Assembly: GCF_009696575.1 (NCBI RefSeq)
Contig: NZ_VULQ01000007.1
Coordinates: forward strand, 1 to 64,000
Direction: 5' to 3'
Length of the DNA: 64,000 bases
Source of the DNA: Anaerococcus porci
GTDB taxonomy: Bacteria; Bacillota; Clostridia; Tissierellales; Peptoniphilaceae
Below, one piece after another: positions 1 through 64,000 of this stretch. A program made the translations under genes and the position numbers. Each line of letters starts with the position of its first letter. The stretch's first letter is position 1. The notes beneath the pieces are model-generated. The model was not told the DNA's origin. It worked only from the letters and a program-made list of their open reading frames with translations, and searched no databases.

Positions 1-10
1 GTAAAGAAAA

Positions 11-126
11 TATGGTGACAAAAGCAGAAGGGATACACCTGTATCCATACCGAACACAGAAGTTAAGCCTTCTAACGCCGATGGTACTCGGAGGGAGACC
101 TCCCGGGAGATTAGGAAGTTGCCAAA
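11..126 (+). rRNA. rrf: 5S ribosomal RNA
   Basis: The terminal helix is visible: TGGTGAC near the 5' end (13-19) pairs with GTTGCCA (118-124). The conserved interior segments CCGAACACAGAAGTTAAGC and GATGGTACT are present. It is followed directly by a tRNA array, so this is the tail of an rRNA operon whose 16S and 23S genes would lie to the left of the window. Confidence 0.95.
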
Positions 127-221
127 CTTAGAAGTTTTTGTGAAGAATAATTCTTCACAAAAACCCATAAGATAATTTGACAAAAGTCAATACATATTTT
201 ATAATTATATATATTGCATGT

Positions 222-296
222 GCTTAGGTAGCTCAATGGTGGAGCACCCGGCTGTTAACCGGTAGGTTGTGGGTTCGAGCCCCACCCTGAGCGCCA
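222..296 (+). tRNA. tRNA-Asn (GTT)
   Basis: Full cloverleaf with acceptor GCTTAGG pairing with CCTGAGC and encoded CCA. The anticodon loop CTGTTAA gives anticodon GTT. First tRNA of the array after 5S. Confidence 0.95.
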
Positions 297-305
297 TTTA
301 AAACC

Positions 306-337
306 CGTCCGGTTCCTGAAGGATTCGTGCGGAGCAC
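306..337 (+). repeat. tRNA-spacer repeat, copy 1
   Basis: This 32-bp spacer block begins CGTCCGGTTCCTGAAGGATT and ends GCGGAGCAC. A diverged copy lies in another spacer at 773-804, with the same ends and only a few substitutions or single-base indels. It is outside either tRNA body. Its role is unknown; it may be an RNA-processing signal or a remnant of array duplication. Confidence 0.6.
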
Positions 338-354
338 TCGCTTTAGCGAGATAA

Positions 355-443
355 GCCGGGGTGGCGGAACTGGCAGACGCACAGGACTTAAAATCCTGCG
401 GTGGTCAAACACCGTATCGGTTCGATTCCGATTCTCGGCACCA
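355..443 (+). tRNA. tRNA-Leu (TAA)
   Basis: Class II tRNA with a long variable arm. Acceptor GCCGGGG pairs with TCTCGGC with G-T wobbles. Loop CTTAAAA gives anticodon TAA; CCA is encoded. Confidence 0.95.
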
Positions 444-447
444 ATAT

Positions 448-524
448 CGCGGGATGGAGCAGCTTGGTGGCTCGTCGGGCTCATAACCCGGAGGTCGTAG
501 GTTCAAATCCTACTCCCGCAACCA
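448..524 (+). tRNA. initiator tRNA-fMet (CAT)
   Basis: Anticodon loop CTCATAA. The 5' base C faces A at position 72 (an unpaired 1:72), and three G-C pairs close the anticodon stem (GGG/CCC); both are hallmarks of initiator tRNA. CCA is encoded. Confidence 0.95.
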
Positions 525-547
525 ATTAATTACTCTAAATATAATAA

Positions 548-622
548 GGCCCTATGGTCAAGCGGTTAAGACACCACCCTTTCACGGTGGTATCCCGGGT
601 TCGAATCCCGGTAGGGTCACCA
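548..622 (+). tRNA. tRNA-Glu (TTC)
   Basis: Acceptor GGCCCTA pairs with TAGGGTC. Loop CTTTCAC gives anticodon TTC; CCA is encoded. Confidence 0.95.
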
Positions 623-686
623 TTTTTAAATTTATCAATTCTAGTTTATTAATTAAAATCATGTATTAGATTTTTGATAATTTTTT

Positions 687-762
687 GGAAGTATAGCTCA
701 GTTGGGAGAGCATCTGCCTTACAAGCAGGGGGTCACAGGTTCGAGCCCTGTTACTTCCACCA
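687..762 (+). tRNA. tRNA-Val (TAC)
   Basis: Acceptor GGAAGTA pairs with TACTTCC. Loop CTTACAA gives anticodon TAC; CCA is encoded. Confidence 0.95.
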
Positions 763-772
763 TTAAACAAGT

Positions 773-804
773 CGTCCGGTTCTGAGAAGATTCGAGCGGA
801 GTAC
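773..804 (+). repeat. tRNA-spacer repeat, copy 2
   Basis: Starts CGTCCGGTTCTGAGAAGATT and ends GCGGAGTAC. It is the diverged partner of the block at 306-337, again sitting between two tRNA genes (Val and Asp). Confidence 0.6.
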
Positions 805-828
805 AAATTTAGCAAAGCTAGATTTTCT

Positions 829-905
829 GGCTTAGTAGTTCAGCTGGTTAGAATGCCGCCCTGTCACGGCGGAGGTCGTGGGTTCGAGTCCCATCTAAGT
901 CGCCA
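829..905 (+). tRNA. tRNA-Asp (GTC)
   Basis: Loop CTGTCAC gives anticodon GTC; acceptor GGCTTAG pairs with CTAAGTC; CCA is encoded. Confidence 0.95.
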
Positions 906-971
906 AAAGTCCTTTAAGCATTTATTGCTATAAAAGGATAAAGCCTTTGGATTTCAAAAGAGATCCAATGT

Positions 972-1047
972 GCTGATGTAGCTCAATTGGTAGAGCAATT
1001 GATTTGTAATCAATAGGTTGTAGGTTCAAGTCCTATCATCAGCTCCA
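972..1047 (+). tRNA. tRNA-Thr (TGT)
   Basis: Loop TTTGTAA gives anticodon TGT; acceptor GCTGATG pairs with CATCAGC; CCA is encoded. Confidence 0.95.
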
Positions 1048-1122
1048 ATTTTATTGTGATTCAATAAAATAAAAAATGGTGTAAACCATTATATTTACTT
1101 ATTTTTAAGAAATACAAATTTT

Positions 1123-1208
1123 GGGGAAGTTCCAGAGTTGGCCAAATGGGACGGACTGTAAATCCGTTAGCTTTGCTTTCAGTGGTTCGAATCCGCTCTT
1201 CCCCACCA
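1123..1208 (+). tRNA. tRNA-Tyr (GTA)
   Basis: Class II tRNA with a long variable arm. Loop CTGTAAA gives anticodon GTA; CCA is encoded. Confidence 0.95.
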
Positions 1209-1212
1209 ATTT

Positions 1213-1286
1213 GCGGGTGTAGCTCAGTGGTAGAGCCCCAGCCTTCCAAGCTGGTTGCGAGGGTCCGATTCCCTTCACCCGCTCCA
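1213..1286 (+). tRNA. tRNA-Gly (TCC)
   Basis: Loop CTTCCAA gives anticodon TCC; acceptor GCGGGTG pairs with CACCCGC; CCA is encoded. Confidence 0.95.
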
Positions 1287-1289
1287 TAT

Positions 1290-1366
1290 GCGCCTGTAGC
1301 TCAGTTGGATAGAGCAACGGACTTCTAATCCGTGTGTCGGAGGTTCGAATCCTCCCAGGCGCGCCA
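1290..1366 (+). tRNA. tRNA-Arg (TCT)
   Basis: Loop CTTCTAA gives anticodon TCT; acceptor GCGCCTG pairs with CAGGCGC; CCA is encoded. Confidence 0.95.
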
Positions 1367-1371
1367 CATGT

Positions 1372-1447
1372 TGGGATATAGCCAAGTCGGTAAGGCACCA
1401 GACTTTGACTCTGGTATGCGTAGGTTCGAGTCCTGCTATCCCAGCCA
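1372..1447 (+). tRNA. tRNA-Gln (TTG)
   Basis: Loop CTTTGAC gives anticodon TTG; acceptor TGGGATA pairs with TATCCCA; CCA is encoded. Confidence 0.95.
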
Positions 1448-1450
1448 TAT

Positions 1451-1526
1451 GATCCATTAGCTCAGTCGGTAGAGCACTTGACTTTTAATCAAGGTGTCCG
1501 GAGTTCGAATCTCCGATGGGTCACCA
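1451..1526 (+). tRNA. tRNA-Lys (TTT), copy 1
   Basis: Loop CTTTTAA gives anticodon TTT; acceptor GATCCAT pairs with ATGGGTC; CCA is encoded. Identical to the copy at 1622-1697. Confidence 0.95.
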
Positions 1527-1621
1527 TTAACATTTTTTATAATATGTAATTAGTTTAGTGGTTATACTGGCAAAGCTAAATAGGCGATAAAGGCAATCTT
1601 TAGCCACTGTATTTCTAGATT

Positions 1622-1697
1622 GATCCATTAGCTCAGTCGGTAGAGCACTTGACTTTTAATCAAGGTGTCCGGAGTTCGAATCTCCGATGGGTCACCA
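1622..1697 (+). tRNA. tRNA-Lys (TTT), copy 2
   Basis: Base-for-base identical to the tRNA-Lys at 1451-1526, separated from it by a 95-bp spacer; a recent local duplication or gene conversion. Confidence 0.95.
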
Positions 1698-1703
1698 AAA
1701 TAT

Positions 1704-1794
1704 GGAGAGGTACCGAAGCGGTCATAACGGGGCGGTCTTGAAAACCGTTAGAGTCTTACGGCTCACAAGGGTTCGAATCCCTTCCTCTCCGCCA
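1704..1794 (+). tRNA. tRNA-Ser (TGA)
   Basis: Class II tRNA. Loop CTTGAAA gives anticodon TGA; acceptor GGAGAGG pairs with CCTCTCC; CCA is encoded. Confidence 0.95.
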
Positions 1795-1819
1795 ATATTT
1801 TAAGCCTTAATTGGCTTTT

Positions 1820-1913
1820 GGAGAAGTACTCAAGTGGCTGAAGAGGCTCCCCTGCTAAGGGAGTAGATCCTTTCAAAAGGGATGCGAGGGTTCAAATCCC
1901 TCCTTCTCCGCCA
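1820..1913 (+). tRNA. tRNA-Ser (GCT)
   Basis: Class II tRNA. Loop CTGCTAA gives anticodon GCT; acceptor GGAGAAG pairs with CTTCTCC; CCA is encoded. Confidence 0.95.
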
Positions 1914-1916
1914 TAT

Positions 1917-1992
1917 GCCCAGATAGCTCAGTCGGTAGAGCAGGGGACTGAAAATCCCCGTGTCGGTGGTTCGATTCCGCCTCTGGGCACCA
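1917..1992 (+). tRNA. tRNA-Phe (GAA)
   Basis: Loop CTGAAAA gives anticodon GAA; acceptor GCCCAGA pairs with TCTGGGC; CCA is encoded. Confidence 0.95.
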
Positions 1993-2055
1993 AACAAGCC
2001 TACTCGGCTTCTGGAAAACTCTTTATGTAATCTTAAGGATAATGGGAGTTTAAGT

Positions 2056-2131
2056 AGGGGTTTAGTTCAGTTGGTAGAACGTCGGTCTCCAAAACCGGAT
2101 GTCACGGGTTCAAGTCCTGTAACCCCTGCCA
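2056..2131 (+). tRNA. tRNA-Trp (CCA)
   Basis: Loop CTCCAAA gives anticodon CCA; acceptor AGGGGTT pairs with AACCCCT; 3' CCA is encoded. Confidence 0.95.
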
Positions 2132-2147
2132 TTTTATATTTTAATAT

Positions 2148-2224
<77 letters not shown>

Positions 2225-2248
2225 TAAATGAATCTTATAGATTTATTT

Positions 2249-2325
2249 GGGCCTCTAGCTCAGTCGGTTAGAGCGCCCGGCTCATAACCGGTAGGTCCAG
2301 GGTTCGAGTCCCTGGAGGCCCACCA
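2249..2325 (+). tRNA. tRNA with CAT anticodon (elongator Met or Ile2)
   Basis: Loop CTCATAA gives anticodon CAT, and the fully paired acceptor (GGGCCTC/GAGGCCC) excludes the initiator. From sequence alone I cannot separate elongator Met from a lysidine-modified Ile2 that reads AUA. Last gene of the array. Confidence 0.9.
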
Positions 2326-2329
2326 TACT

Positions 2330-2360
2330 AACACCAATCATTTTTGATTGGTGTTTTTTA
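2330..2360 (+). terminator. terminator of the tRNA array
   Basis: AACACCAATCA pairs with TGATTGGTGTT around a short T loop and is followed by a T run. Confidence 0.85.
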
Positions 2361-2697
2361 TATGTAATAATTCAAATTCTACAATAGTTTTGAATATATA
2401 AGTATTTAAAATCAGTACTTTGCAACTTAATGAAATATTTTATATTTTTTATAATGGCAAATATATAAAATTTGCAATGAATAATTTCTCTTAGATGAAA
2501 AGATTAGAAATTTTACTAAAAATCATGATATAGATTTTAGGAAAATAAGATTTAGATGAATAACTGAATCAATATAAATTTTATATTAGCTTATTATCTT
2601 TTGCTAATATATTTTATCTTTGTAATTTTAAAAATATTACTAATATTTAACATTATTTAAGTTATTTTTAATTTTAAACGTTAATAATTAAATTAAT
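2361..2697. other. AT-rich intergenic stretch
   Basis: No open frame of useful length. A short stretch near 2490-2560 reads like decayed coding sequence, but I cannot assign a family to it. The promoter of the next gene lies at its right end. Confidence 0.4.
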
Positions 2698-2726
2698 TTA
2701 ACATGACATACTATTTATGATAAAAT
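2698..2726 (+). promoter_or_regulatory. sigma-A promoter for the AGCS symporter
   Basis: TTAACA (2698-2703), 17-bp spacer, TAAAAT (2721-2726), about 30 bp before the start codon. Confidence 0.6.
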
Positions 2727-2755
2727 TTAAACATATTTAATATTAGGAGAAAATA

Positions 2756-4069
2756 ATGGAAAACTTAAATAATATTGTTGGAATTTTAAATTCCTTTGTA
2801 AGAGATTGGATTTTGGTTTTATTTCTATCTTCTATAGGAATTTACTTCACTTTCAAAACAAGATTTGTTCAATTTAGAAAATTTAAGACAGCTTTTATCG
2901 AAGCTTTTGGTGGAATGTTTCGACAAAATGATGAAGGAATTTCACCTGTTAAGGCCCTTTCGGTTGCTATAGCAGGTCAGGTTGGGACAGGAAATATAGC
3001 AGGTGTTGCAACTTGCATTGTAACAGGAGGGCCGGGGTCTATATTTTGGATGTGGGTAATGTCTATTTTTGGTATGGCTACGATTTATGCTGAAAGTGTC
3101 CTATCCCAAAAGTTTAATGAAAAACTTCCAGATGGAAGCTTAATTGGTGGTCCTTCATATTACATAATGAAAGGTATAAAAAATAAGAGATTGGCTAAGT
3201 TACTATCAAGGTCTTTTTCAATTTTATTAATAATAGCCTTAGGATTTTTTGGAAATATGACACAAGCAAATTCTATAGCTTCATCTATCCATGCTATAAA
3301 TAATAATATCCCTTTGATTTTAATTGGGATTCTTATAGCCATAGTCTCTTTTGTTGTCCTTATAGGTGGAATTAATAGAATATCAAATTTTGCCCAACTT
3401 TTAGTTCCTTTTATGGCTATTTTGTATATAGTATTTTCTATCATAATACTCTTTAAGTATAAGGAAAATATCCTGCCTTCATTTAAGCTTATTTTCACCT
3501 CAGCTTTTGGATATAAACAAGCTTTGGGTGGACTTATGGGAATTTCTATGAAAAAGGCAATCTCTATTGGGGTTGCTAGGGGACTTTTTTCAAATGAAGC
3601 TGGTATGGGAACTACAGCCCATGCTCATGGATCTGCCAATGCAAAAAACGCTTATAGTCAAGGTTATATCGCTATGTTTGGTGTTTTTGTTGATACTATA
3701 ATAATCTGTTCAGCAACTGCTTTAATAATATTAGTTACAGGAGTATATAAAGAAGATTTAAATGGAGCTGTCCTTACTCAAAGGGCTTTTGAATTGAGTT
3801 TTGGACCCTTTGGAAAGGTAATGCTTGCCATAGCACTTACATTTTTTGCCTTTACAACAATTGTAGCTTGGTATTATTTCGCAGAGAGTAACTATAAATT
3901 TTTATTTGGTGAAAAAAACATCAATATATTTAGGGCTATATTCATATCCTTTATAATTACAGGTTCTTTTCTTAAAATTAACCTTGTATGGAATTTATCA
4001 GACCTTTTTAACTCCCTTATGGTAATACCAAATATTATAGCCTTATTCCTATTAAGGGATAGGGTATAA
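2756..4069 (+). CDS. alanine/glycine:cation symporter (AGCS family), copy 1
   Basis: Inner-membrane sodium- (or proton-) coupled importer for alanine or glycine. The 437 residues form about ten hydrophobic helices. The family signature region around residues 70-110 (GQVGTGNIAGVATCIVTGG followed by FWMWV) and the GLFSNEAGMGTTAHAHG segment are clear. Length is normal for AGCS. The start has a good ribosome site (TAGGAGA) and its own promoter. It is monocistronic, followed by about 200 bp of intergenic DNA. A second, diverged family member lies at 34324. The exact amino-acid substrate cannot be read from sequence. Confidence 0.9.
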   Translation: MENLNNIVGILNSFVRDWILVLFLSSIGIYFTFKTRFVQFRKFKTAFIEAFGGMFRQNDEGISPVKALSVAIAGQVGTGNIAGVATCIVTGGPGSIFWMWVMSIFGMATIYAESVLSQKFNEKLPDGSLIGGPSYYIMKGIKNKRLAKLLSRSFSILLIIALGFFGNMTQANSIASSIHAINNNIPLILIGILIAIVSFVVLIGGINRISNFAQLLVPFMAILYIVFSIIILFKYKENILPSFKLIFTSAFGYKQALGGLMGISMKKAISIGVARGLFSNEAGMGTTAHAHGSANAKNAYSQGYIAMFGVFVDTIIICSATALIILVTGVYKEDLNGAVLTQRAFELSFGPFGKVMLAIALTFFAFTTIVAWYYFAESNYKFLFGEKNINIFRAIFISFIITGSFLKINLVWNLSDLFNSLMVIPNIIALFLLRDRV

Positions 4070-4133
4070 GAATTCATTTTTTTTACTTTAATAATAACTT
4101 AAATAATTTTATCAAATTTTTCTAATATTAATG

Positions 4134-4183
4134 CTAAGTTTATAATATTCTATAAATCTACTTAGTAAATATTATAAACTTAG
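4134..4183. promoter_or_regulatory. perfect 16-bp inverted repeat upstream of the bacteriocin-like locus
   Basis: CTAAGTTTATAATATT (4134-4149) and its exact reverse complement AATATTATAAACTTAG (4168-4183) are separated by 18 bp. A partial third copy of the right arm (TTATAAACTAA, 4226-4236) overlaps the likely promoter of the 4282 gene. There is no T run after the right arm, so operator-like sites are more likely than a terminator. The regulator encoded at 5284 is the obvious candidate to bind here; this is inference. Confidence 0.55.
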
Positions 4184-4281
4184 AAAAAACATACACAAAT
4201 GATAGTTGTATGAAAATGAATTGTGTTATAAACTAAACATAAGATAGTTAGGTTATTCTATGGAAGCTTAAGGAGGATAAG

Positions 4282-4569
4282 ATGGATAAGAAAAATACTA
4301 ATTTATCAAAATACTTTTCTTACTTGCCGCTAGCTGGTTCTATAGTTGCTGTACTTATTAGCGTTTTATTTTATGTATTGATGGGAAAAAAATTTCAAAC
4401 CGAATATTTAATAAAACCTATAATCTACTTTGCTATATTTACAGTAATTGGTTTGTTTGGGACAAAGTATTTAGAAGATGAAATACTGGTTAAAAATAAA
4501 AATCTTATTATTATACTCATAATAGTATTTTTGATAATTCAAGTATTAGCTTACTTAAAAATTATATAG
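4282..4569 (+). CDS. small three-helix membrane protein, candidate immunity protein
   Basis: A 95-residue protein with three predicted membrane helices (about residues 14-34, 45-60 and 74-93) joined by short charged loops. I recognise no family. It starts after a strong AAGGAGGA site and ends 9 bp before the secreted bacteriocin-like protein at 4579, so the two are almost certainly co-transcribed. Small multi-helix membrane proteins next to bacteriocin genes often give self-immunity, which is the suggested role here. That role is inferred from position and shape only. Confidence 0.6.
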   Translation: MDKKNTNLSKYFSYLPLAGSIVAVLISVLFYVLMGKKFQTEYLIKPIIYFAIFTVIGLFGTKYLEDEILVKNKNLIIILIIVFLIIQVLAYLKII

Positions 4570-4578
4570 GAGAACAAT

Positions 4579-5202
4579 ATGTTAAAAAAAGTGATAGCAG
4601 TTTCAATTTCAATATTAATGATCTTAAGTGGTATTAGACCTTCATTAGCTAGTGAAGAGAGTAAAACTTTTGATGAAATAGTTGAATCTACATTAAAAGA
4701 TAATAATTTAGATTATAAATCAGAAAAGTACGATTTGAGTAATGATGATTGGGAAATAATAAATAAAGAGTTATCTTATAGTGGATACCTTAATAAAATA
4801 GATAAGAATAACTACAAAGAATTTAATAATTCAAAATTAGTACCAGTAAAAGTTGAATCTAAAGAATATGATAAGGCTATCATATTACCAATTTACTATG
4901 AAAATAACAATTCTAAATTATTTACACAAGTAGTATATATTCCTGATCAAAAAATCGTTTTATCAGTAGCTTCTGCTGAGCTAGATGAAAATGAAGAACT
5001 AAATGAATTTTTTGCATATAATAATATATCTTATTTCAGAGAAATAAGATATTCTCTTCCAAAATTTGTATGTGATTTGGGAGGAGCCGTAGCATGTGCA
5101 ACCTTCTGTGGAGGAGTAGGAGCGGCGTTTCCAGTATTCGGTGTAGCATGTTCAATAATATGTGGACCTGCATTTGGATATGCTTGTGATGGTGTAGAAT
5201 AA
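4579..5202 (+). CDS. secreted Cys-rich C-terminal peptide precursor, halocin C8-like bacteriocin candidate
   Basis: A 207-residue precursor. Residues 1-25 are a classic signal peptide (Lys-Lys, long hydrophobic core, SLASEES cleavage region). Residues 26-160 form a charged leader or immunity-like domain. The last 43 residues change character: six Cys (165, 173, 177, 191, 195, 203) in a small, hydrophobic Gly/Ala/Val context with two CxxxC pairs. A signal peptide, a long acidic middle and a compact Cys-rich hydrophobic tail is the architecture of halocin C8-type bacteriocins, in which the tail is released as the toxin. There is no dedicated processing enzyme or ABC exporter next door, in line with Sec export. 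The flanking genes (membrane protein, HTH-TPR regulator) support an antimicrobial or signalling locus. Family assignment is by pattern only. Confidence 0.6.
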   Translation: MLKKVIAVSISILMILSGIRPSLASEESKTFDEIVESTLKDNNLDYKSEKYDLSNDDWEIINKELSYSGYLNKIDKNNYKEFNNSKLVPVKVESKEYDKAIILPIYYENNNSKLFTQVVYIPDQKIVLSVASAELDENEELNEFFAYNNISYFREIRYSLPKFVCDLGGAVACATFCGGVGAAFPVFGVACSIICGPAFGYACDGVE

Positions 5203-5235
5203 TACACTATTTTAAGCTTCCATATTTTAATAATT

Positions 5236-5267
5236 AGAGCTGTTATATTTATAGCAGTTCTTTTTTA
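5236..5267 (+). terminator. terminator after the bacteriocin-like gene
   Basis: AGAGCTGTTATA and TATAGCAGTTCT form an imperfect stem followed by six T. It separates the 4282-5202 pair from the regulator gene. Confidence 0.65.
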
Positions 5268-5283
5268 ATACAAGGAGATTATC

Positions 5284-6186
5284 ATGAACGATTATAGTTT
5301 TATAGGTAAAGAAATTAAAAATATTAGAAAATATCAAAATATGACTCAAAAAGAATTAGCAGATAGTTCAAATATTAGTGAACAAACTTTAAGAAGATGT
5401 GAGCAAGGTAAAATAGATACTAAATTAACTACCCTAGCAAATATACTAGATGCCTTAAATATCAGTGTTAGAAAATTGTTTTTAGATACAAATGGCTCCA
5501 AATTGCATGAAATAAATAATCTTTTTATTGAATTAAACTATAATTTAAATTGTAACTATTTAAAAAAAGTATCAGATATCTATGAAAATGTGAAATCTAT
5601 TGACCTTGATAAGTTTGCACCTTATATACAAGTAGAGATTAATGCTAATTTAAAATTTTATGAAGCCTTATTTTTAGAGTTGTGTGAAAAAGAATATAAA
5701 CTTGCTTTAGTTAAATATGAAGAATCTATTGAAATATATATTAAGAATTACGATATAAATAAGTTTGAAAGTTTTAATTATAATCAAAGATCACTGCATG
5801 TTCTAATTAAGATAGCAGATTTAATGACAAAAATGAATTATAATATTAACAAATCTAATGAGATTTTATGTTTTGTATATGATATTTTAGGAGATGATTC
5901 TGTTACATCAAATTATTTAATGTATATTTTAGCTATTAATAATTACATGAGTAAAAATTATGAAAAATCCTTAGAATATACAATAAAGGGAATTGATAAT
6001 TCTAAAAGATTGTTTGATATGAAATATTTAGATCTTTTGTTTCATATATTATCTAAAATATATTATAAGATTGATAAATATGGTTTAGCCAAACATTATG
6101 AAGAAAAAGCAGATATACTATCTAAGGTGATTTGTGATTCAAGAGATAGGTTAGATTACTTAGACAAACATCTGGAAAGTAATTAA
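5284..6186 (+). CDS. XRE-type HTH regulator with TPR-like C-terminal domain (RRNPP-like)
   Basis: Cytoplasmic transcription regulator of 300 residues. Residues 6-66 are a Cro/C1 helix-turn-helix (IGKEIKNIRKYQNMTQKELA, then SNISEQTLRRCEQG). The rest is all-helical with repeated YEEA/KALEYxxKGI-type helices, as in the TPR domains of PlcR and Rgg-type peptide-sensing regulators. It lies just downstream of a secreted peptide gene, which is typical of quorum-sensing pairs. It may bind the inverted repeat at 4134-4183. Binding of a peptide is inference. Confidence 0.75.
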   Translation: MNDYSFIGKEIKNIRKYQNMTQKELADSSNISEQTLRRCEQGKIDTKLTTLANILDALNISVRKLFLDTNGSKLHEINNLFIELNYNLNCNYLKKVSDIYENVKSIDLDKFAPYIQVEINANLKFYEALFLELCEKEYKLALVKYEESIEIYIKNYDINKFESFNYNQRSLHVLIKIADLMTKMNYNINKSNEILCFVYDILGDDSVTSNYLMYILAINNYMSKNYEKSLEYTIKGIDNSKRLFDMKYLDLLFHILSKIYYKIDKYGLAKHYEEKADILSKVICDSRDRLDYLDKHLESN

Positions 6187-6310
6187 ATTTTTAAAAAAAG
6201 ACAATCATATACTAAAATAGTTTTTTTGAAAAAGTTTTTTAAAGTAACTTATTATATTTAAAAAATATTTTGCCCAACCTGTATCATATATCTGATCAGA
6301 CTTTATTACT

Positions 6311-6338
6311 TTGATTTTTACTTAAGATATTATACAAT
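6311..6338 (+). promoter_or_regulatory. promoter for trkA-trkH
   Basis: TTGATT, 16-bp spacer, TACAAT, about 35 bp before trkA. A perfect 10-bp palindrome TCTGATCAGA lies just upstream at 6291-6300. Confidence 0.55.
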
Positions 6339-6373
6339 AAGAACATATAAAGATAGTATCTTTAGGAGGAATT

Positions 6374-7741
6374 ATGAATATTATTATTGTGGGTGCTGGT
6401 AAGGTAGGTTCTTACCTTACAAGTCAATTATCTGATGAAGGACACAATATTTTAGTTATAGATAAAGATCAAGATGTACTAGAAAGACTTCTTTCTCAAA
6501 ATGATGTTATGGGAATTCTGGGAGATTGTAGAGACCTTGATGTATTAGATGAGGCTAATGTCGATAAATGTGATGTCTTTATAGCTATGACATTTGATGA
6601 TGATGTAAACCTTATATCATCAATTATGGCTAAGAGAAAAGGAGCAAGGTCTACTATTGTAAGACTCCGTGATCCAAGATATATAAAAGATCAAGAATTT
6701 ATGAGAAAGGCAATGGAAGTTGATAGGTTAGTAAATCCTGAGTTTTTTGCAGCAAAAGAGATTCAAAGAACCTTAAAATATACCTATGCGGTAAATGTCG
6801 AAAATTTCCTTAATTCAAAAGTCATACTTATAGAGCTTGAATTAGATAGAAATTCCAAACTTATCAATAAGTCTTTAATGGACTTGAATAAAGAAGGACT
6901 TTTGGGAAATATTATAATAGCTATTGGGGAAAAAGATGATCAAGTTGTTATACCAAATGGTAGCCATATATTAGAGGTTGGAGAGAAAATCTATGTAGCA
7001 GGTCCTAGGGAGGATATAGATAAGTTTTATAAAAGTCAAGTTGACTCTAAAAAAAATATAAAGGATGTTCTAATAATAGGTGGAGGCTCTATTGCCATTT
7101 ATCTTACAAAACTTCTACTAAAGAGAAACTTTGCTGTAACAGTTCTTGAAAATAATAAGAAAAAGGCTATTGAATTTTCTGAGTCTGTTCCTGATTGCGA
7201 TGTTATAAATGCAGATGGAACAGATCCAGAAATCCTAGATGAGGTAGGGGTTGAAAACTATGATGCAGTGGTTTCTCTTACAGGCATTGATGAGGAGAAT
7301 ATTCTTATCTCCTTACTTGCCAAAAAATGTGGTATAGAAAAAACTATAGCTAAGGTTAATAGAACCCAACTATTGAGGATAACTGGGATACTCGATGTAG
7401 ATACTACAGTAACACCTAAAAAATCTGCTTCTTTTTATGTATCAAGACTCCTAAGAAGTAAGGAAAATTCAAGGGGAGAGTCTATATCAAACCTTTATAG
7501 GCTATCTGATGATAGGGTTGAAGCAATTGATTTTACAGTTATAGAAAATTCTAAGCTAACAGGTATTAGACTTAAAGATTTAAACCTTAAGTCTAATACC
7601 CTCATAGTATGCATATCTAGAAAAGATTTGGGTGGAAAAATCGAGGTTGCAAATGGAGAATCTGTAATAAAACTTGGTGATAGAGTTATGGTTATAACCA
7701 AGCACAAGGACTTTACAGAAATAGACGATATATTGGAGTAA
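6374..7741 (+). CDS. trkA: Trk potassium uptake regulatory subunit TrkA
   Basis: Peripheral NAD(H)-binding subunit that gates the TrkH channel. Two tandem RCK_N-RCK_C units are visible in 455 residues: the first Rossmann motif GAGKVG is at residues 7-12 and the second (IGGGSIA) near residue 235, each followed by a TrkA-C domain. Length is normal for full-length bacterial TrkA. The start follows TAGGAGGA. trkH begins 2 bp after its stop, so the pair is translationally coupled. Confidence 0.92.
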   Translation: MNIIIVGAGKVGSYLTSQLSDEGHNILVIDKDQDVLERLLSQNDVMGILGDCRDLDVLDEANVDKCDVFIAMTFDDDVNLISSIMAKRKGARSTIVRLRDPRYIKDQEFMRKAMEVDRLVNPEFFAAKEIQRTLKYTYAVNVENFLNSKVILIELELDRNSKLINKSLMDLNKEGLLGNIIIAIGEKDDQVVIPNGSHILEVGEKIYVAGPREDIDKFYKSQVDSKKNIKDVLIIGGGSIAIYLTKLLLKRNFAVTVLENNKKKAIEFSESVPDCDVINADGTDPEILDEVGVENYDAVVSLTGIDEENILISLLAKKCGIEKTIAKVNRTQLLRITGILDVDTTVTPKKSASFYVSRLLRSKENSRGESISNLYRLSDDRVEAIDFTVIENSKLTGIRLKDLNLKSNTLIVCISRKDLGGKIEVANGESVIKLGDRVMVITKHKDFTEIDDILE

Positions 7742-7743
7742 TT

Positions 7744-9204
7744 ATGAACTTAAAAATTGTCAAATATTCTATAGGAAAGCTTCTTTTGGTTTTGGCAGGC
7801 TTGTTGGTATTCCCATTAATAGTTTCTTTTATTTATAAAGAATCAATAGCTGATAAGATAAATTTTATACTACCAATTATAATATCTATAATACTAGGTA
7901 TGTTACTATCAAAACTTGGAGATAATAAAAGTCACATCTATACAAAAGAGGCTATGTTTATAACAGCATCAACTTGGCTTATATTTTCACTTATAGGGGC
8001 AATTCCCTTATTTCTTACAAAGTCAAATTACCCATCATATATAGATGCATTTTTTGAAATGGTATCAGGTTTTACAACATCAGGAGCATCGGTTGCCTTT
8101 AATGTAGAAGATTTACCTCATTCTATAATATTTTGGAGGTCATTTTCTCACTTTATAGGGGGTATGGGTATACTTGTATTTACCATAGCAATTCTTCCAA
8201 ATTCCAACAAGGAATCATCTCTACTAATGAAAAGTGAGGTTCCCGGTCCAAGCTTTGGAAAGATTACACCAAGACTTTCAGACACAGCAAGAAACCTCTA
8301 CCTTATGTATATAATCTTAACCATACTTACTATTATCTTACTTATGTTGGGAAGAATGAATCTTTTTGACTCTATTGTTCACGCTTTTGGGACAGCTGGG
8401 ACTGGTGGATTTTCGAGTAAGGGTATATCAATAGGAGCCTATAATTCTAGATATATAGAATTTATTTTAGGAATTATGATGGCAGTATTTGGTGTAAACT
8501 TCAATATTTATTTTTATGCCATAACAAAAAACCTAAGAGTTGCTATTGATAGTGAGGAATTAAAATGGTATGTAGGTATAATCCTAATATCAAGTGTGCT
8601 TGTATTTATAAATATCCTATCTATGTACAAGGATGTAATATATTCTTTGGTAAATTCATTTTTCTCAGTTTCATCTATAATAACCACAACAGGTTATGTA
8701 TCAGCAGACTTTGGAAAATGGCCACTTTTTTCTAAGTCTATTTTAATTCTTCTAATGTTTATAGGAGGATGTGCAGGTTCAACTGCAGGTGGACTTAAGG
8801 TATCTAGATTTGTTATCCTAATAAAAGGTGGTATAAACCAAATAAGAGAAGCAATGAATCCTAAGAAAATAACCATAAATAGACTTGATGGAAAGAGAGT
8901 TGATGAAAAGACTGAAAAATCAGTATCAAAGTATTTAGTTATATATATTTTAATTTTTATAATTTTTTTTATGATTGTGTCTATAGATATGAATGACTTT
9001 GAAACGGCCTTTGCAGCAGTTGCTACAACTTTTAATAACGTAGGTCCAGGTCTTGGAGCTTTTGGGCCAATTGAAACATTTGCACAAATGTCACAACTTT
9101 CAAAATTTGTCTTAACCTTAGCTATGCTTTTGGGAAGACTTGAAATATTCCCAGTGCTTTTACTTTTATATCCATCTACTTACAGGTATTTGAAGGATAA
9201 ATAA
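7744..9204 (+). CDS. trkH: Trk potassium uptake membrane subunit TrkH
   Basis: Inner-membrane K+ channel/transporter. The 486 residues hold about ten to twelve helices, with pore-loop signatures such as SGFTTSGAS near residue 109, GTAGTGGFS near 218, TTTGYVSADF near 313 and NVGPGLG near 434, matching the four M-P-M repeats of the SKT family. It pairs with TrkA immediately upstream and is followed by a strong terminator. Confidence 0.92.
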   Translation: MNLKIVKYSIGKLLLVLAGLLVFPLIVSFIYKESIADKINFILPIIISIILGMLLSKLGDNKSHIYTKEAMFITASTWLIFSLIGAIPLFLTKSNYPSYIDAFFEMVSGFTTSGASVAFNVEDLPHSIIFWRSFSHFIGGMGILVFTIAILPNSNKESSLLMKSEVPGPSFGKITPRLSDTARNLYLMYIILTILTIILLMLGRMNLFDSIVHAFGTAGTGGFSSKGISIGAYNSRYIEFILGIMMAVFGVNFNIYFYAITKNLRVAIDSEELKWYVGIILISSVLVFINILSMYKDVIYSLVNSFFSVSSIITTTGYVSADFGKWPLFSKSILILLMFIGGCAGSTAGGLKVSRFVILIKGGINQIREAMNPKKITINRLDGKRVDEKTEKSVSKYLVIYILIFIIFFMIVSIDMNDFETAFAAVATTFNNVGPGLGAFGPIETFAQMSQLSKFVLTLAMLLGRLEIFPVLLLLYPSTYRYLKDK

Positions 9205-9210
9205 GAAAAT

Positions 9211-9248
9211 AAACCCACAATAAGGAAATTTTCGCTTAATGTGGGTTT
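9211..9248. terminator. terminator after trkH
   Basis: AAACCCACA and TGTGGGTTT form the stem, with an inner TAAG/CTTA pairing. T-rich on the plus side and A-rich on the left side, so it could also serve the converging ilv operon. Confidence 0.85.
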
Positions 9249-9369
9249 TATTGGTATAGATTAGATGATTTTTATAAGGCAAAATTCATTTATACATTAG
9301 TCGTAGATTTAATTTATTATTTTAAATAAAAATTTAAAATGGACTTAATAAAGGAAAAATTTGATAAAA

Positions 9370-11034
9370 TTATTTTAAAATAGCTCCCTTATCTGAGCTT
9401 GTTACAAGTCTTCTATACCTATTTAACCAACCATTTACTTTGTTTATTTCAAGAGGTATGAATTTATCAATTCTTTCTTTAAATTCTTCATCACTTATTT
9501 TTAAATTTATAGAATAAGATGGTATATCTATCTCTATAATATCACCATCTTCTATAATGCCTATAGGTCCACCTAGTGCTGCTTCTGGTGATACATGACC
9601 TATGGAGGCACCTCTAGATGCTCCAGAGAATCTTCCGTCAGTTATAAGCGCGACACTTTTATCAAGTCCCATTCCAGCAAGGGCAGATGTAGGGTTAAGC
9701 ATCTCTCTCATACCAGGGCCACCTTTTGGACCTTCATACCTTATAATAACAATATCTCCAGGCTTTATTTGAGAGTTATAAATTGCTTTTATGGCATCAT
9801 CTTCTGAATTATATACTCTTGCAGGACCAGTGTGTTTGAGCATAGACTCATCTACAGCAGATCTTTTAACAACTGCACCCTTAGTGGCTATATTTCCAAA
9901 AAGAATTGCAAGTCCTCCAACTTTAGAGTACGGGTTTTCAATATCTCTTATAACTTCATTATTTTTATTTTCAATATTTTTGATATTTTCTCCTACACTT
10001 TTCCCACTTACAGTAATAAGACTTAAATCGATTAATCCTTTTTTAGAGATCTCTTTTTCAACAGCTCCTATTCCACCACTTAGATATAAGTCTTCCATGT
10101 GGTGAGGACCTGCTGGAGCAAGGTGGCAAAGATTAGGCACTTTCTCGCTTATTTTATTGAATATATCTAGGTCTATATCAAGTCCTCTTTCACTAGCTAT
10201 GGCTAATAGATGAAGAACTGTGTTTGTAGAACAACCCAAAGCCATATCACATGCTATGGCATTTTTAACTGACTTTTCTGTTATTATATCATTTATCCTA
10301 ATGTCATTTTTTAAAAGTTCCATTATTTGAAAGCCAGATTCTTTAGCAAGCCTATATCTTTCAGAATAAACAGCAGGAGTTGTTCCATTTCCAGGCAAGG
10401 CTAGACCTATGGCTTCTGATAGGCAGTTCATAGAATTTGCAGTATACATTCCAGCACAAGATCCACAAGTAGGGCATACTGACTTTTCAATCTCATAAAG
10501 TTGTTCATCATTTATTAGATTAGCCTTATTTGCTCCTACAGCTTCAAAAACTGATGATAGGGAAAGTTCCTTACCTTTATTTTTTCCACTTAGCATAGGA
10601 CCACCACTTACAAGAATTGTAGGTAGGTTAAGCCTTAAAGCTCCCATTATCATGCCAGGAACAATCTTATCACAATTTGGAACAAGCACTAGAGCATCAA
10701 GTCCATGGGCTATTGCCATAGTTTCAACGCTATCCGCTATAATTTCCCTACTTGGAAGGGAATATTTCATACCTATATGACCCATTGCAATACCATCACA
10801 AACTCCAATTGAAGGAATAGTTATAGGTGTTCCTCCATTCATTAAAACTCCGGCTTTTACAGAGTCAGCTACCTTATCTAGGTACATATGACCTGGAACA
10901 ATTTCACTATAGGCTGATATTATTCCAATCAAAGGTCTATTAAGCTGTTCTTTGCTATAGCCTAGGGCATAAAAAAGCGATCTATTTGGAGCTCTTTCAC
11001 TACCCCTTAGTACTTTATCACTATTTAATTTCAT
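9370..11034 (-). CDS. ilvD: dihydroxy-acid dehydratase
   Basis: Third common step of branched-chain amino-acid synthesis: dehydrates 2,3-dihydroxyisovalerate or its methyl homologue to the 2-keto acid. The 554 residues match the IlvD/Edd family. Fe-S ligand cysteines lie in the [10 protein letters not shown] region (residue ~120) and [18 protein letters not shown] (residue ~190), and [19 protein letters not shown] is near the C-terminus. Last gene of the minus-strand ilvBNCD operon; its ATG overlaps the ilvC stop by one base. Confidence 0.95.
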
Positions 11035-12038
11035 TAGTTCTCCTTTTTATTAAGCCAAGTCATCATAGATCTCAGATCTTTTCCGACTTCTTCTAATTGA
11101 TGTTCTTTTTTTCTTCTTCTAGTTGTAAGAAATTCTATCTTTCTTCCTGATGAGAATTCTTGCATGAATTGACTTGCAAAGGCACCTGACTGGATATCTT
11201 CTAGGATATTTTTCATAGCATCTCTTGTTTCTTTTCCTATTATTTTCTTTCCAGCATAGTAGTCACCATATTCTGCAGTATTTGAGATGGAGTTTCTCAT
11301 ATTTGAAAAACCACCTTCAACAATCATATCAACTATAAGTTTCATTTCGTGAATACATTCAAAGTATGCCATTTCTGCTTCATATCCTGCTTCAACCAAG
11401 GTTTCAAAACCTGCTGTCATAAGTTCACAGATACCACCACACAAAACTGCTTGTTCTCCAAAAAGGTCAGTTTCAGTTTCTTCTTTGAAAGTTGTTTCAA
11501 GAATACCTGCTCTACCTGCACCTATAGCAGAGGCATAGGCTAGGGCAAGATCCTTTGCCTTACCAGAATAATCTTTATAGACTGCTACAAGAGAAGGAAC
11601 ACCATTACCTTTAACAAATTGACTTCTTACAGTGTGACCTGGTCCTTTTGGAGCGACCATTGCCACATCAATACCTTCAGCAGGTTTTACTAGGCAGTAG
11701 TGGATATTAAATCCATGAGCATACATCAAAGTGTCACCTTTTTTCATGTAAGGGGCAACTTCACTGTTGTATATGTCTGCAGATACTTCATCTGGTACAA
11801 GCATCATTACCACATTTGCTTTTTGGCTAGCTTCACTTACTTCATAAACTCTAAGTCCAAAGCTTTCTGCTTTTTTCCAAGATTTTGAGCCCTTTCTAAG
11901 TCCTACAAGGACATCTATACCAGATTCTTTTAAGTTGAGGGCGTGGGCATGACCTTGTGAACCAAATCCTATTACAGCTACAGTTTTTTCCTTAAGTAGG
12001 TTTATATTACAATCCTTGTCATAGTATTTTTTTATCAT
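11034..12038 (-). CDS. ilvC: ketol-acid reductoisomerase (NAD(P)H)
   Basis: Isomerises and reduces acetolactate or acetohydroxybutyrate. A short class I enzyme of 334 residues, with the Rossmann motif [13 protein letters not shown] near residue 24 and the C-terminal knotted domain ([31 protein letters not shown] with metal-binding acids). The residues after the motif ([10 protein letters not shown]) keep Arg/Lys/Ser positions that usually favour NADPH. Between ilvN and ilvD in the operon. Confidence 0.95.
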
Positions 12039-12054
12039 TTTTTACTCCTTAAAT

Positions 12055-12534
12055 TTAATATTTTTTTATCCCTGTTATTCCAGTTCTAGTTACATCTTCT
12101 ATTTGGTATTTTGAAACTATTGCTAAAAAATCATTAACCTTATCCCTATCTCCAGTAAGCTCTAAATAGAGGTCTTCTTTAGAATAGTCAATTATATTTG
12201 CCTTATATAGATTTGTTAGGGCATTTAATTCCAAATAGTCTTTTTTATGTATCTTTAGCCTAACAATTAGCATTTCTCTTGAAATAAAGTTTTTATCATC
12301 CATTATCTCAAGATTTATTACATCTTCAAGCTTCTCAATTTGCTTTACAACCTGCCTTACAAGCTCTTCTTCTTCAGATATGGTCGCGATAATCCTTGTC
12401 TTGTTACCTTTACCATTTACAGCTGCATTTATGCTTTCTATATTGTATCCTCTTCTTGAAAAAATCGAAGAAATTCTCGTAAGTATACCAGCATTGTTTT
12501 CCACTAAAACATTTATAGTACTTAATTTTTTCAC
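12055..12534 (-). CDS. ilvN: acetolactate synthase small (regulatory) subunit
   Basis: Binds valine for feedback control and activates the IlvB subunit. The 159 residues hold an N-terminal ACT domain (INVLVENNAGILTRISSIF, GYNIESI) and the C-terminal ALS_ss_C domain. It begins 3 bp after ilvB ends. Called ilvH in some species. Confidence 0.93.
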   Translation of the reverse strand: MKKLSTINVLVENNAGILTRISSIFSRRGYNIESINAAVNGKGNKTRIIATISEEEELVRQVVKQIEKLEDVINLEIMDDKNFISREMLIVRLKIHKKDYLELNALTNLYKANIIDYSKEDLYLELTGDRDKVNDFLAIVSKYQIEDVTRTGITGIKKY

Positions 12535-12537
12535 TTT

Positions 12538-14199
12538 TTACTCCATTATTACATCATCAACTGATCCGCCAGCTGGTATCATAGGAAGGACTAATTCATT
12601 TGTGTCAATCTTTACCTCTATGATAGATGGGCCATCTATTTTTATGGCCTTATCAAAGCAATCCTTAAATTCCTTTATAGTACAAGCACTAAATCCTTTT
12701 GCACCCATGGCTTGGGCAAGAATCACATAGTTAAGTTTACTTTCAATATTGGTTTTTGAGAACCTATCCTTATAAAGAAGGTGTTGCCATTGCCTTACCA
12801 TTCCTAGGGTATTGTTATTCATGACTACAGTTATGACCTTTATATTTTCATTGACTGCCGTTAAAACTTCATTAAAGTTCATATTAAAGGATCCATCACC
12901 TGTAATTAAAACTACAGGTCTGTTAGGATTGGCTAGTTTTGCTCCCATGGCGGCTCCATAACCAAATCCCATAGTTCCAAGTCCTCCACTCGTTAAAAAT
13001 GATCTAGGCTTTGTTCTTCCACAATATTGGGCTGTCCACATTTGATGCTGACCAACATCTGTAACAAAGATTAAGTCATCACCCAAAGTGTTAGATATGT
13101 GTTTTATAACTTGATGTGGTTTTAATAATTCTTTTGAATCTTCTGCTTTAAAGTCTTTTTTTCTCAAATCATTTATCCTTGAAATCCAATCCTTTCTTTC
13201 TCTTTTTTCTACACAAGGTAAAAGTTTATTTAAAATTTCTTTTACATCTCCTACTAGACCAAAATCAACAAAGATATTCTTATCAATTTCTGACTTATCT
13301 ATATCAATATGAATAATTTTAGCATCTTTGGCAAACTTCTTTGTATTTAGAGCGACTCTGTCAGAAAATCTTACTCCACAAGCTATCAAAAGGTCACATT
13401 CGTCTATAGCGTTATTTGTGGAATATTTTCCATGCATACCAACCATTCCAAGATTTAGTTCATCTTCATATCCTAAAACTCCTATACCCATGATAGTATT
13501 ACAAGCTGGAATTTGAGACTTATGGATTAACTGTCTTAACTCTTTAAAGCTTTCTGACGAAGTGACTCCTCCTCCTGAATATATAATTGGTCTTTTTGCA
13601 TTATTAATGTAGAATGCGATTTTTTTTATATCATTATCTGAAACTTCAAAATTTCTCTCTTTTCTAAAGATATCTTTTTTTACATATTCAATAAAATCTC
13701 CTGTAATATCACTAGGTATATCAACAAGAACTGGTCCCTTTCTTCCAGATTGGGCTATTAAAAAAGCTCTTTTTAGAGTATTTTGAAGATCTCTTATATC
13801 CCTTACTACGAAATTGTGCTTGGTAATGGGCATAGTTATACCCATTATGTCAATTTCTTGAAAAGAGTCTTTTCCAATAAGTTTTCTATTTGCGTTGCCT
13901 GTTATACAAACTAAGGGAATGGAATCCATAAAGGCAGTCGCAAGACCTGTCACAATATTGGTTGCACCAGGCCCAGATGTCGCAATAACTACTCCAGTTT
14001 TTCCGCTAGATCTTGCATATCCATCGGCTGCATGGACTGCACCTTGTTCATGACTTGTCCTTATAAGCCTGAGTTTATCTTCATAGTCGTAAAGTGCATC
14101 AAAGATTTGAATTACAGCCCCACCAGGATAGCCGAAGATAATATCAACTCCTTCGTCTATAAGTGTTTTTACAATTATTTCAGCACCCTTCACCTTCAT
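12538..14199 (-). CDS. ilvB: acetolactate synthase catalytic subunit
   Basis: TPP-dependent enzyme that makes acetolactate or acetohydroxybutyrate. The 553 residues show the three TPP-enzyme domains: N-terminal domain with catalytic Glu in SHEQGAVHAADGYAR (~residue 50), central FAD-type domain, and C-terminal TPP-binding motif GDGSFNMNFNE (~residue 424). First gene of the operon, preceded by a T-box leader, so expression should rise when charged branched-chain tRNA falls. Confidence 0.95.
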   Translation of the reverse strand: MKVKGAEIIVKTLIDEGVDIIFGYPGGAVIQIFDALYDYEDKLRLIRTSHEQGAVHAADGYARSSGKTGVVIATSGPGATNIVTGLATAFMDSIPLVCITGNANRKLIGKDSFQEIDIMGITMPITKHNFVVRDIRDLQNTLKRAFLIAQSGRKGPVLVDIPSDITGDFIEYVKKDIFRKERNFEVSDNDIKKIAFYINNAKRPIIYSGGGVTSSESFKELRQLIHKSQIPACNTIMGIGVLGYEDELNLGMVGMHGKYSTNNAIDECDLLIACGVRFSDRVALNTKKFAKDAKIIHIDIDKSEIDKNIFVDFGLVGDVKEILNKLLPCVEKRERKDWISRINDLRKKDFKAEDSKELLKPHQVIKHISNTLGDDLIFVTDVGQHQMWTAQYCGRTKPRSFLTSGGLGTMGFGYGAAMGAKLANPNRPVVLITGDGSFNMNFNEVLTAVNENIKVITVVMNNNTLGMVRQWQHLLYKDRFSKTNIESKLNYVILAQAMGAKGFSACTIKEFKDCFDKAIKIDGPSIIEVKIDTNELVLPMIPAGGSVDDVIME

Positions 14200-14261
14200 T
14201 TAATCACCTCTTTTTAATTACTTAATTCTCATTATTCTTTAACATTTATAAAATTTTCAAT

Positions 14262-14524
14262 AAAAAAAGTCCTTTGTCTTATTGACAAAGGACGAAATTA
14301 TCGCGGTACCACCTTTTTTCTTATACAAAAATAAGCTCTCAAGCATCTAACAATGCCGGGTTTAGATAACGCCAACCATAGCGACAAATCTTACTTATTT
14401 TCAGACTTGCATAAGAAAAAGGATATTCAAATTATATCAACTATAAGCTCACACCAGCCGCTTACTCTCTTTAAATCTTTATAATCCTACTCGTTTTTTC
14501 TGATAATTTTTAAATTCAAATGTT
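14262..14524 (-). ncRNA. T-box leader of the ilv operon, Ile specifier
   Basis: Read on the minus strand. The T-box core GGTGGTACCGCG (14301-14312) is followed by a strong terminator (stem GTCCTTTGTC/GACAAAGGAC, 14269-14293, plus T run). Upstream is a long stem I with an AGTA motif; the specifier loop reads GAATATCC, giving ATC (Ile) at 14424-14422. The Met T-box at 38433 shows the same GAA-N-codon layout, which supports the choice of frame. Uncharged tRNA-Ile would stabilise the antiterminator and turn on ilvBNCD. Confidence 0.92.
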
Positions 14525-14531
14525 AATACAT

Positions 14532-14560
14532 ATAATAATATCTATGTTTAAAAATGTCAA
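14532..14560 (-). promoter_or_regulatory. promoter of the ilv operon
   Basis: On the minus strand TTGACA (14560-14555), 17-bp spacer, TATTAT (14537-14532), starting transcription just before the T-box leader. Confidence 0.8.
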
Positions 14561-14749
14561 GTTTTTTTGTATATTTTTTTATAATTGGGTAAGTTTATAC
14601 TTGGAAACATTGACATAATAATGTTTTATATAAAGAATGTAATTTTAATCTATTATAGCAATCTTATAATAAGAAAGACAAGTTTTTTTCTAAAAGACTA
14701 TAAACTTTCAAAATTGACAAGAACTTCATTTTAATTTATTATAAAAGTG

Positions 14750-14880
14750 ACAAAGGGAGTTCTAAAAAGATCTGAGAGGAAGATAAATCTTCGACCTTAC
14801 CTGATCCAGGTAATGCTGGCGTAGGGAATATTTCATTTATTGAATTTATAAGGAAATGGCCTTTTGCTATTTCCTTTTTT
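14750..14880 (+). ncRNA. TPP riboswitch with downstream terminator
   Basis: Conserved THI-box segments CTGAGAGGAAG, ACCTGATCCAGGTAATGCTGG and CGTAGGGAA are present (14750-14830). A terminator follows (AGGAAATGGC/GCTATTTCCT with six T, 14851-14880). Thiamine diphosphate binding should end transcription before thiD. Confidence 0.95.
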
Positions 14881-14906
14881 ATTTACCTTTTTTATTCTGA
14901 GTTTGT

Positions 14907-14991
14907 AACTTCCTTTGAGTATTTGTAACGATAGCGGTATATCGGGCAGACCACTTTATATCGCTTAAGAAAAGTGCTAAGAAAGGAAGTT
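14907..14991 (+). promoter_or_regulatory. leader hairpin that sequesters the thiD ribosome site
   Basis: AACTTCCTTT (14907-14916) is exactly complementary to AAAGGAAGTT (14982-14991), which contains the thiD Shine-Dalgarno sequence. A nested pairing AGCGGTATA/TATATCGCT lies inside. It follows the TPP terminator, so a second, translational control of thiD seems possible. I do not recognise an RNA family. Confidence 0.5.
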
Positions 14992-14995
14992 TTTA

Positions 14996-15808
14996 ATGAA
15001 AATAGCATTAACTATAGCGGGTAGTGACTCGTCGGCAGGCGCTGGTATCCAAGCGGATATTAAGACAATGACATTAAATGGAGTGTATGCAGAAAGTGCC
15101 ATAACAGCCTTGACTGCTCAAAACACAACAGGAGTATATGATATATTAGAATCAAGTCCTGAATTTTTAAAAGCCCAACTTGATGCAATCTTCGATGATA
15201 TATATCCAGATAGCGTAAAGATAGGCATGGTATCAAGCAAGGCTTTGATTGAGGTTATAGCAGATTGCCTAAAAGAAAGAAAGACCAAAAACATAGTTGT
15301 GGATCCTGTAATGGTTGCAACTAGTGGTTCAAAGCTTTTATTAGATGATTCAATTGAAACATTGATGCAAAAGCTCTTACCATTGGCAGATTTGCTTACA
15401 CCCAATATTCCAGAAGCCGAGATTTTATCAGGTATAGAAATTAAGTCTATAGATGATATGGAGGAGGCGGCAAAAATTATCTCTGAAAAGTTTTCATGTA
15501 AAACTCTTATTAAGGGAGGGCATAAGCTAAATGATGCCAATGATTATTTATATAGTGAGGGAAAAGGTGTTTGGTTTAAGGGAGAAAGAATAGACAATCC
15601 CAATACCCACGGAACAGGTTGTACCCTATCATCTGCAATTGCAGCAAATCTTTCAAAGGGTTTTTCTATGGAGGAAGCTATAAAAATGGCTAAGGACTTT
15701 TTATCAGCTGCCTTAAAAGATGGTCTCAATCTGGGAAAAGGGTCTGGTCCTATGAACCATGCTTTTGATATAAAAGACAAGTATAAAAAGCTGGGAGAAA
15801 ATAGATGA
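14996..15808 (+). CDS. thiD: hydroxymethylpyrimidine/phosphomethylpyrimidine kinase
   Basis: Phosphorylates HMP to HMP-P and HMP-PP for thiamine synthesis. A ribokinase-like fold of 270 residues: N-terminal AGSDSSAGAGIQADIKT (residues 8-24), VVDPVMVATSG near residue 100, and the anion-hole motif NTHGTGCTLSSAIAA near residue 203. Behind a TPP riboswitch, and its stop overlaps the start of cytX by 4 bp, so it works with HMP uptake. Confidence 0.95.
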   Translation: MKIALTIAGSDSSAGAGIQADIKTMTLNGVYAESAITALTAQNTTGVYDILESSPEFLKAQLDAIFDDIYPDSVKIGMVSSKALIEVIADCLKERKTKNIVVDPVMVATSGSKLLLDDSIETLMQKLLPLADLLTPNIPEAEILSGIEIKSIDDMEEAAKIISEKFSCKTLIKGGHKLNDANDYLYSEGKGVWFKGERIDNPNTHGTGCTLSSAIAANLSKGFSMEEAIKMAKDFLSAALKDGLNLGKGSGPMNHAFDIKDKYKKLGENR

Positions 15809-16977
15809 AAAAACAAGGAGTTTTAGAAGATAGCCTAATATGGTTTGGGGCGGCAGTATCAATTGCTGAAATTATCACGGGAACATATTTTTCTTCCTTA
15901 GGCTTTACTAAAGCTATGGCGGCTATTATTATTGGCCACATTTTTGGCTGTTTTTTGCTTTATCTGGCTGCAATAATTGGAGCAAGATTAAATATGTCTG
16001 CTATGGAGAGTGTGAAATACTCTTTTGGAAGTAAGGGTTTTGCTATATTTGCAATAATAAATATAATCCAGCTTGTAGCATGGACTGGAATTATGATCTA
16101 TGATGGAGCTATAGCAGCTGGAAATATTTTTAATATAGGAAATTGGATATGGTCTTTAGTAATAGGGTTTTTAATTATCTTTTGGATATTCATAGGTATT
16201 AAAAATCTTGGACCTGTAAATAAGATATCTATGACACTTTTATTTGTTCTAAGTCTTGTACTTGCCTTTGTAATCTTTAAAAATAGAGGCGCAAGTCTTG
16301 GTATAAGTGGAAATGAACTATCATTTGGAAATGGGGTCGAGCTTTCTATAGCTATGCCTCTATCATGGATTCCACTTATAGCAGACTACTCCAAAGACTA
16401 TGACAATTATAAAAAATCATCATTAGCCTCAGTCCTCGCCTATGGTATAGTTTCATTTTTTATGTATACTATAGGACTTTCTGCATCACTTTTTGCAGGA
16501 ACAAATGATATTGGAGAGATTATGTTAAAATCAGGTATGGGAGTTTTGGGACTTTTAATAATTGTCCTATCAACAGTAACTACAACCTTCCTTGATGCCT
16601 ACTCAGCAGGAGTTTCTGCAAACTCCTTAAATAAAAATATAGATATTAAAAAATGTGGTATTCTTGTTACAATTATAGGAACTATTGGAGCAATTATCTT
16701 TCCAATGGATGATATTACTGATTTTCTATATTTTATAGGCTCAGTTTTTGCACCTATGATTGCAATTTTAATTGCGGACTTTTTTATAATAAAAATCGAT
16801 AGGACAGGTGAGGACTTTTATCTTAAAAATATTATAATTTGGATAATAGGATTTATAATCTATAGGATACTTTTAAATACTGATGTTATAATAGGAGCAA
16901 CTTTCTTAAGTATTCTTATAACTATAGCTCTTACACTAATCGTTGAAAAAATAACAAAGAGGAGTAAAATCAAGTAA
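15805..16977 (+). CDS. cytX: NCS1-family permease CytX, putative hydroxymethylpyrimidine transporter
   Basis: Membrane permease of 390 residues with about 11-12 helices. The N-terminal region SLIWFGAAVSIAEIITGTYF matches the CytX branch of the cytosine/purine (NCS1) permeases. It overlaps thiD by 4 bp (ATGA) under the same TPP riboswitch, the usual context for import of the thiamine precursor HMP. Substrate is inferred from this context. Confidence 0.85.
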   Translation: MKKQGVLEDSLIWFGAAVSIAEIITGTYFSSLGFTKAMAAIIIGHIFGCFLLYLAAIIGARLNMSAMESVKYSFGSKGFAIFAIINIIQLVAWTGIMIYDGAIAAGNIFNIGNWIWSLVIGFLIIFWIFIGIKNLGPVNKISMTLLFVLSLVLAFVIFKNRGASLGISGNELSFGNGVELSIAMPLSWIPLIADYSKDYDNYKKSSLASVLAYGIVSFFMYTIGLSASLFAGTNDIGEIMLKSGMGVLGLLIIVLSTVTTTFLDAYSAGVSANSLNKNIDIKKCGILVTIIGTIGAIIFPMDDITDFLYFIGSVFAPMIAILIADFFIIKIDRTGEDFYLKNIIIWIIGFIIYRILLNTDVIIGATFLSILITIALTLIVEKITKRSKIK

Positions 16978-16994
16978 AAGAAAAGAGATATTTT

Positions 16995-17738
16995 ATGGAT
17001 TTTGCAACGATTATAGTTAATCATGGAACATCAAGATTAAATCTTCAATATGAGCTTATCGAAAGGGTTAGTAGGAAAATAAAGAAAACTTATCCAAAAA
17101 GCTATATAGGGGCTTATCTTGCGGGAAATAGTATAAGAAAAAAGATAAAAGATAAAGACTTAAAAATAGAGTTAGAAGATATCTTAAAAAATTTAAGGGA
17201 AAAAAATATTAGAGAAGTTAAGTTTTTGATGCTTTATGTGGTAAGGGGTATAGAGTATGAAAAGCTAATAAAGCTTGCCCACAGCCTAAATAAAGATGAA
17301 TTTTTCACCTTTACCTTCACTAAGGCCCTGCTTGAAGAAGACTTCTGTGATAAAAAAATCTTAAAATTAATTGAAGAAATTAGTGAGAACAAGGAAAGCT
17401 TAATAATAGCTCATGGAAGTCCAAAAAAAGATTTGAATCAATTTGAAAACTTCAAAAAAAAGATTGATAATCAGTCTGATAAGCTCTATTTTTCAACTTT
17501 TGAAGACAATAATAAGGATTATTTAATAAGTGAGTTTAAGAAAAAGGATATAAAAAAGATAAGGATAATACCTTTCTTAATCCTTGCTGGAAACCATGTT
17601 TATAGAGATATAGAAAGTGAAGACAAAGCTTCCTATAAAAGTATTCTAAAAGAAAATGCAATCTCTGTAGAAATAATTAAAAAGGGACTCATAGAGTATG
17701 ATGAAATACTTAATATAATTGTAGAAAAACTTTCTTAA
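16995..17738 (+). CDS. cbiK: CbiK-like sirohydrochlorin cobaltochelatase
   Basis: Class II chelatase fold, 247 residues: N-terminal IIVNHGTS (His10), second-half IAHGSPK (~140) and AGNHVYRDI (~200) supply the metal-binding histidines known for anaerobic CbiK. Full length for CbiK. It lies 17 bp after cytX with no terminator or promoter between, so it appears to belong to the TPP-controlled transcript, although no other cobalamin or sirohaem gene is in the window. Cobalt specificity is inferred from family. Confidence 0.75.
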   Translation: MDFATIIVNHGTSRLNLQYELIERVSRKIKKTYPKSYIGAYLAGNSIRKKIKDKDLKIELEDILKNLREKNIREVKFLMLYVVRGIEYEKLIKLAHSLNKDEFFTFTFTKALLEEDFCDKKILKLIEEISENKESLIIAHGSPKKDLNQFENFKKKIDNQSDKLYFSTFEDNNKDYLISEFKKKDIKKIRIIPFLILAGNHVYRDIESEDKASYKSILKENAISVEIIKKGLIEYDEILNIIVEKLS

Positions 17739-17742
17739 ATCA

Positions 17743-17771
17743 TTGACAAAGCTGGGAATTTAGTGTATCAT
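17743..17771 (+). promoter_or_regulatory. promoter of rplM-rpsI
   Basis: TTGACA (17743-17748), 17-bp spacer, TATCAT (17766-17771). Confidence 0.8.
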
Positions 17772-17777
17772 AAGTGG

Positions 17778-17909
17778 GTATGAAAAAGTTTCACTTAACT
17801 TTTGACATAATCGCATATCCTGGAGGCGATTTATAAATGCCAGGACGAGTAAAACCGCCACCTATCCGAGCGGTATCAAAGTAGATAGGCAAAATATTTA
17901 AGGAGGAAC
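17778..17909 (+). ncRNA. L13-type ribosomal protein leader with pseudoknot
   Basis: About 130 nt of untranslated leader before rplM. It contains a hairpin TCCTGG/CCAGGA (17818-17845) and two crossing stems: ACCGC (17854-17858) with GCGGT (17870-17874), and CCTATC (17861-17866) with GATAGG (17884-17889). The second pairs the loop of the first with downstream sequence, an H-type pseudoknot ending just before the ribosome site. Firmicute rplM genes have a known autoregulatory leader (L13_leader); assignment by position and structure. Confidence 0.7.
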
Positions 17910-17912
17910 TTG

Positions 17913-18353
17913 ATGAAAAATCAAAAGACATATGTACCTACAAAGTCAACAATCGAACCAAAATGGTATGTAGTTGATGCTACAGATATGGTACTAGGTA
18001 GACTTGCAACACAAGTTGCATCTATAATTAGAGGAAAACACAAACCAACATTTACTCCAAATACTGACACAGGTGATTATGTGATAGTTGTAAATGCTGA
18101 AAAAGTCATTCTTACTGGAAACAAACAATACCAAAAAGAATATAAGAGATATTCTGGCTATGCAGGTGGACTTAAGACTACAAAATACCTTGATATGATG
18201 GACAAACATCCAGAAAGGATTGTAGAACATGCTGTGTTGGGTATGCTTCCACATAACAAATTAGGTAGACAAATGGCCAAAAAACTTAGGGTTTTTGTAG
18301 GTAGTGAACATACACACCAAGCTCAAAACCCAGAAGTATTGGATTTAAAGTAA
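17913..18353 (+). CDS. rplM: 50S ribosomal protein L13 (uL13)
   Basis: Large-subunit protein, 146 residues from the ATG at 17913 (an overlapping TTG at 17910 is less likely; the AAGGAGGA site fits the ATG). Contains [20 protein letters not shown] near the N-terminus and [14 protein letters not shown] near residue 110, both typical of L13. Co-transcribed with rpsI as in most bacteria. Confidence 0.97.
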
Positions 18354-18364
18354 GGGGGATTTAG

Positions 18365-18757
18365 ATGGCAGATATTATATATCAAGCTACAGGTAGAAGA
18401 AAAACTTCAGTAGCAAGAGTTACAATGAAACCAGGTAGTGGAAGTCTTTTAGTAAATGGTAGAGATTTAGATGATTATTTTGCATATGACACATTAAAAG
18501 TTATAGCAAAAGCACCTCTTAAATTAACAGAAAATGAATCAAACTATGATATCAAAGTTAATGTAAAAGGTGGTGGATTTAATGGACAAGCAGGAGCTAT
18601 AAGACACGCTATAGCAAGAGCCCTACTTGAAGTAAATCCTGAATATAGAAAAGCTCTCAAAAGAGCAGGTTTTCTTACAAGAGACTCAAGAAAGAAAGAA
18701 AGATACAAATACGGTCAAAAGAAAGCAAGAAAATCTTCACAATTTTCAAAGAGATAA
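18365..18757 (+). CDS. rpsI: 30S ribosomal protein S9 (uS9)
   Basis: Small-subunit protein of 130 residues, with [10 protein letters not shown] near the start and the basic C-terminal tail ending [11 protein letters not shown] that reaches the P-site tRNA. Follows rplM by 11 bp; a terminator follows. Confidence 0.97.
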
Positions 18758-18769
18758 GAAGTATATTAC

Positions 18770-18799
18770 AAACAAGGGATTTTTATTCCTTGTTTTTTT
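18770..18799 (+). terminator. terminator of rplM-rpsI
   Basis: AACAAGGGA and TTCCTTGTT stem with a seven-T run. Confidence 0.9.
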
Positions 18800-18881
18800 A
18801 ATGTATAAAAATAGGTGGGAAAATTTTAAAATAACTATTTAATAAAAATATAGTAAAATGTAAATATGAAAGGATTTTGCT

Positions 18882-19445
18882 ATGTCAAAAACACACAAAC
18901 TATTTAAACTTTTTATAAATACCCTCAAACTTTCGGCTTTTACTTTTGGTGGAGGATATGTAATCTTATCTTTGATGGAAAATACCTTTGTAAATAAGCT
19001 TGGTTGGATTAATAAAGAAGAGATGCTTGATATGACGGCAATCGCCCAGTCATCACCTGGAGCTGTTGCTATTAATGCATCAATTAGTGTGGGTTATAAG
19101 CTTTTTGGGATTTTAGGAGCGGTAATTTCAACACTTGGAACTGTCATTCCTCCTCTTGTAATTATATCTCTTATCTCATTTTTCTATGAGGCTTTTATAT
19201 CAAATAAATATATAGCCTTAGTATTAAAAGGTATGCAAGCAGGAGTTGCCGCTCTTATTATGAGTGTGGTAATAGATATGATAAAAGAGGTAATTGTTGG
19301 AAAATCATTTTTAATCTATGTTATAGCCTTAAGCTCTTTTGCATTAAATGTATTTTTAAATGTAAATATAATCTATATAATACTTACACTTATAATAACA
19401 GGGCTTTTGTATTCTTTTATAGAAAGGAGAAACCATGCTTCTTAA
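18882..19445 (+). CDS. chromate transporter family protein, first half of a two-gene pair
   Basis: Short-chain ChrA membrane protein, 187 residues with about six helices. The family motif FTFGGGYVILSLME is near residue 22 and AQSSPGAVAINAS near residue 54. It overlaps the next gene, also short-chain ChrA, by 11 bp; such pairs form heteromeric transporters. Chromate efflux is the named family function, but the natural substrate in anaerobes is uncertain. Confidence 0.85.
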   Translation: MSKTHKLFKLFINTLKLSAFTFGGGYVILSLMENTFVNKLGWINKEEMLDMTAIAQSSPGAVAINASISVGYKLFGILGAVISTLGTVIPPLVIISLISFFYEAFISNKYIALVLKGMQAGVAALIMSVVIDMIKEVIVGKSFLIYVIALSSFALNVFLNVNIIYIILTLIITGLLYSFIERRNHAS

Positions 19446-19992
19446 GTTATTCATAAGTTTTTTTAAGGTAGGACTTTTCTCTTTTGGTGGAGGATATGCT
19501 GCTCTTCCCTTAATCCAAGAAGAAGTTGTAAATGCTAATGGTTGGCTTAAAATTAGTGAATTTAATAATCTTATAACTATAAGTCAGATGACACCAGGGC
19601 CTATTGCCATAAACTCGGCATCATTTGTAGGTACTAGGGTTTTTGGGCTTTCTGGAGCTATTGCTGCAACTTTAGGATGTGTTACGCCTTCTTTTATCAT
19701 AGTAGGAACTATTTCTTATTTTTATACGAAATATAAAAATCTTGATACTATGCAAAATGTACTAGGATTTTTAAGGCCTGCTGTTGTATCTATGATTTTT
19801 GCTGCTGGTATTGATATACTAAAGACTGCACTTTTTGATATAAATCGCATAAGATTGGAAAATTTGGATTTTATTATGCTTTTATTATTTGTTTTTATTC
19901 TAATTATTATAAGAAAGACAAAGCTAGATCCTATATTTTTAATGCTTTTATCAGGATTTTTATATCTTTTTATAAGTTTATTAGTGGGGTAG
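19435..19992 (+). CDS. chromate transporter family protein, second half
   Basis: Short-chain ChrA partner, 185 residues, with FSFGGGYAALPLIQEEVV (~residue 16) and SQMTPGPIAINSASFVG (~residue 50). Translationally coupled to the upstream copy. The two halves are related to each other (shared FGGGY and PGxIAIN motifs) and arose by duplication. Confidence 0.85.
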   Translation: MLLKLFISFFKVGLFSFGGGYAALPLIQEEVVNANGWLKISEFNNLITISQMTPGPIAINSASFVGTRVFGLSGAIAATLGCVTPSFIIVGTISYFYTKYKNLDTMQNVLGFLRPAVVSMIFAAGIDILKTALFDINRIRLENLDFIMLLLFVFILIIIRKTKLDPIFLMLLSGFLYLFISLLVG

Positions 19993-20000
19993 AATACTTT

Positions 20001-20630
20001 ATGAACAAAATAAATTATAATATAAAAATGGAAGAAATAATTAAAAAAATAAGAAAAGATGGGAATAGACCCAAGCTTTTACTCCAAGTTTGTTGCGCAC
20101 CTTGTTCTTCAAGTGTATTAAGTCGCTTAAGAAATGATTTTGATATAGATATATATTATTACAATCCAAACATATATCCTATAAGTGAGCTTAATAAGAG
20201 GGTTGATACTGTAAGAATTTTGCTAGATGAAATTGGCCTAAATAGTAAGGTGATTTTTCCAGAAAATAATCCAAAAGATTTTTATTCTTATGTAGATAGT
20301 CGTAAGGATGACCATGAAGGTGGTAAATCTTGTTATAAATGCTATGAATTAAGGCTTAGGTCTGCTGCGGAATATGCCAAAAAAAACTCTTATGACTATT
20401 TTACTACTACCCTTTCTATATCTCCTTACAAAAGAAGTGACTGGTTAAATGAGATAGGGGAGACTCTAGAAAGAGAATACGGGATAAATTATCTTTATTC
20501 TGATTTTAAAAAGAAAAATGGCTATAAGGACTCAATAGACTTTTCTAAAAAATACAATTTATACAGGCAAGATTATTGTGGATGTATTTTTTCTTTTAAA
20601 GAAATGGAAGAGAAAAAGAAAAATAAATAA
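20001..20630 (+). CDS. queH: epoxyqueuosine reductase QueH
   Basis: Last step of queuosine tRNA modification: reduces epoxyqueuosine to queuosine. The 209 residues are typical of QueH, with the Fe-S and metal ligands Cys31-Cys32-Cys35 (QVCCAPCSSS), a second pair in SCYKCYELRL (~residue 110) and the C-terminal DYCGC. Starts 8 bp after the chromate transporter pair but is functionally unrelated. Confidence 0.93.
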   Translation: MNKINYNIKMEEIIKKIRKDGNRPKLLLQVCCAPCSSSVLSRLRNDFDIDIYYYNPNIYPISELNKRVDTVRILLDEIGLNSKVIFPENNPKDFYSYVDSRKDDHEGGKSCYKCYELRLRSAAEYAKKNSYDYFTTTLSISPYKRSDWLNEIGETLEREYGINYLYSDFKKKNGYKDSIDFSKKYNLYRQDYCGCIFSFKEMEEKKKNK

Positions 20631-20682
20631 AAAAATGTTACAATTATCTTTCTTTGGGTAATTTTATAAAAGGAGAGATAAT

Positions 20683-20985
20683 ATGGGCGATATGCTATTG
20701 ATTAAAAAATTAGATAAGGGACAATTTAATAGTAATAATATTATACCTGTAACATTTACTACAGATACAAGTGATAGATGTAAGCTTGTTGGCTTTTTTA
20801 ATTACCTAAAAGAAAAAAATCTTGTTAAATCTAATAGGATTTATATTAAAAATTCAAGTTTTACTATAGATATAATCTCTTCAAATATTACCAAAGTCAC
20901 AAAAGAATTAATAGAGAATAATTTCATGATATATGGGGTATATATCTTATATGATGATTATTTGGAAGGAGAATGTAATGAGTGA
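20683..20985 (+). CDS. small protein of unknown function, ACT-like fold suspected
   Basis: A 100-residue soluble protein I cannot assign. By eye the strand/helix pattern is beta-alpha-beta-beta-alpha-beta after residue 18, as in ACT-like domains, and there is no signal peptide. It has a good ribosome site (AAAGGAGAG) and its stop codon overlaps the ferritin gene by 8 bp, so the two are translationally coupled. A regulatory or accessory role with the ferritin is possible but unproven. Confidence 0.6.
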   Translation: MGDMLLIKKLDKGQFNSNNIIPVTFTTDTSDRCKLVGFFNYLKEKNLVKSNRIYIKNSSFTIDIISSNITKVTKELIENNFMIYGVYILYDDYLEGECNE

Positions 20986-21463
20986 AAAATTACTAGATAT
21001 GCTTAATGAACAAATGAATTTTGAATTACAATCAGCATACGAATATAAGGCTATGCAAATCTTTGCTTATGACATAGAATTTGATGGATTTGCTTATTGG
21101 TTTGGCAAACAAGTTAAAGAAGAATTGGAACATGCTTTAAAAATTGAGGGATTTCTTTTAGAAGTAGGTTATAAACCACTTTATAAAGCACTTGAACAAC
21201 CAGAAAATAAATTTGAAGATTTATTAGATGTTGCAAAAGTAGCCCTTGATCATGAAAAAGAAGTTACAAGAAGAATCCACGAAATTGCAAAAGCTGCAAG
21301 AGAAGAAGGAGATGAAAGAGTAATTTCATTTATAAAGTGGTTCGTTGATGAACAAGTTGAAGAAGAAGATAATTTTGGAAAACTTGTTACAAGACTTGAA
21401 AGAATCAATGGAAATTACGGTGGTCTTTACATTCTTGATGGTCAACTTGCTAAAAGAGGATAA
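20978..21463 (+). CDS. ferritin-like iron storage protein
   Basis: Cytoplasmic four-helix bundle that oxidises and stores iron. From the ATG at 20978 (after AAGGAGA) the protein has 161 residues, normal for bacterial ferritin; an upstream in-frame ATG at 20933 would only add out-of-family residues that overlap the previous gene. Ferroxidase ligands are visible: Glu in NFELQSAYEY, ExxH in KEELEHALK, and later Glu residues in VEEEDNFGKL. Followed by a palindromic element that can act as its terminator. Confidence 0.88.
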   Translation: MSEKLLDMLNEQMNFELQSAYEYKAMQIFAYDIEFDGFAYWFGKQVKEELEHALKIEGFLLEVGYKPLYKALEQPENKFEDLLDVAKVALDHEKEVTRRIHEIAKAAREEGDERVISFIKWFVDEQVEEEDNFGKLVTRLERINGNYGGLYILDGQLAKRG

Positions 21464-21473
21464 GCAAATATAA

Positions 21474-21622
21474 GGAGCTGTTGTAAAATTATGGATTTCT
21501 AACGTTCTATCATTATAAGTTCTCATAGACAATTTGAGGGTGGTACTCCGCTTGTGGAGGTTAAATTGTCTGGAGAAGTTTGTAATGATTTTGGAGCGAT
21601 TAATTCATTCTGCAATAGCCCC
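21474..21622. repeat. ~150-bp palindromic element (MITE-like), copy 1
   Basis: The ends GGAGCTGTTGTAAAAT and ATTCTGCAATAGCCCC are inverted repeats (13 of 16). Inner arms continue the palindrome (ATAAGTTCTCATAGACAATTT against AAATTGTCTGGAGAAGTTTGT). A related copy is at 33311-33460; arms are conserved, the centre is not. The right end runs into six T, so it also looks like a terminator for the ferritin gene. The tips resemble IS6-family ends. Confidence 0.7.
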
Positions 21623-21639
21623 TTTTTTAGTACTCAGAT

Positions 21640-22338
21640 ATGAAGATTATATTAAATAATGATAAACTAAATCTTATTATAAACTCTTATGGAGCATATG
21701 TAGAAGAATTTAGTTTCAAAAAAAATCCGGTATTTTTTCCAAAACTTTTAATAAAGATTAAAGATGAACTTAAAACAAGGGGAGGTATGCATCCGTGCCT
21801 GCCTAATTTTGGAAAAAGTGATATTGAAGATTTAGACCAACATGGTTATGGTAGGATTTCTTTTTGGGAAGTCCTAGAAAAAGATGAAAAAAGGGTCCTG
21901 TTTAAACTTAATGGAAAGAAAAAATTTGAAAATCTTTTGACTTTTATAGAATATGAGATTTCAGATAAGAATTTTAAGACTAGTTTTAAGATAAGAAATA
22001 AGTCGGAGAAAAGACTTCCAATAGCACCAGGATTTCATCCTTACTTTTGTATAGGTGATGATTTTACCGTTGAAAATCTTTCTTTAAAAGATGTAAAGCT
22101 TGAAGATACTTTTTTTATAAAAAGAGATTATCTTATATTTAAGGCGAAATTTAGTAAAATAAGGATTGAGGCTAATAAGATGAATACGTTTGCTATTTGG
22201 ACTGACTTTCATGGTGATTATATTTGCCTCGAGCCAAGTTTAAATGGACCAGCTTTTAGTAAAGAGATTAACAATCCCTTATACCTAAATCCAGGGGATG
22301 AATTCAACGATGAAATAAACATAAAGATATTGGATTAA
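21640..22338 (+). CDS. aldose 1-epimerase (mutarotase) family protein
   Basis: Soluble beta-sandwich sugar epimerase of 232 residues. The substrate-site motif APGFHPYF (~residue 130) and the GGMHPCLPNFG segment (~residue 48) place it in the galactose mutarotase superfamily, near the LacX and hexose-6-phosphate mutarotase groups. Shorter than classical GalM (about 340 residues). Single gene; the precise sugar is unknown. Confidence 0.75.
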   Translation: MKIILNNDKLNLIINSYGAYVEEFSFKKNPVFFPKLLIKIKDELKTRGGMHPCLPNFGKSDIEDLDQHGYGRISFWEVLEKDEKRVLFKLNGKKKFENLLTFIEYEISDKNFKTSFKIRNKSEKRLPIAPGFHPYFCIGDDFTVENLSLKDVKLEDTFFIKRDYLIFKAKFSKIRIEANKMNTFAIWTDFHGDYICLEPSLNGPAFSKEINNPLYLNPGDEFNDEINIKILD

Positions 22339-22411
22339 ATAAAGAAAATTTAAAATGAAATTCATATATTAAAAAAATATATGAAAATATTTAAAAATAT
22401 CAAGACAAACT

Positions 22412-22439
22412 TTGATTTTTTTTAAAAACAAAGTATAAT
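22412..22439 (+). promoter_or_regulatory. promoter for the small membrane protein pair
   Basis: TTGATT, 16-bp spacer, TATAAT (22434-22439), followed by AGGAGG and the ATG at 22463. Confidence 0.75.
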
Positions 22440-22462
22440 AATCTTAAGATTAGGAGGTTATT

Positions 22463-22636
22463 ATGAATAATAAAGCAAAAAATGTGCTAGGGGTTTTATT
22501 TTTAGCCCTTATAGCTGTTATAGCCCTTAAGTTATTGGGATTTGCAATAAATGTTATAGTGTCTGTTATAATACCCCTACTAGTAATTTATGTTTTATAC
22601 AAGATAATTATAAAGAAAGAAGATATTTTTTATTAG
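22463..22636 (+). CDS. 57-residue membrane protein, paralogue 1
   Basis: Short gene with a clear TAGGAGG ribosome site and a strong promoter. The product has two hydrophobic helices (about residues 7-25 and 28-48) and a Lys-rich tail. It is similar in layout to the next gene (VLG..ALKLLGF against ILG..GLKLAGF), so the two are tandem paralogues. No family recognised. Confidence 0.7.
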   Translation: MNNKAKNVLGVLFLALIAVIALKLLGFAINVIVSVIIPLLVIYVLYKIIIKKEDIFY

Positions 22637-22643
22637 GTGGTTT

Positions 22644-22874
22644 ATGATGGATAATAAAGTTTTTAAAATTATACTAGGAATAATAGTTATTATTATAGGT
22701 CTTAAATTAGCGGGTTTTATCTTATCACTTTTTTTTGGTCTAGCTTTTCCTATTATATTCTGTGGAGGTTTTATCTTAGTTCCATTAATGCTTTTAGGAC
22801 TAAGTATAGCAATTCCAGTTATATTAATATATGGTATTTACAAATATTTCTTTAAAAAAGATTCTTTGAATTGA
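22644..22874 (+). CDS. 76-residue membrane protein, paralogue 2
   Basis: Three hydrophobic segments in 76 residues; the first copies the helix of the upstream 57-residue protein (GLKLAGF). It starts 7 bp after that gene, either at 22644 or at the adjacent ATG at 22647. A convergent terminator follows. Function unknown; such proteins are often envelope-stress or phage-shock-like accessory proteins, but nothing here proves that. Confidence 0.65.
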   Translation: MMDNKVFKIILGIIVIIIGLKLAGFILSLFFGLAFPIIFCGGFILVPLMLLGLSIAIPVILIYGIYKYFFKKDSLN

Positions 22875-22885
22875 TTGCAAACAAA

Positions 22886-22918
22886 AAAGAAGCCTTGGCT
22901 AAGTGGGCTTCTATTTTT
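22886..22918. terminator. convergent terminator
   Basis: AGAAGCC and GGGCTTCT stem with T-rich flank on the right and A-rich flank on the left. Lies between the membrane-protein pair and the minus-strand HAD gene. Confidence 0.8.
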
Positions 22919-23738
22919 GTTGTTTTTTATCAAATACGAATTTTTCTATAGCCTCACCTACAGCTCCCTCATTATTGTTTGCCTTGGTTGTATATTTTGA
23001 TACATCCTTAAGAAGAAGATGAGCATTTTGAACAGCAGCAGAATATCCAGCCTCTTCTAACATTTCTTTATCATTGTAATTATCACCAATACTTAAGACT
23101 TCATTCATACTTATACCATAGTGCTTACAAATCTTTTTAATAGCATTTGCCTTATTTACATTTTTCCTATTTATTTCCATATATATATCTGATGAATAAG
23201 AGATAGAAACGTCCCAATCGCAAATCCTTGCTATATCTTCTTCAAGACTCATAAGATAGTTTAAGTTATGGTTTTTTAAGAGCACTTTTATAATTATCTC
23301 ATCTTTTATGAAATCCTCTTTTTTAGGATCTTCTACAAATTTATAAATATCTCCATCATAGTTTCCAAAAATCTTATTTCCATTCGGACTTATAATACAA
23401 TGTTTGTCAGTATATATTTCAAAATGTATGCCAAGATTTTTACAGTAGTCAGATATTTCCATAGCCTTATCATATTTTATAGGAGATGAATCGACTATTT
23501 TTTTACTCATATTATCCATAATAAGTCCACCGTTGCATAAAACAGAATACCTATCTTCTTTCTCAATGTCGATTTCTTCTAATATATTAAAAAGTTGGTA
23601 TGGACCTCTACCTGTTGCAATTATAACCTTTATTCCCATATCCTGAGCTTTTTTTATGGCTTTTTTATTTCTTTCGTGGATTGTCCTATCTGAAGATAGG
23701 AGTGTTTCATCACAATCCGTTGCAATTAATTTAATCAT
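22911..23738 (-). CDS. Cof-type HAD-superfamily phosphatase
   Basis: Haloacid dehalogenase-like hydrolase, type IIB, 275 residues. Nucleophile motif DCDETLL (Asp8, Asp10), motif II ATGRG near residue 42, and motif IV SIGDNYNDKEMLEEAG near residue 216 are all intact. The family dephosphorylates sugar phosphates, FMN or pyridoxal phosphate; the substrate is not predictable here. Single gene, converging on the small membrane proteins. Confidence 0.9.
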   Translation of the reverse strand: MIKLIATDCDETLLSSDRTIHERNKKAIKKAQDMGIKVIIATGRGPYQLFNILEEIDIEKEDRYSVLCNGGLIMDNMSKKIVDSSPIKYDKAMEISDYCKNLGIHFEIYTDKHCIISPNGNKIFGNYDGDIYKFVEDPKKEDFIKDEIIIKVLLKNHNLNYLMSLEEDIARICDWDVSISYSSDIYMEINRKNVNKANAIKKICKHYGISMNEVLSIGDNYNDKEMLEEAGYSAAVQNAHLLLKDVSKYTTKANNNEGAVGEAIEKFVFDKKQQK

Positions 23739-23877
23739 ATAAACTCCTTTATTGCTTGATACCCAAAACAGTTCTTTTATAATTACAAAATCTAATATAT
23801 TTTATATTAAGTATAGGTGAATTTTTGGTAAATAAAAAAGGGAGACATGTAAGATAAACAAGTCCCCTTAGATTTTA

Positions 23878-24111
23878 TTATTTTGAACTTTTCAAAAATT
23901 CTATAATATCATTGGATTCATACATATATTCTCCATCATGATATAGACATGGTACCTGTCTTTTTCCTCCATTTTTAATAAGTTCCATCATAGCATACCT
24001 ATCTTCATTTATATTAACTATATCTATATTTATACCTTCTTCATCCATGAAGTTTTCTACTTTTCTACAATGTGGACACATTGATCCGACAAATAATTTA
24101 TAATTTGACAT
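23878..24111 (-). CDS. glutaredoxin family protein
   Basis: A thioredoxin-fold protein of 77 residues with active site CPHC at residues 12-15 and the cis-proline motif QVPCLYHDGEYMYES. Shares the length and plan of NrdH/glutaredoxin-like proteins. Single gene; a role in thiol redox balance is expected. Confidence 0.88.
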   Translation of the reverse strand: MSNYKLFVGSMCPHCRKVENFMDEEGINIDIVNINEDRYAMMELIKNGGKRQVPCLYHDGEYMYESNDIIEFLKSSK

Positions 24112-24193
24112 TTATTTATCTCCTAACTAAATTTCATAAATTCTTCAATTTATATTATTATACTAATATGAGAAGAAAAATAAAGGTGGAGAG

Positions 24194-24958
24194 ATGAAAG
24201 ATAAATTACTAAAGGTATTTAGATTTATTCTTGTAATTATAATTATAGTATGCTTAATAATTCTTGGAAAAAGAGGCTATGATTACTATACAAACCACAA
24301 GAATAACGAACATATTTCAGATATAGTAGAAAGTGTAGAGAAAGATTATAAGAAAAAGGGAAAAGACAAAGAAACTTTTGAGCAAAAGGAAGAAAAGTCC
24401 TTGGCTATACTAAAAAAGCTTCAAGAAGAAAATTCCGATGTGACAGGATTTATTGAAATACCAGGAACTTATATAGCTTATCCTGTTATGAAGTCAAATG
24501 ATAATGAATTTTATCTAAGAAAGGGTATTAATAAAGAGTATGACATAGCAGGTTCACTTTTTATGGACTATCAGAATGATAGAGAGTTTAATGATGACAA
24601 TACTGTGATATATGGTCACTTTTTAGAAGATATACCTTCTATGTTTACAGCCTTAAAGGATTTTAGGGAGCAAGAATATGCTCAAAACAATAGAACAATT
24701 TATATAACAACTGATAAGGGTTTAAGAGAGTATGAGATATTCTCAGTATATGGAACTCCAGCAGATTATGACTACAGAAGCTTAGCCTTTGGAGATGGTG
24801 AATATAAGCTAAATTATTTTAAAAAACTTAAGGATAAGTCCGAAGTAAATCTTGAAAGCCCAGACTTTAGGGAAGATGATAAAATAATAACCCTATCAAC
24901 TTGCCAATATGATTATGCAGACCAAAGGCTTGCGGTTCATGCACTGAGAATTAGATAA
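24194..24958 (+). CDS. srtB: class B sortase
   Basis: Membrane-anchored transpeptidase that attaches surface proteins to the cell wall. An N-terminal anchor (residues 8-25) and a charged linker are followed by the sortase domain. Catalytic residues: His142 (IYGHFLED), Cys237 (TLSTCQYDYADQ) and Arg245. 254 residues is normal for SrtB. No substrate protein or pilin gene is adjacent, so the target must lie elsewhere in the genome. Confidence 0.9.
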   Translation: MKDKLLKVFRFILVIIIIVCLIILGKRGYDYYTNHKNNEHISDIVESVEKDYKKKGKDKETFEQKEEKSLAILKKLQEENSDVTGFIEIPGTYIAYPVMKSNDNEFYLRKGINKEYDIAGSLFMDYQNDREFNDDNTVIYGHFLEDIPSMFTALKDFREQEYAQNNRTIYITTDKGLREYEIFSVYGTPADYDYRSLAFGDGEYKLNYFKKLKDKSEVNLESPDFREDDKIITLSTCQYDYADQRLAVHALRIR

Positions 24959-24968
24959 GGAAGTATTA

Positions 24969-25874
24969 ATGTCAAGATTTAAAACAGATAGTAAAAAGAA
25001 ATTAAATATTAGAGAAGATAAGGGTCAATTGATTCTAATTCACGAATCCTTTGACCCAAAGGATATCTTCACATGTGGGCAGTGTTTTAACTTTTATGAA
25101 GAAGATGATGGTTCATTTACTGCGGTTTTTTTGAGCAAAATTATCAACCTCAAAAGTGATGGTGATAAGGTGATTATAGATAATATTAGTTTAGATGAAT
25201 TTTATGACATTTTCTATGATTACTTTGACCTTAACACAAACTATGAAAAGATAAAAAACTATATTTCAATAGATGAAACTTTGAAAAAAGCTACAGAATA
25301 TGGAGCTGGAATAAGGATATTAAATCAAGAATTTTTTGAAACACTTATCTCTTTTATAATTTCAGCTAATAATCAAATACCAAGGATTAAAAAGTCTGTT
25401 AGGATAATCTCCAAGATGTATGGAGACTATATTGGAGAATATAGGGGAAGAGATTATTATTCTTTCCCAACTGCTGCTTCTCTTTCAAAGGCAAAGTCAG
25501 AAGATTTAAGAGAATTTGCAAGAGTTGGTTTTCGTGATAAAAGAATAGTTGAGGCTGCAAATATAATAAATGACGGATATTTTGACTTTGAAGAAGATAT
25601 AAAAATGAAAACTCCAGATTTAAGAAAGAAACTACAAGAGCTTCCAGGCATTGGTCCTAAAGTAGCTGATTGTATTTTGCTTTTTGCCTTTCATAAAAGA
25701 GAAACATTTCCAGTTGACGTTTGGATAAAAAGAGTAATGGAGGCGTTGTTTATAAAAAAAGAAGTTCCTAAAAAACAAATTTCAGAATATGCTGATAAGT
25801 ATTTTGGAGAAAATGCAGGTTATGTCCAACAATATCTATTCTATTATGGAAGAGAAAATGCTATAGGAAAATAA
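24969..25874 (+). CDS. 8-oxoguanine DNA glycosylase/AP lyase, OGG1-type
   Basis: Base-excision repair enzyme of 301 residues. An N-terminal OGG_N domain (CGQCFNFYEEDDGSF) precedes the HhH-GPD domain. The hairpin GIGPKVADC carries the catalytic Lys231, and PVDVW carries Asp250, matching the bifunctional OGG1/OggA layout rather than AlkA (no lysine). Follows sortase B by 10 bp but is unrelated in function. Confidence 0.88.
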   Translation: MSRFKTDSKKKLNIREDKGQLILIHESFDPKDIFTCGQCFNFYEEDDGSFTAVFLSKIINLKSDGDKVIIDNISLDEFYDIFYDYFDLNTNYEKIKNYISIDETLKKATEYGAGIRILNQEFFETLISFIISANNQIPRIKKSVRIISKMYGDYIGEYRGRDYYSFPTAASLSKAKSEDLREFARVGFRDKRIVEAANIINDGYFDFEEDIKMKTPDLRKKLQELPGIGPKVADCILLFAFHKRETFPVDVWIKRVMEALFIKKEVPKKQISEYADKYFGENAGYVQQYLFYYGRENAIGK

Positions 25875-25877
25875 AAC

Positions 25878-25905
25878 TTGAAATTTTTTTTATTACTCGT
25901 ATACT
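25878..25905 (+). promoter_or_regulatory. promoter of groES-groEL
   Basis: TTGAAA, 16-bp spacer, TATACT, with the CIRCE operator just downstream. Confidence 0.7.
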
Positions 25906-25917
25906 TAATATTGAGAG

Positions 25918-25944
25918 TTAGCAGTCAAAGATAATGAGTGCTAA
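25918..25944 (+). promoter_or_regulatory. CIRCE operator (HrcA site)
   Basis: TTAGCAGTC, nine bases, GAGTGCTAA. Matches the CIRCE consensus TTAGCACTC-N9-GAGTGCTAA with one change in the left arm. It lies between the promoter and the groES ribosome site, so HrcA repression is expected. Confidence 0.93.
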
Positions 25945-25958
25945 AAGGAGGATGAAAA

Positions 25959-27864
<1,906 letters not shown>

Positions 27865-27871
27865 AAAATTA

Positions 27872-27905
27872 TAAAAAAGCTGCAAGATATTGTGGCTTTT
27901 TTTAT
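27872..27905 (+). terminator. probable terminator after groEL
   Basis: AAAAGCTGCA and TGTGGCTTTTT form an imperfect stem with a T run. Confidence 0.5.
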
Positions 27906-27920
27906 ATTTAAAATAAAAAC

Positions 27921-28061
27921 GAGCCAGTAGCAAGTTTAGATGATAAAAATGCTAAACTTGTATTTGATAGGATTCTTTCTTTAAACTCTACTATTATAAT
28001 TATCTCTCACAAAATAACTAAGGATAGTTTAGATAGATTTGATAAAATAATAAATATCTAA
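27921..28061 (+). pseudogene. remnant of an ABC-transporter ATPase C-terminus
   Basis: An open stretch of 46 codons without start codon reads EPVASLDDKNAKLVF and then TIIIISHKITKDSLDRFDKI, ending in a stop. This is the part of an ABC ATPase from just after Walker B (DEPTASLD) to the H-loop (IISH) and C-terminus. Nothing upstream continues the Walker A half; groEL lies directly before it. A deletion remnant of an ABC exporter. Confidence 0.8.
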
Positions 28062-28373
28062 ATAGAAGATTTTGTAAAAAAGACTATAAGACAAGGATTA
28101 TAAGTTAAAAATTATATATTTTAGGAAAACAATTAAAAAAATGAGTGAAATTATAAAGATATTATTGTTAAAATTAACAGTATAATTTATCATGGCTTAT
28201 AGGAAAACCTAACTATTTTTAAAAATTTAATAAGAAATTTATAAAAAAGCATAAGATTCTATGAAAAATATTACTAAAAATAGATTTAAATTCTTTTAAA
28301 TTACTAGAATTAAAAATTATATTTAGCAAATATGTATAAAAATTGACAAGACTTTGGAATTAGCCTTAAAAAG
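28062..28373. other. AT-rich intergenic stretch
   Basis: No supported gene. Rich in A/T with frequent stops in all frames; probably further decayed DNA from the ABC-transporter gene at 27921. A spare TTGACA at 28343 and the main promoter at 28374 lie at its right end. Confidence 0.4.
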
Positions 28374-28402
28374 TTGACATGAAAACGTAAATTTGATAAT
28401 AT
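28374..28402 (+). promoter_or_regulatory. promoter of the DAACS symporter
   Basis: TTGACA (28374-28379), 17-bp spacer, TAATAT (28397-28402). A second TTGACA with weaker -10 lies 31 bp upstream. Confidence 0.75.
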
Positions 28403-28444
28403 TTAGGTGATCTTAAGATTAATAATTCATTTTGGAGGAAAAAA

Positions 28445-29653
28445 ATGAAAAAATTAGGTTTATTGCCAAGGCTTATTATTGCAATTATCTTAGGTATTAT
28501 AATAGGTTTAGTAGGACCAGCAGTCCTAGTAAGAATATTAATTACTTTTAATGGTCTATTTGGCAACTTCCTTAACTTTGTTATTCCATTAATTATTATG
28601 GGTTTTGTAATCCCAGGAATAGCAGACTTAGGAGATTCAGCAGGAAAGACACTAGCAATTACAGCAGGAATTGCATACTTATCAACAATTGTGTTTGGTA
28701 CTATTACATATTTTGTAGGAAGAATTATACTACCTAACTTTATCAAGGTTGGAGCTATTTCATTTAATCCAGAAGATAATGCAGGAAGGGTACTAGAACC
28801 ATTTTTCCAATCACCAATGGATCCAATATTTTCTGTAACAACAGCTCTAATTATTTCATTCATTTTAGGTGTTGGTATAGCAGCAGCTAAGGCTGATGTT
28901 CTTAAAAAAGCAGTACACGAATTTTCTGATATAATCACAAAGCTTATATCATCAATAGTAATTCCATTATTACCAGTTCATATTTGTGGTATTTTTGCAA
29001 ATATGGCTTATCAAGGAACAGTGGTAACAGTATTATCTGTATTTTCAAAAGTATTCATAATGGTAATAATCCTTCACTGGTTAACAATTACTGCACAATT
29101 TTCAATAGCTAGTACAGCAAGTGGTGGAAGTCCATTTAGTAAAATTAAGACTATGATCCCAGCATATATGACAGCTATAGGTACACAATCATCAGCAGCA
29201 ACAATACCAGTTACACTTAACCAAACATATAAGATTGGTGTAAATAAGGGTATAGCAGATTTTGTTATTCCACTTTGTGCGACAATACACTTATCTGGAT
29301 CAACAATAACACTTACATCTTGTTCAATGTCAATTCTTATGCTTAACGGATCAGATGTTGGATTCCAACACATATTTCCATTCATTTTAATGCTTGGAGT
29401 GACAATGGTAGCAGCACCAGGAGTTCCAGGTGGAGCAGTAATGGCAGCATTAGGTATTCTTCAATCAATGCTTGGATTTACAGAACCTATGACAGCTCTT
29501 ATTATAGCTTTATACGTAGCTCAAGACTCATTTGGAACAGCTTGTAATATTACAGGAGATGCAGCTATAGCATGTATTGTAAACAAGATTTCTGGATTCA
29601 AACTAGATCCTGCAGCAAATGCAGAATATATAGATGAATTAGTAAAACAATAA
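28445..29653 (+). CDS. dicarboxylate/amino acid:cation symporter (DAACS family)
   Basis: Sodium- or proton-coupled importer of acidic or small neutral amino acids or dicarboxylates. The 402 residues show eight helices plus the two re-entrant loops. The serine-rich hairpin appears as QSSAATIPVTLNQT (~residue 247) and the substrate loop as FVIPLCATIHLSGS (~residue 276). Close in plan to SstT/GltT. Single gene between its own promoter and a strong terminator. Confidence 0.88.
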   Translation: MKKLGLLPRLIIAIILGIIIGLVGPAVLVRILITFNGLFGNFLNFVIPLIIMGFVIPGIADLGDSAGKTLAITAGIAYLSTIVFGTITYFVGRIILPNFIKVGAISFNPEDNAGRVLEPFFQSPMDPIFSVTTALIISFILGVGIAAAKADVLKKAVHEFSDIITKLISSIVIPLLPVHICGIFANMAYQGTVVTVLSVFSKVFIMVIILHWLTITAQFSIASTASGGSPFSKIKTMIPAYMTAIGTQSSAATIPVTLNQTYKIGVNKGIADFVIPLCATIHLSGSTITLTSCSMSILMLNGSDVGFQHIFPFILMLGVTMVAAPGVPGGAVMAALGILQSMLGFTEPMTALIIALYVAQDSFGTACNITGDAAIACIVNKISGFKLDPAANAEYIDELVKQ

Positions 29654-29686
29654 AAATAGAACTCTTTTTTGAGTTCTATTTTTAAT
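29653..29686 (+). terminator. terminator of the DAACS symporter gene
   Basis: AAAATAGAACTC and GAGTTCTATTTT form a near-perfect stem around a T loop. Confidence 0.85.
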
Positions 29687-29730
29687 CGTTAAGATCAAAA
29701 TTATCAAAAAAATATTAAAAGGAGTATTTA

Positions 29731-32700
29731 ATGACTATAAAGAGAAGAAAAGTTACCATGGATGGTAACACTGCGGCGGCTCATGTTTCCTATGCTTTTA
29801 GTGAAGTATCTGCCATATATCCTATTACACCATCATCACCAATGCCAGAGTTTATTGATAAATGGGCAGCCAATGGCAGATTAAATTTATTTGGAAACCC
29901 AGTTTCAGTAACAGAAATGCAACATGAAGCGGGAGCGGCAGGAGCGGTACATGGATCTCTTGCAGCGGGAGCATTAACATCTACATACACAGCAAGTCAA
30001 GGACTTTTACTAATGATTCCTGATATGTATAAGATTGCTGGAGAAAGACTTCCTGCAGTATTTCATGTGGCGGCTCGTTCAGTCTCAACATCGACTATCA
30101 ATATGTATGGTGACCATCAAGACGTTATGGCAGCAAGAGCAACAGGATTTGCTTTCTTAGCGAGTGGTTCAGTTCAAGAAATAATGGATCTTTCGCCAGT
30201 AGCGCATCTTTCAGCAATTGAGGCTAGAATTCCATTTGTAAACTTTTTTGATGGATTTAGAACAAGTCATGAAATTCAAAAGATAGATGTATGGGATTAT
30301 GACCAATTTCAAGATATGGTAAATTGGAAAGCTGTTGATGAGTTTAAAAACGATTCCTTAAATCCACATAGACCATTTATGCGTGGAGTATTTGAAAAGA
30401 GTGGATATTTCCAAAGAGCTGAAGCTCAAAATAAGGCTTATATTGGATTACCAGAAATCGTTATTTCATATATGAATAAGATAAATGAAAAAATCGGAAC
30501 AGATTATTCTTTATTTAACTATGTAGGAGCTGAAGATGCTACTGATATAATTGTTGCAATGGGTTCTGGTACAGATACTATCCAACAAACTGTAGATGAG
30601 CTAAATAAAGAGGGAAGAAAAGTAGGGCTTGTAAAAGTTCACCTTTATAGACCTTTCTCTACAAAACACTTACTTGAAGCAATTCCAGAAACAGTAGAAA
30701 GGATTGCAGTACTAGATAGGACAAAGGAAAAAGGATCTGCTGGAGAACCACTATACTTAGATGTGTTAGAAGCATTCTCAGACTCTAGTAGAAATCCAAA
30801 AATAATAGCTGGTAGATATGGACTTGGACAAAAAGATACAAGACCTGCTCACTTTAAATCAGTGTTTGACAACCTACAAGGTGAGATGAAAAATCACTTT
30901 ACTATAGGTATTTATGATGATGTAACAAACACATCACTTGAAACAGACGAAAGCTTTGTAATTTCAGATGGACAAACAAGACGTTGTATCTTCTGGGGTA
31001 ATGGTGGAGATGGTACAGTTGGTGCAAACAAATCTGCTATAAAAATTATAGGAGATAATACAGATATGTTTGCTCAAGGTTATTTTGATTATGATGCAAA
31101 GAAATCTAATGGGCTTACAATGAGTCACTTAAGATTTTCACCAAACCCAATTCATGCAGCATACTTTATAGATGAAGCAGACTTTGTATCATGCTCACCT
31201 CAAGCCTATGTTAGACAATATGACTTGGTAGAAAATCTTAAAGAAGGTGGTATCTTCTTACTTAACACAATTTGGTCAGAAGATGAACTTGAAGATCATA
31301 TACCAAACAAAATGCTTAGGGATATAGCTGAGAAAAATATCAAATTCTATACAGTAAACGCATCAAAGATTGCCCAAGAAGTTGGACTAGGACATAGGAC
31401 AAATATGGTTATTCAAACAGCCTTCTTTATCTTATCAGAAGTACTCCCTATAGATGATGCAATAAAATATCTAAAAGATTCTATAGAAAAATCTTATGGT
31501 ATGAAGGGTCAAGATATTGTTGATATGAACAATAAGGCAGTAGATCGTGCTAGTGAACAATTACAAAAAATAAAAGTAAAAGAAGAATGGAAAGACCTAA
31601 AAGATGATGAAGAAAATGTAAATGAAAATGAACCTGATTTTATCAAAAATATGGTTAGGCCAATCATAAACTTAAAAGAAGATGAACTTCCAGTTTCAAC
31701 ATACCTTCCATACGATGATGGTCAATACATGCCTGGAACATCAAGATATGAAAAACGAGGTATAGCCTTATTCGTTCCAGAATGGAATATAGACAATTGT
31801 ATCCAATGTAATCAATGCTCTTATATTTGTCCACACGCAACAATTAGACCATTTTTATTAGATGAAGAACAAAAAGCTAAGGCACCAGAAGGATTTGAAA
31901 CTAAAAAAGCTATAGGAAAAGGTCTAGAAGGATATGAATTTAGAATCCAAGTATCACCATATGACTGTATGGGATGTGGAAACTGCGTTGATGTATGTCC
32001 AGCTCCTAAAAAAGCCTTAGAAATGAAGTCAATAGAAGAACAAATAGAAAAAGAAGCAGATAATTGGGAATTTGCCCATAGTCAAGTTGGATATAGGAAT
32101 GACGAAATAGCACCAACAAATGTTAAGAATTCACAATTTAGCCAACCACTTCTTGAATTTTCAGGAGCTTGTGCAGGTTGTGGAGAAACACCTTATGCAA
32201 AACTTATAACTCAACTATATGGTGATCATCAAATCATCTCAAATGCAACAGGATGTTCATCAATCTGGGGCTCATCAGTTCCATCAATGCCATATTGCAC
32301 AAATAGCAAGGGTGAAGGCCCAGCTTGGGCATCATCCTTATTTGAAGATGCAGCAGAGTATGGCTACGGTATGCTTCTAGCAACAAAATCTAACAAGTTC
32401 TTACTTGAAACATTAATGAAGAAGTTTATAGGACTTAAAGTAACATCTGCTCTTAACGAAGTATTTAACGAATGGCTTGAAAATAACAATGATTTTGAAG
32501 AGAGCAAGAAAGCAGCTATAAAGATTGGAGCACTTCTAGGAAATAAAACTGATAATGACGAAGCAAATGGGATTTTGGAAAGAATTAAATCACTAAAAGA
32601 CTACCTAGTTAAAAAATCCATATGGATTTATGGTGGAGATGGTTGGGCTTATGATATAGGTTTCTCAGGAGTAGACCATGTACTAGCTAGTGGGGAAGAT

Positions 32701-33261
32701 ATAAATATAATTGTATTTGATACAGAAGTTTACTCAAATACAGGTGGGCAAAGCTCAAAAGCAACACCTCTTGCAGCTGTAGCTAAATTTGCAGCAAGTG
32801 GCAAGAAAGTAAGGAAAAAAGACCTAGGACTTATGATGACAAGCTATGGATATGTATATGTAGCACAAGTTGCAATGGGAGCAAATCAAGCCCAAACTCT
32901 TAAGGCTATAAAAGAAGCAGAATCATACCATGGTCCTTCAATCATAATTGCCTACGCACCATGTATAAACCATGGTATAAAGGCAGGTATGGGTAAGACC
33001 CAAAGAAGAGAAAAAGAAGCTGTAGCAAGTGGTTATTGGCACTTATGGAGGTTCAATCCAATGCTTAAAGAAGAAGGAAAGAATCCTTTTGTTTTAGATA
33101 GTAAGGAGCCTACAGAATCATTCCAAGAATTCTTACAAGGAGAAGTAAGATATGCTTCCCTTAAGAAAGCCTTCCCAGAAGATGCTGACAGACTCTATGC
33201 AGAAGCAGAAGAAGCTGCAAAAGATAGGTACGAATCATACCTAAAAATGGAAAATAAATAA
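29731..33261 (+). CDS. nifJ: pyruvate:ferredoxin (flavodoxin) oxidoreductase, single-chain
   Basis: Central enzyme of anaerobic pyruvate catabolism: pyruvate + CoA + oxidised ferredoxin to acetyl-CoA + CO2. Full single-chain length (1176 residues). Domain order: N-terminal TPP/pyruvate domain, gamma domain, two [4Fe-4S] ferredoxin motifs (CIQCNQCSYIC near residue 690; CMGCGNCVDVC near residue 750), and a C-terminal TPP-binding domain with CAGCGETPYAKL and GDGWAYDIG. Monocistronic; a palindromic element follows and probably ends the transcript. Confidence 0.97.
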   Translation: MTIKRRKVTMDGNTAAAHVSYAFSEVSAIYPITPSSPMPEFIDKWAANGRLNLFGNPVSVTEMQHEAGAAGAVHGSLAAGALTSTYTASQGLLLMIPDMYKIAGERLPAVFHVAARSVSTSTINMYGDHQDVMAARATGFAFLASGSVQEIMDLSPVAHLSAIEARIPFVNFFDGFRTSHEIQKIDVWDYDQFQDMVNWKAVDEFKNDSLNPHRPFMRGVFEKSGYFQRAEAQNKAYIGLPEIVISYMNKINEKIGTDYSLFNYVGAEDATDIIVAMGSGTDTIQQTVDELNKEGRKVGLVKVHLYRPFSTKHLLEAIPETVERIAVLDRTKEKGSAGEPLYLDVLEAFSDSSRNPKIIAGRYGLGQKDTRPAHFKSVFDNLQGEMKNHFTIGIYDDVTNTSLETDESFVISDGQTRRCIFWGNGGDGTVGANKSAIKIIGDNTDMFAQGYFDYDAKKSNGLTMSHLRFSPNPIHAAYFIDEADFVSCSPQAYVRQYDLVENLKEGGIFLLNTIWSEDELEDHIPNKMLRDIAEKNIKFYTVNASKIAQEVGLGHRTNMVIQTAFFILSEVLPIDDAIKYLKDSIEKSYGMKGQDIVDMNNKAVDRASEQLQKIKVKEEWKDLKDDEENVNENEPDFIKNMVRPIINLKEDELPVSTYLPYDDGQYMPGTSRYEKRGIALFVPEWNIDNCIQCNQCSYICPHATIRPFLLDEEQKAKAPEGFETKKAIGKGLEGYEFRIQVSPYDCMGCGNCVDVCPAPKKALEMKSIEEQIEKEADNWEFAHSQVGYRNDEIAPTNVKNSQFSQPLLEFSGACAGCGETPYAKLITQLYGDHQIISNATGCSSIWGSSVPSMPYCTNSKGEGPAWASSLFEDAAEYGYGMLLATKSNKFLLETLMKKFIGLKVTSALNEVFNEWLENNNDFEESKKAAIKIGALLGNKTDNDEANGILERIKSLKDYLVKKSIWIYGGDGWAYDIGFSGVDHVLASGEDINIIVFDTEVYSNTGGQSSKATPLAAVAKFAASGKKVRKKDLGLMMTSYGYVYVAQVAMGANQAQTLKAIKEAESYHGPSIIIAYAPCINHGIKAGMGKTQRREKEAVASGYWHLWRFNPMLKEEGKNPFVLDSKEPTESFQEFLQGEVRYASLKKAFPEDADRLYAEAEEAAKDRYESYLKMENK

Positions 33262-33310
33262 GCTGATAAATCCTAAAAATATCATATGAATTACTAAGTG
33301 TTTTATAAAA

Positions 33311-33460
33311 GGGACTGTTGCAAAATATGAATTTCTAATGTTCATTATTACAAGTTACTCATAGACAATTTGAAAATATCCTAATGGCTCATGGATGCTA
33401 AATTTTCGTGGAGGAGCTTGCAATGATTTTGAAATGATTAATTCATTCTGTAACGGTCCC
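33311..33460. repeat. ~150-bp palindromic element (MITE-like), copy 2
   Basis: The ends GGGACTGTTGCAAAAT and ATTCTGTAACGGTCCC are inverted repeats. The outer ~60 bp of each side matches copy 1 at 21474-21622 closely (for example CTCATAGACAATTTGA and GATTAATTCATTCTG), while the middle differs. A T run follows the right end. No target-site duplication is visible. Located right after nifJ. Confidence 0.7.
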
Positions 33461-33513
33461 TTTTTTATGTCTAACAGGTAAATTTATGATTATTTAAGAA
33501 TATAAAAAAAATA

Positions 33514-33541
33514 TTGACAGCAATGTTAAATATGCTATTAT
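33514..33541 (+). promoter_or_regulatory. promoter of the GDPD-AGCS pair
   Basis: TTGACA (33514-33519), 16-bp spacer, TATTAT (33536-33541). Confidence 0.75.
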
Positions 33542-33596
33542 ATAAATAATAGTCCAGTTAATTATTGCTGGGCTTATTTTATTATAGGGGGTAAAA

Positions 33597-34313
33597 ATGT
33601 TAAATTACGCACATAGAGGTTTCAAAGAAAAGTTTCCAGAAAATACTATGCTAGCTTACAAGAAGGCTCTTGAATATAAAGCAGATGGTATAGAGCTTGA
33701 TGTACACTTAAGTAAAGATGGTGAACTAGTAATAATCCATGATGAAAATTTATTAAGAACTTGTGGTGAAGATAGCCTTGTTAAAGATAAAACTTTAAGT
33801 GAATTAAAGAAATTAAATGCATCTTTTGATTATGAAGAATATAAAGAAGAAATTCCAACTCTTAGGGAGTATTTTGACTTTATTAAGACAAGCAATCTAA
33901 TAACAAATATTGAGATTAAAAATGGGTTAATCTTTTATCAAGGCATTGAAGAAAAAATTTATAATATGATTAAAGAATATGATCTTAAAGATAGGGTTAT
34001 AATTTCATCATTTAATCATGAATCTATTATGAGAATGAAAGAAATTGATGAAACTTTAAAACTTGGATTTCTTGAAGAATCAGTTCTTGCAAATCCTATA
34101 AAATACCTAAAGGATAATGGAATATCTTATTTTCACCCACTAATTAATACAATTAATAAAGACTTGGTGAAAATGATGCATGATAATGGTATAAAGGTAA
34201 ATGCATGGATGTCATCTAAGCAAAAATATGATTACTTAAAGTACCTAGATTATGATCTAGATGGAATTATCACAGATAATCCTGAAAAAATTTATAATTT
34301 AACAAATAAATAA
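33597..34313 (+). CDS. glycerophosphodiester phosphodiesterase
   Basis: Cytoplasmic GDPD (no signal peptide), 238 residues: releases sn-glycerol-3-phosphate from deacylated phospholipids. Catalytic motif HRGFKEKFPENTMLAY (His6, Arg7, Glu14-Asn region), metal ligands IELDVHLSKDGELVIIHDE (~residue 37) and NIEIKNG. Co-transcribed with an AGCS symporter 10 bp downstream, an unexpected partner. Confidence 0.9.
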   Translation: MLNYAHRGFKEKFPENTMLAYKKALEYKADGIELDVHLSKDGELVIIHDENLLRTCGEDSLVKDKTLSELKKLNASFDYEEYKEEIPTLREYFDFIKTSNLITNIEIKNGLIFYQGIEEKIYNMIKEYDLKDRVIISSFNHESIMRMKEIDETLKLGFLEESVLANPIKYLKDNGISYFHPLINTINKDLVKMMHDNGIKVNAWMSSKQKYDYLKYLDYDLDGIITDNPEKIYNLTNK

Positions 34314-34323
34314 GGAGAACTTT

Positions 34324-35667
34324 ATGGAAAATTTAGAACTGATATTAGAAAAAATAAATAAAGTATTATGGGGTAATTGGTTAGTTTTTGTTCTTTTAGG
34401 ATTAGGTATTCTATACACCATAGCAACTGATTTTGTTCAAGTAAGGCACTTTAAATATATAATAAAAAGCACATTAATAAAAAGTTTTAAGGAAAGAAAT
34501 ATTGAAAAAAGAGAGGGCTCCTTATCAACTTTTCAAGCTATGATGGTTACTTTGGCTGGTAACATAGGTGGAGGAAATGTAGTTGGTGTTGCAACAGCTA
34601 TAGTATCTGGTGGTTATGGAGCCATATTTTGGATGTGGTTGGCTGCTTTTTTTGGTATGGCTTTAAAATATGGTGAAATAGTATTATCTCAACTATATAG
34701 AGGAGAGGATAAAGATAAAAATATATTATCCGGTCCTATGTATTACATAAGAGATGGGCTTAAAGCGCCATTTTTGGGTATAATTATAGCAATTCTCATG
34801 ACTATAAAGATGATGGGTGCGAACTTAGTTCAATCAAATACAATAGCAACAATCCTATATGACAATTTTAAATTCAATAATTTAATGACAGGAATTATAT
34901 TAACAATATTACTTTTTATTATTGCTATAGGAGGATTGAAAAGATTAGCCAAAGTTGCAACAAGTCTTGTACCTATTATGTCAATTTTGTATGTAATTCT
35001 TTGCTTACTTGTGATTATTGTAAATATAAAGAATGTTCCAATTGTTATTTTTAATATATTCAATCAAGCTTTTTCTTTTAAAGCTGCAAGTGGTGGAGTA
35101 GGTGGACTGGTTATTGCAAGAGCCATGCAATATGGTATAGCACGTGGTATGTATTCAAATGAAGCAGGTGAAGGTACTGCACCATTTGCACATGGTACAG
35201 CTATAGTGGATCATCCTGTTGAAGAAGGAATTACTGGTGTTACTGAAGTTTTCATTGATACCATAGTTATTTGTTCACTTACAGCTATAACTATAGGTGT
35301 TTCCCAAATTCCTATAGATGGAGAAAGTATATTAGCATCAAACATGGCAATAACAGCTATATCTACTGTATTTAAACCATTATCATATTTAGCTATATTT
35401 GCCTTATTAATATTTTGTTTTACAACACTTATGGGTCAATGGTTTAATGCTGCAAAATCATTTACCTATGCATATGGAGAAAAATTTACTTCAAAAGTAA
35501 AATATGTTTATCCATTTCTTTGTATCGTAGGATGTCTTGGAAAAATTAATTTGGTTTGGACAATTCAAGATATAGCAATGGGACTTGTTATAATTCCAAA
35601 TATAATTGCTTTATTAATCTTGGTAAAAGAGGTAAGAAACCAAACTAAAGATTTTTTTGGAAAATAA
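34324..35667 (+). CDS. alanine/glycine:cation symporter (AGCS family), copy 2
   Basis: A 447-residue membrane symporter with about ten helices. AGCS signatures GNIGGGNVVGVATAIVSGG (~residue 79) and RGMYSNEAGEGTAPFAHGT (~residue 275) are clear. It has diverged from the copy at 2756 (GMGTTAH there, GEGTAPFAH here), so substrate preference may differ. Second gene after GDPD; a terminator follows. Confidence 0.9.
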   Translation: MENLELILEKINKVLWGNWLVFVLLGLGILYTIATDFVQVRHFKYIIKSTLIKSFKERNIEKREGSLSTFQAMMVTLAGNIGGGNVVGVATAIVSGGYGAIFWMWLAAFFGMALKYGEIVLSQLYRGEDKDKNILSGPMYYIRDGLKAPFLGIIIAILMTIKMMGANLVQSNTIATILYDNFKFNNLMTGIILTILLFIIAIGGLKRLAKVATSLVPIMSILYVILCLLVIIVNIKNVPIVIFNIFNQAFSFKAASGGVGGLVIARAMQYGIARGMYSNEAGEGTAPFAHGTAIVDHPVEEGITGVTEVFIDTIVICSLTAITIGVSQIPIDGESILASNMAITAISTVFKPLSYLAIFALLIFCFTTLMGQWFNAAKSFTYAYGEKFTSKVKYVYPFLCIVGCLGKINLVWTIQDIAMGLVIIPNIIALLILVKEVRNQTKDFFGK

Positions 35668-35679
35668 ATATTAGAAAAT

Positions 35680-35713
35680 ATACAGGGTTAATTTTACTAA
35701 CTCTGTATTTTTG
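35680..35713 (+). terminator. terminator of the GDPD-AGCS pair
   Basis: ATACAGGGTTA and TAACTCTGTAT stem followed by a T-rich tail. Confidence 0.8.
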
Positions 35714-35833
35714 TCTAATTTTCTTAGTATAAAAATTTCGATATACTTATGTAGAATTGTGTAAAGTTTAACAAAAACCTTTAGGTTTTATTTATGACTT
35801 TTACAAATACTTTATTTATTCACAATTTTATCG

Positions 35834-35839
35834 TATAAT
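35834..35839 (+). promoter_or_regulatory. -10 element of glmS
   Basis: Perfect TATAAT; the -35 at 35811 (TTTATT, 17-bp spacing) is weak. About 25 bp before the ribozyme. Confidence 0.6.
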
Positions 35840-35860
35840 TAAACACGAGGTAAAAAAATA

Positions 35861-36000
35861 AATTAGCGCCAGATCCCTAAGGGATGACGAGGAATGGAGC
35901 TATCGAAAATTCGGCGGGTGCTCCATGGCTTTCACAGGCTTAGTATTTCACAAAAGTAGGAAGAAATTCCTATCACAAAAGAAATAAAGTGACCTCTAAA
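35861..36000 (+). ncRNA. glmS ribozyme/riboswitch
   Basis: Contains the conserved core AGCGCCAGA, GATGACGAGGAATGGAGC, TATCGAAAATTCGGCGGGTG and CTCCATGGCT. Self-cleavage is expected between A35865 and G35866 when glucosamine-6-phosphate binds, leaving a glmS mRNA that is degraded. Lies directly upstream of glmS. Confidence 0.95.
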
Positions 36001-36023
36001 ATTAAATATTTAAGGAGGATACT

Positions 36024-37844
36024 ATGTGCGGAATAGTATGTTATAAGGGAAATTTAAATGCTAGAAATGTAATTGTAGAAGGTTTAGAAAGACTAGAATA
36101 TAGAGGATACGACTCAGCTGGAATTTCTCTAATTAAGGACGGTAAATTGTCTACTGTTAAGAAAAGTGGTAAAGTTAAGGTTTTAAAAGATGAACTTGAA
36201 AAAAACCCTATTGAAGGAAATCTTGGAATTGGCCATATAAGATGGGCAACTCATGGTGGTCCTTCAGACATAAACTCCCACCCACATTTATCAAATGATG
36301 GTAAGATTGCAGTAGTCCACAATGGTATTATTGAAAACTACAATGAATTAAAAGAAGGTCTTAAAAAGGAAGGATATACGTTTAAGTCAGATACAGATAC
36401 AGAAGTAGTCGCAGTTTTGATAGAAAAATACTATGACGGAGACCTACTTGAAGCTGTAAAAAAAGCGAGACTTGACTTAAGAGGTTCCTATGCTTTAGGA
36501 ATTATTTCAGAAAATGAAGATGATAGGCTTATAGTGTTAAGGGAAGAAAGTCCACTAGTTTTAGGTCTTACAGAAAGTGGAATCCTTGCAGCAAGCGACC
36601 TTCCATCTATTATAAAATATACTAAAGATGTAATTTATCTTGACAATGGCGACCTTGTAGATATTAATGGAGATAAGTACACAATTTATAATAGAGATAA
36701 TGAAGAAATTGAAAGAGAAATATCAAAGGTTACATTTTCATTTGAAGATGCAACAAAAGAAGGCTATGACCATTTCATGATTAAAGAAATCAATGAACAA
36801 CCAAGAGCTATAGCTGATACTATAAAATATAAGATGCATGAGGGAGATATTGATTTTGGGGAAAATGCCTTTACTAAAGAGGAGATTGAAGGTTTTAATA
36901 AAATCTATATGGTAGCTTGTGGTACTGCCTACAATGCAGGAATAGTTGGAGCTTATGCCTTTGAAAAGTTTGCTAAAATTCCAGTTATAACTGATATAGC
37001 TAGTGAGTTTAGATACAACGATCCATTTATAGATAAAAACTCTCTAATAATCCTTCCATCTCAATCAGGTGAAACAGCAGATACTCTAGCGGCACTAAGA
37101 CTTGCAAGAGAAAAGGGAGCAAAAACTTTAGTCTTAACAAATGTGGTAGCATCATCTCTTGATAGGGAAGCTGATAAGACAATATATTGTTATGCAGGTC
37201 CTGAAATTGCAGTAGCATCAACCAAGGCTTATACAACCCAAATTATATCTTTATATATGCTTGCTCTAGATTTTGCCAAAAAACTAGGAACAATCTCAGA
37301 AGATGAATATAAAAATATCTTAGAAGAGATTAAGGCTATACCAGAAAAGGTAAAAGAAATCCTAAACAATATTGAAGATATTAAAAAATATGCTCAAGAA
37401 ATTAAAGACTTTGAATCAATGTTTTATTTAGGTCGAGGTCTTGACTATTCATCTGTAATAGAGGGTGCACTTAAACTAAAGGAAGTTTCATATATCCATT
37501 CAGAAGCCTTTGCTGCAGGAGAGCTTAAACATGGAACTATAGCCTTAATAGAAGAAGGTACTCCAGTTGTAACTGTTGCAACCCAATCAAATATTATAGA
37601 AAAAACTATATCCAATGTAAAAGAGGTAATATCAAGAGGAGCAAATATTTTTGCAATCTGTACTCCAGATGACCATCTTGAAGAAATATCAAATTATGCC
37701 TACATCTTACCTAAGACAATTGATGCTCTTTATCCAGTACTTGCAGTAATTCCACAACAATTACTTGCCTACTATACATCAAATGCTAAGGGGATAGATG
37801 TAGATAAGCCAAGAAACTTAGCTAAATCAGTTACTGTAGAATAA
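36024..37844 (+). CDS. glmS: glutamine-fructose-6-phosphate aminotransferase (isomerizing)
   Basis: Makes glucosamine-6-phosphate from fructose-6-phosphate and glutamine, the entry to peptidoglycan synthesis. The 606 residues comprise an N-terminal glutaminase domain with nucleophile Cys2 (MCGIVCYKG) and HNGIIENYNELK, then two SIS sugar-isomerase domains (ACGTAYNAG, SQSGETADTLAAL). The C-terminus DKPRNLAKSVTVE is canonical. Controlled by the upstream ribozyme. Confidence 0.97.
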   Translation: MCGIVCYKGNLNARNVIVEGLERLEYRGYDSAGISLIKDGKLSTVKKSGKVKVLKDELEKNPIEGNLGIGHIRWATHGGPSDINSHPHLSNDGKIAVVHNGIIENYNELKEGLKKEGYTFKSDTDTEVVAVLIEKYYDGDLLEAVKKARLDLRGSYALGIISENEDDRLIVLREESPLVLGLTESGILAASDLPSIIKYTKDVIYLDNGDLVDINGDKYTIYNRDNEEIEREISKVTFSFEDATKEGYDHFMIKEINEQPRAIADTIKYKMHEGDIDFGENAFTKEEIEGFNKIYMVACGTAYNAGIVGAYAFEKFAKIPVITDIASEFRYNDPFIDKNSLIILPSQSGETADTLAALRLAREKGAKTLVLTNVVASSLDREADKTIYCYAGPEIAVASTKAYTTQIISLYMLALDFAKKLGTISEDEYKNILEEIKAIPEKVKEILNNIEDIKKYAQEIKDFESMFYLGRGLDYSSVIEGALKLKEVSYIHSEAFAAGELKHGTIALIEEGTPVVTVATQSNIIEKTISNVKEVISRGANIFAICTPDDHLEEISNYAYILPKTIDALYPVLAVIPQQLLAYYTSNAKGIDVDKPRNLAKSVTVE

Positions 37845-37904
37845 CTTGCACAAATGTTTAAATACAGTATATTATTAGTGAATTTATTTTACCAAAACCA
37901 TGGG

Positions 37905-37929
37905 GAAGTCCTTTAGGACTTCTTTTTTT
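37905..37929 (+). terminator. terminator of glmS
   Basis: GAAGTCC and GGACTTC stem with a seven-T tail. Confidence 0.9.
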
Positions 37930-38286
37930 GTATAAATTTATATTTTATATAAGATTATAAGACTTTGGATAAATGAGAAATTTTAAAAGATGATACTACT
38001 ATATATTGCTTATTAATTATAATATATAATCAAATTTCCTATATTAATCTTTAAGATTAGTTATCTTTTTAAAAAATAAGGATAAAACTTATAAAAGTAT
38101 CAAGTATTATACTTTACTTATCATTATATATGGATTTCCTATTAACTTGCCTACAGTATAGCTAAAATTTTTCAAAAATTTGTAATAATCATCGAACTAT
38201 ATATATTAGCCTTATATAAAAAATCCTTTAAAATAGGCATTTATTTTCATAAATTACGAGTTTAATAATAAATTATAAAAAAATAT
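37930..38286. other. AT-rich intergenic stretch
   Basis: About 350 bp without an open frame, RNA gene or recognisable remnant. Ends at the promoter of the Met T-box leader. Confidence 0.5.
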
Positions 38287-38315
38287 TTGACAGCTTCAAG
38301 AAAAAATAGTATTAT
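38287..38315 (+). promoter_or_regulatory. promoter of the methionine T-box operon
   Basis: TTGACA (38287-38292), 17-bp spacer, TATTAT (38310-38315). Confidence 0.85.
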
Positions 38316-38321
38316 TACAAT

Positions 38322-38596
38322 ATCAAATCGAATTAGACTAAAATAAACCAGACAAAGAGAAGAGTAATTACGTGGATTATTCTACAGAGAGCCCTGTTTA
38401 GCTGAGAAGGGTGGATGAGAAATGTGATGAAGATGGCCTCAGATGGGATAAGTCGATAGTTAGACTTATACGGGAACTCCCGTTACAGGGTTAGGATATG
38501 CTAGTATCTGAAGTGGCATTTTTTAATGCAAAAAAGGTGGTAACGCGGAAAATTTTCGTCCTTATTGTAGCTTAGGCTATGATAAGGACTTTTTTA
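38322..38596 (+). ncRNA. T-box leader, Met specifier
   Basis: T-box core GGTGGTAACGCGGA (38536-38549) followed by a terminator (GTCCTTAT...ATAAGGAC plus T run, 38558-38596). Stem I carries AGAGTAATTA and a specifier loop GAAGATGG with ATG (Met) at 38433-38435. Layout GAA-N-codon matches the ilv T-box. The downstream metNIQ genes independently support Met sensing. Confidence 0.92.
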
Positions 38597-38629
38597 TTAC
38601 AAATAAAAATCAAGAGAAAGGATATAAAA

Positions 38630-39844
38630 ATGGCAGTTAAAGATATAGGAATAAGTGGTCAAGAAATAAAAGATTTATCTAAAGGAAATCTAGACTTTGC
38701 TAAGAATGTCAAAAATTACCTGCATGAGTTTCCTGAACTATCAAGTAAGGAATTTAAAACAAGAAAATTTCTGATAAGTGAGTGTAGAAAACTTTGCCTT
38801 GAAATTGAAGAAGTACAAAACTCAACTGGCTTTGTTGCAATTCTTGATACTAAAAGGCCAGGTAAAATTGTAGGAATAAGGACAGATATAGATGCCCTTC
38901 CTATAGATGAAAGTGAATTTAACTTAAATAGAAAAAAAGAGAAAGTATCTAAAAATCCTGGCGTAATGCACGCTTGTGGTCACGATGCTCATATGGCAAT
39001 AGTACTTACAAGTGCAAAAATTCTAACAAACCTTAAAGATAGACTTTCTGGAAAAATATACTTTATCTTTGAAGAAGGTGAAGAAACTGGTTCTGGTATC
39101 TATCCAATGATTGAGCATCTAAAGGATGTAGGATTTGATGCAATATATGGAAACCATATTGATACAGACCTTGCTGTTGGAAAAATAGGTATACCTCTTG
39201 ATTCAGTCTATGCAGGAAGCGTAGGAGTTGACTTTGATGTTATAGGTCGTGGTGGTCATGGTAAAAGACCTGATTTACTAATTTCTCCTATAACAGCCCT
39301 CACAAGCATCATAAATGCTCTAACAACAACTTGGGCAACAGGTTTTAATCCTGAGGAGATTATTACTTTAGGTATAGGGGCTATAAATGCAGGTCATGCT
39401 TCAAATGTAATACCAGATAAGGCAAATCTCAAGGCAACCCTAAGATTTTTCAAAGATGAGGTTGGAGAAAGGGCTCTAGATAAGCTTAAAGAAGTGGTTA
39501 GTGCCACTGCTTCAGTTTATGGCTGTAAGGTAAGATTTAATGACTTTACAAGAATTGTTGCCTACCCAGTCTTTAATGATAAAAAGCTTGCACTATTTGC
39601 AAGAAATTCTCTAGAAAACTTATTTGAAGACTCTCTTGTTGAGGTAGAAAGATCCTTTGGTGGAGAAAGCTTTTTTGGATATGCTAAACTATGTCCTACA
39701 GTTTTCGTAAAAATTGGAGTTAGAAATGAAGATGTTGGAGCTGGAGCAGGAGTCCACACAGATATATTTGATCTTGATAATGATGCACTATACTATGCAA
39801 TAGCTAATGCAGTTAATTTTGTAAAAGACTTTTTAAATAATTAG
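38630..39844 (+). CDS. M20-family amidohydrolase (N-acyl amino acid deacylase type)
   Basis: Zinc/manganese amidohydrolase of 404 residues that cuts N-acyl amino acids. Metal ligands in DIDALP (~residue 82), HACGHDAHMA (~109) and the EEGEETGSG catalytic Glu (~150) are intact. Start set at the ATG at 38630 after GAGAAAGGA; an in-frame ATG at 38579 lies inside the T-box terminator and is not plausible. As first gene behind a Met-sensing T-box and before metNIQ, it may free methionine from N-acyl- or N-formyl-methionine; that substrate is inference. Confidence 0.82.
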   Translation: MAVKDIGISGQEIKDLSKGNLDFAKNVKNYLHEFPELSSKEFKTRKFLISECRKLCLEIEEVQNSTGFVAILDTKRPGKIVGIRTDIDALPIDESEFNLNRKKEKVSKNPGVMHACGHDAHMAIVLTSAKILTNLKDRLSGKIYFIFEEGEETGSGIYPMIEHLKDVGFDAIYGNHIDTDLAVGKIGIPLDSVYAGSVGVDFDVIGRGGHGKRPDLLISPITALTSIINALTTTWATGFNPEEIITLGIGAINAGHASNVIPDKANLKATLRFFKDEVGERALDKLKEVVSATASVYGCKVRFNDFTRIVAYPVFNDKKLALFARNSLENLFEDSLVEVERSFGGESFFGYAKLCPTVFVKIGVRNEDVGAGAGVHTDIFDLDNDALYYAIANAVNFVKDFLNN

Positions 39845-39856
39845 AAAGAGGAATAA

Positions 39857-40885
39857 ATGATAGAATTAAAAGATATAAGTGTCGACTTTGATGGCTTTAA
39901 GGCAGTCGATAAGGTAAGTCTTAAAATAGAAAAGGCAGATGCCTTTGGCATAGTGGGATTTTCGGGGGCTGGAAAGTCAACCCTAGTAAGATGTATAAAT
40001 CTTCTACAAAAACCAACAGAAGGCGAAGTAATAGTAAATGGAGAAGATTTTCTAAAGCTTTCAGATAAAGAATTAAGAAAAAGACGTAAAAAAATCGGAA
40101 TGATTTTTCAACATTTTAACCTACTTAATAATCTTACTGTAATAGACAATGTGATATTTCCGATAAGAAAAGATCAAAAGAGTAAAAAAGAAAAACTAGA
40201 AAAGGCTCAAAAGTTGCTAGAGCTTGTAGGAATAGGGGATAAGGCAAACTCTTATCCTAGAGAGCTTTCAGGAGGACAAAAACAAAGATGTGCCATAGCA
40301 AGAGCTCTTGCATCTGATCCTGAGATTCTTCTTTGTGATGAGGCAACAAGTGCCCTTGACCCAAAGACAACCAAGCAGATCCTTGCCCTTTTACAAGAAA
40401 TAAAAGATAAAATCGGCCTTACTATAGTAATAATCACTCATCAAATGGAAGTTGTAAAAGACTTGTGTAATAAGGTTGCAGTAATGCAGGATGGGAAAGT
40501 TGTAGAAGAGGGAACAACGCTTGAAATTTTCTCAAATCCAAAAAACAAACTCACTAAGGATTTTGTTGAAACTTCAACTAATGTAAACCAAACCATAGAA
40601 GAAGTCAAAAATAATATATCAGCACTTGGACCTGATGAGTCCCTAGTTAAACTTTCTTATGTAGGAGAGAGTACAACAGAACCAGTTATAAATGAAATCT
40701 ATGAGAAATTTTCTATAAAGACAAATGTACTTGCAGGAAATATCGAGTTTATAACAGGAACTCCTGTAGGAAACCTAATAGTAACCTTTAAGGGAGATAA
40801 AGAAAAAATTGATCAAGCCGTTGAGTATCTAATATCAGGTGGAACGAATGTAACTTTTTTAGGAGATAGTAATGGAATACTTTGA
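39857..40885 (+). CDS. metN: methionine ABC transporter ATP-binding protein
   Basis: ATPase of the MetNIQ importer, 342 residues. Walker A GFSGAGKST (~residue 35), signature LSGGQKQRCAIARAL (~136), Walker B ILLCDEATSALD, and a C-terminal NIL regulatory domain (~265-342), which senses intracellular methionine. Its end overlaps metI by 14 bp. Confidence 0.95.
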   Translation: MIELKDISVDFDGFKAVDKVSLKIEKADAFGIVGFSGAGKSTLVRCINLLQKPTEGEVIVNGEDFLKLSDKELRKRRKKIGMIFQHFNLLNNLTVIDNVIFPIRKDQKSKKEKLEKAQKLLELVGIGDKANSYPRELSGGQKQRCAIARALASDPEILLCDEATSALDPKTTKQILALLQEIKDKIGLTIVIITHQMEVVKDLCNKVAVMQDGKVVEEGTTLEIFSNPKNKLTKDFVETSTNVNQTIEEVKNNISALGPDESLVKLSYVGESTTEPVINEIYEKFSIKTNVLAGNIEFITGTPVGNLIVTFKGDKEKIDQAVEYLISGGTNVTFLGDSNGIL

Positions 40886-41537
40886 TTATGCACTTTCAAT
40901 AAAAGATAGGATATTTGAGGATATAGGCCTAACATTTTATATGCTTATCTTATCAGCTATATTTTCTGGAATATTTGGACTTATAATAGGAGTTATTTTA
41001 GTTGTAACAAATGATGGGGGGATTTTAGAAAATAAAAAAGTTTACTCAATCCTTGATAAAATAACAAACCTCTTCAGAGCTATACCCTTTATCATACTTC
41101 TTGCTGTAATAAGCCCTCTTACAAATATAATAGTAGGAACAAGGATAGGGCCAACAGCTGCAATAGTACCCTTAGTTTTCTCATGTGTGCCATTTTTTGC
41201 CAAACAAGTAGAACAAGCACTTGCAGAAGTAGATCCAGGAGTAATAGAGGCTGCAGAAGCTATGGGAAACTCCCCTTTTGAAATAATAACAGCAGTTTAC
41301 TTAAGAGAAGGTCTTCCTTCACTTATAAGGGCGTCATCCATAACTCTTATCTCCCTTCTAGGTCTTACAGCTATGGCTGGAACTATAGGGGCAGGAGGAA
41401 TAGGAAATCTTGCCATAGCAGTTGGCTATAACAGATATAAAAATGATGTTGTAATAATTTCAGTAATAGTAATTTTAATAATTGTATATGCTATACAGGG
41501 TATAGCCAATTTATTAATAAAGAAAACATCACATTAA
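40872..41537 (+). CDS. metI: methionine ABC transporter permease
   Basis: Membrane subunit of MetNIQ, 221 residues, five helices. The EAA loop EAAEAMGNSPFEIITAVYLREGLPS fragment (~residue 120; EAMGNSPFEI) contacts MetN. Overlaps metN, and is followed 15 bp later by metQ. Confidence 0.94.
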   Translation: MEYFDYALSIKDRIFEDIGLTFYMLILSAIFSGIFGLIIGVILVVTNDGGILENKKVYSILDKITNLFRAIPFIILLAVISPLTNIIVGTRIGPTAAIVPLVFSCVPFFAKQVEQALAEVDPGVIEAAEAMGNSPFEIITAVYLREGLPSLIRASSITLISLLGLTAMAGTIGAGGIGNLAIAVGYNRYKNDVVIISVIVILIIVYAIQGIANLLIKKTSH

Positions 41538-41552
41538 TAAATATAGGAGGAA

Positions 41553-42428
41553 ATGATGAAAAAACTTACAAAACTAGCACTTACATTTGGACTTATACTT
41601 TCAGTTACAGCTTGTTCAAATAATAGTAGTAATAAAAATGTAGAAAGTAATAACTCTTCAAATCAAAGTCAAGCAGAAGACAGATTTGCCAATGCTGATA
41701 CTATTAAACTTGGTGTAGTTGGTGAAAAAAACGAGGTATGGCAAGATATAGCCAAAAGATATGAAAAAGACACAGGGAAGAGAATTGAAATCATATCTTT
41801 TTCAGATTATAATCAACCAAACGAGGCATTGAATTCAGGAGATATTGACATTAATGCTTTCCAACACAAGAAATTCTTGGAAGACTATAATCAATCCCAT
41901 AAGACAGACATAGTATCTATAGGAGACACCCTACTTGCACCAATGGGAATATACTCAGATAAGATTAAAGATGTAAAAGAAATTGAAATTGGTGATAAAA
42001 TCGCTATTCCAAACGACCCAACCAATGGAGCACGTGCACTTTTCTTACTTCAATCAGCAGGCCTAATAGAGCTTAATGGAAAAGAAGGAGATGCTATTAC
42101 AGTTGCCAATATTAAAAATAACCCTAAAAACCTTGAGATAATAGAACTTGATGCCTCACAAACAGCAAGAAACCTAACAGAAGTTAAGGCATCAGTAATA
42201 AACTCAGGGATGGCAGTAGATGCAGGATTTATTCCAACAGAAGATGCAATCTATCTTGAAGATAAAAATGATCCGGCAAAAGCAATTTATGTAAATATAA
42301 TAGCAGCTAAAAAAGAAGATAAGGACTCAAAAACTTTAGAAAATATAGTTAAAAACTACTATCAAACAGACGAAACAAAAAAAATAGTAGAAAAAGAATC
42401 AAAAGGTTCAGAAATACCAGCATGGTAA
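41553..42428 (+). CDS. metQ: methionine-binding lipoprotein MetQ, copy 1
   Basis: Lipid-anchored substrate-binding protein, 291 residues. Signal peptide with lipobox VTAC (Cys21), Ser/Asn-rich linker, then the NlpA/MetQ domain (SFSDYNQPNEALNSGDIDIN, QHKKFL, IPNDPTNGARALFLLQ). Delivers methionine to MetNI. Closely related to the next gene. Confidence 0.93.
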   Translation: MMKKLTKLALTFGLILSVTACSNNSSNKNVESNNSSNQSQAEDRFANADTIKLGVVGEKNEVWQDIAKRYEKDTGKRIEIISFSDYNQPNEALNSGDIDINAFQHKKFLEDYNQSHKTDIVSIGDTLLAPMGIYSDKIKDVKEIEIGDKIAIPNDPTNGARALFLLQSAGLIELNGKEGDAITVANIKNNPKNLEIIELDASQTARNLTEVKASVINSGMAVDAGFIPTEDAIYLEDKNDPAKAIYVNIIAAKKEDKDSKTLENIVKNYYQTDETKKIVEKESKGSEIPAW

Positions 42429-42443
42429 AATAAGGAGAGAATA

Positions 42444-43310
42444 ATGAAAAAACTAGCAAAAATCGGATTAAGTCTTGCACTAATTATTGGAATAACAGCG
42501 TGTGGAAATAATAATAAAGATGATAGCAAAAAGGCAGCTTCAAATGATACATCAAATTCTACACAAGCAAGTGAAAAACAAACCATAAAAATTGGTGTTG
42601 TTGGAGAATTTAATGATGTATTAAAAGAAGTTGCTAAAAGATATGAAGAAAAAACAGGCAATAAAATTGAAATTGTAGTATTCGGCGACTATAACCAGCC
42701 AAACGAAGCTCTAGAAGCAGGTGATATTGACCTAAATGCCTATCAACACAAAAAGTTCCTAGAAGGATTTAACAAAGACCATGGAACAGATTTAGTATCT
42801 ATAGGAAATACAATGCTTGCACCTTTAGGAATCTACTCTAAACAATACAAGTCACTTGATGAAGTAAAAGACGGTGATAAAGTAGTAATTCCAAATGATG
42901 CATCAAACGGAGCAAGAGCCTTATTCTTACTTCAAGATGCAGGGCTTATAAAAGTAAATGGCAAAAAAGGAGATCCAGTAACTGTAACAGATATTTCAGA
43001 AAACCCTAAAAAACTTGAAATAATTGAAGTAGATGCCTCACAAACAGCAAGAAACCTAGAATCGGCAGCTCTTGCTGTAGTAAATGACACCTTTGCACTT
43101 GACTCAAAGATTGCAACAGAGTTTCCAGCACTAAAATTTGAAGAATCAAAACCAACAGATGACAACCCATATGTTAATATAATCGTAGCTAAAAAAGATA
43201 GAAAAGATGATAAAGTATTAAATGACTTTGTTAGAAACTACTATCAAACAGACGAAACAAAAAAAGACTACGAGAAATTCACAGGTGGAGCTTGGATACC
43301 TGCTTGGTAA
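42444..43310 (+). CDS. metQ: methionine-binding lipoprotein MetQ, copy 2
   Basis: Second MetQ/NlpA lipoprotein, 288 residues, with lipobox ITAC (Cys20). Shares NQPNEAL, DAS.NGARALFLLQ, EVDASQTARNL and the C-terminal YYQTDETKK with copy 1, so the pair is a tandem duplication. It lies 15 bp after copy 1. The copies may bind different forms (for example D- or L-Met or Met-peptides); unknown. Confidence 0.93.
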   Translation: MKKLAKIGLSLALIIGITACGNNNKDDSKKAASNDTSNSTQASEKQTIKIGVVGEFNDVLKEVAKRYEEKTGNKIEIVVFGDYNQPNEALEAGDIDLNAYQHKKFLEGFNKDHGTDLVSIGNTMLAPLGIYSKQYKSLDEVKDGDKVVIPNDASNGARALFLLQDAGLIKVNGKKGDPVTVTDISENPKKLEIIEVDASQTARNLESAALAVVNDTFALDSKIATEFPALKFEESKPTDDNPYVNIIVAKKDRKDDKVLNDFVRNYYQTDETKKDYEKFTGGAWIPAW

Positions 43311-43330
43311 AAATATCAAACCATAATCGT

Positions 43331-43357
43331 AGAAAGGCCCTTGCTGGGTCTTTTCTA
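43331..43357 (+). terminator. terminator of the met operon
   Basis: AGAAAGGCCC and GGGTCTTTTCT stem with a T-rich right arm. Confidence 0.65.
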
Positions 43358-43410
43358 TTGCTTAAATTTACATAAATTATAGTATAATGACATAAAAAAT
43401 TAGAGATTTA

Positions 43411-43773
43411 TGTTAATAGGAGAAATTAGAAATAAGGTGGACTCCATCTGGACTACCTTGTGTATAGAGGGTTAAACCAACCACTTACAAATATAGAGCA
43501 AATTACATACCTATTTTTTATTAAATGTCTTGATGAAAGAGATATAAACCTCGAAAAAGATGAAAACGTCAAAATAAATAAGGCTAAAACTTTACAAAAA
43601 ATAGTAGAAGGCTATAGATGAACTTCCTACAGAAGATAACGACATAAAAGGAAATATCTACGAATACCTTTTATCCAAACTTCTTCGCACACCAAGATAT
43701 ATTATAAAAATGATAGTAGAACTAGTTAGACAAAAGCTGATGATTTAATAATAGATCCAGCTTGTGAGTTTCG
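43411..43773 (+). pseudogene. remnant of type I restriction methylase hsdM (N-terminal part)
   Basis: Three frames together read a recognisable HsdM: IRNKVDSIWTTL; then NQPLTNIEQITYLFFIKCLDE; then [29 protein letters not shown] and DLIIDPAC. The last is the start of the SAM/DPAC motif. There is an early stop, at least two frameshifts and a small deletion (the usual segment between LSKL and RTPR is missing). The gene breaks off right after DPAC, where repeat R1 begins. Non-functional. Confidence 0.85.
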
Positions 43774-43824
43774 TTTCACCTTATGACAACGTCAGATAGT
43801 TACGATGGATACTTGGTTTTAGAG
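43774..43824 (+). repeat. cassette-linked repeat R1
   Basis: Core TTATGACAACG, then CAGATAGT, GATG and TTTTAGAG. One of four diverged copies (R1-R4) in the same orientation. It directly abuts the truncated hsdM and lies 87 bp before the NUDIX gene. Confidence 0.65.
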
Positions 43825-43911
43825 CCTCTACAAAAAAATAAAAATAACAATTAATAGAATTTGAACGATAATTTAAAAACCAACTTGAAATAACGTGTAT
43901 TAGGAGAGAAG

Positions 43912-44388
43912 ATGGATATTAGTTTTATAAATAATAAAGAAAAATTTAATTATAGAGTATGTGGGATAATCATCAAAGAAAATAAAATTTTGGCGATGAA
44001 AGACGAGAGATCCTCTTATTATTATTTGCCAGGTGGACGAGTTATGATAGGGGAACGAGCAGAAGATGCAATCATTCGTGAGATAAAGGAAGAGCTTGAA
44101 ATAGATGCTTCGATTATTAGACCGCTATGGCTTAACCAAGCTTTCTTTCGAGAAAATGTAGATAAACTTCAATATCATGAGCTGTGTATTTACTTTTTAA
44201 TGGATATTGAAAATACATCTATTTCACAAAAGGGAAATAAATTTACTTTACAAGAAGGTAACCATACCCATGACTTTGAATGGTTATACTTTGATTCACT
44301 AACAGATTTATATTTTTATCCTTTGTTTTTAAAAGATGAAATATTTAATATTCCTGAGACATTTACACTACTTACTGAAATAGAGTAG
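43912..44388 (+). CDS. NUDIX hydrolase
   Basis: Pyrophosphohydrolase of 158 residues. NUDIX box G-x5-E-x7-R-E-I-K-E-E at GRVMIGERAEDAIIREIKEE (~residues 43-62) is intact, with the terminal Gly replaced by Leu (EELEI). N-terminal strand RVCGIIIKENKILAMKDE. Good ribosome site (TAGGAGAG). Intact orphan gene in an island of broken genes, preceded by repeat R1. Substrate unknown. Confidence 0.88.
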   Translation: MDISFINNKEKFNYRVCGIIIKENKILAMKDERSSYYYLPGGRVMIGERAEDAIIREIKEELEIDASIIRPLWLNQAFFRENVDKLQYHELCIYFLMDIENTSISQKGNKFTLQEGNHTHDFEWLYFDSLTDLYFYPLFLKDEIFNIPETFTLLTEIE

Positions 44389-44480
44389 TTATTTTATTTA
44401 CCTACATAGATTCCTTTATTCCGAAAAACGATTTATTTCATTCTGAAAAAGCCTTTTATAATATGCTTTATGTGATGAAA

Positions 44481-45388
44481 ATGTATTAGTATAAAAGAAG
44501 CCACAGAGAAATGGGAAATTTCAGATAGAAGAATATGAGTGCTCTTGAAAGAGGAAAAAATTCCAGTTGCTTTTCGTAGAGGCAAACTTTGGTAGATTCC
44601 TTCAAGTGAAAAAAATCTAAGATGGATGTTTGAAAAAAGTTGATGATTTACTGTTTAAAATTGAAAAGAATAAAAAGATATTAGATAACAAACGTCCACT
44701 AACTTGGGGAAGGCTAGAGGACTAAACGAAGAATTTAAAGTTGAATATACTTTTAACTCTAATGCTATTGAAAGGAATACACTAACCCTAAGAGAAAAAG
44801 ATATGGTTTTAAGGGGCTGACGATTGACAGAAAACCCTTAAAATATTACCTCGAAGCAATAGGTCACAAAGAAGCTTTTGATTTTGTAAGGTCCTTAGTA
44901 AAAGAGAAAGCACAATTAACAGAGAGTATTATTAAGCAAATACATTATTTGATTTTATCAGATAAAAAAGATGATAGAGAAGTTTATTGAACAGTTCCTG
45001 CTCGTATAATGAGAGTTAAGGTATAATGAGAGTTAAGTATGAATCAGTGCAACCCTATTTAAGAGAGCCCAAGATGAATGAGTTATTAAATTGATATCAA
45101 GAAGCTTCAGAAAATATTGTTTCAAATTTGAATAAATTCCATATTGAATATGAAGCAATTCATCCATTTATAGATGGAAATGTAAGGACTGGAAGATTCT
45201 TGGTCAACTTAGAGCTAATTAAAACAGGCTACCCTCCTATTGATATTAAGTTTACTAATAGAGTTTCTTACTATAAAGATTTTAACGAACATCATACTAA
45301 AGGAGATTTATCAGATATGGAAAATTTATTTGCTGGTTATTTAATTGAAAGGCCTAAATATTACATTAATATATTAAGTGATGAGTAG
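44481..45388 (+). pseudogene. broken Fic-family gene with N-terminal HTH
   Basis: Conceptual reading gives an HTH domain (SIKEATEKWEISDRR, KIPVAFRRGKLW), then the Fic N-terminal helices (KRPLTWG, EEFKVEYTFNSNAIERNTL) and the Fic motif HPFIDGNVRTGR near the end (family motif HxFxDGNGRTGR, with Gly changed to Val). Several stops and frameshifts interrupt it, including a 17-bp tandem duplication at 45004-45037. The open 3' piece 45128-45388 still spans the active-site loop but lacks the rest of the domain. Fic proteins AMPylate target proteins and often act as toxins. Confidence 0.85.
45004..45037 (+). repeat. 17-bp tandem duplication inside the fic pseudogene
   Basis: GTATAATGAGAGTTAAG occurs twice head to tail with no mismatch (45004-45020 and 45021-45037). 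Seventeen is not a multiple of three, so it shifts the frame. Confidence 0.9.
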
Positions 45389-45407
45389 ATTTAACGCCTG
45401 GGTCTCT

Positions 45408-45456
45408 TGTCATAATTGTGATAATGGCAGATAGTAAGATGGACATTGGCTTTCAA
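45408..45456 (+). repeat. cassette-linked repeat R2
   Basis: Core TGTCATAATTGTGATAATGG then CAGATAGTAAGATGG. Matches R4 over TCATAATT, GGCA and ATAGTAA. Lies between the fic remnant and the phosphotransferase gene. Confidence 0.65.
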
Positions 45457-45515
45457 TCATTCTACTAGAAAACTAATAAGAGATGGTTCATAATTTATTG
45501 GAAAAGGATATTTAT

Positions 45516-46370
45516 ATGACTAATGATAAAAAAATTATAGAAGAATTAATAGAATACCAATTAGAAAATACTAAAGTCAATTTGATTCGAGAAAAAGATG
45601 GAATTGGTGTATATCGTGTTGAAACACCAGGTCATTCATATGTATTAAAATATTTCTACAATAAAGAATTTCGTAGAGAAATTAGTTATTATCAAACTCT
45701 AAAATCCTTGAATATTCCGACAATTCAAGTGTTTGGAAGTACACAATCTTCAATTCTTCTTGAAAATATTAATGGATCATTTGAATTTCGTTTAGGTCAG
45801 AAGGAAGATTTTGAAAATAAAAATATTATTAAGGCCTTGGCGAGATGGTATAAACTTCTCCATAAAAATGGTATGAAATATGCTGAGGATAACAATTTAT
45901 ATTCTCAATGGGATTATCTGTCTGAATTAAATTTATATAAGATGGCTAATAAATTTGATTTATCTAATGAAAAATCGTTTATAAACTTTATGAACTTTTA
46001 TCCTAGAATTTGTGAAAAAATGAGAAATGCTAAGAAGACTCTTATCTATCAGGATTTCTATTATACAAATATGGTGGTTAGCATAGATGAAAGTAAAGCA
46101 TTTATGTTCGATTATAATATGCTTGGCAAAGGTTCATATATATCGGATATTTTGAATGTTACTTATTGGTTTTCTAAAGAAAACAAACAATTATTCATTG
46201 ATGAGTATGGTGGCATTGATTACCAATTGTTAAATTTAGAAAAGTTAATTGCGCCATTTATTGCATTGATTATTGCAATGGAAAGAAATGTTTATCTATC
46301 CTGGACTCAGGATGCTAAAGATACTATCATAAACAAAGTCGATTCATATTTAGAATACTTTCACAATTAG
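45516..46370 (+). CDS. aminoglycoside phosphotransferase/choline kinase-like protein
   Basis: Small-molecule kinase fold. From the ATG at 45516 (after AAAAGGA) it has 284 residues; an upstream ATG at 45483 would add 11. ATP-lobe pattern GVYRVETPGHSYVLKYF with Lys, then a catalytic-loop equivalent YQDFYYTNMVV (~residue 190) and FDYN for the metal site. The usual catalytic-loop His (HGDxxxxN) is Tyr-Gln here, a notable deviation, although Asp and Asn are kept. Substrate unknown; resistance to an antibiotic should not be assumed. Confidence 0.7.
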   Translation: MTNDKKIIEELIEYQLENTKVNLIREKDGIGVYRVETPGHSYVLKYFYNKEFRREISYYQTLKSLNIPTIQVFGSTQSSILLENINGSFEFRLGQKEDFENKNIIKALARWYKLLHKNGMKYAEDNNLYSQWDYLSELNLYKMANKFDLSNEKSFINFMNFYPRICEKMRNAKKTLIYQDFYYTNMVVSIDESKAFMFDYNMLGKGSYISDILNVTYWFSKENKQLFIDEYGGIDYQLLNLEKLIAPFIALIIAMERNVYLSWTQDAKDTIINKVDSYLEYFHN

Positions 46371-46389
46371 ATTAAGAAACCCGGCTTTT

Positions 46390-46442
46390 GTGTCATAATA
46401 ATGATAGAGGAAAATAGTTATGTAAATATAAGGAGTTTAGAG
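46390..46442 (+). repeat. cassette-linked repeat R3
   Basis: Weakest copy: TGTCATAATAATGATAGAGG, then AAAATAGTTA and GTTTAGAGTTTCT. Same orientation as the others, between the phosphotransferase and the KilA-N remnant. Confidence 0.5.
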
Positions 46443-46544
46443 TTTCTACCAAAGTTTAAAACTCAAAAAATAAATATTTGGTGTGCTGCTTAGGGTAATA
46501 ATATAATTATTGTAAGGAGTATACCAGTATAAGGAGGAAGTAAG

Positions 46545-47391
46545 TTGACAAAGATTAGAAAGGAAAAGATTACTGCTAAGGGATTTAGCATTCAAGTTTA
46601 TACTGAAGACTTTAAGAATGATTATATTAGCTTAACAGATATAGCTAAATATAAAAATAAGCAAGAGTTCAATGTCGTTGTAGCCAATTGTATGAGAAAT
46701 TATAATACTATGAATATTTAGGGATATGAGAGTAAGTTAAACAATCCAAATTTTAACCCCCTCGAATTCGAGTGGTATTACAAGAAGCAGGTAGCGATGC
46801 TTTTACTCTATCACCTCAAAAGTGGCAAAAAACAACAAATGTAATTGGATTATTTGCAAAACTTGGAAGATGCGGAGGAACTTTCGTCCATAAAGATATT
46901 GCGTTTAAATTTGCATTTTGGATATCAGCTGAGTTTGAACTATATATAATAAAAGATTATCAGAGATTAAAGGAAGATGAAAATTTAAAATTATCTCTAT
47001 CATGGAATCTTCATAGAGAAATATTAAAGATAAATTATAAAATTCATACTTATGCAAGCAAAGAATATTTGATAAAAGATTTGACGAATGAACAATTGTC
47101 ATTTAAATATGCAAGTGAAGCTGATATGTTAAACGTGGCATTATTTAAAAAAATAGCCAGACAGCGGAGAGAAGAAAATCCAAAACTAAAAAGAAACATG
47201 AAGGACTATGCAAGCCTTAATGAACTCTTAGTACTTGCCATATGGAGTCATATAATGTGATTTTAATTGAAAAGGGAATTTGTCAAAAAGAAAGAATGAT
47301 TGAGCTAAGAAACTTGGCTAGAGCACAACTAATTTCTCTAGAAAGGTTAAATAATTTAGAATTAAAGAGTTATCAGAATAGAGAAAATTAA
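46545..47391 (+). pseudogene. broken KilA-N domain gene
   Basis: Starts with TTG after AAGGAGGAAG and reads TKIRKEKITAKGFSIQVY, DYISLTDIAKYKNKQEFN and VVANCMRNYNT before a stop; after frameshifts the sequence resumes as EAGSDAFTLSPQKW, GRCGGTFVHKDIAFKFAFWI and YIIKDYQRLKEDENL. This is the KilA-N DNA-binding domain plus its C-terminal extension, with at least three disruptions. The intact 3' frame 46772-47260 encodes only part of it. Such proteins are common in phages and islands. Confidence 0.85.
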
Positions 47392-47473
47392 GTATAAAAA
47401 ATAGATTTGATGAAAATAAATGTATTTATTAATTGTACTAATATTTTATTTAAGATGTAAGAAGTGGACCTTA

Positions 47474-47525
47474 TTTCATAATTATGACAACGGCATATAG
47501 TAAAGATGATGAATGGATTTTAGAG
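47474..47525 (+). repeat. cassette-linked repeat R4
   Basis: TTTCATAATTATGACAACGG, then CATATAGTAAAGATG and TTTTAGAG. About 70% alike to R1 over 68 columns by hand alignment. Lies 31 bp before the methyltransferase start. Confidence 0.65.
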
Positions 47526-47556
47526 TTATCTGCGAAAAATATAAGAGGAATAAAAA

Positions 47557-48357
47557 ATGGATTTTAAAGAAATTTCAAAAATAGATAATGATTTTATTAG
47601 AAATGAGAAATTGTATAAATTTTTTGACGAAGAAAAAAGACTATTTAGTAAATCAGGTCAGATTGAAAAAATTACTACCTTAAAAGAAATTTCTAATTAT
47701 ATTAGTCAAGATTCAAAAATTCTAGATGTTGGAGCAGGAACTGGGGTTTACAGTATCCCTTTGGCTGAAAAAGTAAATAAAGTTATTGCTTATGAACCTG
47801 CAACTAATAACTATATACAAATAAAAGAAAAAATCAAAAAGAATAATTTGCAGAATATTACAGTTGAAAATAAAAGTTCACTTAATATGGAAGAGCTAAA
47901 AGATGAATATTTCGATATAGTCCTGCTATTTGGACCTATGTATCACTTATCAAGCGAAGAAGACAGAGTACATACACTTAGTGAAGCAAAGCGTGTTGTT
48001 AAAGCTGGAGGACATATACTAGTATCTTTTATCAACCATGACATGATTCCAATGACAGAAATGGTCTATAATTCAAATTTTTTTGAAACTGAAGGATATA
48101 ATCCCACAAAGCAAAGACTTATAAATAGACCCTTTATTTTCTTTACATTATCAGAGTGCATTGAAATGCTTGAAAAGGAAAATCTTATAATCATTAGAAA
48201 AGTTGCCACAAGTGGATATTCTGAATTATTACAAAATCAGATTAATGATATGAGTAACTTATCTTATGGAAGATATATTGATTGGCACCTTGCTCATTGT
48301 GATAAAGAAGAGTTACTAGGAGCAAGTAATCATTATCTTTTTGTTTGCAAAAAGTGA
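47557..48357 (+). CDS. class I SAM-dependent methyltransferase
   Basis: Rossmann-fold methyltransferase of 266 residues. SAM motif I ILDVGAGTGVYSIPLAEKV (~residue 52), acidic motif II VIAYEPATNN and post-motif LLFGPMYHL (~residue 127) are intact. Closest by eye to small-molecule methyltransferases; the substrate is unknown. Intact orphan gene preceded by repeat R4 in the accessory island. Confidence 0.85.
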   Translation: MDFKEISKIDNDFIRNEKLYKFFDEEKRLFSKSGQIEKITTLKEISNYISQDSKILDVGAGTGVYSIPLAEKVNKVIAYEPATNNYIQIKEKIKKNNLQNITVENKSSLNMEELKDEYFDIVLLFGPMYHLSSEEDRVHTLSEAKRVVKAGGHILVSFINHDMIPMTEMVYNSNFFETEGYNPTKQRLINRPFIFFTLSECIEMLEKENLIIIRKVATSGYSELLQNQINDMSNLSYGRYIDWHLAHCDKEELLGASNHYLFVCKK

Positions 48358-48539
48358 ATATAGAATAAAATGCTAAAAGACATAATGTTTAATAACCACC
48401 AAAATAAAAAACAATTAAGTTTTTAAGTTTATTGATATTGTTTTAGATTTTTTACCCTGTAGTGACATCTTGTTATTAAAATCTTTGATGAAAAACAAAG
48501 TGCTAAGAGATAGCTTATTTACAAAAATTAGAATAATAG

Positions 48540-49470
48540 ATATTTAGAAAATGATAAGTTTGATAGTAAGTACAAGGAATTAGGGGACAATTTTATAATG
48601 CAGCTTTATAAGGATGTAAAAAGCTCGATAGAAAGTAATTTAGGATAAAAAATCTTATTGAAGAAGTCACCAAGTTTTCTGATTTTAATTTATGGCCTAG
48701 GATAGAAAATAAAGATATAAATGATTTTGATAAAATAGGAAGGATTATTAATCTGCCTGAAAGTCACGAACTTACCCAAAGATTTCATAATTCCATGCTT
48801 CAACTTGAATTAGGTTTATTACAAGGCAACTTAAATATAATTGCTATAAAAACTATAAGGCAGACTGCCAAAAACCTATCCAAAAAAGGAAAATATAAAG
48901 AAAGGCGATTAAGAAAAATCTTACCTATTAAAAAACATAGAAGACGATAATTTTTGGAAAGATATAGGCCTTATGAAATTTGAAGAAATAAGGCTAGCTC
49001 TTAGAGATTTTATGCCTTTAATTGGCCTTAAAGAACAAAAAAGCTACTATTCAAACTTTAAGGATGAATTTATTAGTATAAAAGAAAATGATGTTGAATT
49101 TTTTGAAGAAGCTCTTAAAATATATAGGGAAAAAGCTAAGCACTATGTAAAATCAAAAGTAAAGGATGATCGTATCATAAATTAATAATTATAAGATCGA
49201 TAACAGGATTAAGTCAAGATAGTATAAACAAAGCCTTTGCTGAATTTTATAGAGAAAATAAACTAAACTATGAGCAACAAATGTTTGTAAAAACCATAAC
49301 CAATTACCTAAAGAAAAATAACTACCTATCTATGGAAGTCTTCTAAAAAGAGTCTTTTAAATCAATAGGCTCTATTACAAAAATTTTTAAAGATAATAAA
49401 AAAGAAATTAGAAGCCTACTTAATATTCTAAATAAGCTAAATGAATATGTAGATGTGGTCTAAAAATTAA
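48540..49470 (+). pseudogene. remnant of type I restriction subunit hsdR (C-terminal part)
   Basis: Several frames spell a decayed HsdR-type C-terminus: IEEVTKFSDFNLWPRI, RIINLPESHELTQRFHN, then FEEIRLALRDFMPLIGLKEQ (open frame 48973-49185), SITGLSQDSINKAFAEFYRE and QQMFVKTITNYLKKNNYLS. The last part matches the EcoEI-type R-subunit C-terminal domain in pattern. At least four stops or frameshifts. The helicase and nuclease halves are absent. Non-functional. Confidence 0.7.
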
Positions 49471-49536
49471 TAAAAGTATATATGAACTAGGAATTAGAAC
49501 AAAACTAAATATTAAAGCTTCTATATAGCAAAATGA

Positions 49537-49570
49537 AAGGCTACGAGTTTGAAAACTCATAGTCTTTTTA
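49537..49570 (+). terminator. terminator after the hsdR remnant
   Basis: GGCTACGAGTTT and AAACTCATAGTC stem followed by a T run. Confidence 0.8.
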
Positions 49571-49756
49571 GTTATAATGTTTTATTGATAGATATCATAA
49601 AAATAAAAGTTAGATTTATTTTACTTTGTAATTTCAGTTTACTTATTATGATTATATATTAAGAAATAGTATAACTAATTTAATCCTTGAACTTTTTATT
49701 TTATTAAATAAGTATTTTAAAATATTAAATTCATCAAATTAAAGTATAATAAAGCT

Positions 49757-50260
49757 ATGAGAAAAGCAGAATTAAAAGATTTGAAAAATGTAATGGAAAT
49801 AATTGAAGATGGGAAGCTTTCACTTAAAGAAGACGGGATAGACCAATGGCAAAATGGTCTTCCTAAAATAGATGATATAAGGAAAAATATAGAATCTAAT
49901 CAAGGCTATGTTTATATAGTAGATGGTGAAATTGTTTCATTTGCTTATCTTAAAGAAGATTATGAAAAGGATTATGAGCCTATTGAAAAAGGCTTCAAAA
50001 AACATGATGATTTTTTTACTATACATAGATTAAGTATCAAAAAATGTTCGAAAGGAAAGGGGATTTCTAAGAAGTTTTTGGGCGAAATCATAGCTTTTGC
50101 TAAGGATAGAGGGCTTTCATCTGTTAGGATTGATACCCATAGAGATAACTTTAAGATGAAATCTTTGATAAAAAAGTTTGATTTTAAAAAGATTGGGCCA
50201 TGTTTTGTAGATGATGGAAAGGGAAGAAGCGAAAGAATTGCCTATGAGTTAGTATTATGA
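49757..50260 (+). CDS. GNAT family N-acetyltransferase
   Basis: Acetyl-CoA-dependent transferase of 167 residues. N-terminal RKAELKDLKNVMEIIEDG, core strand FFTIHRLSIKK and the acetyl-CoA loop CSKGKGISKKFLGEIIAFA (~residue 97) are typical. A TATAAT lies at 49745-49750, so transcription may start at or next to the ATG; no ribosome site is seen. It overlaps the helicase gene by 4 bp. Confidence 0.85.
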   Translation: MRKAELKDLKNVMEIIEDGKLSLKEDGIDQWQNGLPKIDDIRKNIESNQGYVYIVDGEIVSFAYLKEDYEKDYEPIEKGFKKHDDFFTIHRLSIKKCSKGKGISKKFLGEIIAFAKDRGLSSVRIDTHRDNFKMKSLIKKFDFKKIGPCFVDDGKGRSERIAYELVL

Positions 50261-52839
50261 TAAATAAAAGTCAAGAAATTATAGTGAATGAATCAAAATA
50301 TCCAGCTTGTGTTATAGCAGGTCCTGGGACTGGAAAGACATTTACTATAGTTAGAAAAATTATATCTTTAATCAAAAATGATGGTCTTGCTCCCAATAGG
50401 ATTCTTGTTACAAGTTTTACCAAAAAAGCTGCCAATGAGCTTATAGAAAGGGTTGAATCCGAGCTTAAAAAAGAAAATATCAAGGCTGATACTTCCAATA
50501 TGCTTATAGGGAATTTCCATTCTCTTGCCTTGAATTTTTTAAGAAAATACAAATCCTTTAGTGGGGATATTTTAGAAAAAAGGGTCATTGACCAAGCTAT
50601 GGAAGGCTATTTACTTGAAAAAAATCTTCATATCTTTAAAAATATTGATGATTTTGACACTTATATTTCCTATAATGAAGTTGGTCAAATTATGGGAATA
50701 TTTTCCTATATTACCAACAACCTTATAGATTTGAATGCTTTAAGGGAGTCCAATGATAAAAAAGATAGATTAGGTCTTGAAATTTATTTAAAATGGGCGA
50801 GTTTTTTGGATGAAAATAAGCTTATTAATTATCAGCTTATCCTTAAAAATTTCTACAATCTTTTAGATGATTTTGAATATGGGAGAAAAATCAGGGATGA
50901 GATAGATTTTGTAATAATAGATGAGTATCAAGATACTAATCATATCCAAGAAGAGATAGGGTTTAAACTTTTAAAAGGTAAGAATATCATGGTTTTTGGA
51001 GATGATGATCAATCACTTTATGCTTTTAGGGGAGCAAGTCCAGAAAACCTCACAGATTTTAATAAGACTTGCGAGAGAAAGCTTAAGTGCAAGGCCAATT
51101 TTTATAGTCTTAATATAAACTACAGATCGAATCAGGAAATTATAGATAAGTCCAAGGATTTTTTATCTCAAAGTGGTGCCTTTGATCAGATTAAAGATCT
51201 TAAGGCTTTTGATGAAGAAAATAATCACAATACAGTGGTAAGGGCAAGGGCTTTAAACTATGATAATATACTAAAGATTATAAAAGAGTTAAATAAGGAT
51301 ATTAATTTAAATCAAATAGCCTTTCTTTTTCCAAGCTTAAAACACAAGTATCCAAAAGATCTTCAGTCATTTTTTGAATTTAATAAAATAGGAGTCTTAA
51401 ACAAGTCATCTAAGCTTTTTTTTAGAAGAGATGAGGTAAGGATTTTGCTTTTTATCCTTCTTTCCATATATTCAAGAAAGCCAAAATCAAAAGAAGGTTC
51501 TAATGAAAATAATTATAAAAGAGCACAGGAGACGCGTTTTAAGACCTATCTTATATCTATCTTTGATGATGTGAATTTCAAAAAAGATAAGGATTTAAAT
51601 TGTTTTATAAGTAATAAAAAAGAAAAAATCAAAGAAAATTTATCTTATACTGATATAATCTATGAATCTTTTAAACTACCTATAGTGAAATCCTACCTTG
51701 ACCAAGAACTTAAAGGACTAAAGGCTATTCGTAATCTTTCAAATATAGGAAAATTTACTGAGATTATAACTGATTTCATTGATATAAATGGACCTGATAT
51801 TAACTTTTACCAAAAGTCAGTAGAGCTTTTTTATGGATATATTTTTTATCTCTTTAAAAATGAGCTGGTTCCTGAATTTGAAGATTTTGATACACCAAAA
51901 AATGCTATAAATTTTTTAACTATCCACCAATCAAAAGGACTTGAGTATGATGTAGTTTTTGTATCTGGTCTTTATGAGAATCCATCAAGTCCTAAGATGG
52001 GTTTTTCTAAAAACATAAGAGATAAAAATGGAAATAATGAGTATAAAAATTTTTTCAGAAAGTACTATACAGCTATGACCAGAGCTAAAAAACTTTTAGT
52101 AATTTTAGATAACTCAGAGAATTTTCAAATCAAAAATTTCCAAAAAGGTCTGAATAATTCATCAAATTTATCGACTCTTGACCTTAAATTTGAAAAAGAA
52201 GAAGTAAAAAAAGAAATATTAGCATACACAACTGACATTGAAGTTTATAAGTCTTGTCCTTTAAAATACAAATTCATAAGGCTTTTATCTTTTAGAAAAG
52301 AAAAAAGCAAGTCTTTAATCTTTGGTTCAAATGTCCATGCTATAGCTGAGTTTTTGACTAATCTTCAAAAGGAGGGCAAGTCATTAGATTTAGTAAATGA
52401 ATTTATAAAAAATAATAAAATATATCAAAAGCCAATAGAAAATTTTGTAAATAGAGATTTTAATATAAAAGAATCAGAGCTTAACCTAAAGCTTGACAGA
52501 GGATTTTATTTACTTCAAGGAAATATTGATGTGGTTTTAGAAGATGGTTCGATTGTTGATATAAAGACGGGAAAAGTAAATGAGAATTATTTAGAAAGAT
52601 ATAAAAACCAACTCCTTACTTACTACAACTTGTTTGTGTATAATAACAAAAAGATAAAAGACTTATACCTTTATTTTATAGAAAGTGATAAGCTTATTAA
52701 AGTTAAGAGAGATAACTTTAATATAAGTATGATTGATAATCTTGCTAAAAATATAGTTAAGAGAAATATTGAAGTAAAAACAAGTAATAGAGATGAGTGC
52801 AAGTTTTGTCCTATGGCTTACTTTTGTGATAGAGCTTGA
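50257..52839 (+). CDS. UvrD/Rep-type helicase fused to a RecB-like Fe-S nuclease domain
   Basis: DNA unwinding and cutting protein of 860 residues. The N-terminal two-thirds is superfamily 1A helicase: Walker A AGPGTGKT (residues 21-28), DEYQDTN, GDDDQSLYAFRGA, and late motifs LTIHQSKGLEYDVVF and YTAMTRAKK. The C-terminal PD-(D/E)xK nuclease has DIKTGK near residue 770 and four Cys for an Fe-S cluster: Cys667 and C-x2-C-x5-C at 848/851/857, the AddB/Cas4 arrangement. Smaller than AddA or AddB, with no partner visible next door. A repair or anti-phage role is plausible. Confidence 0.85.
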   Translation: MINKSQEIIVNESKYPACVIAGPGTGKTFTIVRKIISLIKNDGLAPNRILVTSFTKKAANELIERVESELKKENIKADTSNMLIGNFHSLALNFLRKYKSFSGDILEKRVIDQAMEGYLLEKNLHIFKNIDDFDTYISYNEVGQIMGIFSYITNNLIDLNALRESNDKKDRLGLEIYLKWASFLDENKLINYQLILKNFYNLLDDFEYGRKIRDEIDFVIIDEYQDTNHIQEEIGFKLLKGKNIMVFGDDDQSLYAFRGASPENLTDFNKTCERKLKCKANFYSLNINYRSNQEIIDKSKDFLSQSGAFDQIKDLKAFDEENNHNTVVRARALNYDNILKIIKELNKDINLNQIAFLFPSLKHKYPKDLQSFFEFNKIGVLNKSSKLFFRRDEVRILLFILLSIYSRKPKSKEGSNENNYKRAQETRFKTYLISIFDDVNFKKDKDLNCFISNKKEKIKENLSYTDIIYESFKLPIVKSYLDQELKGLKAIRNLSNIGKFTEIITDFIDINGPDINFYQKSVELFYGYIFYLFKNELVPEFEDFDTPKNAINFLTIHQSKGLEYDVVFVSGLYENPSSPKMGFSKNIRDKNGNNEYKNFFRKYYTAMTRAKKLLVILDNSENFQIKNFQKGLNNSSNLSTLDLKFEKEEVKKEILAYTTDIEVYKSCPLKYKFIRLLSFRKEKSKSLIFGSNVHAIAEFLTNLQKEGKSLDLVNEFIKNNKIYQKPIENFVNRDFNIKESELNLKLDRGFYLLQGNIDVVLEDGSIVDIKTGKVNENYLERYKNQLLTYYNLFVYNNKKIKDLYLYFIESDKLIKVKRDNFNISMIDNLAKNIVKRNIEVKTSNRDECKFCPMAYFCDRA

Positions 52840-52879
52840 AAAAGGACTACTATGTAATACAATATTCTTAGGTGATAAT

Positions 52880-53194
52880 ATGGAATCTCAAATGTTAAAA
52901 GGAGTTATCGAAGGGGTAATTCTTCAAATAATTAAAAATAAAGAAACATATGGTTATGAGATTGTAGAAAATCTAAGGCTAAATGGTTTTTATAATATGA
53001 CAGAGTCAACAGTTTATCCAATCCTACAAAGATTATCCAATAAGGGTCTTATCCTTTCATCAAAGGAGAAGTCTAAGCTTGGACCTAAGAGAAAATATCA
53101 TTATATAACCCCCAAAGGGGAAGAATACTTAGAGGAATTTAAAGAAAGTTTTAGAGAGCTTGAAAGACTAGTTGGAAATATTATAGGAGATTAA
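52880..53194 (+). CDS. PadR family transcription regulator
   Basis: Winged-helix repressor of 104 residues starting at the ATG at 52880 after AGGTGATA; an upstream in-frame start at 52793 would overlap the helicase end and add 29 unrelated residues. Contains TYGYEIVENLRLNGF, ESTVYPILQRLSNKGLI and KYHYITPKGEEYLEE, the standard PadR core. It lies directly before the pseudouridine synthase gene (1 bp gap). The regulated target is not clear. Confidence 0.88.
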   Translation: MESQMLKGVIEGVILQIIKNKETYGYEIVENLRLNGFYNMTESTVYPILQRLSNKGLILSSKEKSKLGPKRKYHYITPKGEEYLEEFKESFRELERLVGNIIGD

Positions 53195-53195
53195 G

Positions 53196-53897
53196 ATGAT
53201 AATGAGAGTAGATAAAATGATTGGAAATGCCAATCTTGATACAAGAAAAAATATAAAAAGAAACGCCAAAAAGGGAGCTCTTCTTATAAATGGAGAAATC
53301 ATAAAGGATTCATCAACAAAGGTTGATCCTAATGTAGATGAGGTAGTTTATATGGGAGAGTTAGTAGACTATTTTGACAATATTTATATTATGATGAATA
53401 AGCGAGAAGGTCTTATTTGTCAATCAAATGAACTTGATGGAACTGTAATGCAAGACTTGGATGATTTTTACCTAAATCTTGATATATCAATAGTCGGAAG
53501 ACTCGATAAGGATACAACAGGACTTTTATTAATGTCAACTGATGGGAAATTTGTCCATAAGCTTATAAGTCCAAATTCAAATATTTGGAAAAAATATGAG
53601 GTTGAAACTTCTAAAAAAATAGATCCTTCTTTAGTTGAAATTTTTAGAAATGGAGTATATATTAAAGAAGATGACTATACAGCAAGAAGTGCTAAACTTG
53701 AAATCCTTGATGAAAGAAAAGCCTATGTATATGTAACAGAAGGTAGATTTCACTTAGTTAAAAGGTTATTTTCCAACAACAACAATGAGGTAATAAAGCT
53801 TAGAAGACTTGCTATAGGGGATTTAGAACTTGATTCTAGTCTTAATCCTGGACAATATAGAGAACTTAGTAAAGAAGAATTGAATTTATTTATCTAA
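53196..53897 (+). CDS. 16S rRNA pseudouridine synthase, RsuA family
   Basis: Modifies uridine in rRNA. An N-terminal S4 RNA-binding domain (residues 3-60) and the RsuA/RluB catalytic domain with the active-site motif GRLDKDTTGLLL (~residue 99, catalytic Asp). 233 residues is normal. Start could be the ATG at 53196 or at 53202. One base after padR, so co-transcribed. Confidence 0.9.
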   Translation: MIMRVDKMIGNANLDTRKNIKRNAKKGALLINGEIIKDSSTKVDPNVDEVVYMGELVDYFDNIYIMMNKREGLICQSNELDGTVMQDLDDFYLNLDISIVGRLDKDTTGLLLMSTDGKFVHKLISPNSNIWKKYEVETSKKIDPSLVEIFRNGVYIKEDDYTARSAKLEILDERKAYVYVTEGRFHLVKRLFSNNNNEVIKLRRLAIGDLELDSSLNPGQYRELSKEELNLFI

Positions 53898-53991
53898 ACA
53901 AAAATTCCATAAAAAATAAGTTTAGATTAAAATAGGAATAAATAAGTGGCGCTCTTGAGTAGTGCCTTTACCTTGTAAAAGTGGAGGGTAT

Positions 53992-54600
53992 ATGTACGAA
54001 AACTACATAAAATTTATTTTGGACAAGATACTGGCAATAATTGCTCTAATACTACTTAGTCCAATAATTTTGATTACAGCCTTAATTATAAAAATAAAAG
54101 AGTGGGATTCCCCTGTCCTTTTTATCCAAGAAAGGTCAGGAATTTATAGAAAGCCTTTTAAGTGCTATAAATTTAGGTCTATGTCAACTTCAGCCCCTAA
54201 GAATGCATCTACATGGGAGCTTGAAAATCCAGAAAATTATATAACACCATTTGGTGCTTTTATGAGAAAGACTTCCCTTGATGAGCTTCCTCAACTTTTC
54301 AATATCCTAAAGGGGGATATGTCCTTTGTAGGGCCTAGACCAGTTATCCTAAAAGAAACTGAATTATTAGACTTAAGAGAAAAGTATGGAGCATGCAAGG
54401 TAAAACCAGGTATAACAGGACTTTCTCAAATATCTGGAAGGGATAATCTTCCACCTAGGCAAAAGGCTAAGATGGATGGACTTTATGCTGGAAATGTAAA
54501 CTTTATTGATGATATGAAGCTATTTTTAAAGACTATTCCTGCTGTTATATTTGGAGAAGGCATAAGAGAGGGAAAAATAAATGATGAAGATTTCAAATAA
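53992..54600 (+). CDS. undecaprenyl-phosphate sugar phosphotransferase family protein
   Basis: Membrane-bound initiating sugar transferase for cell-surface glycans, 202 residues from the ATG at 53992 (after GGAGGG). One N-terminal helix (~8-30), then the catalytic core with QERSGIYRKPFKCYKFRSM, LDELPQLFNILKGDMSFVGPRP and GITGLSQISGR. Unusually isolated: no other glycan genes are next to it. Confidence 0.88.
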   Translation: MYENYIKFILDKILAIIALILLSPIILITALIIKIKEWDSPVLFIQERSGIYRKPFKCYKFRSMSTSAPKNASTWELENPENYITPFGAFMRKTSLDELPQLFNILKGDMSFVGPRPVILKETELLDLREKYGACKVKPGITGLSQISGRDNLPPRQKAKMDGLYAGNVNFIDDMKLFLKTIPAVIFGEGIREGKINDEDFK

Positions 54601-54741
54601 TTAGCCTTTTGGCTTTTAGATACAAATAAAATGTTTTCATAAAGTAAAGATAAATTCTTATAAAGAAAATAATAAAAAGATTTTAATATTATAGGACTTC
54701 ACTTTTTTTCGGAAAATATTGGATTCTTTTCATGAAATTGA

Positions 54742-54770
54742 TTGCATTTATTTTTACATTGTGATATTAT
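54742..54770 (+). promoter_or_regulatory. promoter of glpP-glpK
   Basis: TTGCAT (54742-54747), 17-bp spacer, TATTAT (54765-54770). Confidence 0.75.
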
Positions 54771-54778
54771 TAAAATAT

Positions 54779-54824
54779 AAGAATATTATGGAGAAGCGAG
54801 CAGGATTAATAACCGGCTCGCTTT
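54779..54824 (+). promoter_or_regulatory. GlpP-type RNA leader in front of glpP
   Basis: AAGAATATTATGGAGAAGCG leads into the hairpin AAGCGAGC/GCTCGCTT. Shares the AAGAATA-TAT and GAGAAGCGAG segments with the leader at 56969. No long T run, so its off-state may be weak or act on translation. Confidence 0.6.
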
Positions 54825-54843
54825 GTGTATTTATGGAGGATAA

Positions 54844-56933
<2,090 letters not shown>

Positions 56934-56962
56934 TTTACAAAATCTAAAATTTAGAGTATACT
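56934..56962 (+). promoter_or_regulatory. promoter of the glpA-like operon
   Basis: TTTACA (56934-56939), 17-bp spacer, TATACT (56957-56962), starting right after the glpK stop codon. Confidence 0.8.
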
Positions 56963-56968
56963 ACAAAT

Positions 56969-57029
56969 AAGAATAATATACGAAAGAGAAAGCGAGTTAA
57001 AGTTAGCCTTACTTTAACTTGCTTTTTTT
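56969..57029 (+). promoter_or_regulatory. GlpP-type leader terminator in front of the glpA-like gene
   Basis: AAGAATAATATACGAAAGAG and AAGCGAG resemble the leader before glpP. The hairpin AGCGAGTTAAAGT/ACTTTAACTTGCT (56991-57023) ends in seven T, an intrinsic terminator between promoter and gene. GlpP antitermination is the natural reading. Confidence 0.7.
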
Positions 57030-57050
57030 ATTACTTAAAAGGAGAAATAA

Positions 57051-58472
57051 ATGTTTGATGCAATAATTATTGGTGGTGGAGTTACAGGTACATCCATAGC
57101 CTACAATTTATCAAAGAAAAAGGGAAAGTTTCTATTAATAGAAAAAAATGAGGACTTATGTACAGAAACATCAAAGGCAAATTCTGGTATCTGCCATGGT
57201 GGATATGATGCGAAGCCTGGTTCTATGAAAGCTAAAATGAATGTTTTAGGAAATCATATGATGGAAGAGATTAGTAAGAAACTATCCTTTCCTTATAAAA
57301 AAATAGGAACTCTAGTTTTATGCCACAGTGAAGCTGATATGGATAAGCTTCAAAAACTTTATGACCAAGGTATAGAAAATGGTGTTTCTGGTATGAAGAT
57401 TTTAAATAGGCAAGAAGTTTTAGAGCTTGAGCCAAATGTAACAGATGATGTAGTAGCAGCCTTATTTTGTGAGGAAGCAGGAATTTTAGATCCATTTTTG
57501 ATGACTATAGCTTTTGGTGAAGTTTCAAATATAAATGGTGTTGATTATGTTTTCAATGAAAAAGTTATAGACACAATAAGAGAAGATGATTATTGGATAG
57601 TTAAAACTGAAAAAAATACATATAAGACAAAGACTATTGTAAATGCAGCTGGAATTCATTCTGATGAAATTCATAATAAGGTCTCAGATGAAAAATACGA
57701 AATAAGGGCAAGACGTGGTGAGTACTTACTCTTAGACAAAGATTCTAAAGGTTTTGTAAAACATGTTATGTTTAACCTTCCAACTGAAAAAGGTAAGGGA
57801 ATACTTGTTTCACCAACCATAGATGAAAATACCTTAGTAGGACCTACATCAGACTTTATAGACGATAAGGAAGACAAAAGATCTACTAGAGAGCATATAG
57901 AAGAAGTTATAGAAAAATCAAATGATACTGTTAAAAATGTACCGGTAAGAATGGTAATAACATCATTTTCTGGAAACAGGGCACATGAAAAGGGTGAAGA
58001 CTTTATTCTAAAAGAAAGCCTTGATGGATTCTTTGATTGTATAGGTATAGAATCTCCTGGTCTTACTTCAGCACCAGCTATAGGAGATTATATGGCAAAT
58101 CTTGTAAGTGAGAAACTAAAATTAGAAGAAAAAGAAAATTTCATTTATGATAGAAAGCCAACACCAAAAACAAGTGAAATGAGCCTAGAAGAGCATGATG
58201 CCTTAATCAAAAAAGATAAGAGATATGGAAAGATAATCTGTAGGTGTGAATCCGTCACAGAAGGAGAGATAGTGGATGCTATAAACAGACCACTTGGAGC
58301 AAGGACTGTAGATGGAGTTAAAAGAAGAGTTAGAGCTACTGCTGGAAGATGCCAAGGAGGATTCTGCTTACCAAGAGTTATGGAAATTTTAGCAAGAGAA
58401 CTTGATATACCATATGATAATGTAGTTAAAAATGCTAAGGGTTCATACTATATAAGAGGACATGTAAAGTAA
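57051..58472 (+). CDS. FAD-dependent glycerol-3-phosphate dehydrogenase, GlpA-like with Fe-S domain
   Basis: Oxidises glycerol-3-phosphate to dihydroxyacetone phosphate. The 473 residues: FAD motif IIGGGVTGTSIAYNLS at the N-terminus, DAO fold, then a BFD-like [2Fe-2S] domain with CRCESVTEGEI and CQGGFC (~residues 400-445). Homologous to anaerobic GlpA; paired with a GlpB-like oxidoreductase and a DUF1667 protein, the usual three-gene set in clostridia. Confidence 0.88.
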   Translation: MFDAIIIGGGVTGTSIAYNLSKKKGKFLLIEKNEDLCTETSKANSGICHGGYDAKPGSMKAKMNVLGNHMMEEISKKLSFPYKKIGTLVLCHSEADMDKLQKLYDQGIENGVSGMKILNRQEVLELEPNVTDDVVAALFCEEAGILDPFLMTIAFGEVSNINGVDYVFNEKVIDTIREDDYWIVKTEKNTYKTKTIVNAAGIHSDEIHNKVSDEKYEIRARRGEYLLLDKDSKGFVKHVMFNLPTEKGKGILVSPTIDENTLVGPTSDFIDDKEDKRSTREHIEEVIEKSNDTVKNVPVRMVITSFSGNRAHEKGEDFILKESLDGFFDCIGIESPGLTSAPAIGDYMANLVSEKLKLEEKENFIYDRKPTPKTSEMSLEEHDALIKKDKRYGKIICRCESVTEGEIVDAINRPLGARTVDGVKRRVRATAGRCQGGFCLPRVMEILARELDIPYDNVVKNAKGSYYIRGHVK

Positions 58473-58482
58473 GGAGAAAATA

Positions 58483-59742
58483 ATGAAAGATTATGAATTA
58501 GTAATAATAGGTGGAGGTCCTGCAGGACTTGGTGCTGCAGTTAAAGCCTATGATGAAGGAATAAAAAACATACTAGTAGTAGAAAGAGATGAAATGCTTG
58601 GGGGAATATTAAACCAATGCATACATAATGGATTCGGTCTACATAGGTTTAAAGAAGAACTTACAGGTCCTGAATATGCCCAAAGATTTATAGATGAAGT
58701 TAAAAAAAGAGATATAGACTTACTTTTAAATACCATAGTAGTTGATTTTAGGGAAGATAAGACTATAAGTCTTATGAATGAAGAAAATGGTATGTTTACA
58801 CTAAAACCAAAGGCAGTTATTCTTGCAATGGGTTGTAGAGAAAGGCCAAGGGGAGCATTAAATATACCGGGAAGCCGTCCGGCAGGGGTATACTCTGCTG
58901 GTACAGCTCAAAGAATGATAAACCTAGAAGGATATATGCCAGGGAAAAAAGTGGTGATTTTAGGTTCTGGTGATATAGGATTAATCATGGCAAGAAGGAT
59001 GACGCTTGAAGGAGCAGAAGTTAAATGTGTTGCAGAAATTATGCCATATTCTGGAGGATTAAAAAGAAATATAGTTCAATGCTTAGATGACTTTAATATT
59101 CCTCTTTACTTTAATACAACTATATCCTCTATAGAGGGAGTTGATAGGGTTACAGGTTGTACACTTTCAAAGGTTGATAAAAATATGAAAGTAATACCAG
59201 GAACTGAAAAACACTTTGATTGTGATACAATACTTCTTTCAGTAGGACTTCTTCCAGAAAATGAACTTACAAAAGAAGCAAATATAGAAATAGACCCAAA
59301 GACTAAAGGGGCAGTTGTATCAGATAGGCTAATGACAAGTGTTGATGGAGTCTTTGCAGCAGGAAATGTCCTTCATGTACATGATTTGGTAGATTATGTT
59401 ACAGAAGAGAGTGAACTTGCAGGAAAATCAGCAGCAGCCTATATAAAAAATGAATTCAAAAAATCAAAAGAAAAGCCAATTTACCTTAAGGCTGGAGATG
59501 GAATATCATACACCCTTCCTCAATATATAAACAAGGATACAATGGCAGATGAAGCCATAATAAGATTTAGGGTAAACAATGTTTATCAAAAAAGAATCCT
59601 AAAAATGTTTGTAGATGGTAAGGAAGTAGCCAAAAAAAGAAAACTAGTTTACGCTCCCGGTGAGATGGAAAATCTCATACTTAAAAAGAAAGATCTTGGA
59701 GAAGATGCTAGTAATATAGAAATAAAATTGGAGGAAATATGA
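58483..59742 (+). CDS. NAD(P)/FAD-dependent oxidoreductase, partner of GlpA-like dehydrogenase
   Basis: Flavoprotein of 419 residues with two nucleotide-binding motifs: IIGGGPAGLGAAVKAYDEG (FAD, ~residue 7) and VILGSGDIGLIMARRM (NAD, ~residue 160). GILNQCIHNGFG near residue 41 is conserved in this family. Likely passes electrons between the GlpA-like dehydrogenase and NAD or another carrier. Overlaps the DUF1667 gene by 4 bp. Confidence 0.85.
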   Translation: MKDYELVIIGGGPAGLGAAVKAYDEGIKNILVVERDEMLGGILNQCIHNGFGLHRFKEELTGPEYAQRFIDEVKKRDIDLLLNTIVVDFREDKTISLMNEENGMFTLKPKAVILAMGCRERPRGALNIPGSRPAGVYSAGTAQRMINLEGYMPGKKVVILGSGDIGLIMARRMTLEGAEVKCVAEIMPYSGGLKRNIVQCLDDFNIPLYFNTTISSIEGVDRVTGCTLSKVDKNMKVIPGTEKHFDCDTILLSVGLLPENELTKEANIEIDPKTKGAVVSDRLMTSVDGVFAAGNVLHVHDLVDYVTEESELAGKSAAAYIKNEFKKSKEKPIYLKAGDGISYTLPQYINKDTMADEAIIRFRVNNVYQKRILKMFVDGKEVAKKRKLVYAPGEMENLILKKKDLGEDASNIEIKLEEI

Positions 59743-60098
59743 AAAAAGAATTAACCTGTATAAATTGTCCTCTAGGATGTAATGTGATAGTAACTATGGA
59801 TGATAAGGGAGAAATACAAGATATCACAGGAAATACTTGCAAAAGAGGAGAAATATATGCAAGAAATGAAGTTAAGAATCCTGTAAGAATGGTAACTTCA
59901 ACTGTTAAAGTCATTGGAGGAAAACTATATTCTGTTCCAGTAAAAACAAGTGATGCTATAGCAAAAGATAAGATGAAAGAGGCAATGTATGAGATAAACA
60001 AGGCAAGTATCAAGGCACCTGTTCATATTGGAGATGTAGTAGTAAATAATATAGCAAATACAGGCATAGACCTTATAGCAACAGCAAATAGAAAATAA
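59739..60098 (+). CDS. DUF1667 protein with four-Cys motif
   Basis: A 119-residue protein with CINCPLGCNV (Cys7, Cys10, Cys14) and a further Cys in GNTCKRGE, a likely metal or Fe-S site. The family is nearly always the third gene of this glycerol-3-phosphate oxidation operon and is thought to be the small electron-transfer subunit. Function not shown biochemically as far as I know. Terminator follows. Confidence 0.85.
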   Translation: MKKELTCINCPLGCNVIVTMDDKGEIQDITGNTCKRGEIYARNEVKNPVRMVTSTVKVIGGKLYSVPVKTSDAIAKDKMKEAMYEINKASIKAPVHIGDVVVNNIANTGIDLIATANRK

Positions 60099-60111
60099 AA
60101 TAAAAATATCA

Positions 60112-60145
60112 AGACTTCAAACTTTATGTTTGAGGTCTTTTTTTG
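60112..60145 (+). terminator. terminator of the glpA-like operon
   Basis: AGACTTCAAAC and GTTTGAGGTCT stem with a seven-T run. Confidence 0.9.
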
Positions 60146-60326
60146 TGTAAAAAATTAATAAAAACTTTAGTAAATTATTATTCCGAGTTCCTTTAAACAA
60201 ATATTATAATCAAAATATTAATTAAAATTTTGCTATGAACAAATGATAAGGTGAATTTCTCCTTGCGAGAAAAAGTATGTATTAATTAAATTTCAATCTG
60301 TAATACCATATAGAAAGAGGGAGGAT

Positions 60327-62192
60327 ATGATTTGGAAAAAGTTAGAAAATAGGAGTCTTTATCTAATAGAGCTTCTTGAAAGAAAGCCTATTAATGAAGA
60401 TATATTATTAGATCAGTTAAAAATTAGCAAGAAAACATTATCAAACGACATAAAACAAATAAATAAAAAATTAGAGCATTGTGCTTTCATCAACATCAAA
60501 CATAAGGAAATTTCCCTATATGTATATGATTATAAAAGATACAAAAAATCTTTAAATAAAATTAGAAAAGAAGAGGAAAGCTTCAATAATGAGAAATATA
60601 GACTTATTTATATTATAAAAAACTTATTTGAAAATAAGACTGTGACTATGGGGGATCTTTCATTTGAGATGATAATCTCAAAAACTACCTTAAATAAGGA
60701 TATTGAGAAAGTAAATAAACTTATGGATTCTTACAATATAAGGATAGCCGGAAGACCTAATGTAGGCATTGGAATTCTTGGTGAAGAAATAGATATTAGA
60801 AACTTTGTTATAGAAAATTGTTACAATGAAATTTTTAGGCAAAATAAAGACACTAGACTTGTTTCAGAAATTATTAGAAAAGCCTTGTCCCCTTATTTAG
60901 TAGATGAGGAAACCCTTGACAGGATGAAGATATTTCTCAATGTATCCATAGTAAGGATTAGAAATAATTTTTATATTAATAGGCTTGATAAGGACTATTC
61001 ATACAATCTTAAGGGCCTTATTAAAGATATAGGGGAAGATATAAAAAACAGAGTTGAAAAAGTTATAGGTCTTAAGCTAAGTGATGATGAACTTAAATTT
61101 ATAACAGTTCCTTTGAGGGGAATGAGAACTCCTCTTATTATTACAAGTATTTCAGATATTGAAATAGGTCAGGATATACAAAATCTTATAAGTGAAATTT
61201 TTACATCTATTAAAAGGCAGATGGATCTTGATGTTGATCTTGGAAAAGTTACTAAGGATTTTAACTACCACATTTATTTTCTTCTTAATAGAATAAAGCT
61301 TGACTATAAGATTGATAATAGCCTAAATGAAGAAATTAAAAAAGAATATAGGGTGGCATACAAGATGGCAGAAATTGCAGCTAAAGTTATAGAAAATAAA
61401 CTTGAAAAGACTGTAAATGAGTCGGAAAAATCCTACCTTGCCTCCTACTTTCAAATATATATAGTAGAAAAACTCGACCTTGTAAATAAAAATGCTTTTA
61501 AGATAGCGATTTTTACGACAGATGAGATAAATGACCTGTCTTTAAAAAGAAAATTGAAGGCAGGAGATATAAATGATGACTTATCTATTTCTATAATCGA
61601 TGATATTTCTATTGACTTATCAGGCTATGATCTTCTTATTACGGATAGGGATGTAGATACTGAGATTAGTCAAATATCTGGAAAGGACATCTATAAGATT
61701 TCAAAGATTAGAGAAAGAATAGAGGACTTAAGAGAAAAGAAAAATATGATTTTAAACAATAGGTTTTTAAAGTCAGTTTTTTTAAACAACTTGGATGAAG
61801 AAAAGTTATTTTTAATTAAAGGTAAGGATTTTAAGAAAAATCTTTACTATATGCTTGATTCCTTAATTGATAAAAATCTAGTAGATGAAGATTTTAAGGA
61901 AAGAATTATAAAAAGAGAAAAGATCTCTTCAACTATATTTTCTAGGGGAGTAGCCTTTCCTCATACTAAGTCAAATAAGTTGAGTGTAGCCTTGGGAATT
62001 AATGAAAAGGACTATCCTAATTTGATATTTTTAGTAGGAGTTCCAGAAAATTTAGATGAAGTCTTGGTAAAACTTTATGATGAGATTGTTACGATTGCTA
62101 ATGATGATAAGCTTGTTGAGAAAATTTCTAAGATAAAATCTTATCCAAAATTGATGGAGTTTTTTATCAAGGAAACAGAATTGTTTAGGTGA
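60327..62192 (+). CDS. BglG-type PRD regulator with PTS EIIA-like domain (sorbitol operon)
   Basis: Transcription activator controlled by PTS phosphorylation, 621 residues. Two N-terminal HTH domains (LLDQLKISKKTLSNDIKQIN; MIISKTTLNKDIEKVN), two PRD modules (~170-400), an EIIB-like region (~405-490), and a C-terminal EIIA domain with the phospho-acceptor His546 in GVAFPHTK. First gene of the glucitol PTS operon; expected to activate it when sorbitol is present. Confidence 0.85.
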   Translation: MIWKKLENRSLYLIELLERKPINEDILLDQLKISKKTLSNDIKQINKKLEHCAFINIKHKEISLYVYDYKRYKKSLNKIRKEEESFNNEKYRLIYIIKNLFENKTVTMGDLSFEMIISKTTLNKDIEKVNKLMDSYNIRIAGRPNVGIGILGEEIDIRNFVIENCYNEIFRQNKDTRLVSEIIRKALSPYLVDEETLDRMKIFLNVSIVRIRNNFYINRLDKDYSYNLKGLIKDIGEDIKNRVEKVIGLKLSDDELKFITVPLRGMRTPLIITSISDIEIGQDIQNLISEIFTSIKRQMDLDVDLGKVTKDFNYHIYFLLNRIKLDYKIDNSLNEEIKKEYRVAYKMAEIAAKVIENKLEKTVNESEKSYLASYFQIYIVEKLDLVNKNAFKIAIFTTDEINDLSLKRKLKAGDINDDLSISIIDDISIDLSGYDLLITDRDVDTEISQISGKDIYKISKIRERIEDLREKKNMILNNRFLKSVFLNNLDEEKLFLIKGKDFKKNLYYMLDSLIDKNLVDEDFKERIIKREKISSTIFSRGVAFPHTKSNKLSVALGINEKDYPNLIFLVGVPENLDEVLVKLYDEIVTIANDDKLVEKISKIKSYPKLMEFFIKETELFR

Positions 62193-62201
62193 GGAGAAAA
62201 A

Positions 62202-62648
62202 ATGTCTAATTTTGTATACTTAGGTATCTTTATACTTTCTATGTATCTTTTACAATACTTTTTTACTTTTTTACAAATGAACTCCTTTAGGGATTATTTT
62301 AATAAGTATATAAAAGATGGAAAGGTAGCTATAGGCATAAAAAAGGGAGCTATAAGGGCTGGTGCCATAGTTATGTTTTCTGTAGATGAGTTAGGAAATA
62401 TTAAAAAATATGCTTATATCCATGGGGTATCGGTATTTGCTAGGTTTAAGGAAAAAGATCTATTTAGGAATGCAAATATCAAGGACTTGGATGAAGAAAT
62501 TTTAAATGAATTAAAAATTGAAAAAAATATAAGACTTGCCATTTTAAATGCCAGGAACAATTTTATAAAGGCAGAAAATGGTGAAGAAATAAAAATGGAA
62601 AAATCGCCTCTACAAAAAGCTTTTGGCTTTTTTAGAAATAGAAAATAA
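62202..62648 (+). CDS. gutM: glucitol operon activator GutM
   Basis: A 148-residue protein with one N-terminal helix (residues 5-24) and a cytoplasmic domain containing FRDYFNKYIKDGKVAIGIKKG and GAIVMFSVDE, typical of GutM/SrlM. It helps activate the sorbitol PTS operon. Follows the PRD regulator by 9 bp. Confidence 0.88.
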   Translation: MSNFVYLGIFILSMYLLQYFFTFLQMNSFRDYFNKYIKDGKVAIGIKKGAIRAGAIVMFSVDELGNIKKYAYIHGVSVFARFKEKDLFRNANIKDLDEEILNELKIEKNIRLAILNARNNFIKAENGEEIKMEKSPLQKAFGFFRNRK

Positions 62649-62662
62649 AAAGGAGAGAATTT

Positions 62663-63223
62663 ATGGATTTTTTAGTAAATCTTGCCCAATCATTTATTGG
62701 TTTATTTGAAATGGGTGCAGAAACTTTAGTAGGTTGGATGACTTCTATAGTACCTAAGGTACTTTTACTTTTAGTATTCATGAATGCGTTAATTGCACTT
62801 ATTGGAGCTGAAAGGGTTAACAAATTTGGTAAATTATGCTCGAAAAACAAAATCTTAGCTTATGGTGTTTTACCTTTCGTATCAGCCTTTATGCTAGGTA
62901 ACCCAATGGCTTTATCAATGGGTAAGTTCTTGCCTGAGGCACAAAAACCTTCATATTATGCATCAGCAGCTTACCACTGCCATACAAACAACGGAATATT
63001 TCCTCACATAAATCCAGGTGAATTATTCGTATGGTTAGGTATAGCTCAAGGTGTTGAAAAACTAGGATTATCTACAGTTCCTTTAGCTATAAGATATATG
63101 CTTGTAGGTTTAGTTATGAATTTTTTATCAGGATGGATTACAGACTTTACAACAAAATTTGTTGAAAAACAACAAAATATTAAATTAAAAAGAGCAATAG
63201 ATGTGGAGGTACACAATGAATAA
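62663..63223 (+). CDS. srlA: PTS glucitol/sorbitol-specific EIIC component
   Basis: Membrane channel domain of the sorbitol PTS, 186 residues. Contains [20 protein letters not shown] and [20 protein letters not shown], conserved in SrlA. Overlaps srlE by 8 bp. Confidence 0.93.
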
Positions 63224-64000
63224 GATAAGGATTGAAAAAGGTCATGCAGGCTTTGGTGGTCCATTAGAAATTGGACCAGAAGGTGAAAAAAATACACTTT
63301 TATATATAACAGGTGGAGGAGCAAAACCTGAAATAGTTGATAAAATTGTTGAACTTACAGGGTGTGAGGCTGTAAATGGCTTTAAAACTTCAGTTCCAGA
63401 AGAAAATATATTTGCTGTAATAATAGACTGTGGTGGAACACTAAGGTGTGGAATATATCCTAAAAAAGGAATTCCAACTATAAATATAATGGCAACTGGA
63501 AAATCTGGTCCCTTAGCAAAATATATAACAGAGGATATATATGTGTCTGATGTTGGACTTAATCAAATAAAAGCTCTTGGAGAAAGTGAAGCTAAAAAAG
63601 CTAGTCCAAAAGAAGAAGCTAAAGAAGATAAGTCTAAAGTTACTTATTCATCAGATAAAAAGGTTTCAGAAACTCTAGCAGAACAATCTGGAAATTCCTT
63701 TATACAAAAAGTAGGTATGGGAACAGGTAGAGTTATAGATATATTCTTCCAAGCAGGTAGAGATTCTGTTCAAACTGTAATAAGTACGATCCTTCCATTC
63801 ATGGCCTTTGTATCTATGTTGATAGGTATAATCCAAGGTTCAGGATTTGGTAACTGGTTTGCAAAACTTCTTATTCCACTTGCAAACAATATAGTAGGTC
63901 TTGTAATCTTGGGGCTTGTTTGCTCACTTCCAGTGCTTTCAGCACTACTAGGACCTGGAGCTGTTATAAGCCAAGTTATAGGAACCTTAATAGGTAGTGA
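63216..64000 (+). CDS. srlE: PTS glucitol/sorbitol-specific EIIB/EIIC component (partial at window end)
   Basis: Starts at ATG 63216 after GTGGAGGT and runs off the window after 261 codons (family about 330). The N-terminal EIIB domain has the likely phospho-Cys72 in [11 protein letters not shown]; after a Lys/Glu-rich linker (~125-155) membrane helices of the second EIIC half begin ([32 protein letters not shown]). Sorbitol is taken up and phosphorylated together with SrlA and the EIIA that should follow. Confidence 0.93.

Follow-up and report, generated by a model that had tools for sequence, protein, structure and literature searches.

Four copies of a repeat stand in the same orientation, each shortly before a different gene, in the 64,000 nucleotides of Anaerococcus porci DNA analysed here (the window). 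They are probably attL-type left arms of Tn1806-like ICEs, the genes behind them cassettes mobilised in trans by ICE integrases, and the window the site of an old, decayed array. A sequence-only reading of the window had proposed a cassette or shared recombination site. It was right in substance: the block belongs to the attachment site of triple-serine-integrase ICEs, of which it is the left arm.

The array in the window

All four repeats (Table 1) are recovered by leave-out model R3, which was built from 11 copies in other genomes only, the window repeats being excluded; the next match in the window has an E value of 3.4. A shorter pattern with at most 3 mismatches has 2 matches in the window (repeats R1 and R4), the mean over 100 shuffles being 0.00. 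The four same-orientation copies described earlier are thus real, and all are on the forward strand; the block exists as described, but the copies are longer than the ~50 bp given for it, at about 78 bp. Just before each repeat is the pattern GA-N(10-11)-GG, with GA replacing GG at repeat R1, a feature absent from the sequence-only list.

Table 1. Features of the array (positions in the window).
Feature	Position	Strand	Evidence and remarks
5′ remnant of hsdM-like methyltransferase gene (target)	43431..43764	+	Translation; frame broken, reads to IIDPAC (motif I)
attB-type left half GATCCAGCTTGTGA	43754..43767	+	Ends at core; GA here, GG in most copies
Repeat R1, attL-type left arm	43765-43842	+	Leave-out E 1.2e-14
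Cassette 1 gene: NUDIX hydrolase, 158 aa	43912..44388	+	PF00293, E 5e-12
Broken Fic/DOC-type gene, between NUDIX and R2	44480..45388 (start approximate)	+	PF02661, E 1.1e-7 on 45128-45388; translation
Repeat R2, attL-type left arm	45399-45475	+	Leave-out E 9.8e-17; GATTTAACGCCTGG just before
Cassette 2 gene: phosphotransferase-like, APH family, 295 aa	45483..46370	+	PF01636, E 8.1e-4, 19.7 bits, below cutoff 23.2
Repeat R3, attL-type left arm, second subfamily (as in Anaerococcus and Streptococcus ICEs)	46383-46460	+	Leave-out E 1.1e-6; GATTAAGAAACCCGG just before
Cassette 3 gene: KilA-N protein, broken by in-frame stop	46547..47260	+	PF04383 on 46772-47260
Repeat R4, attL-type left arm	47465-47542	+	Leave-out E 3.2e-12 (match from 47474); GATGTAAGAAGTGG just before
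Cassette 4 gene: class I methyltransferase, 266 aa	47557..48357	+	PF13649
Right end of last cassette, boxes near CCACC and ATTGATATT, ends in GATTTTTTACCCTG	48389..48459	+	Model R2 match 48389-48454, E 3.5e-8 in window

Repeat R1 had been said to begin where hsdM is truncated, and translation agrees: the hsdM-like frame ends at this point, with the insertion at DPAC of motif I, as in Tn1806-like ICEs, and GA as the core. The remnant at 43431..43764 we take to be hsdM, and the degraded frames beside the array are presumably HsdM and HsdR, as named in the sequence-only reading; a Pfam search of 48973-49185, in one of the degraded frames, gave no match. Pfam supports the NUDIX, phosphotransferase, KilA-N and methyltransferase genes named earlier as following the repeats, with the phosphotransferase match below cutoff and the KilA-N frame broken. 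The Fic/DOC remnant, in which only the last 86 codons (45128-45388) are open, is an addition to that gene list. Relatives of the cassette 3 KilA-N gene sit behind the element elsewhere (tblastn), and cassette 4 has relatives as element plus gene, over about 880 bp, in G109 (L158; 82.5% DNA identity) and G045 (L150; 80.9%).

The conserved right end discussed below occurs in the window behind the last cassette only, which is a point against the preferred explanation; model R2, which matches it, was built from 17 sequences that include this one. The earlier remark that the window has no integrase holds for the ORF list over 38000-56000, and a motif scan of the whole window flagged a single ORF (12055-12537), apparently by chance. 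A complete triple-serine-integrase ICE was sought in the window; there are arms and single genes only, without integrase, conjugation genes or ICE right arm. The array looks old and partly decayed, and lies in an hsdM-like gene.

Distribution and target motif

The element was found in 67 of 249 genomes of the order, and 82 tabulated copies have 58 distinct left flanks. These counts exclude both objections that the sequence-only reading had raised against itself, namely that the copies occur only here or that they are a duplicated coding remnant. The arm is open as RVIIMTTADSNDGYW in several copies; this reflects the in-frame interruption of targets, and the idea of a coding remnant was set aside. 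Among the 58 distinct flanks, position −14 is G in 49 and position −13 is A in 46, while positions −2 and −1 are G in 54 and 52, respectively, and 19 of the 27 with an ORF of at least 50 aa end in hydrophobic-D-x-x-x-G/W. A target-site duplication was also considered, and the left and right flanks are not mutual copies. The right flank of the Kallipyga locus (L007) has a similar flank in three other genomes; YafQ as the target there was a guess from the reading frame and was dropped.

The arm as the left end of ICEs

As judged from sequence, triple-serine-integrase ICEs of Anaerococcus relatives, and one of Streptococcus, have this arm as their left end. The Streptococcus case is S. agalactiae CP138365.1, with a Tn1806-like ICE whose left end is the same arm (E 1.2e-16 with model R1, built partly from the window's own four repeats, and E 1.3e-11 with leave-out model R3). 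According to PMC12942858, others have tested conjugation and insertion into hsdM/snf2 for the family of this ICE, and conjugative insertion is reported for ICESag167. Boundary repeats TGGG-GGGA/GGGT are given in section 3.2 of that paper, and the junctions read here fit them.

In G047 the left end of the ICE lies in hsdM, at C4:64743. Near its other end are three serine recombinase genes that overlap one another, and the ICE extends 77 bp past the last of them; beyond that point, hsdM resumes in frame behind the GG core. The integrases SR1 and SR2 of this ICE contain PF00239 and PF07508, and PF07508 is present in the searched part of SR3. Ambroset is said to have described in 2016 a ‘triplet of serine integrases’ with hsdM, traG and mutT as insertion sites. 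The linked recombinase for which the sequence-only reading advised a search is found in relatives, at the far end of ICEs that have the same arm.

Behind the arm, the ICE replication-initiator gene was found at L054, L055, L058 and L133 (96-100% identical to that of L054), L152 (86%) and L159 (partial, 95%). Full-length SR3 at ≥97% occurs at 14 loci, and 12 of them have the ICE right arm, 2 of these behind one further gene. Among the other 10, two right arms differ by a single base, and one of the two lies at a contig end. The two other loci count against the association: L109 has no right arm within the 9 kb read, and L117 has the core only. Two Streptococcus records match SR3 of the Anaerococcus ICE at 70% and 98% identity, and this SR3 is found at 97-98% identity and full length in 13 further genomes of the order. 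The element is present in 16 of 17 genomes with SR3 at ≥70% identity, compared to 51 of 232 others (Fisher 2e-9; 249 genomes). In the A. porci genome itself, the best SR3 match is 41%, on another contig, and there is a diverged triplet at C6, a further point against.

Serine-integrase attP sites form an imperfect dyad around a 2-bp core. A comparison confined to the ICE arms found such a dyad around GG in CP138365.1, with 16/23 matches (none of 20,000 shuffles was as good), and in G047, with 12/21 (42 of 20,000 shuffles were as good).

Cassettes in other genomes

Sequence comparison of other genomes identifies some of the inserts behind the arm as discrete one- or two-gene units with exact ends, which recur at unrelated places. 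They have no integrase, and end in a GA-N10-GG half-site. The expectation that copies would sit beside other single-gene inserts elsewhere was thus borne out. A 965-bp cassette is shared at 99% identity by G042 and the A. prevotii plasmid pAPRE01, at unrelated sites and with the same two ends, and one of 1318 bp is shared at 95% identity, again with the same ends, by G072 and G068. The hsdM gene of G088 is split by two GNAT cassettes, exactly at GG; joining its flanks gives DPTVGSGSLLL. A search for the empty site of the G042 cassette gave no match across the joined flanks in 31 genomes of the genus, a point against the preferred explanation. The papers found contain no description of this cassette form behind an ICE arm.

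The right end of many cassettes is conserved over ~70 nt and is unlike the ICE right arm; ICE integrases would have to accept it, and this weighs against the preferred explanation. With model R2, 16 of 249 genomes score strongly for the right end, and 5 of these (G042, G144, G069, G132 and G033) have SR3 at ≥70% identity; most cassette carriers are without a close SR3, which also counts against it. By eye, the GA-to-GG segment varies among copies of apparently one GNAT cassette. A plain 2-bp-overlap reaction is not expected to produce such variation, a further difficulty. One cassette suggested an inverted-repeat hairpin at the right end; the idea was abandoned as the final bases vary without compensation (by eye).

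Other explanations

The repeats might instead be a graveyard of decayed ICEs (CIMEs), each a stump in which attL and the first gene were kept and the rest deleted, with the array built by repeated insertion and decay. We consider this unlikely, though some observations favour it. The decayed state of the window copies fits it; in CP138365.1 the annotated genes behind the left arm begin with KilA-N, which in 10 of 77 rows, repeat R3 of the window included, follows the element at no more than 500 bp; and in G068 an ICE right arm runs straight into a left arm. CIMEs are known to form and to accrete in tandem, as PMC5704250 describes. Against decay stand the two exact-ended cassettes at unrelated sites with 95-99% identity, and the cassette right ends read, which are without the ICE right arm and in many cases have their own conserved sequence. 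Moreover, the left regions read in ICEs (G047, G063, G122 and G461) showed none of the GNAT, NUDIX, MBL-like or peptidase E-like genes.

A distinct non-ICE family might own both ends, be moved by some recombinase or transposase that was not found, and have lent its left end to ICEs by recombination. The variable GA-to-GG segment, the small share of SR3 carriers among genomes with a strong right end and an IS3-type transposase behind the arm in a shared unit would all suit such a family. It is nevertheless improbable, as the core and target are identical to those of the ICEs, and a motif scan covering the loci before L125 returned serine recombinases and some chance matches. A tyrosine recombinase gene lies in the hsdS region of L020, outside the cassettes; the scan missed it, and may have missed another enzyme too. 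Least credible, and very improbable in our view, is a dispersed repeat or regulatory leader, either promoter or RNA element, copied before genes. The repeats do stand shortly before genes on the same strand, but where the element interrupts other genes it does so in frame, and at a fixed core. Promoter-like sites in 43600-48600 are at chance level (31 against 30.3 expected), an Rfam gathering search of 38000-52000 returned only a T-box, elsewhere, and folding of 15 copies gave 6 pairs, none of them compensatory. Group II introns, IS200/605 and DGR were also considered, and no supporting feature was seen. Viral contigs gave no match to an exact 20-base pattern, nor did a distant search of phage records give one.

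Relation to known systems

With Tn1806-like ICEs (Tn1806, ICESag167 and others) the window shares the left arm, the GG core and methyltransferase targets, whereas the three tandem serine integrases, the conjugation module and the right arm are ICE features absent from it. CIMEs, cis-mobilizable elements derived from ICEs by decay, resemble the cassettes in being non-autonomous, bounded by attachment sites and capable of tandem arrangement. They keep both attL and attR of the parent ICE, whereas the last right boundary in the window and the cassette right ends read differ from the ICE right arm; the cassettes have instead a right end resembling the left half of attB. A further difference from CIMEs is the cassette content of one or two genes, and two cassettes are found again elsewhere as exact units.

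The functional analogy is with integron cassettes, which are likewise single genes in same-orientation arrays with a shared recombination site. Integron attC sites have R″ (RYYYAAC) and R′ (GTTRRRY), with crossover in GTT. Here the boundary is GG rather than G/TTRRRY in cassettes with both ends known (by eye), and there is no attC or attI core, in line with the earlier remark that the copies do not resemble standard attC sites. An R′/R″ reading of the flank GACCCAAC failed across flanks. Further differences are the position of the arm before the gene and the recombinase, which would be of the serine and not the tyrosine type. A search for integron literature mentioning Anaerococcus found no paper.

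Proposed mechanism and significance

In the explanation that we prefer, mobilisation in trans by ICE integrases, the parent ICEs carry Tn1549-type conjugation genes and three tandem large serine integrases, and these cut at the GG core within the methyltransferase motif I codons (D-x-x-x-G). The non-autonomous cassettes would be moved by the same enzymes, their left end being the ICE arm and their right end bearing an attB-like half-site (GA-N10-GG). Because the right end bears that half-site, each insertion would leave a usable site and arrays could grow, as in integrons but with serine integrases. A broader proposal is offered tentatively, at somewhat less than even likelihood: that Tissierellales and their relatives have a serine-integrase counterpart of the integron, in which cassettes of a single gene, with a dedicated end on either side (on the left an ICE-type arm, on the right ~70 nt with the attB-like half-site), would be moved by the triple integrases of ICEs into methyltransferase motif I targets, regenerating sites and forming same-orientation arrays.

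The repeats gain a definite identity, and are tied to a family of mobile elements by which resistance genes spread among Gram-positive bacteria. If movement in trans is true, Firmicutes collect single genes in an integron-like manner, among them acetyltransferases, NUDIX proteins, methyltransferases and AIPR-family proteins, without having integrons. Such movement could also help to account for the keeping of three integrases together.

The repeated element in the window and its distribution

The window contains four copies (R1–R4) of an attL-type repeat, here called the element or left arm. A reading of the sequence alone had recognized four same-strand blocks of about 50 bp; the number and orientation stand, while the repeat is longer (see table). 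Against circularity, a model was made from 11 copies of other genomes. In the window search it recovered R1–R4 at E 1.2e-14, 9.8e-17, 1.1e-6 and 3.2e-12, respectively, and the best match beyond these had E 3.4. The genes behind the copies are, in order, NUDIX, phosphotransferase-like, KilA-N and methyltransferase genes, as had been proposed, except that the KilA-N gene is broken. A Fic/DOC remnant lies between the NUDIX gene and R2. Two further copies are present in the same genome, on contigs C4 and C5. Elsewhere in the window, a T-box leader precedes a gene of amidohydrolase type and a transporter operon; the operon has two copies of a lipoprotein that resembles MetQ (names from sequence). 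In another genome (G122), a MetQ-like gene serves as a target for the element.

Features and their coordinates
Feature	Location	Strand	Remark
Element R1	window, start 43765	+	~78 bp
Element R2	window, start 45399	+	~78 bp
Element R3	window, start 46383	+	~78 bp
Element R4	window, start 47465	+	~78 bp
T-box leader	window 38343-38566		
Amidohydrolase-like gene and transporter operon	window 38579-43310		
ICE start inside hsdM	G047 C4:64743		DPTLG
Three overlapping large serine recombinase genes	G047 C4:127419-132245		
Diverged serine recombinase triplet (L192)	own genome C6:8461-13448	-	SR3 41% identical to that of the ICE
Element in S. agalactiae	CP138365.1, 19748		
Fused right and left arms	G068 L128, about 1412		
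Fused right and left arms	G068 L129, about 1139		

The possibility that the copies occur only here did not hold, as a model made partly from the window copies gave 114 matches in the order, spread over 67 of the 249 genomes searched (E 1e-4 or better). The element was also found in 16 of 391 genomes sampled from the class (E 1e-3), and scanning public genomes with a pattern yielded four sites, distributed over three records from Mageeibacillus sp., a Clostridiales MAG and Kallipyga. Its plasmid occurrence is one record, Anaerococcus prevotii pAPRE01. Viral contigs had no exact 20-base match to the element, and a distant search of phage records gave no match.

The element as the left end of an ICE

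A linked recombinase, which the sequence-only reading had suggested seeking, is found in G047, a relative with an ICE in hsdM. This ICE has the element at its start and three serine recombinase genes (SR1–SR3) at its far end. Behind the last of these comes the right arm, and hsdM takes up again 77 bp past the stop codon of that gene; the hsdM flanks joined across the ICE read DPTLGSGSLLLNVK. Conjugation genes lie behind the element in several loci; we take them to be of the Tn1549 type, in part also from Ambroset's description.

Fourteen loci have full-length SR3 at 97% or more. The right arm GTCATAAGCTTGACATGAGAGG comes immediately after SR3 in 10 of them (L112, at a contig end, and L118 differ by one base) and after one further gene in two; of the other two loci, L117 shows the core of the arm alone and L109 no right arm within the 9.3 kb read. 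A locus with SR3 at 70% (L119) has a diverged right arm. By eye, the frames resuming past the right arm are methyltransferase-like in most of these SR3 loci. SR3 at 70% identity or more occurs in 17 of the 249 genomes (among them a broken match of 153 aa and another match of 295 aa), and the element is present in 16 of these 17 vs. 51 of the 232 others, which is mainly a sign that it is part of the ICE. A more distant triplet (L122 of G237, SR3 44%) has a right end (TTGACATCAAAGGG) leading into the frame GMGKTEA, a different target motif. The diverged triplet of the A. porci genome adjoins a putative Fic-type gene and a putative ABC transporter gene.

The element is also present in Streptococcus agalactiae CP138365.1, with SR3 70% identical and a right arm ending GACACGAGAGG. 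Its arm halves show imperfect dyad symmetry about the GG (16/23 matches), as do those of the G047 ICE (12/21), as expected for a serine-integrase attP. To judge from its strain and plasmid names (R31-snf2), the record probably belongs to the transconjugants of PMC12942858, and its ICE is probably ICESag167. That paper describes Tn1806-like ICEs with triple serine integrases targeting hsdM, snf2 and an Eco57I-type methyltransferase gene, insertions at these sites produced by conjugation, and boundary repeats TGGG-GGGA or GGGT (PMC12942858). Serine integrase triplets with the targets hsdM, traG or mutT had been described earlier (Ambroset 2016, PMC4701971). The attachment arm is part of a known ICE family.

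Insertion sites

Eighty-two copies were tabulated, 76 of the 114 matches in the order and six from other scans; weak matches in L061 (one) and L150 (two) were left out. Merging of flanks differing at three or fewer of 24 bases left 58 distinct left flanks. Their consensus is GA-YYY-W-...-GG, in which position -14 is G in 49 flanks and position -13 is A in 46; positions -12, -11 and -10 are a pyrimidine in 46, 47 and 48, and G occupies -2 in 54 and -1 in 52. Part of the 58 are the tail of a preceding cassette or ICE. An open frame of at least 50 aa is present in 27 flanks, and in 19 of these the flank ends in hydrophobic-D-x-x-x-G/W, the methyltransferase motif I pattern; a MetQ-like lipoprotein and a transporter-like frame are among the other eight.

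The flank ILDHCAG marks a lineage of 18 of the first 77 copies (among them L022, L059, L061 and L135), in 17 of which the arm is followed by an IS3-type transposase and, where read, a gene for a Csac_0668-family 2Fe-2S protein. These parts make up one composite unit of wide occurrence. Since the ~2-kb IS3-transposase unit, 99% identical, is also found behind LDFFAG (L057) and LDATCG (L131), it has stood at three targets.

Cassettes and their right ends

Single-gene inserts beside the element are not confined to the window: many copies in other genomes are followed by one or two genes with no ICE gene seen. The cargo of these cassettes includes GNAT, methyltransferase, DJ-1, AIPR and carbon-nitrogen hydrolase genes, and others that by their sequence appear MBL-like, divergent AAA-like and peptidase E-like. 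A ~620-aa gene is cargo in three genomes (L063, L126, L142; 97–98% alike over about 2.1–2.3 kb); the L063 copy is of the AIPR family (PF10592). For two cassettes, both ends are exact. One, a methyltransferase cassette of 965 bp, shows 99% identity between G042 and pAPRE01, with unrelated surrounding DNA on each side, and the gene ahead of it in G042 is of a kind also found as a cassette. The other, a NUDIX+GNAT cassette of 1318 bp, shows 95% identity between G072 and G068. In G088, hsdM is split at GTTGG/ATCC by two GNAT cassettes, and its joined flanks read DPTVGSGSLLL. A literature search of open-licence papers found no description of cassettes of this type.

Many cassettes have a common right end of ~70 nt, with one box near CCACCTGAATAGA and one near CATTGATATTACTATAGGAT; some 10 variable bases come next and then, in most cases, GG. 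At E 1e-3, a model made from 17 cassette ends matches 33 of the 249 genomes; 16 have matches with E of 3.8e-9 or lower, and seven of these 16 had no part in model building (G132, G091, G030, G033, G026, G129, G029). SR3 (70% or more) is present in 5 of these 16 vs. 12 of the 233 others (Fisher 0.002). The window has a right-end match at the last cassette only, a sequence that was in the model; its intervals 1 and 2 end in GA-N10/11-GG overlapping a stop codon, and interval 3 has such an end some 60 bp past the KilA-N frame. The right ends of L007 (same place as L024), L175, L176 and L180, in four genomes, do not end at GG and continue into flanks that resemble one another (about GAGAACAWAACNNCATATTTGATACATTTTAACGGC) and may be the end of a further element.

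Formation of the arrays

The main rival to movement of the cassettes is that the array represents successive ICEs decayed to stumps. KilA-N, which in CP138365.1 comes first among the annotated genes after the left arm, could be explained by such decay, whereas GNAT or NUDIX cassettes are less easily explained. At two loci of G068 an ICE right arm is fused directly to a left arm, with further genes behind; this attP-like junction suggests tandem accretion (CIMEs and accretion are treated in PMC5704250).

We infer that the cassettes are moved by the ICE integrases. Against this, the cassette right end differs from that of the ICE, the GA-to-GG segment varies among copies resembling one GNAT cassette, no match in 31 genomes spans the flanks of the G042 cassette when these are joined, and the A. 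porci genome has no close integrase. In the proposed movement by ICE integrases, these enzymes would recombine the ICE attP (right arm-GG-left arm) with an attB at its GG. A cassette has the left arm at one end and, at the other, a half-site resembling the attB left half. Should the integrases accept this half-site, insertion would leave attL ahead of the gene and restore a target behind it, and arrays would therefore grow in one orientation.
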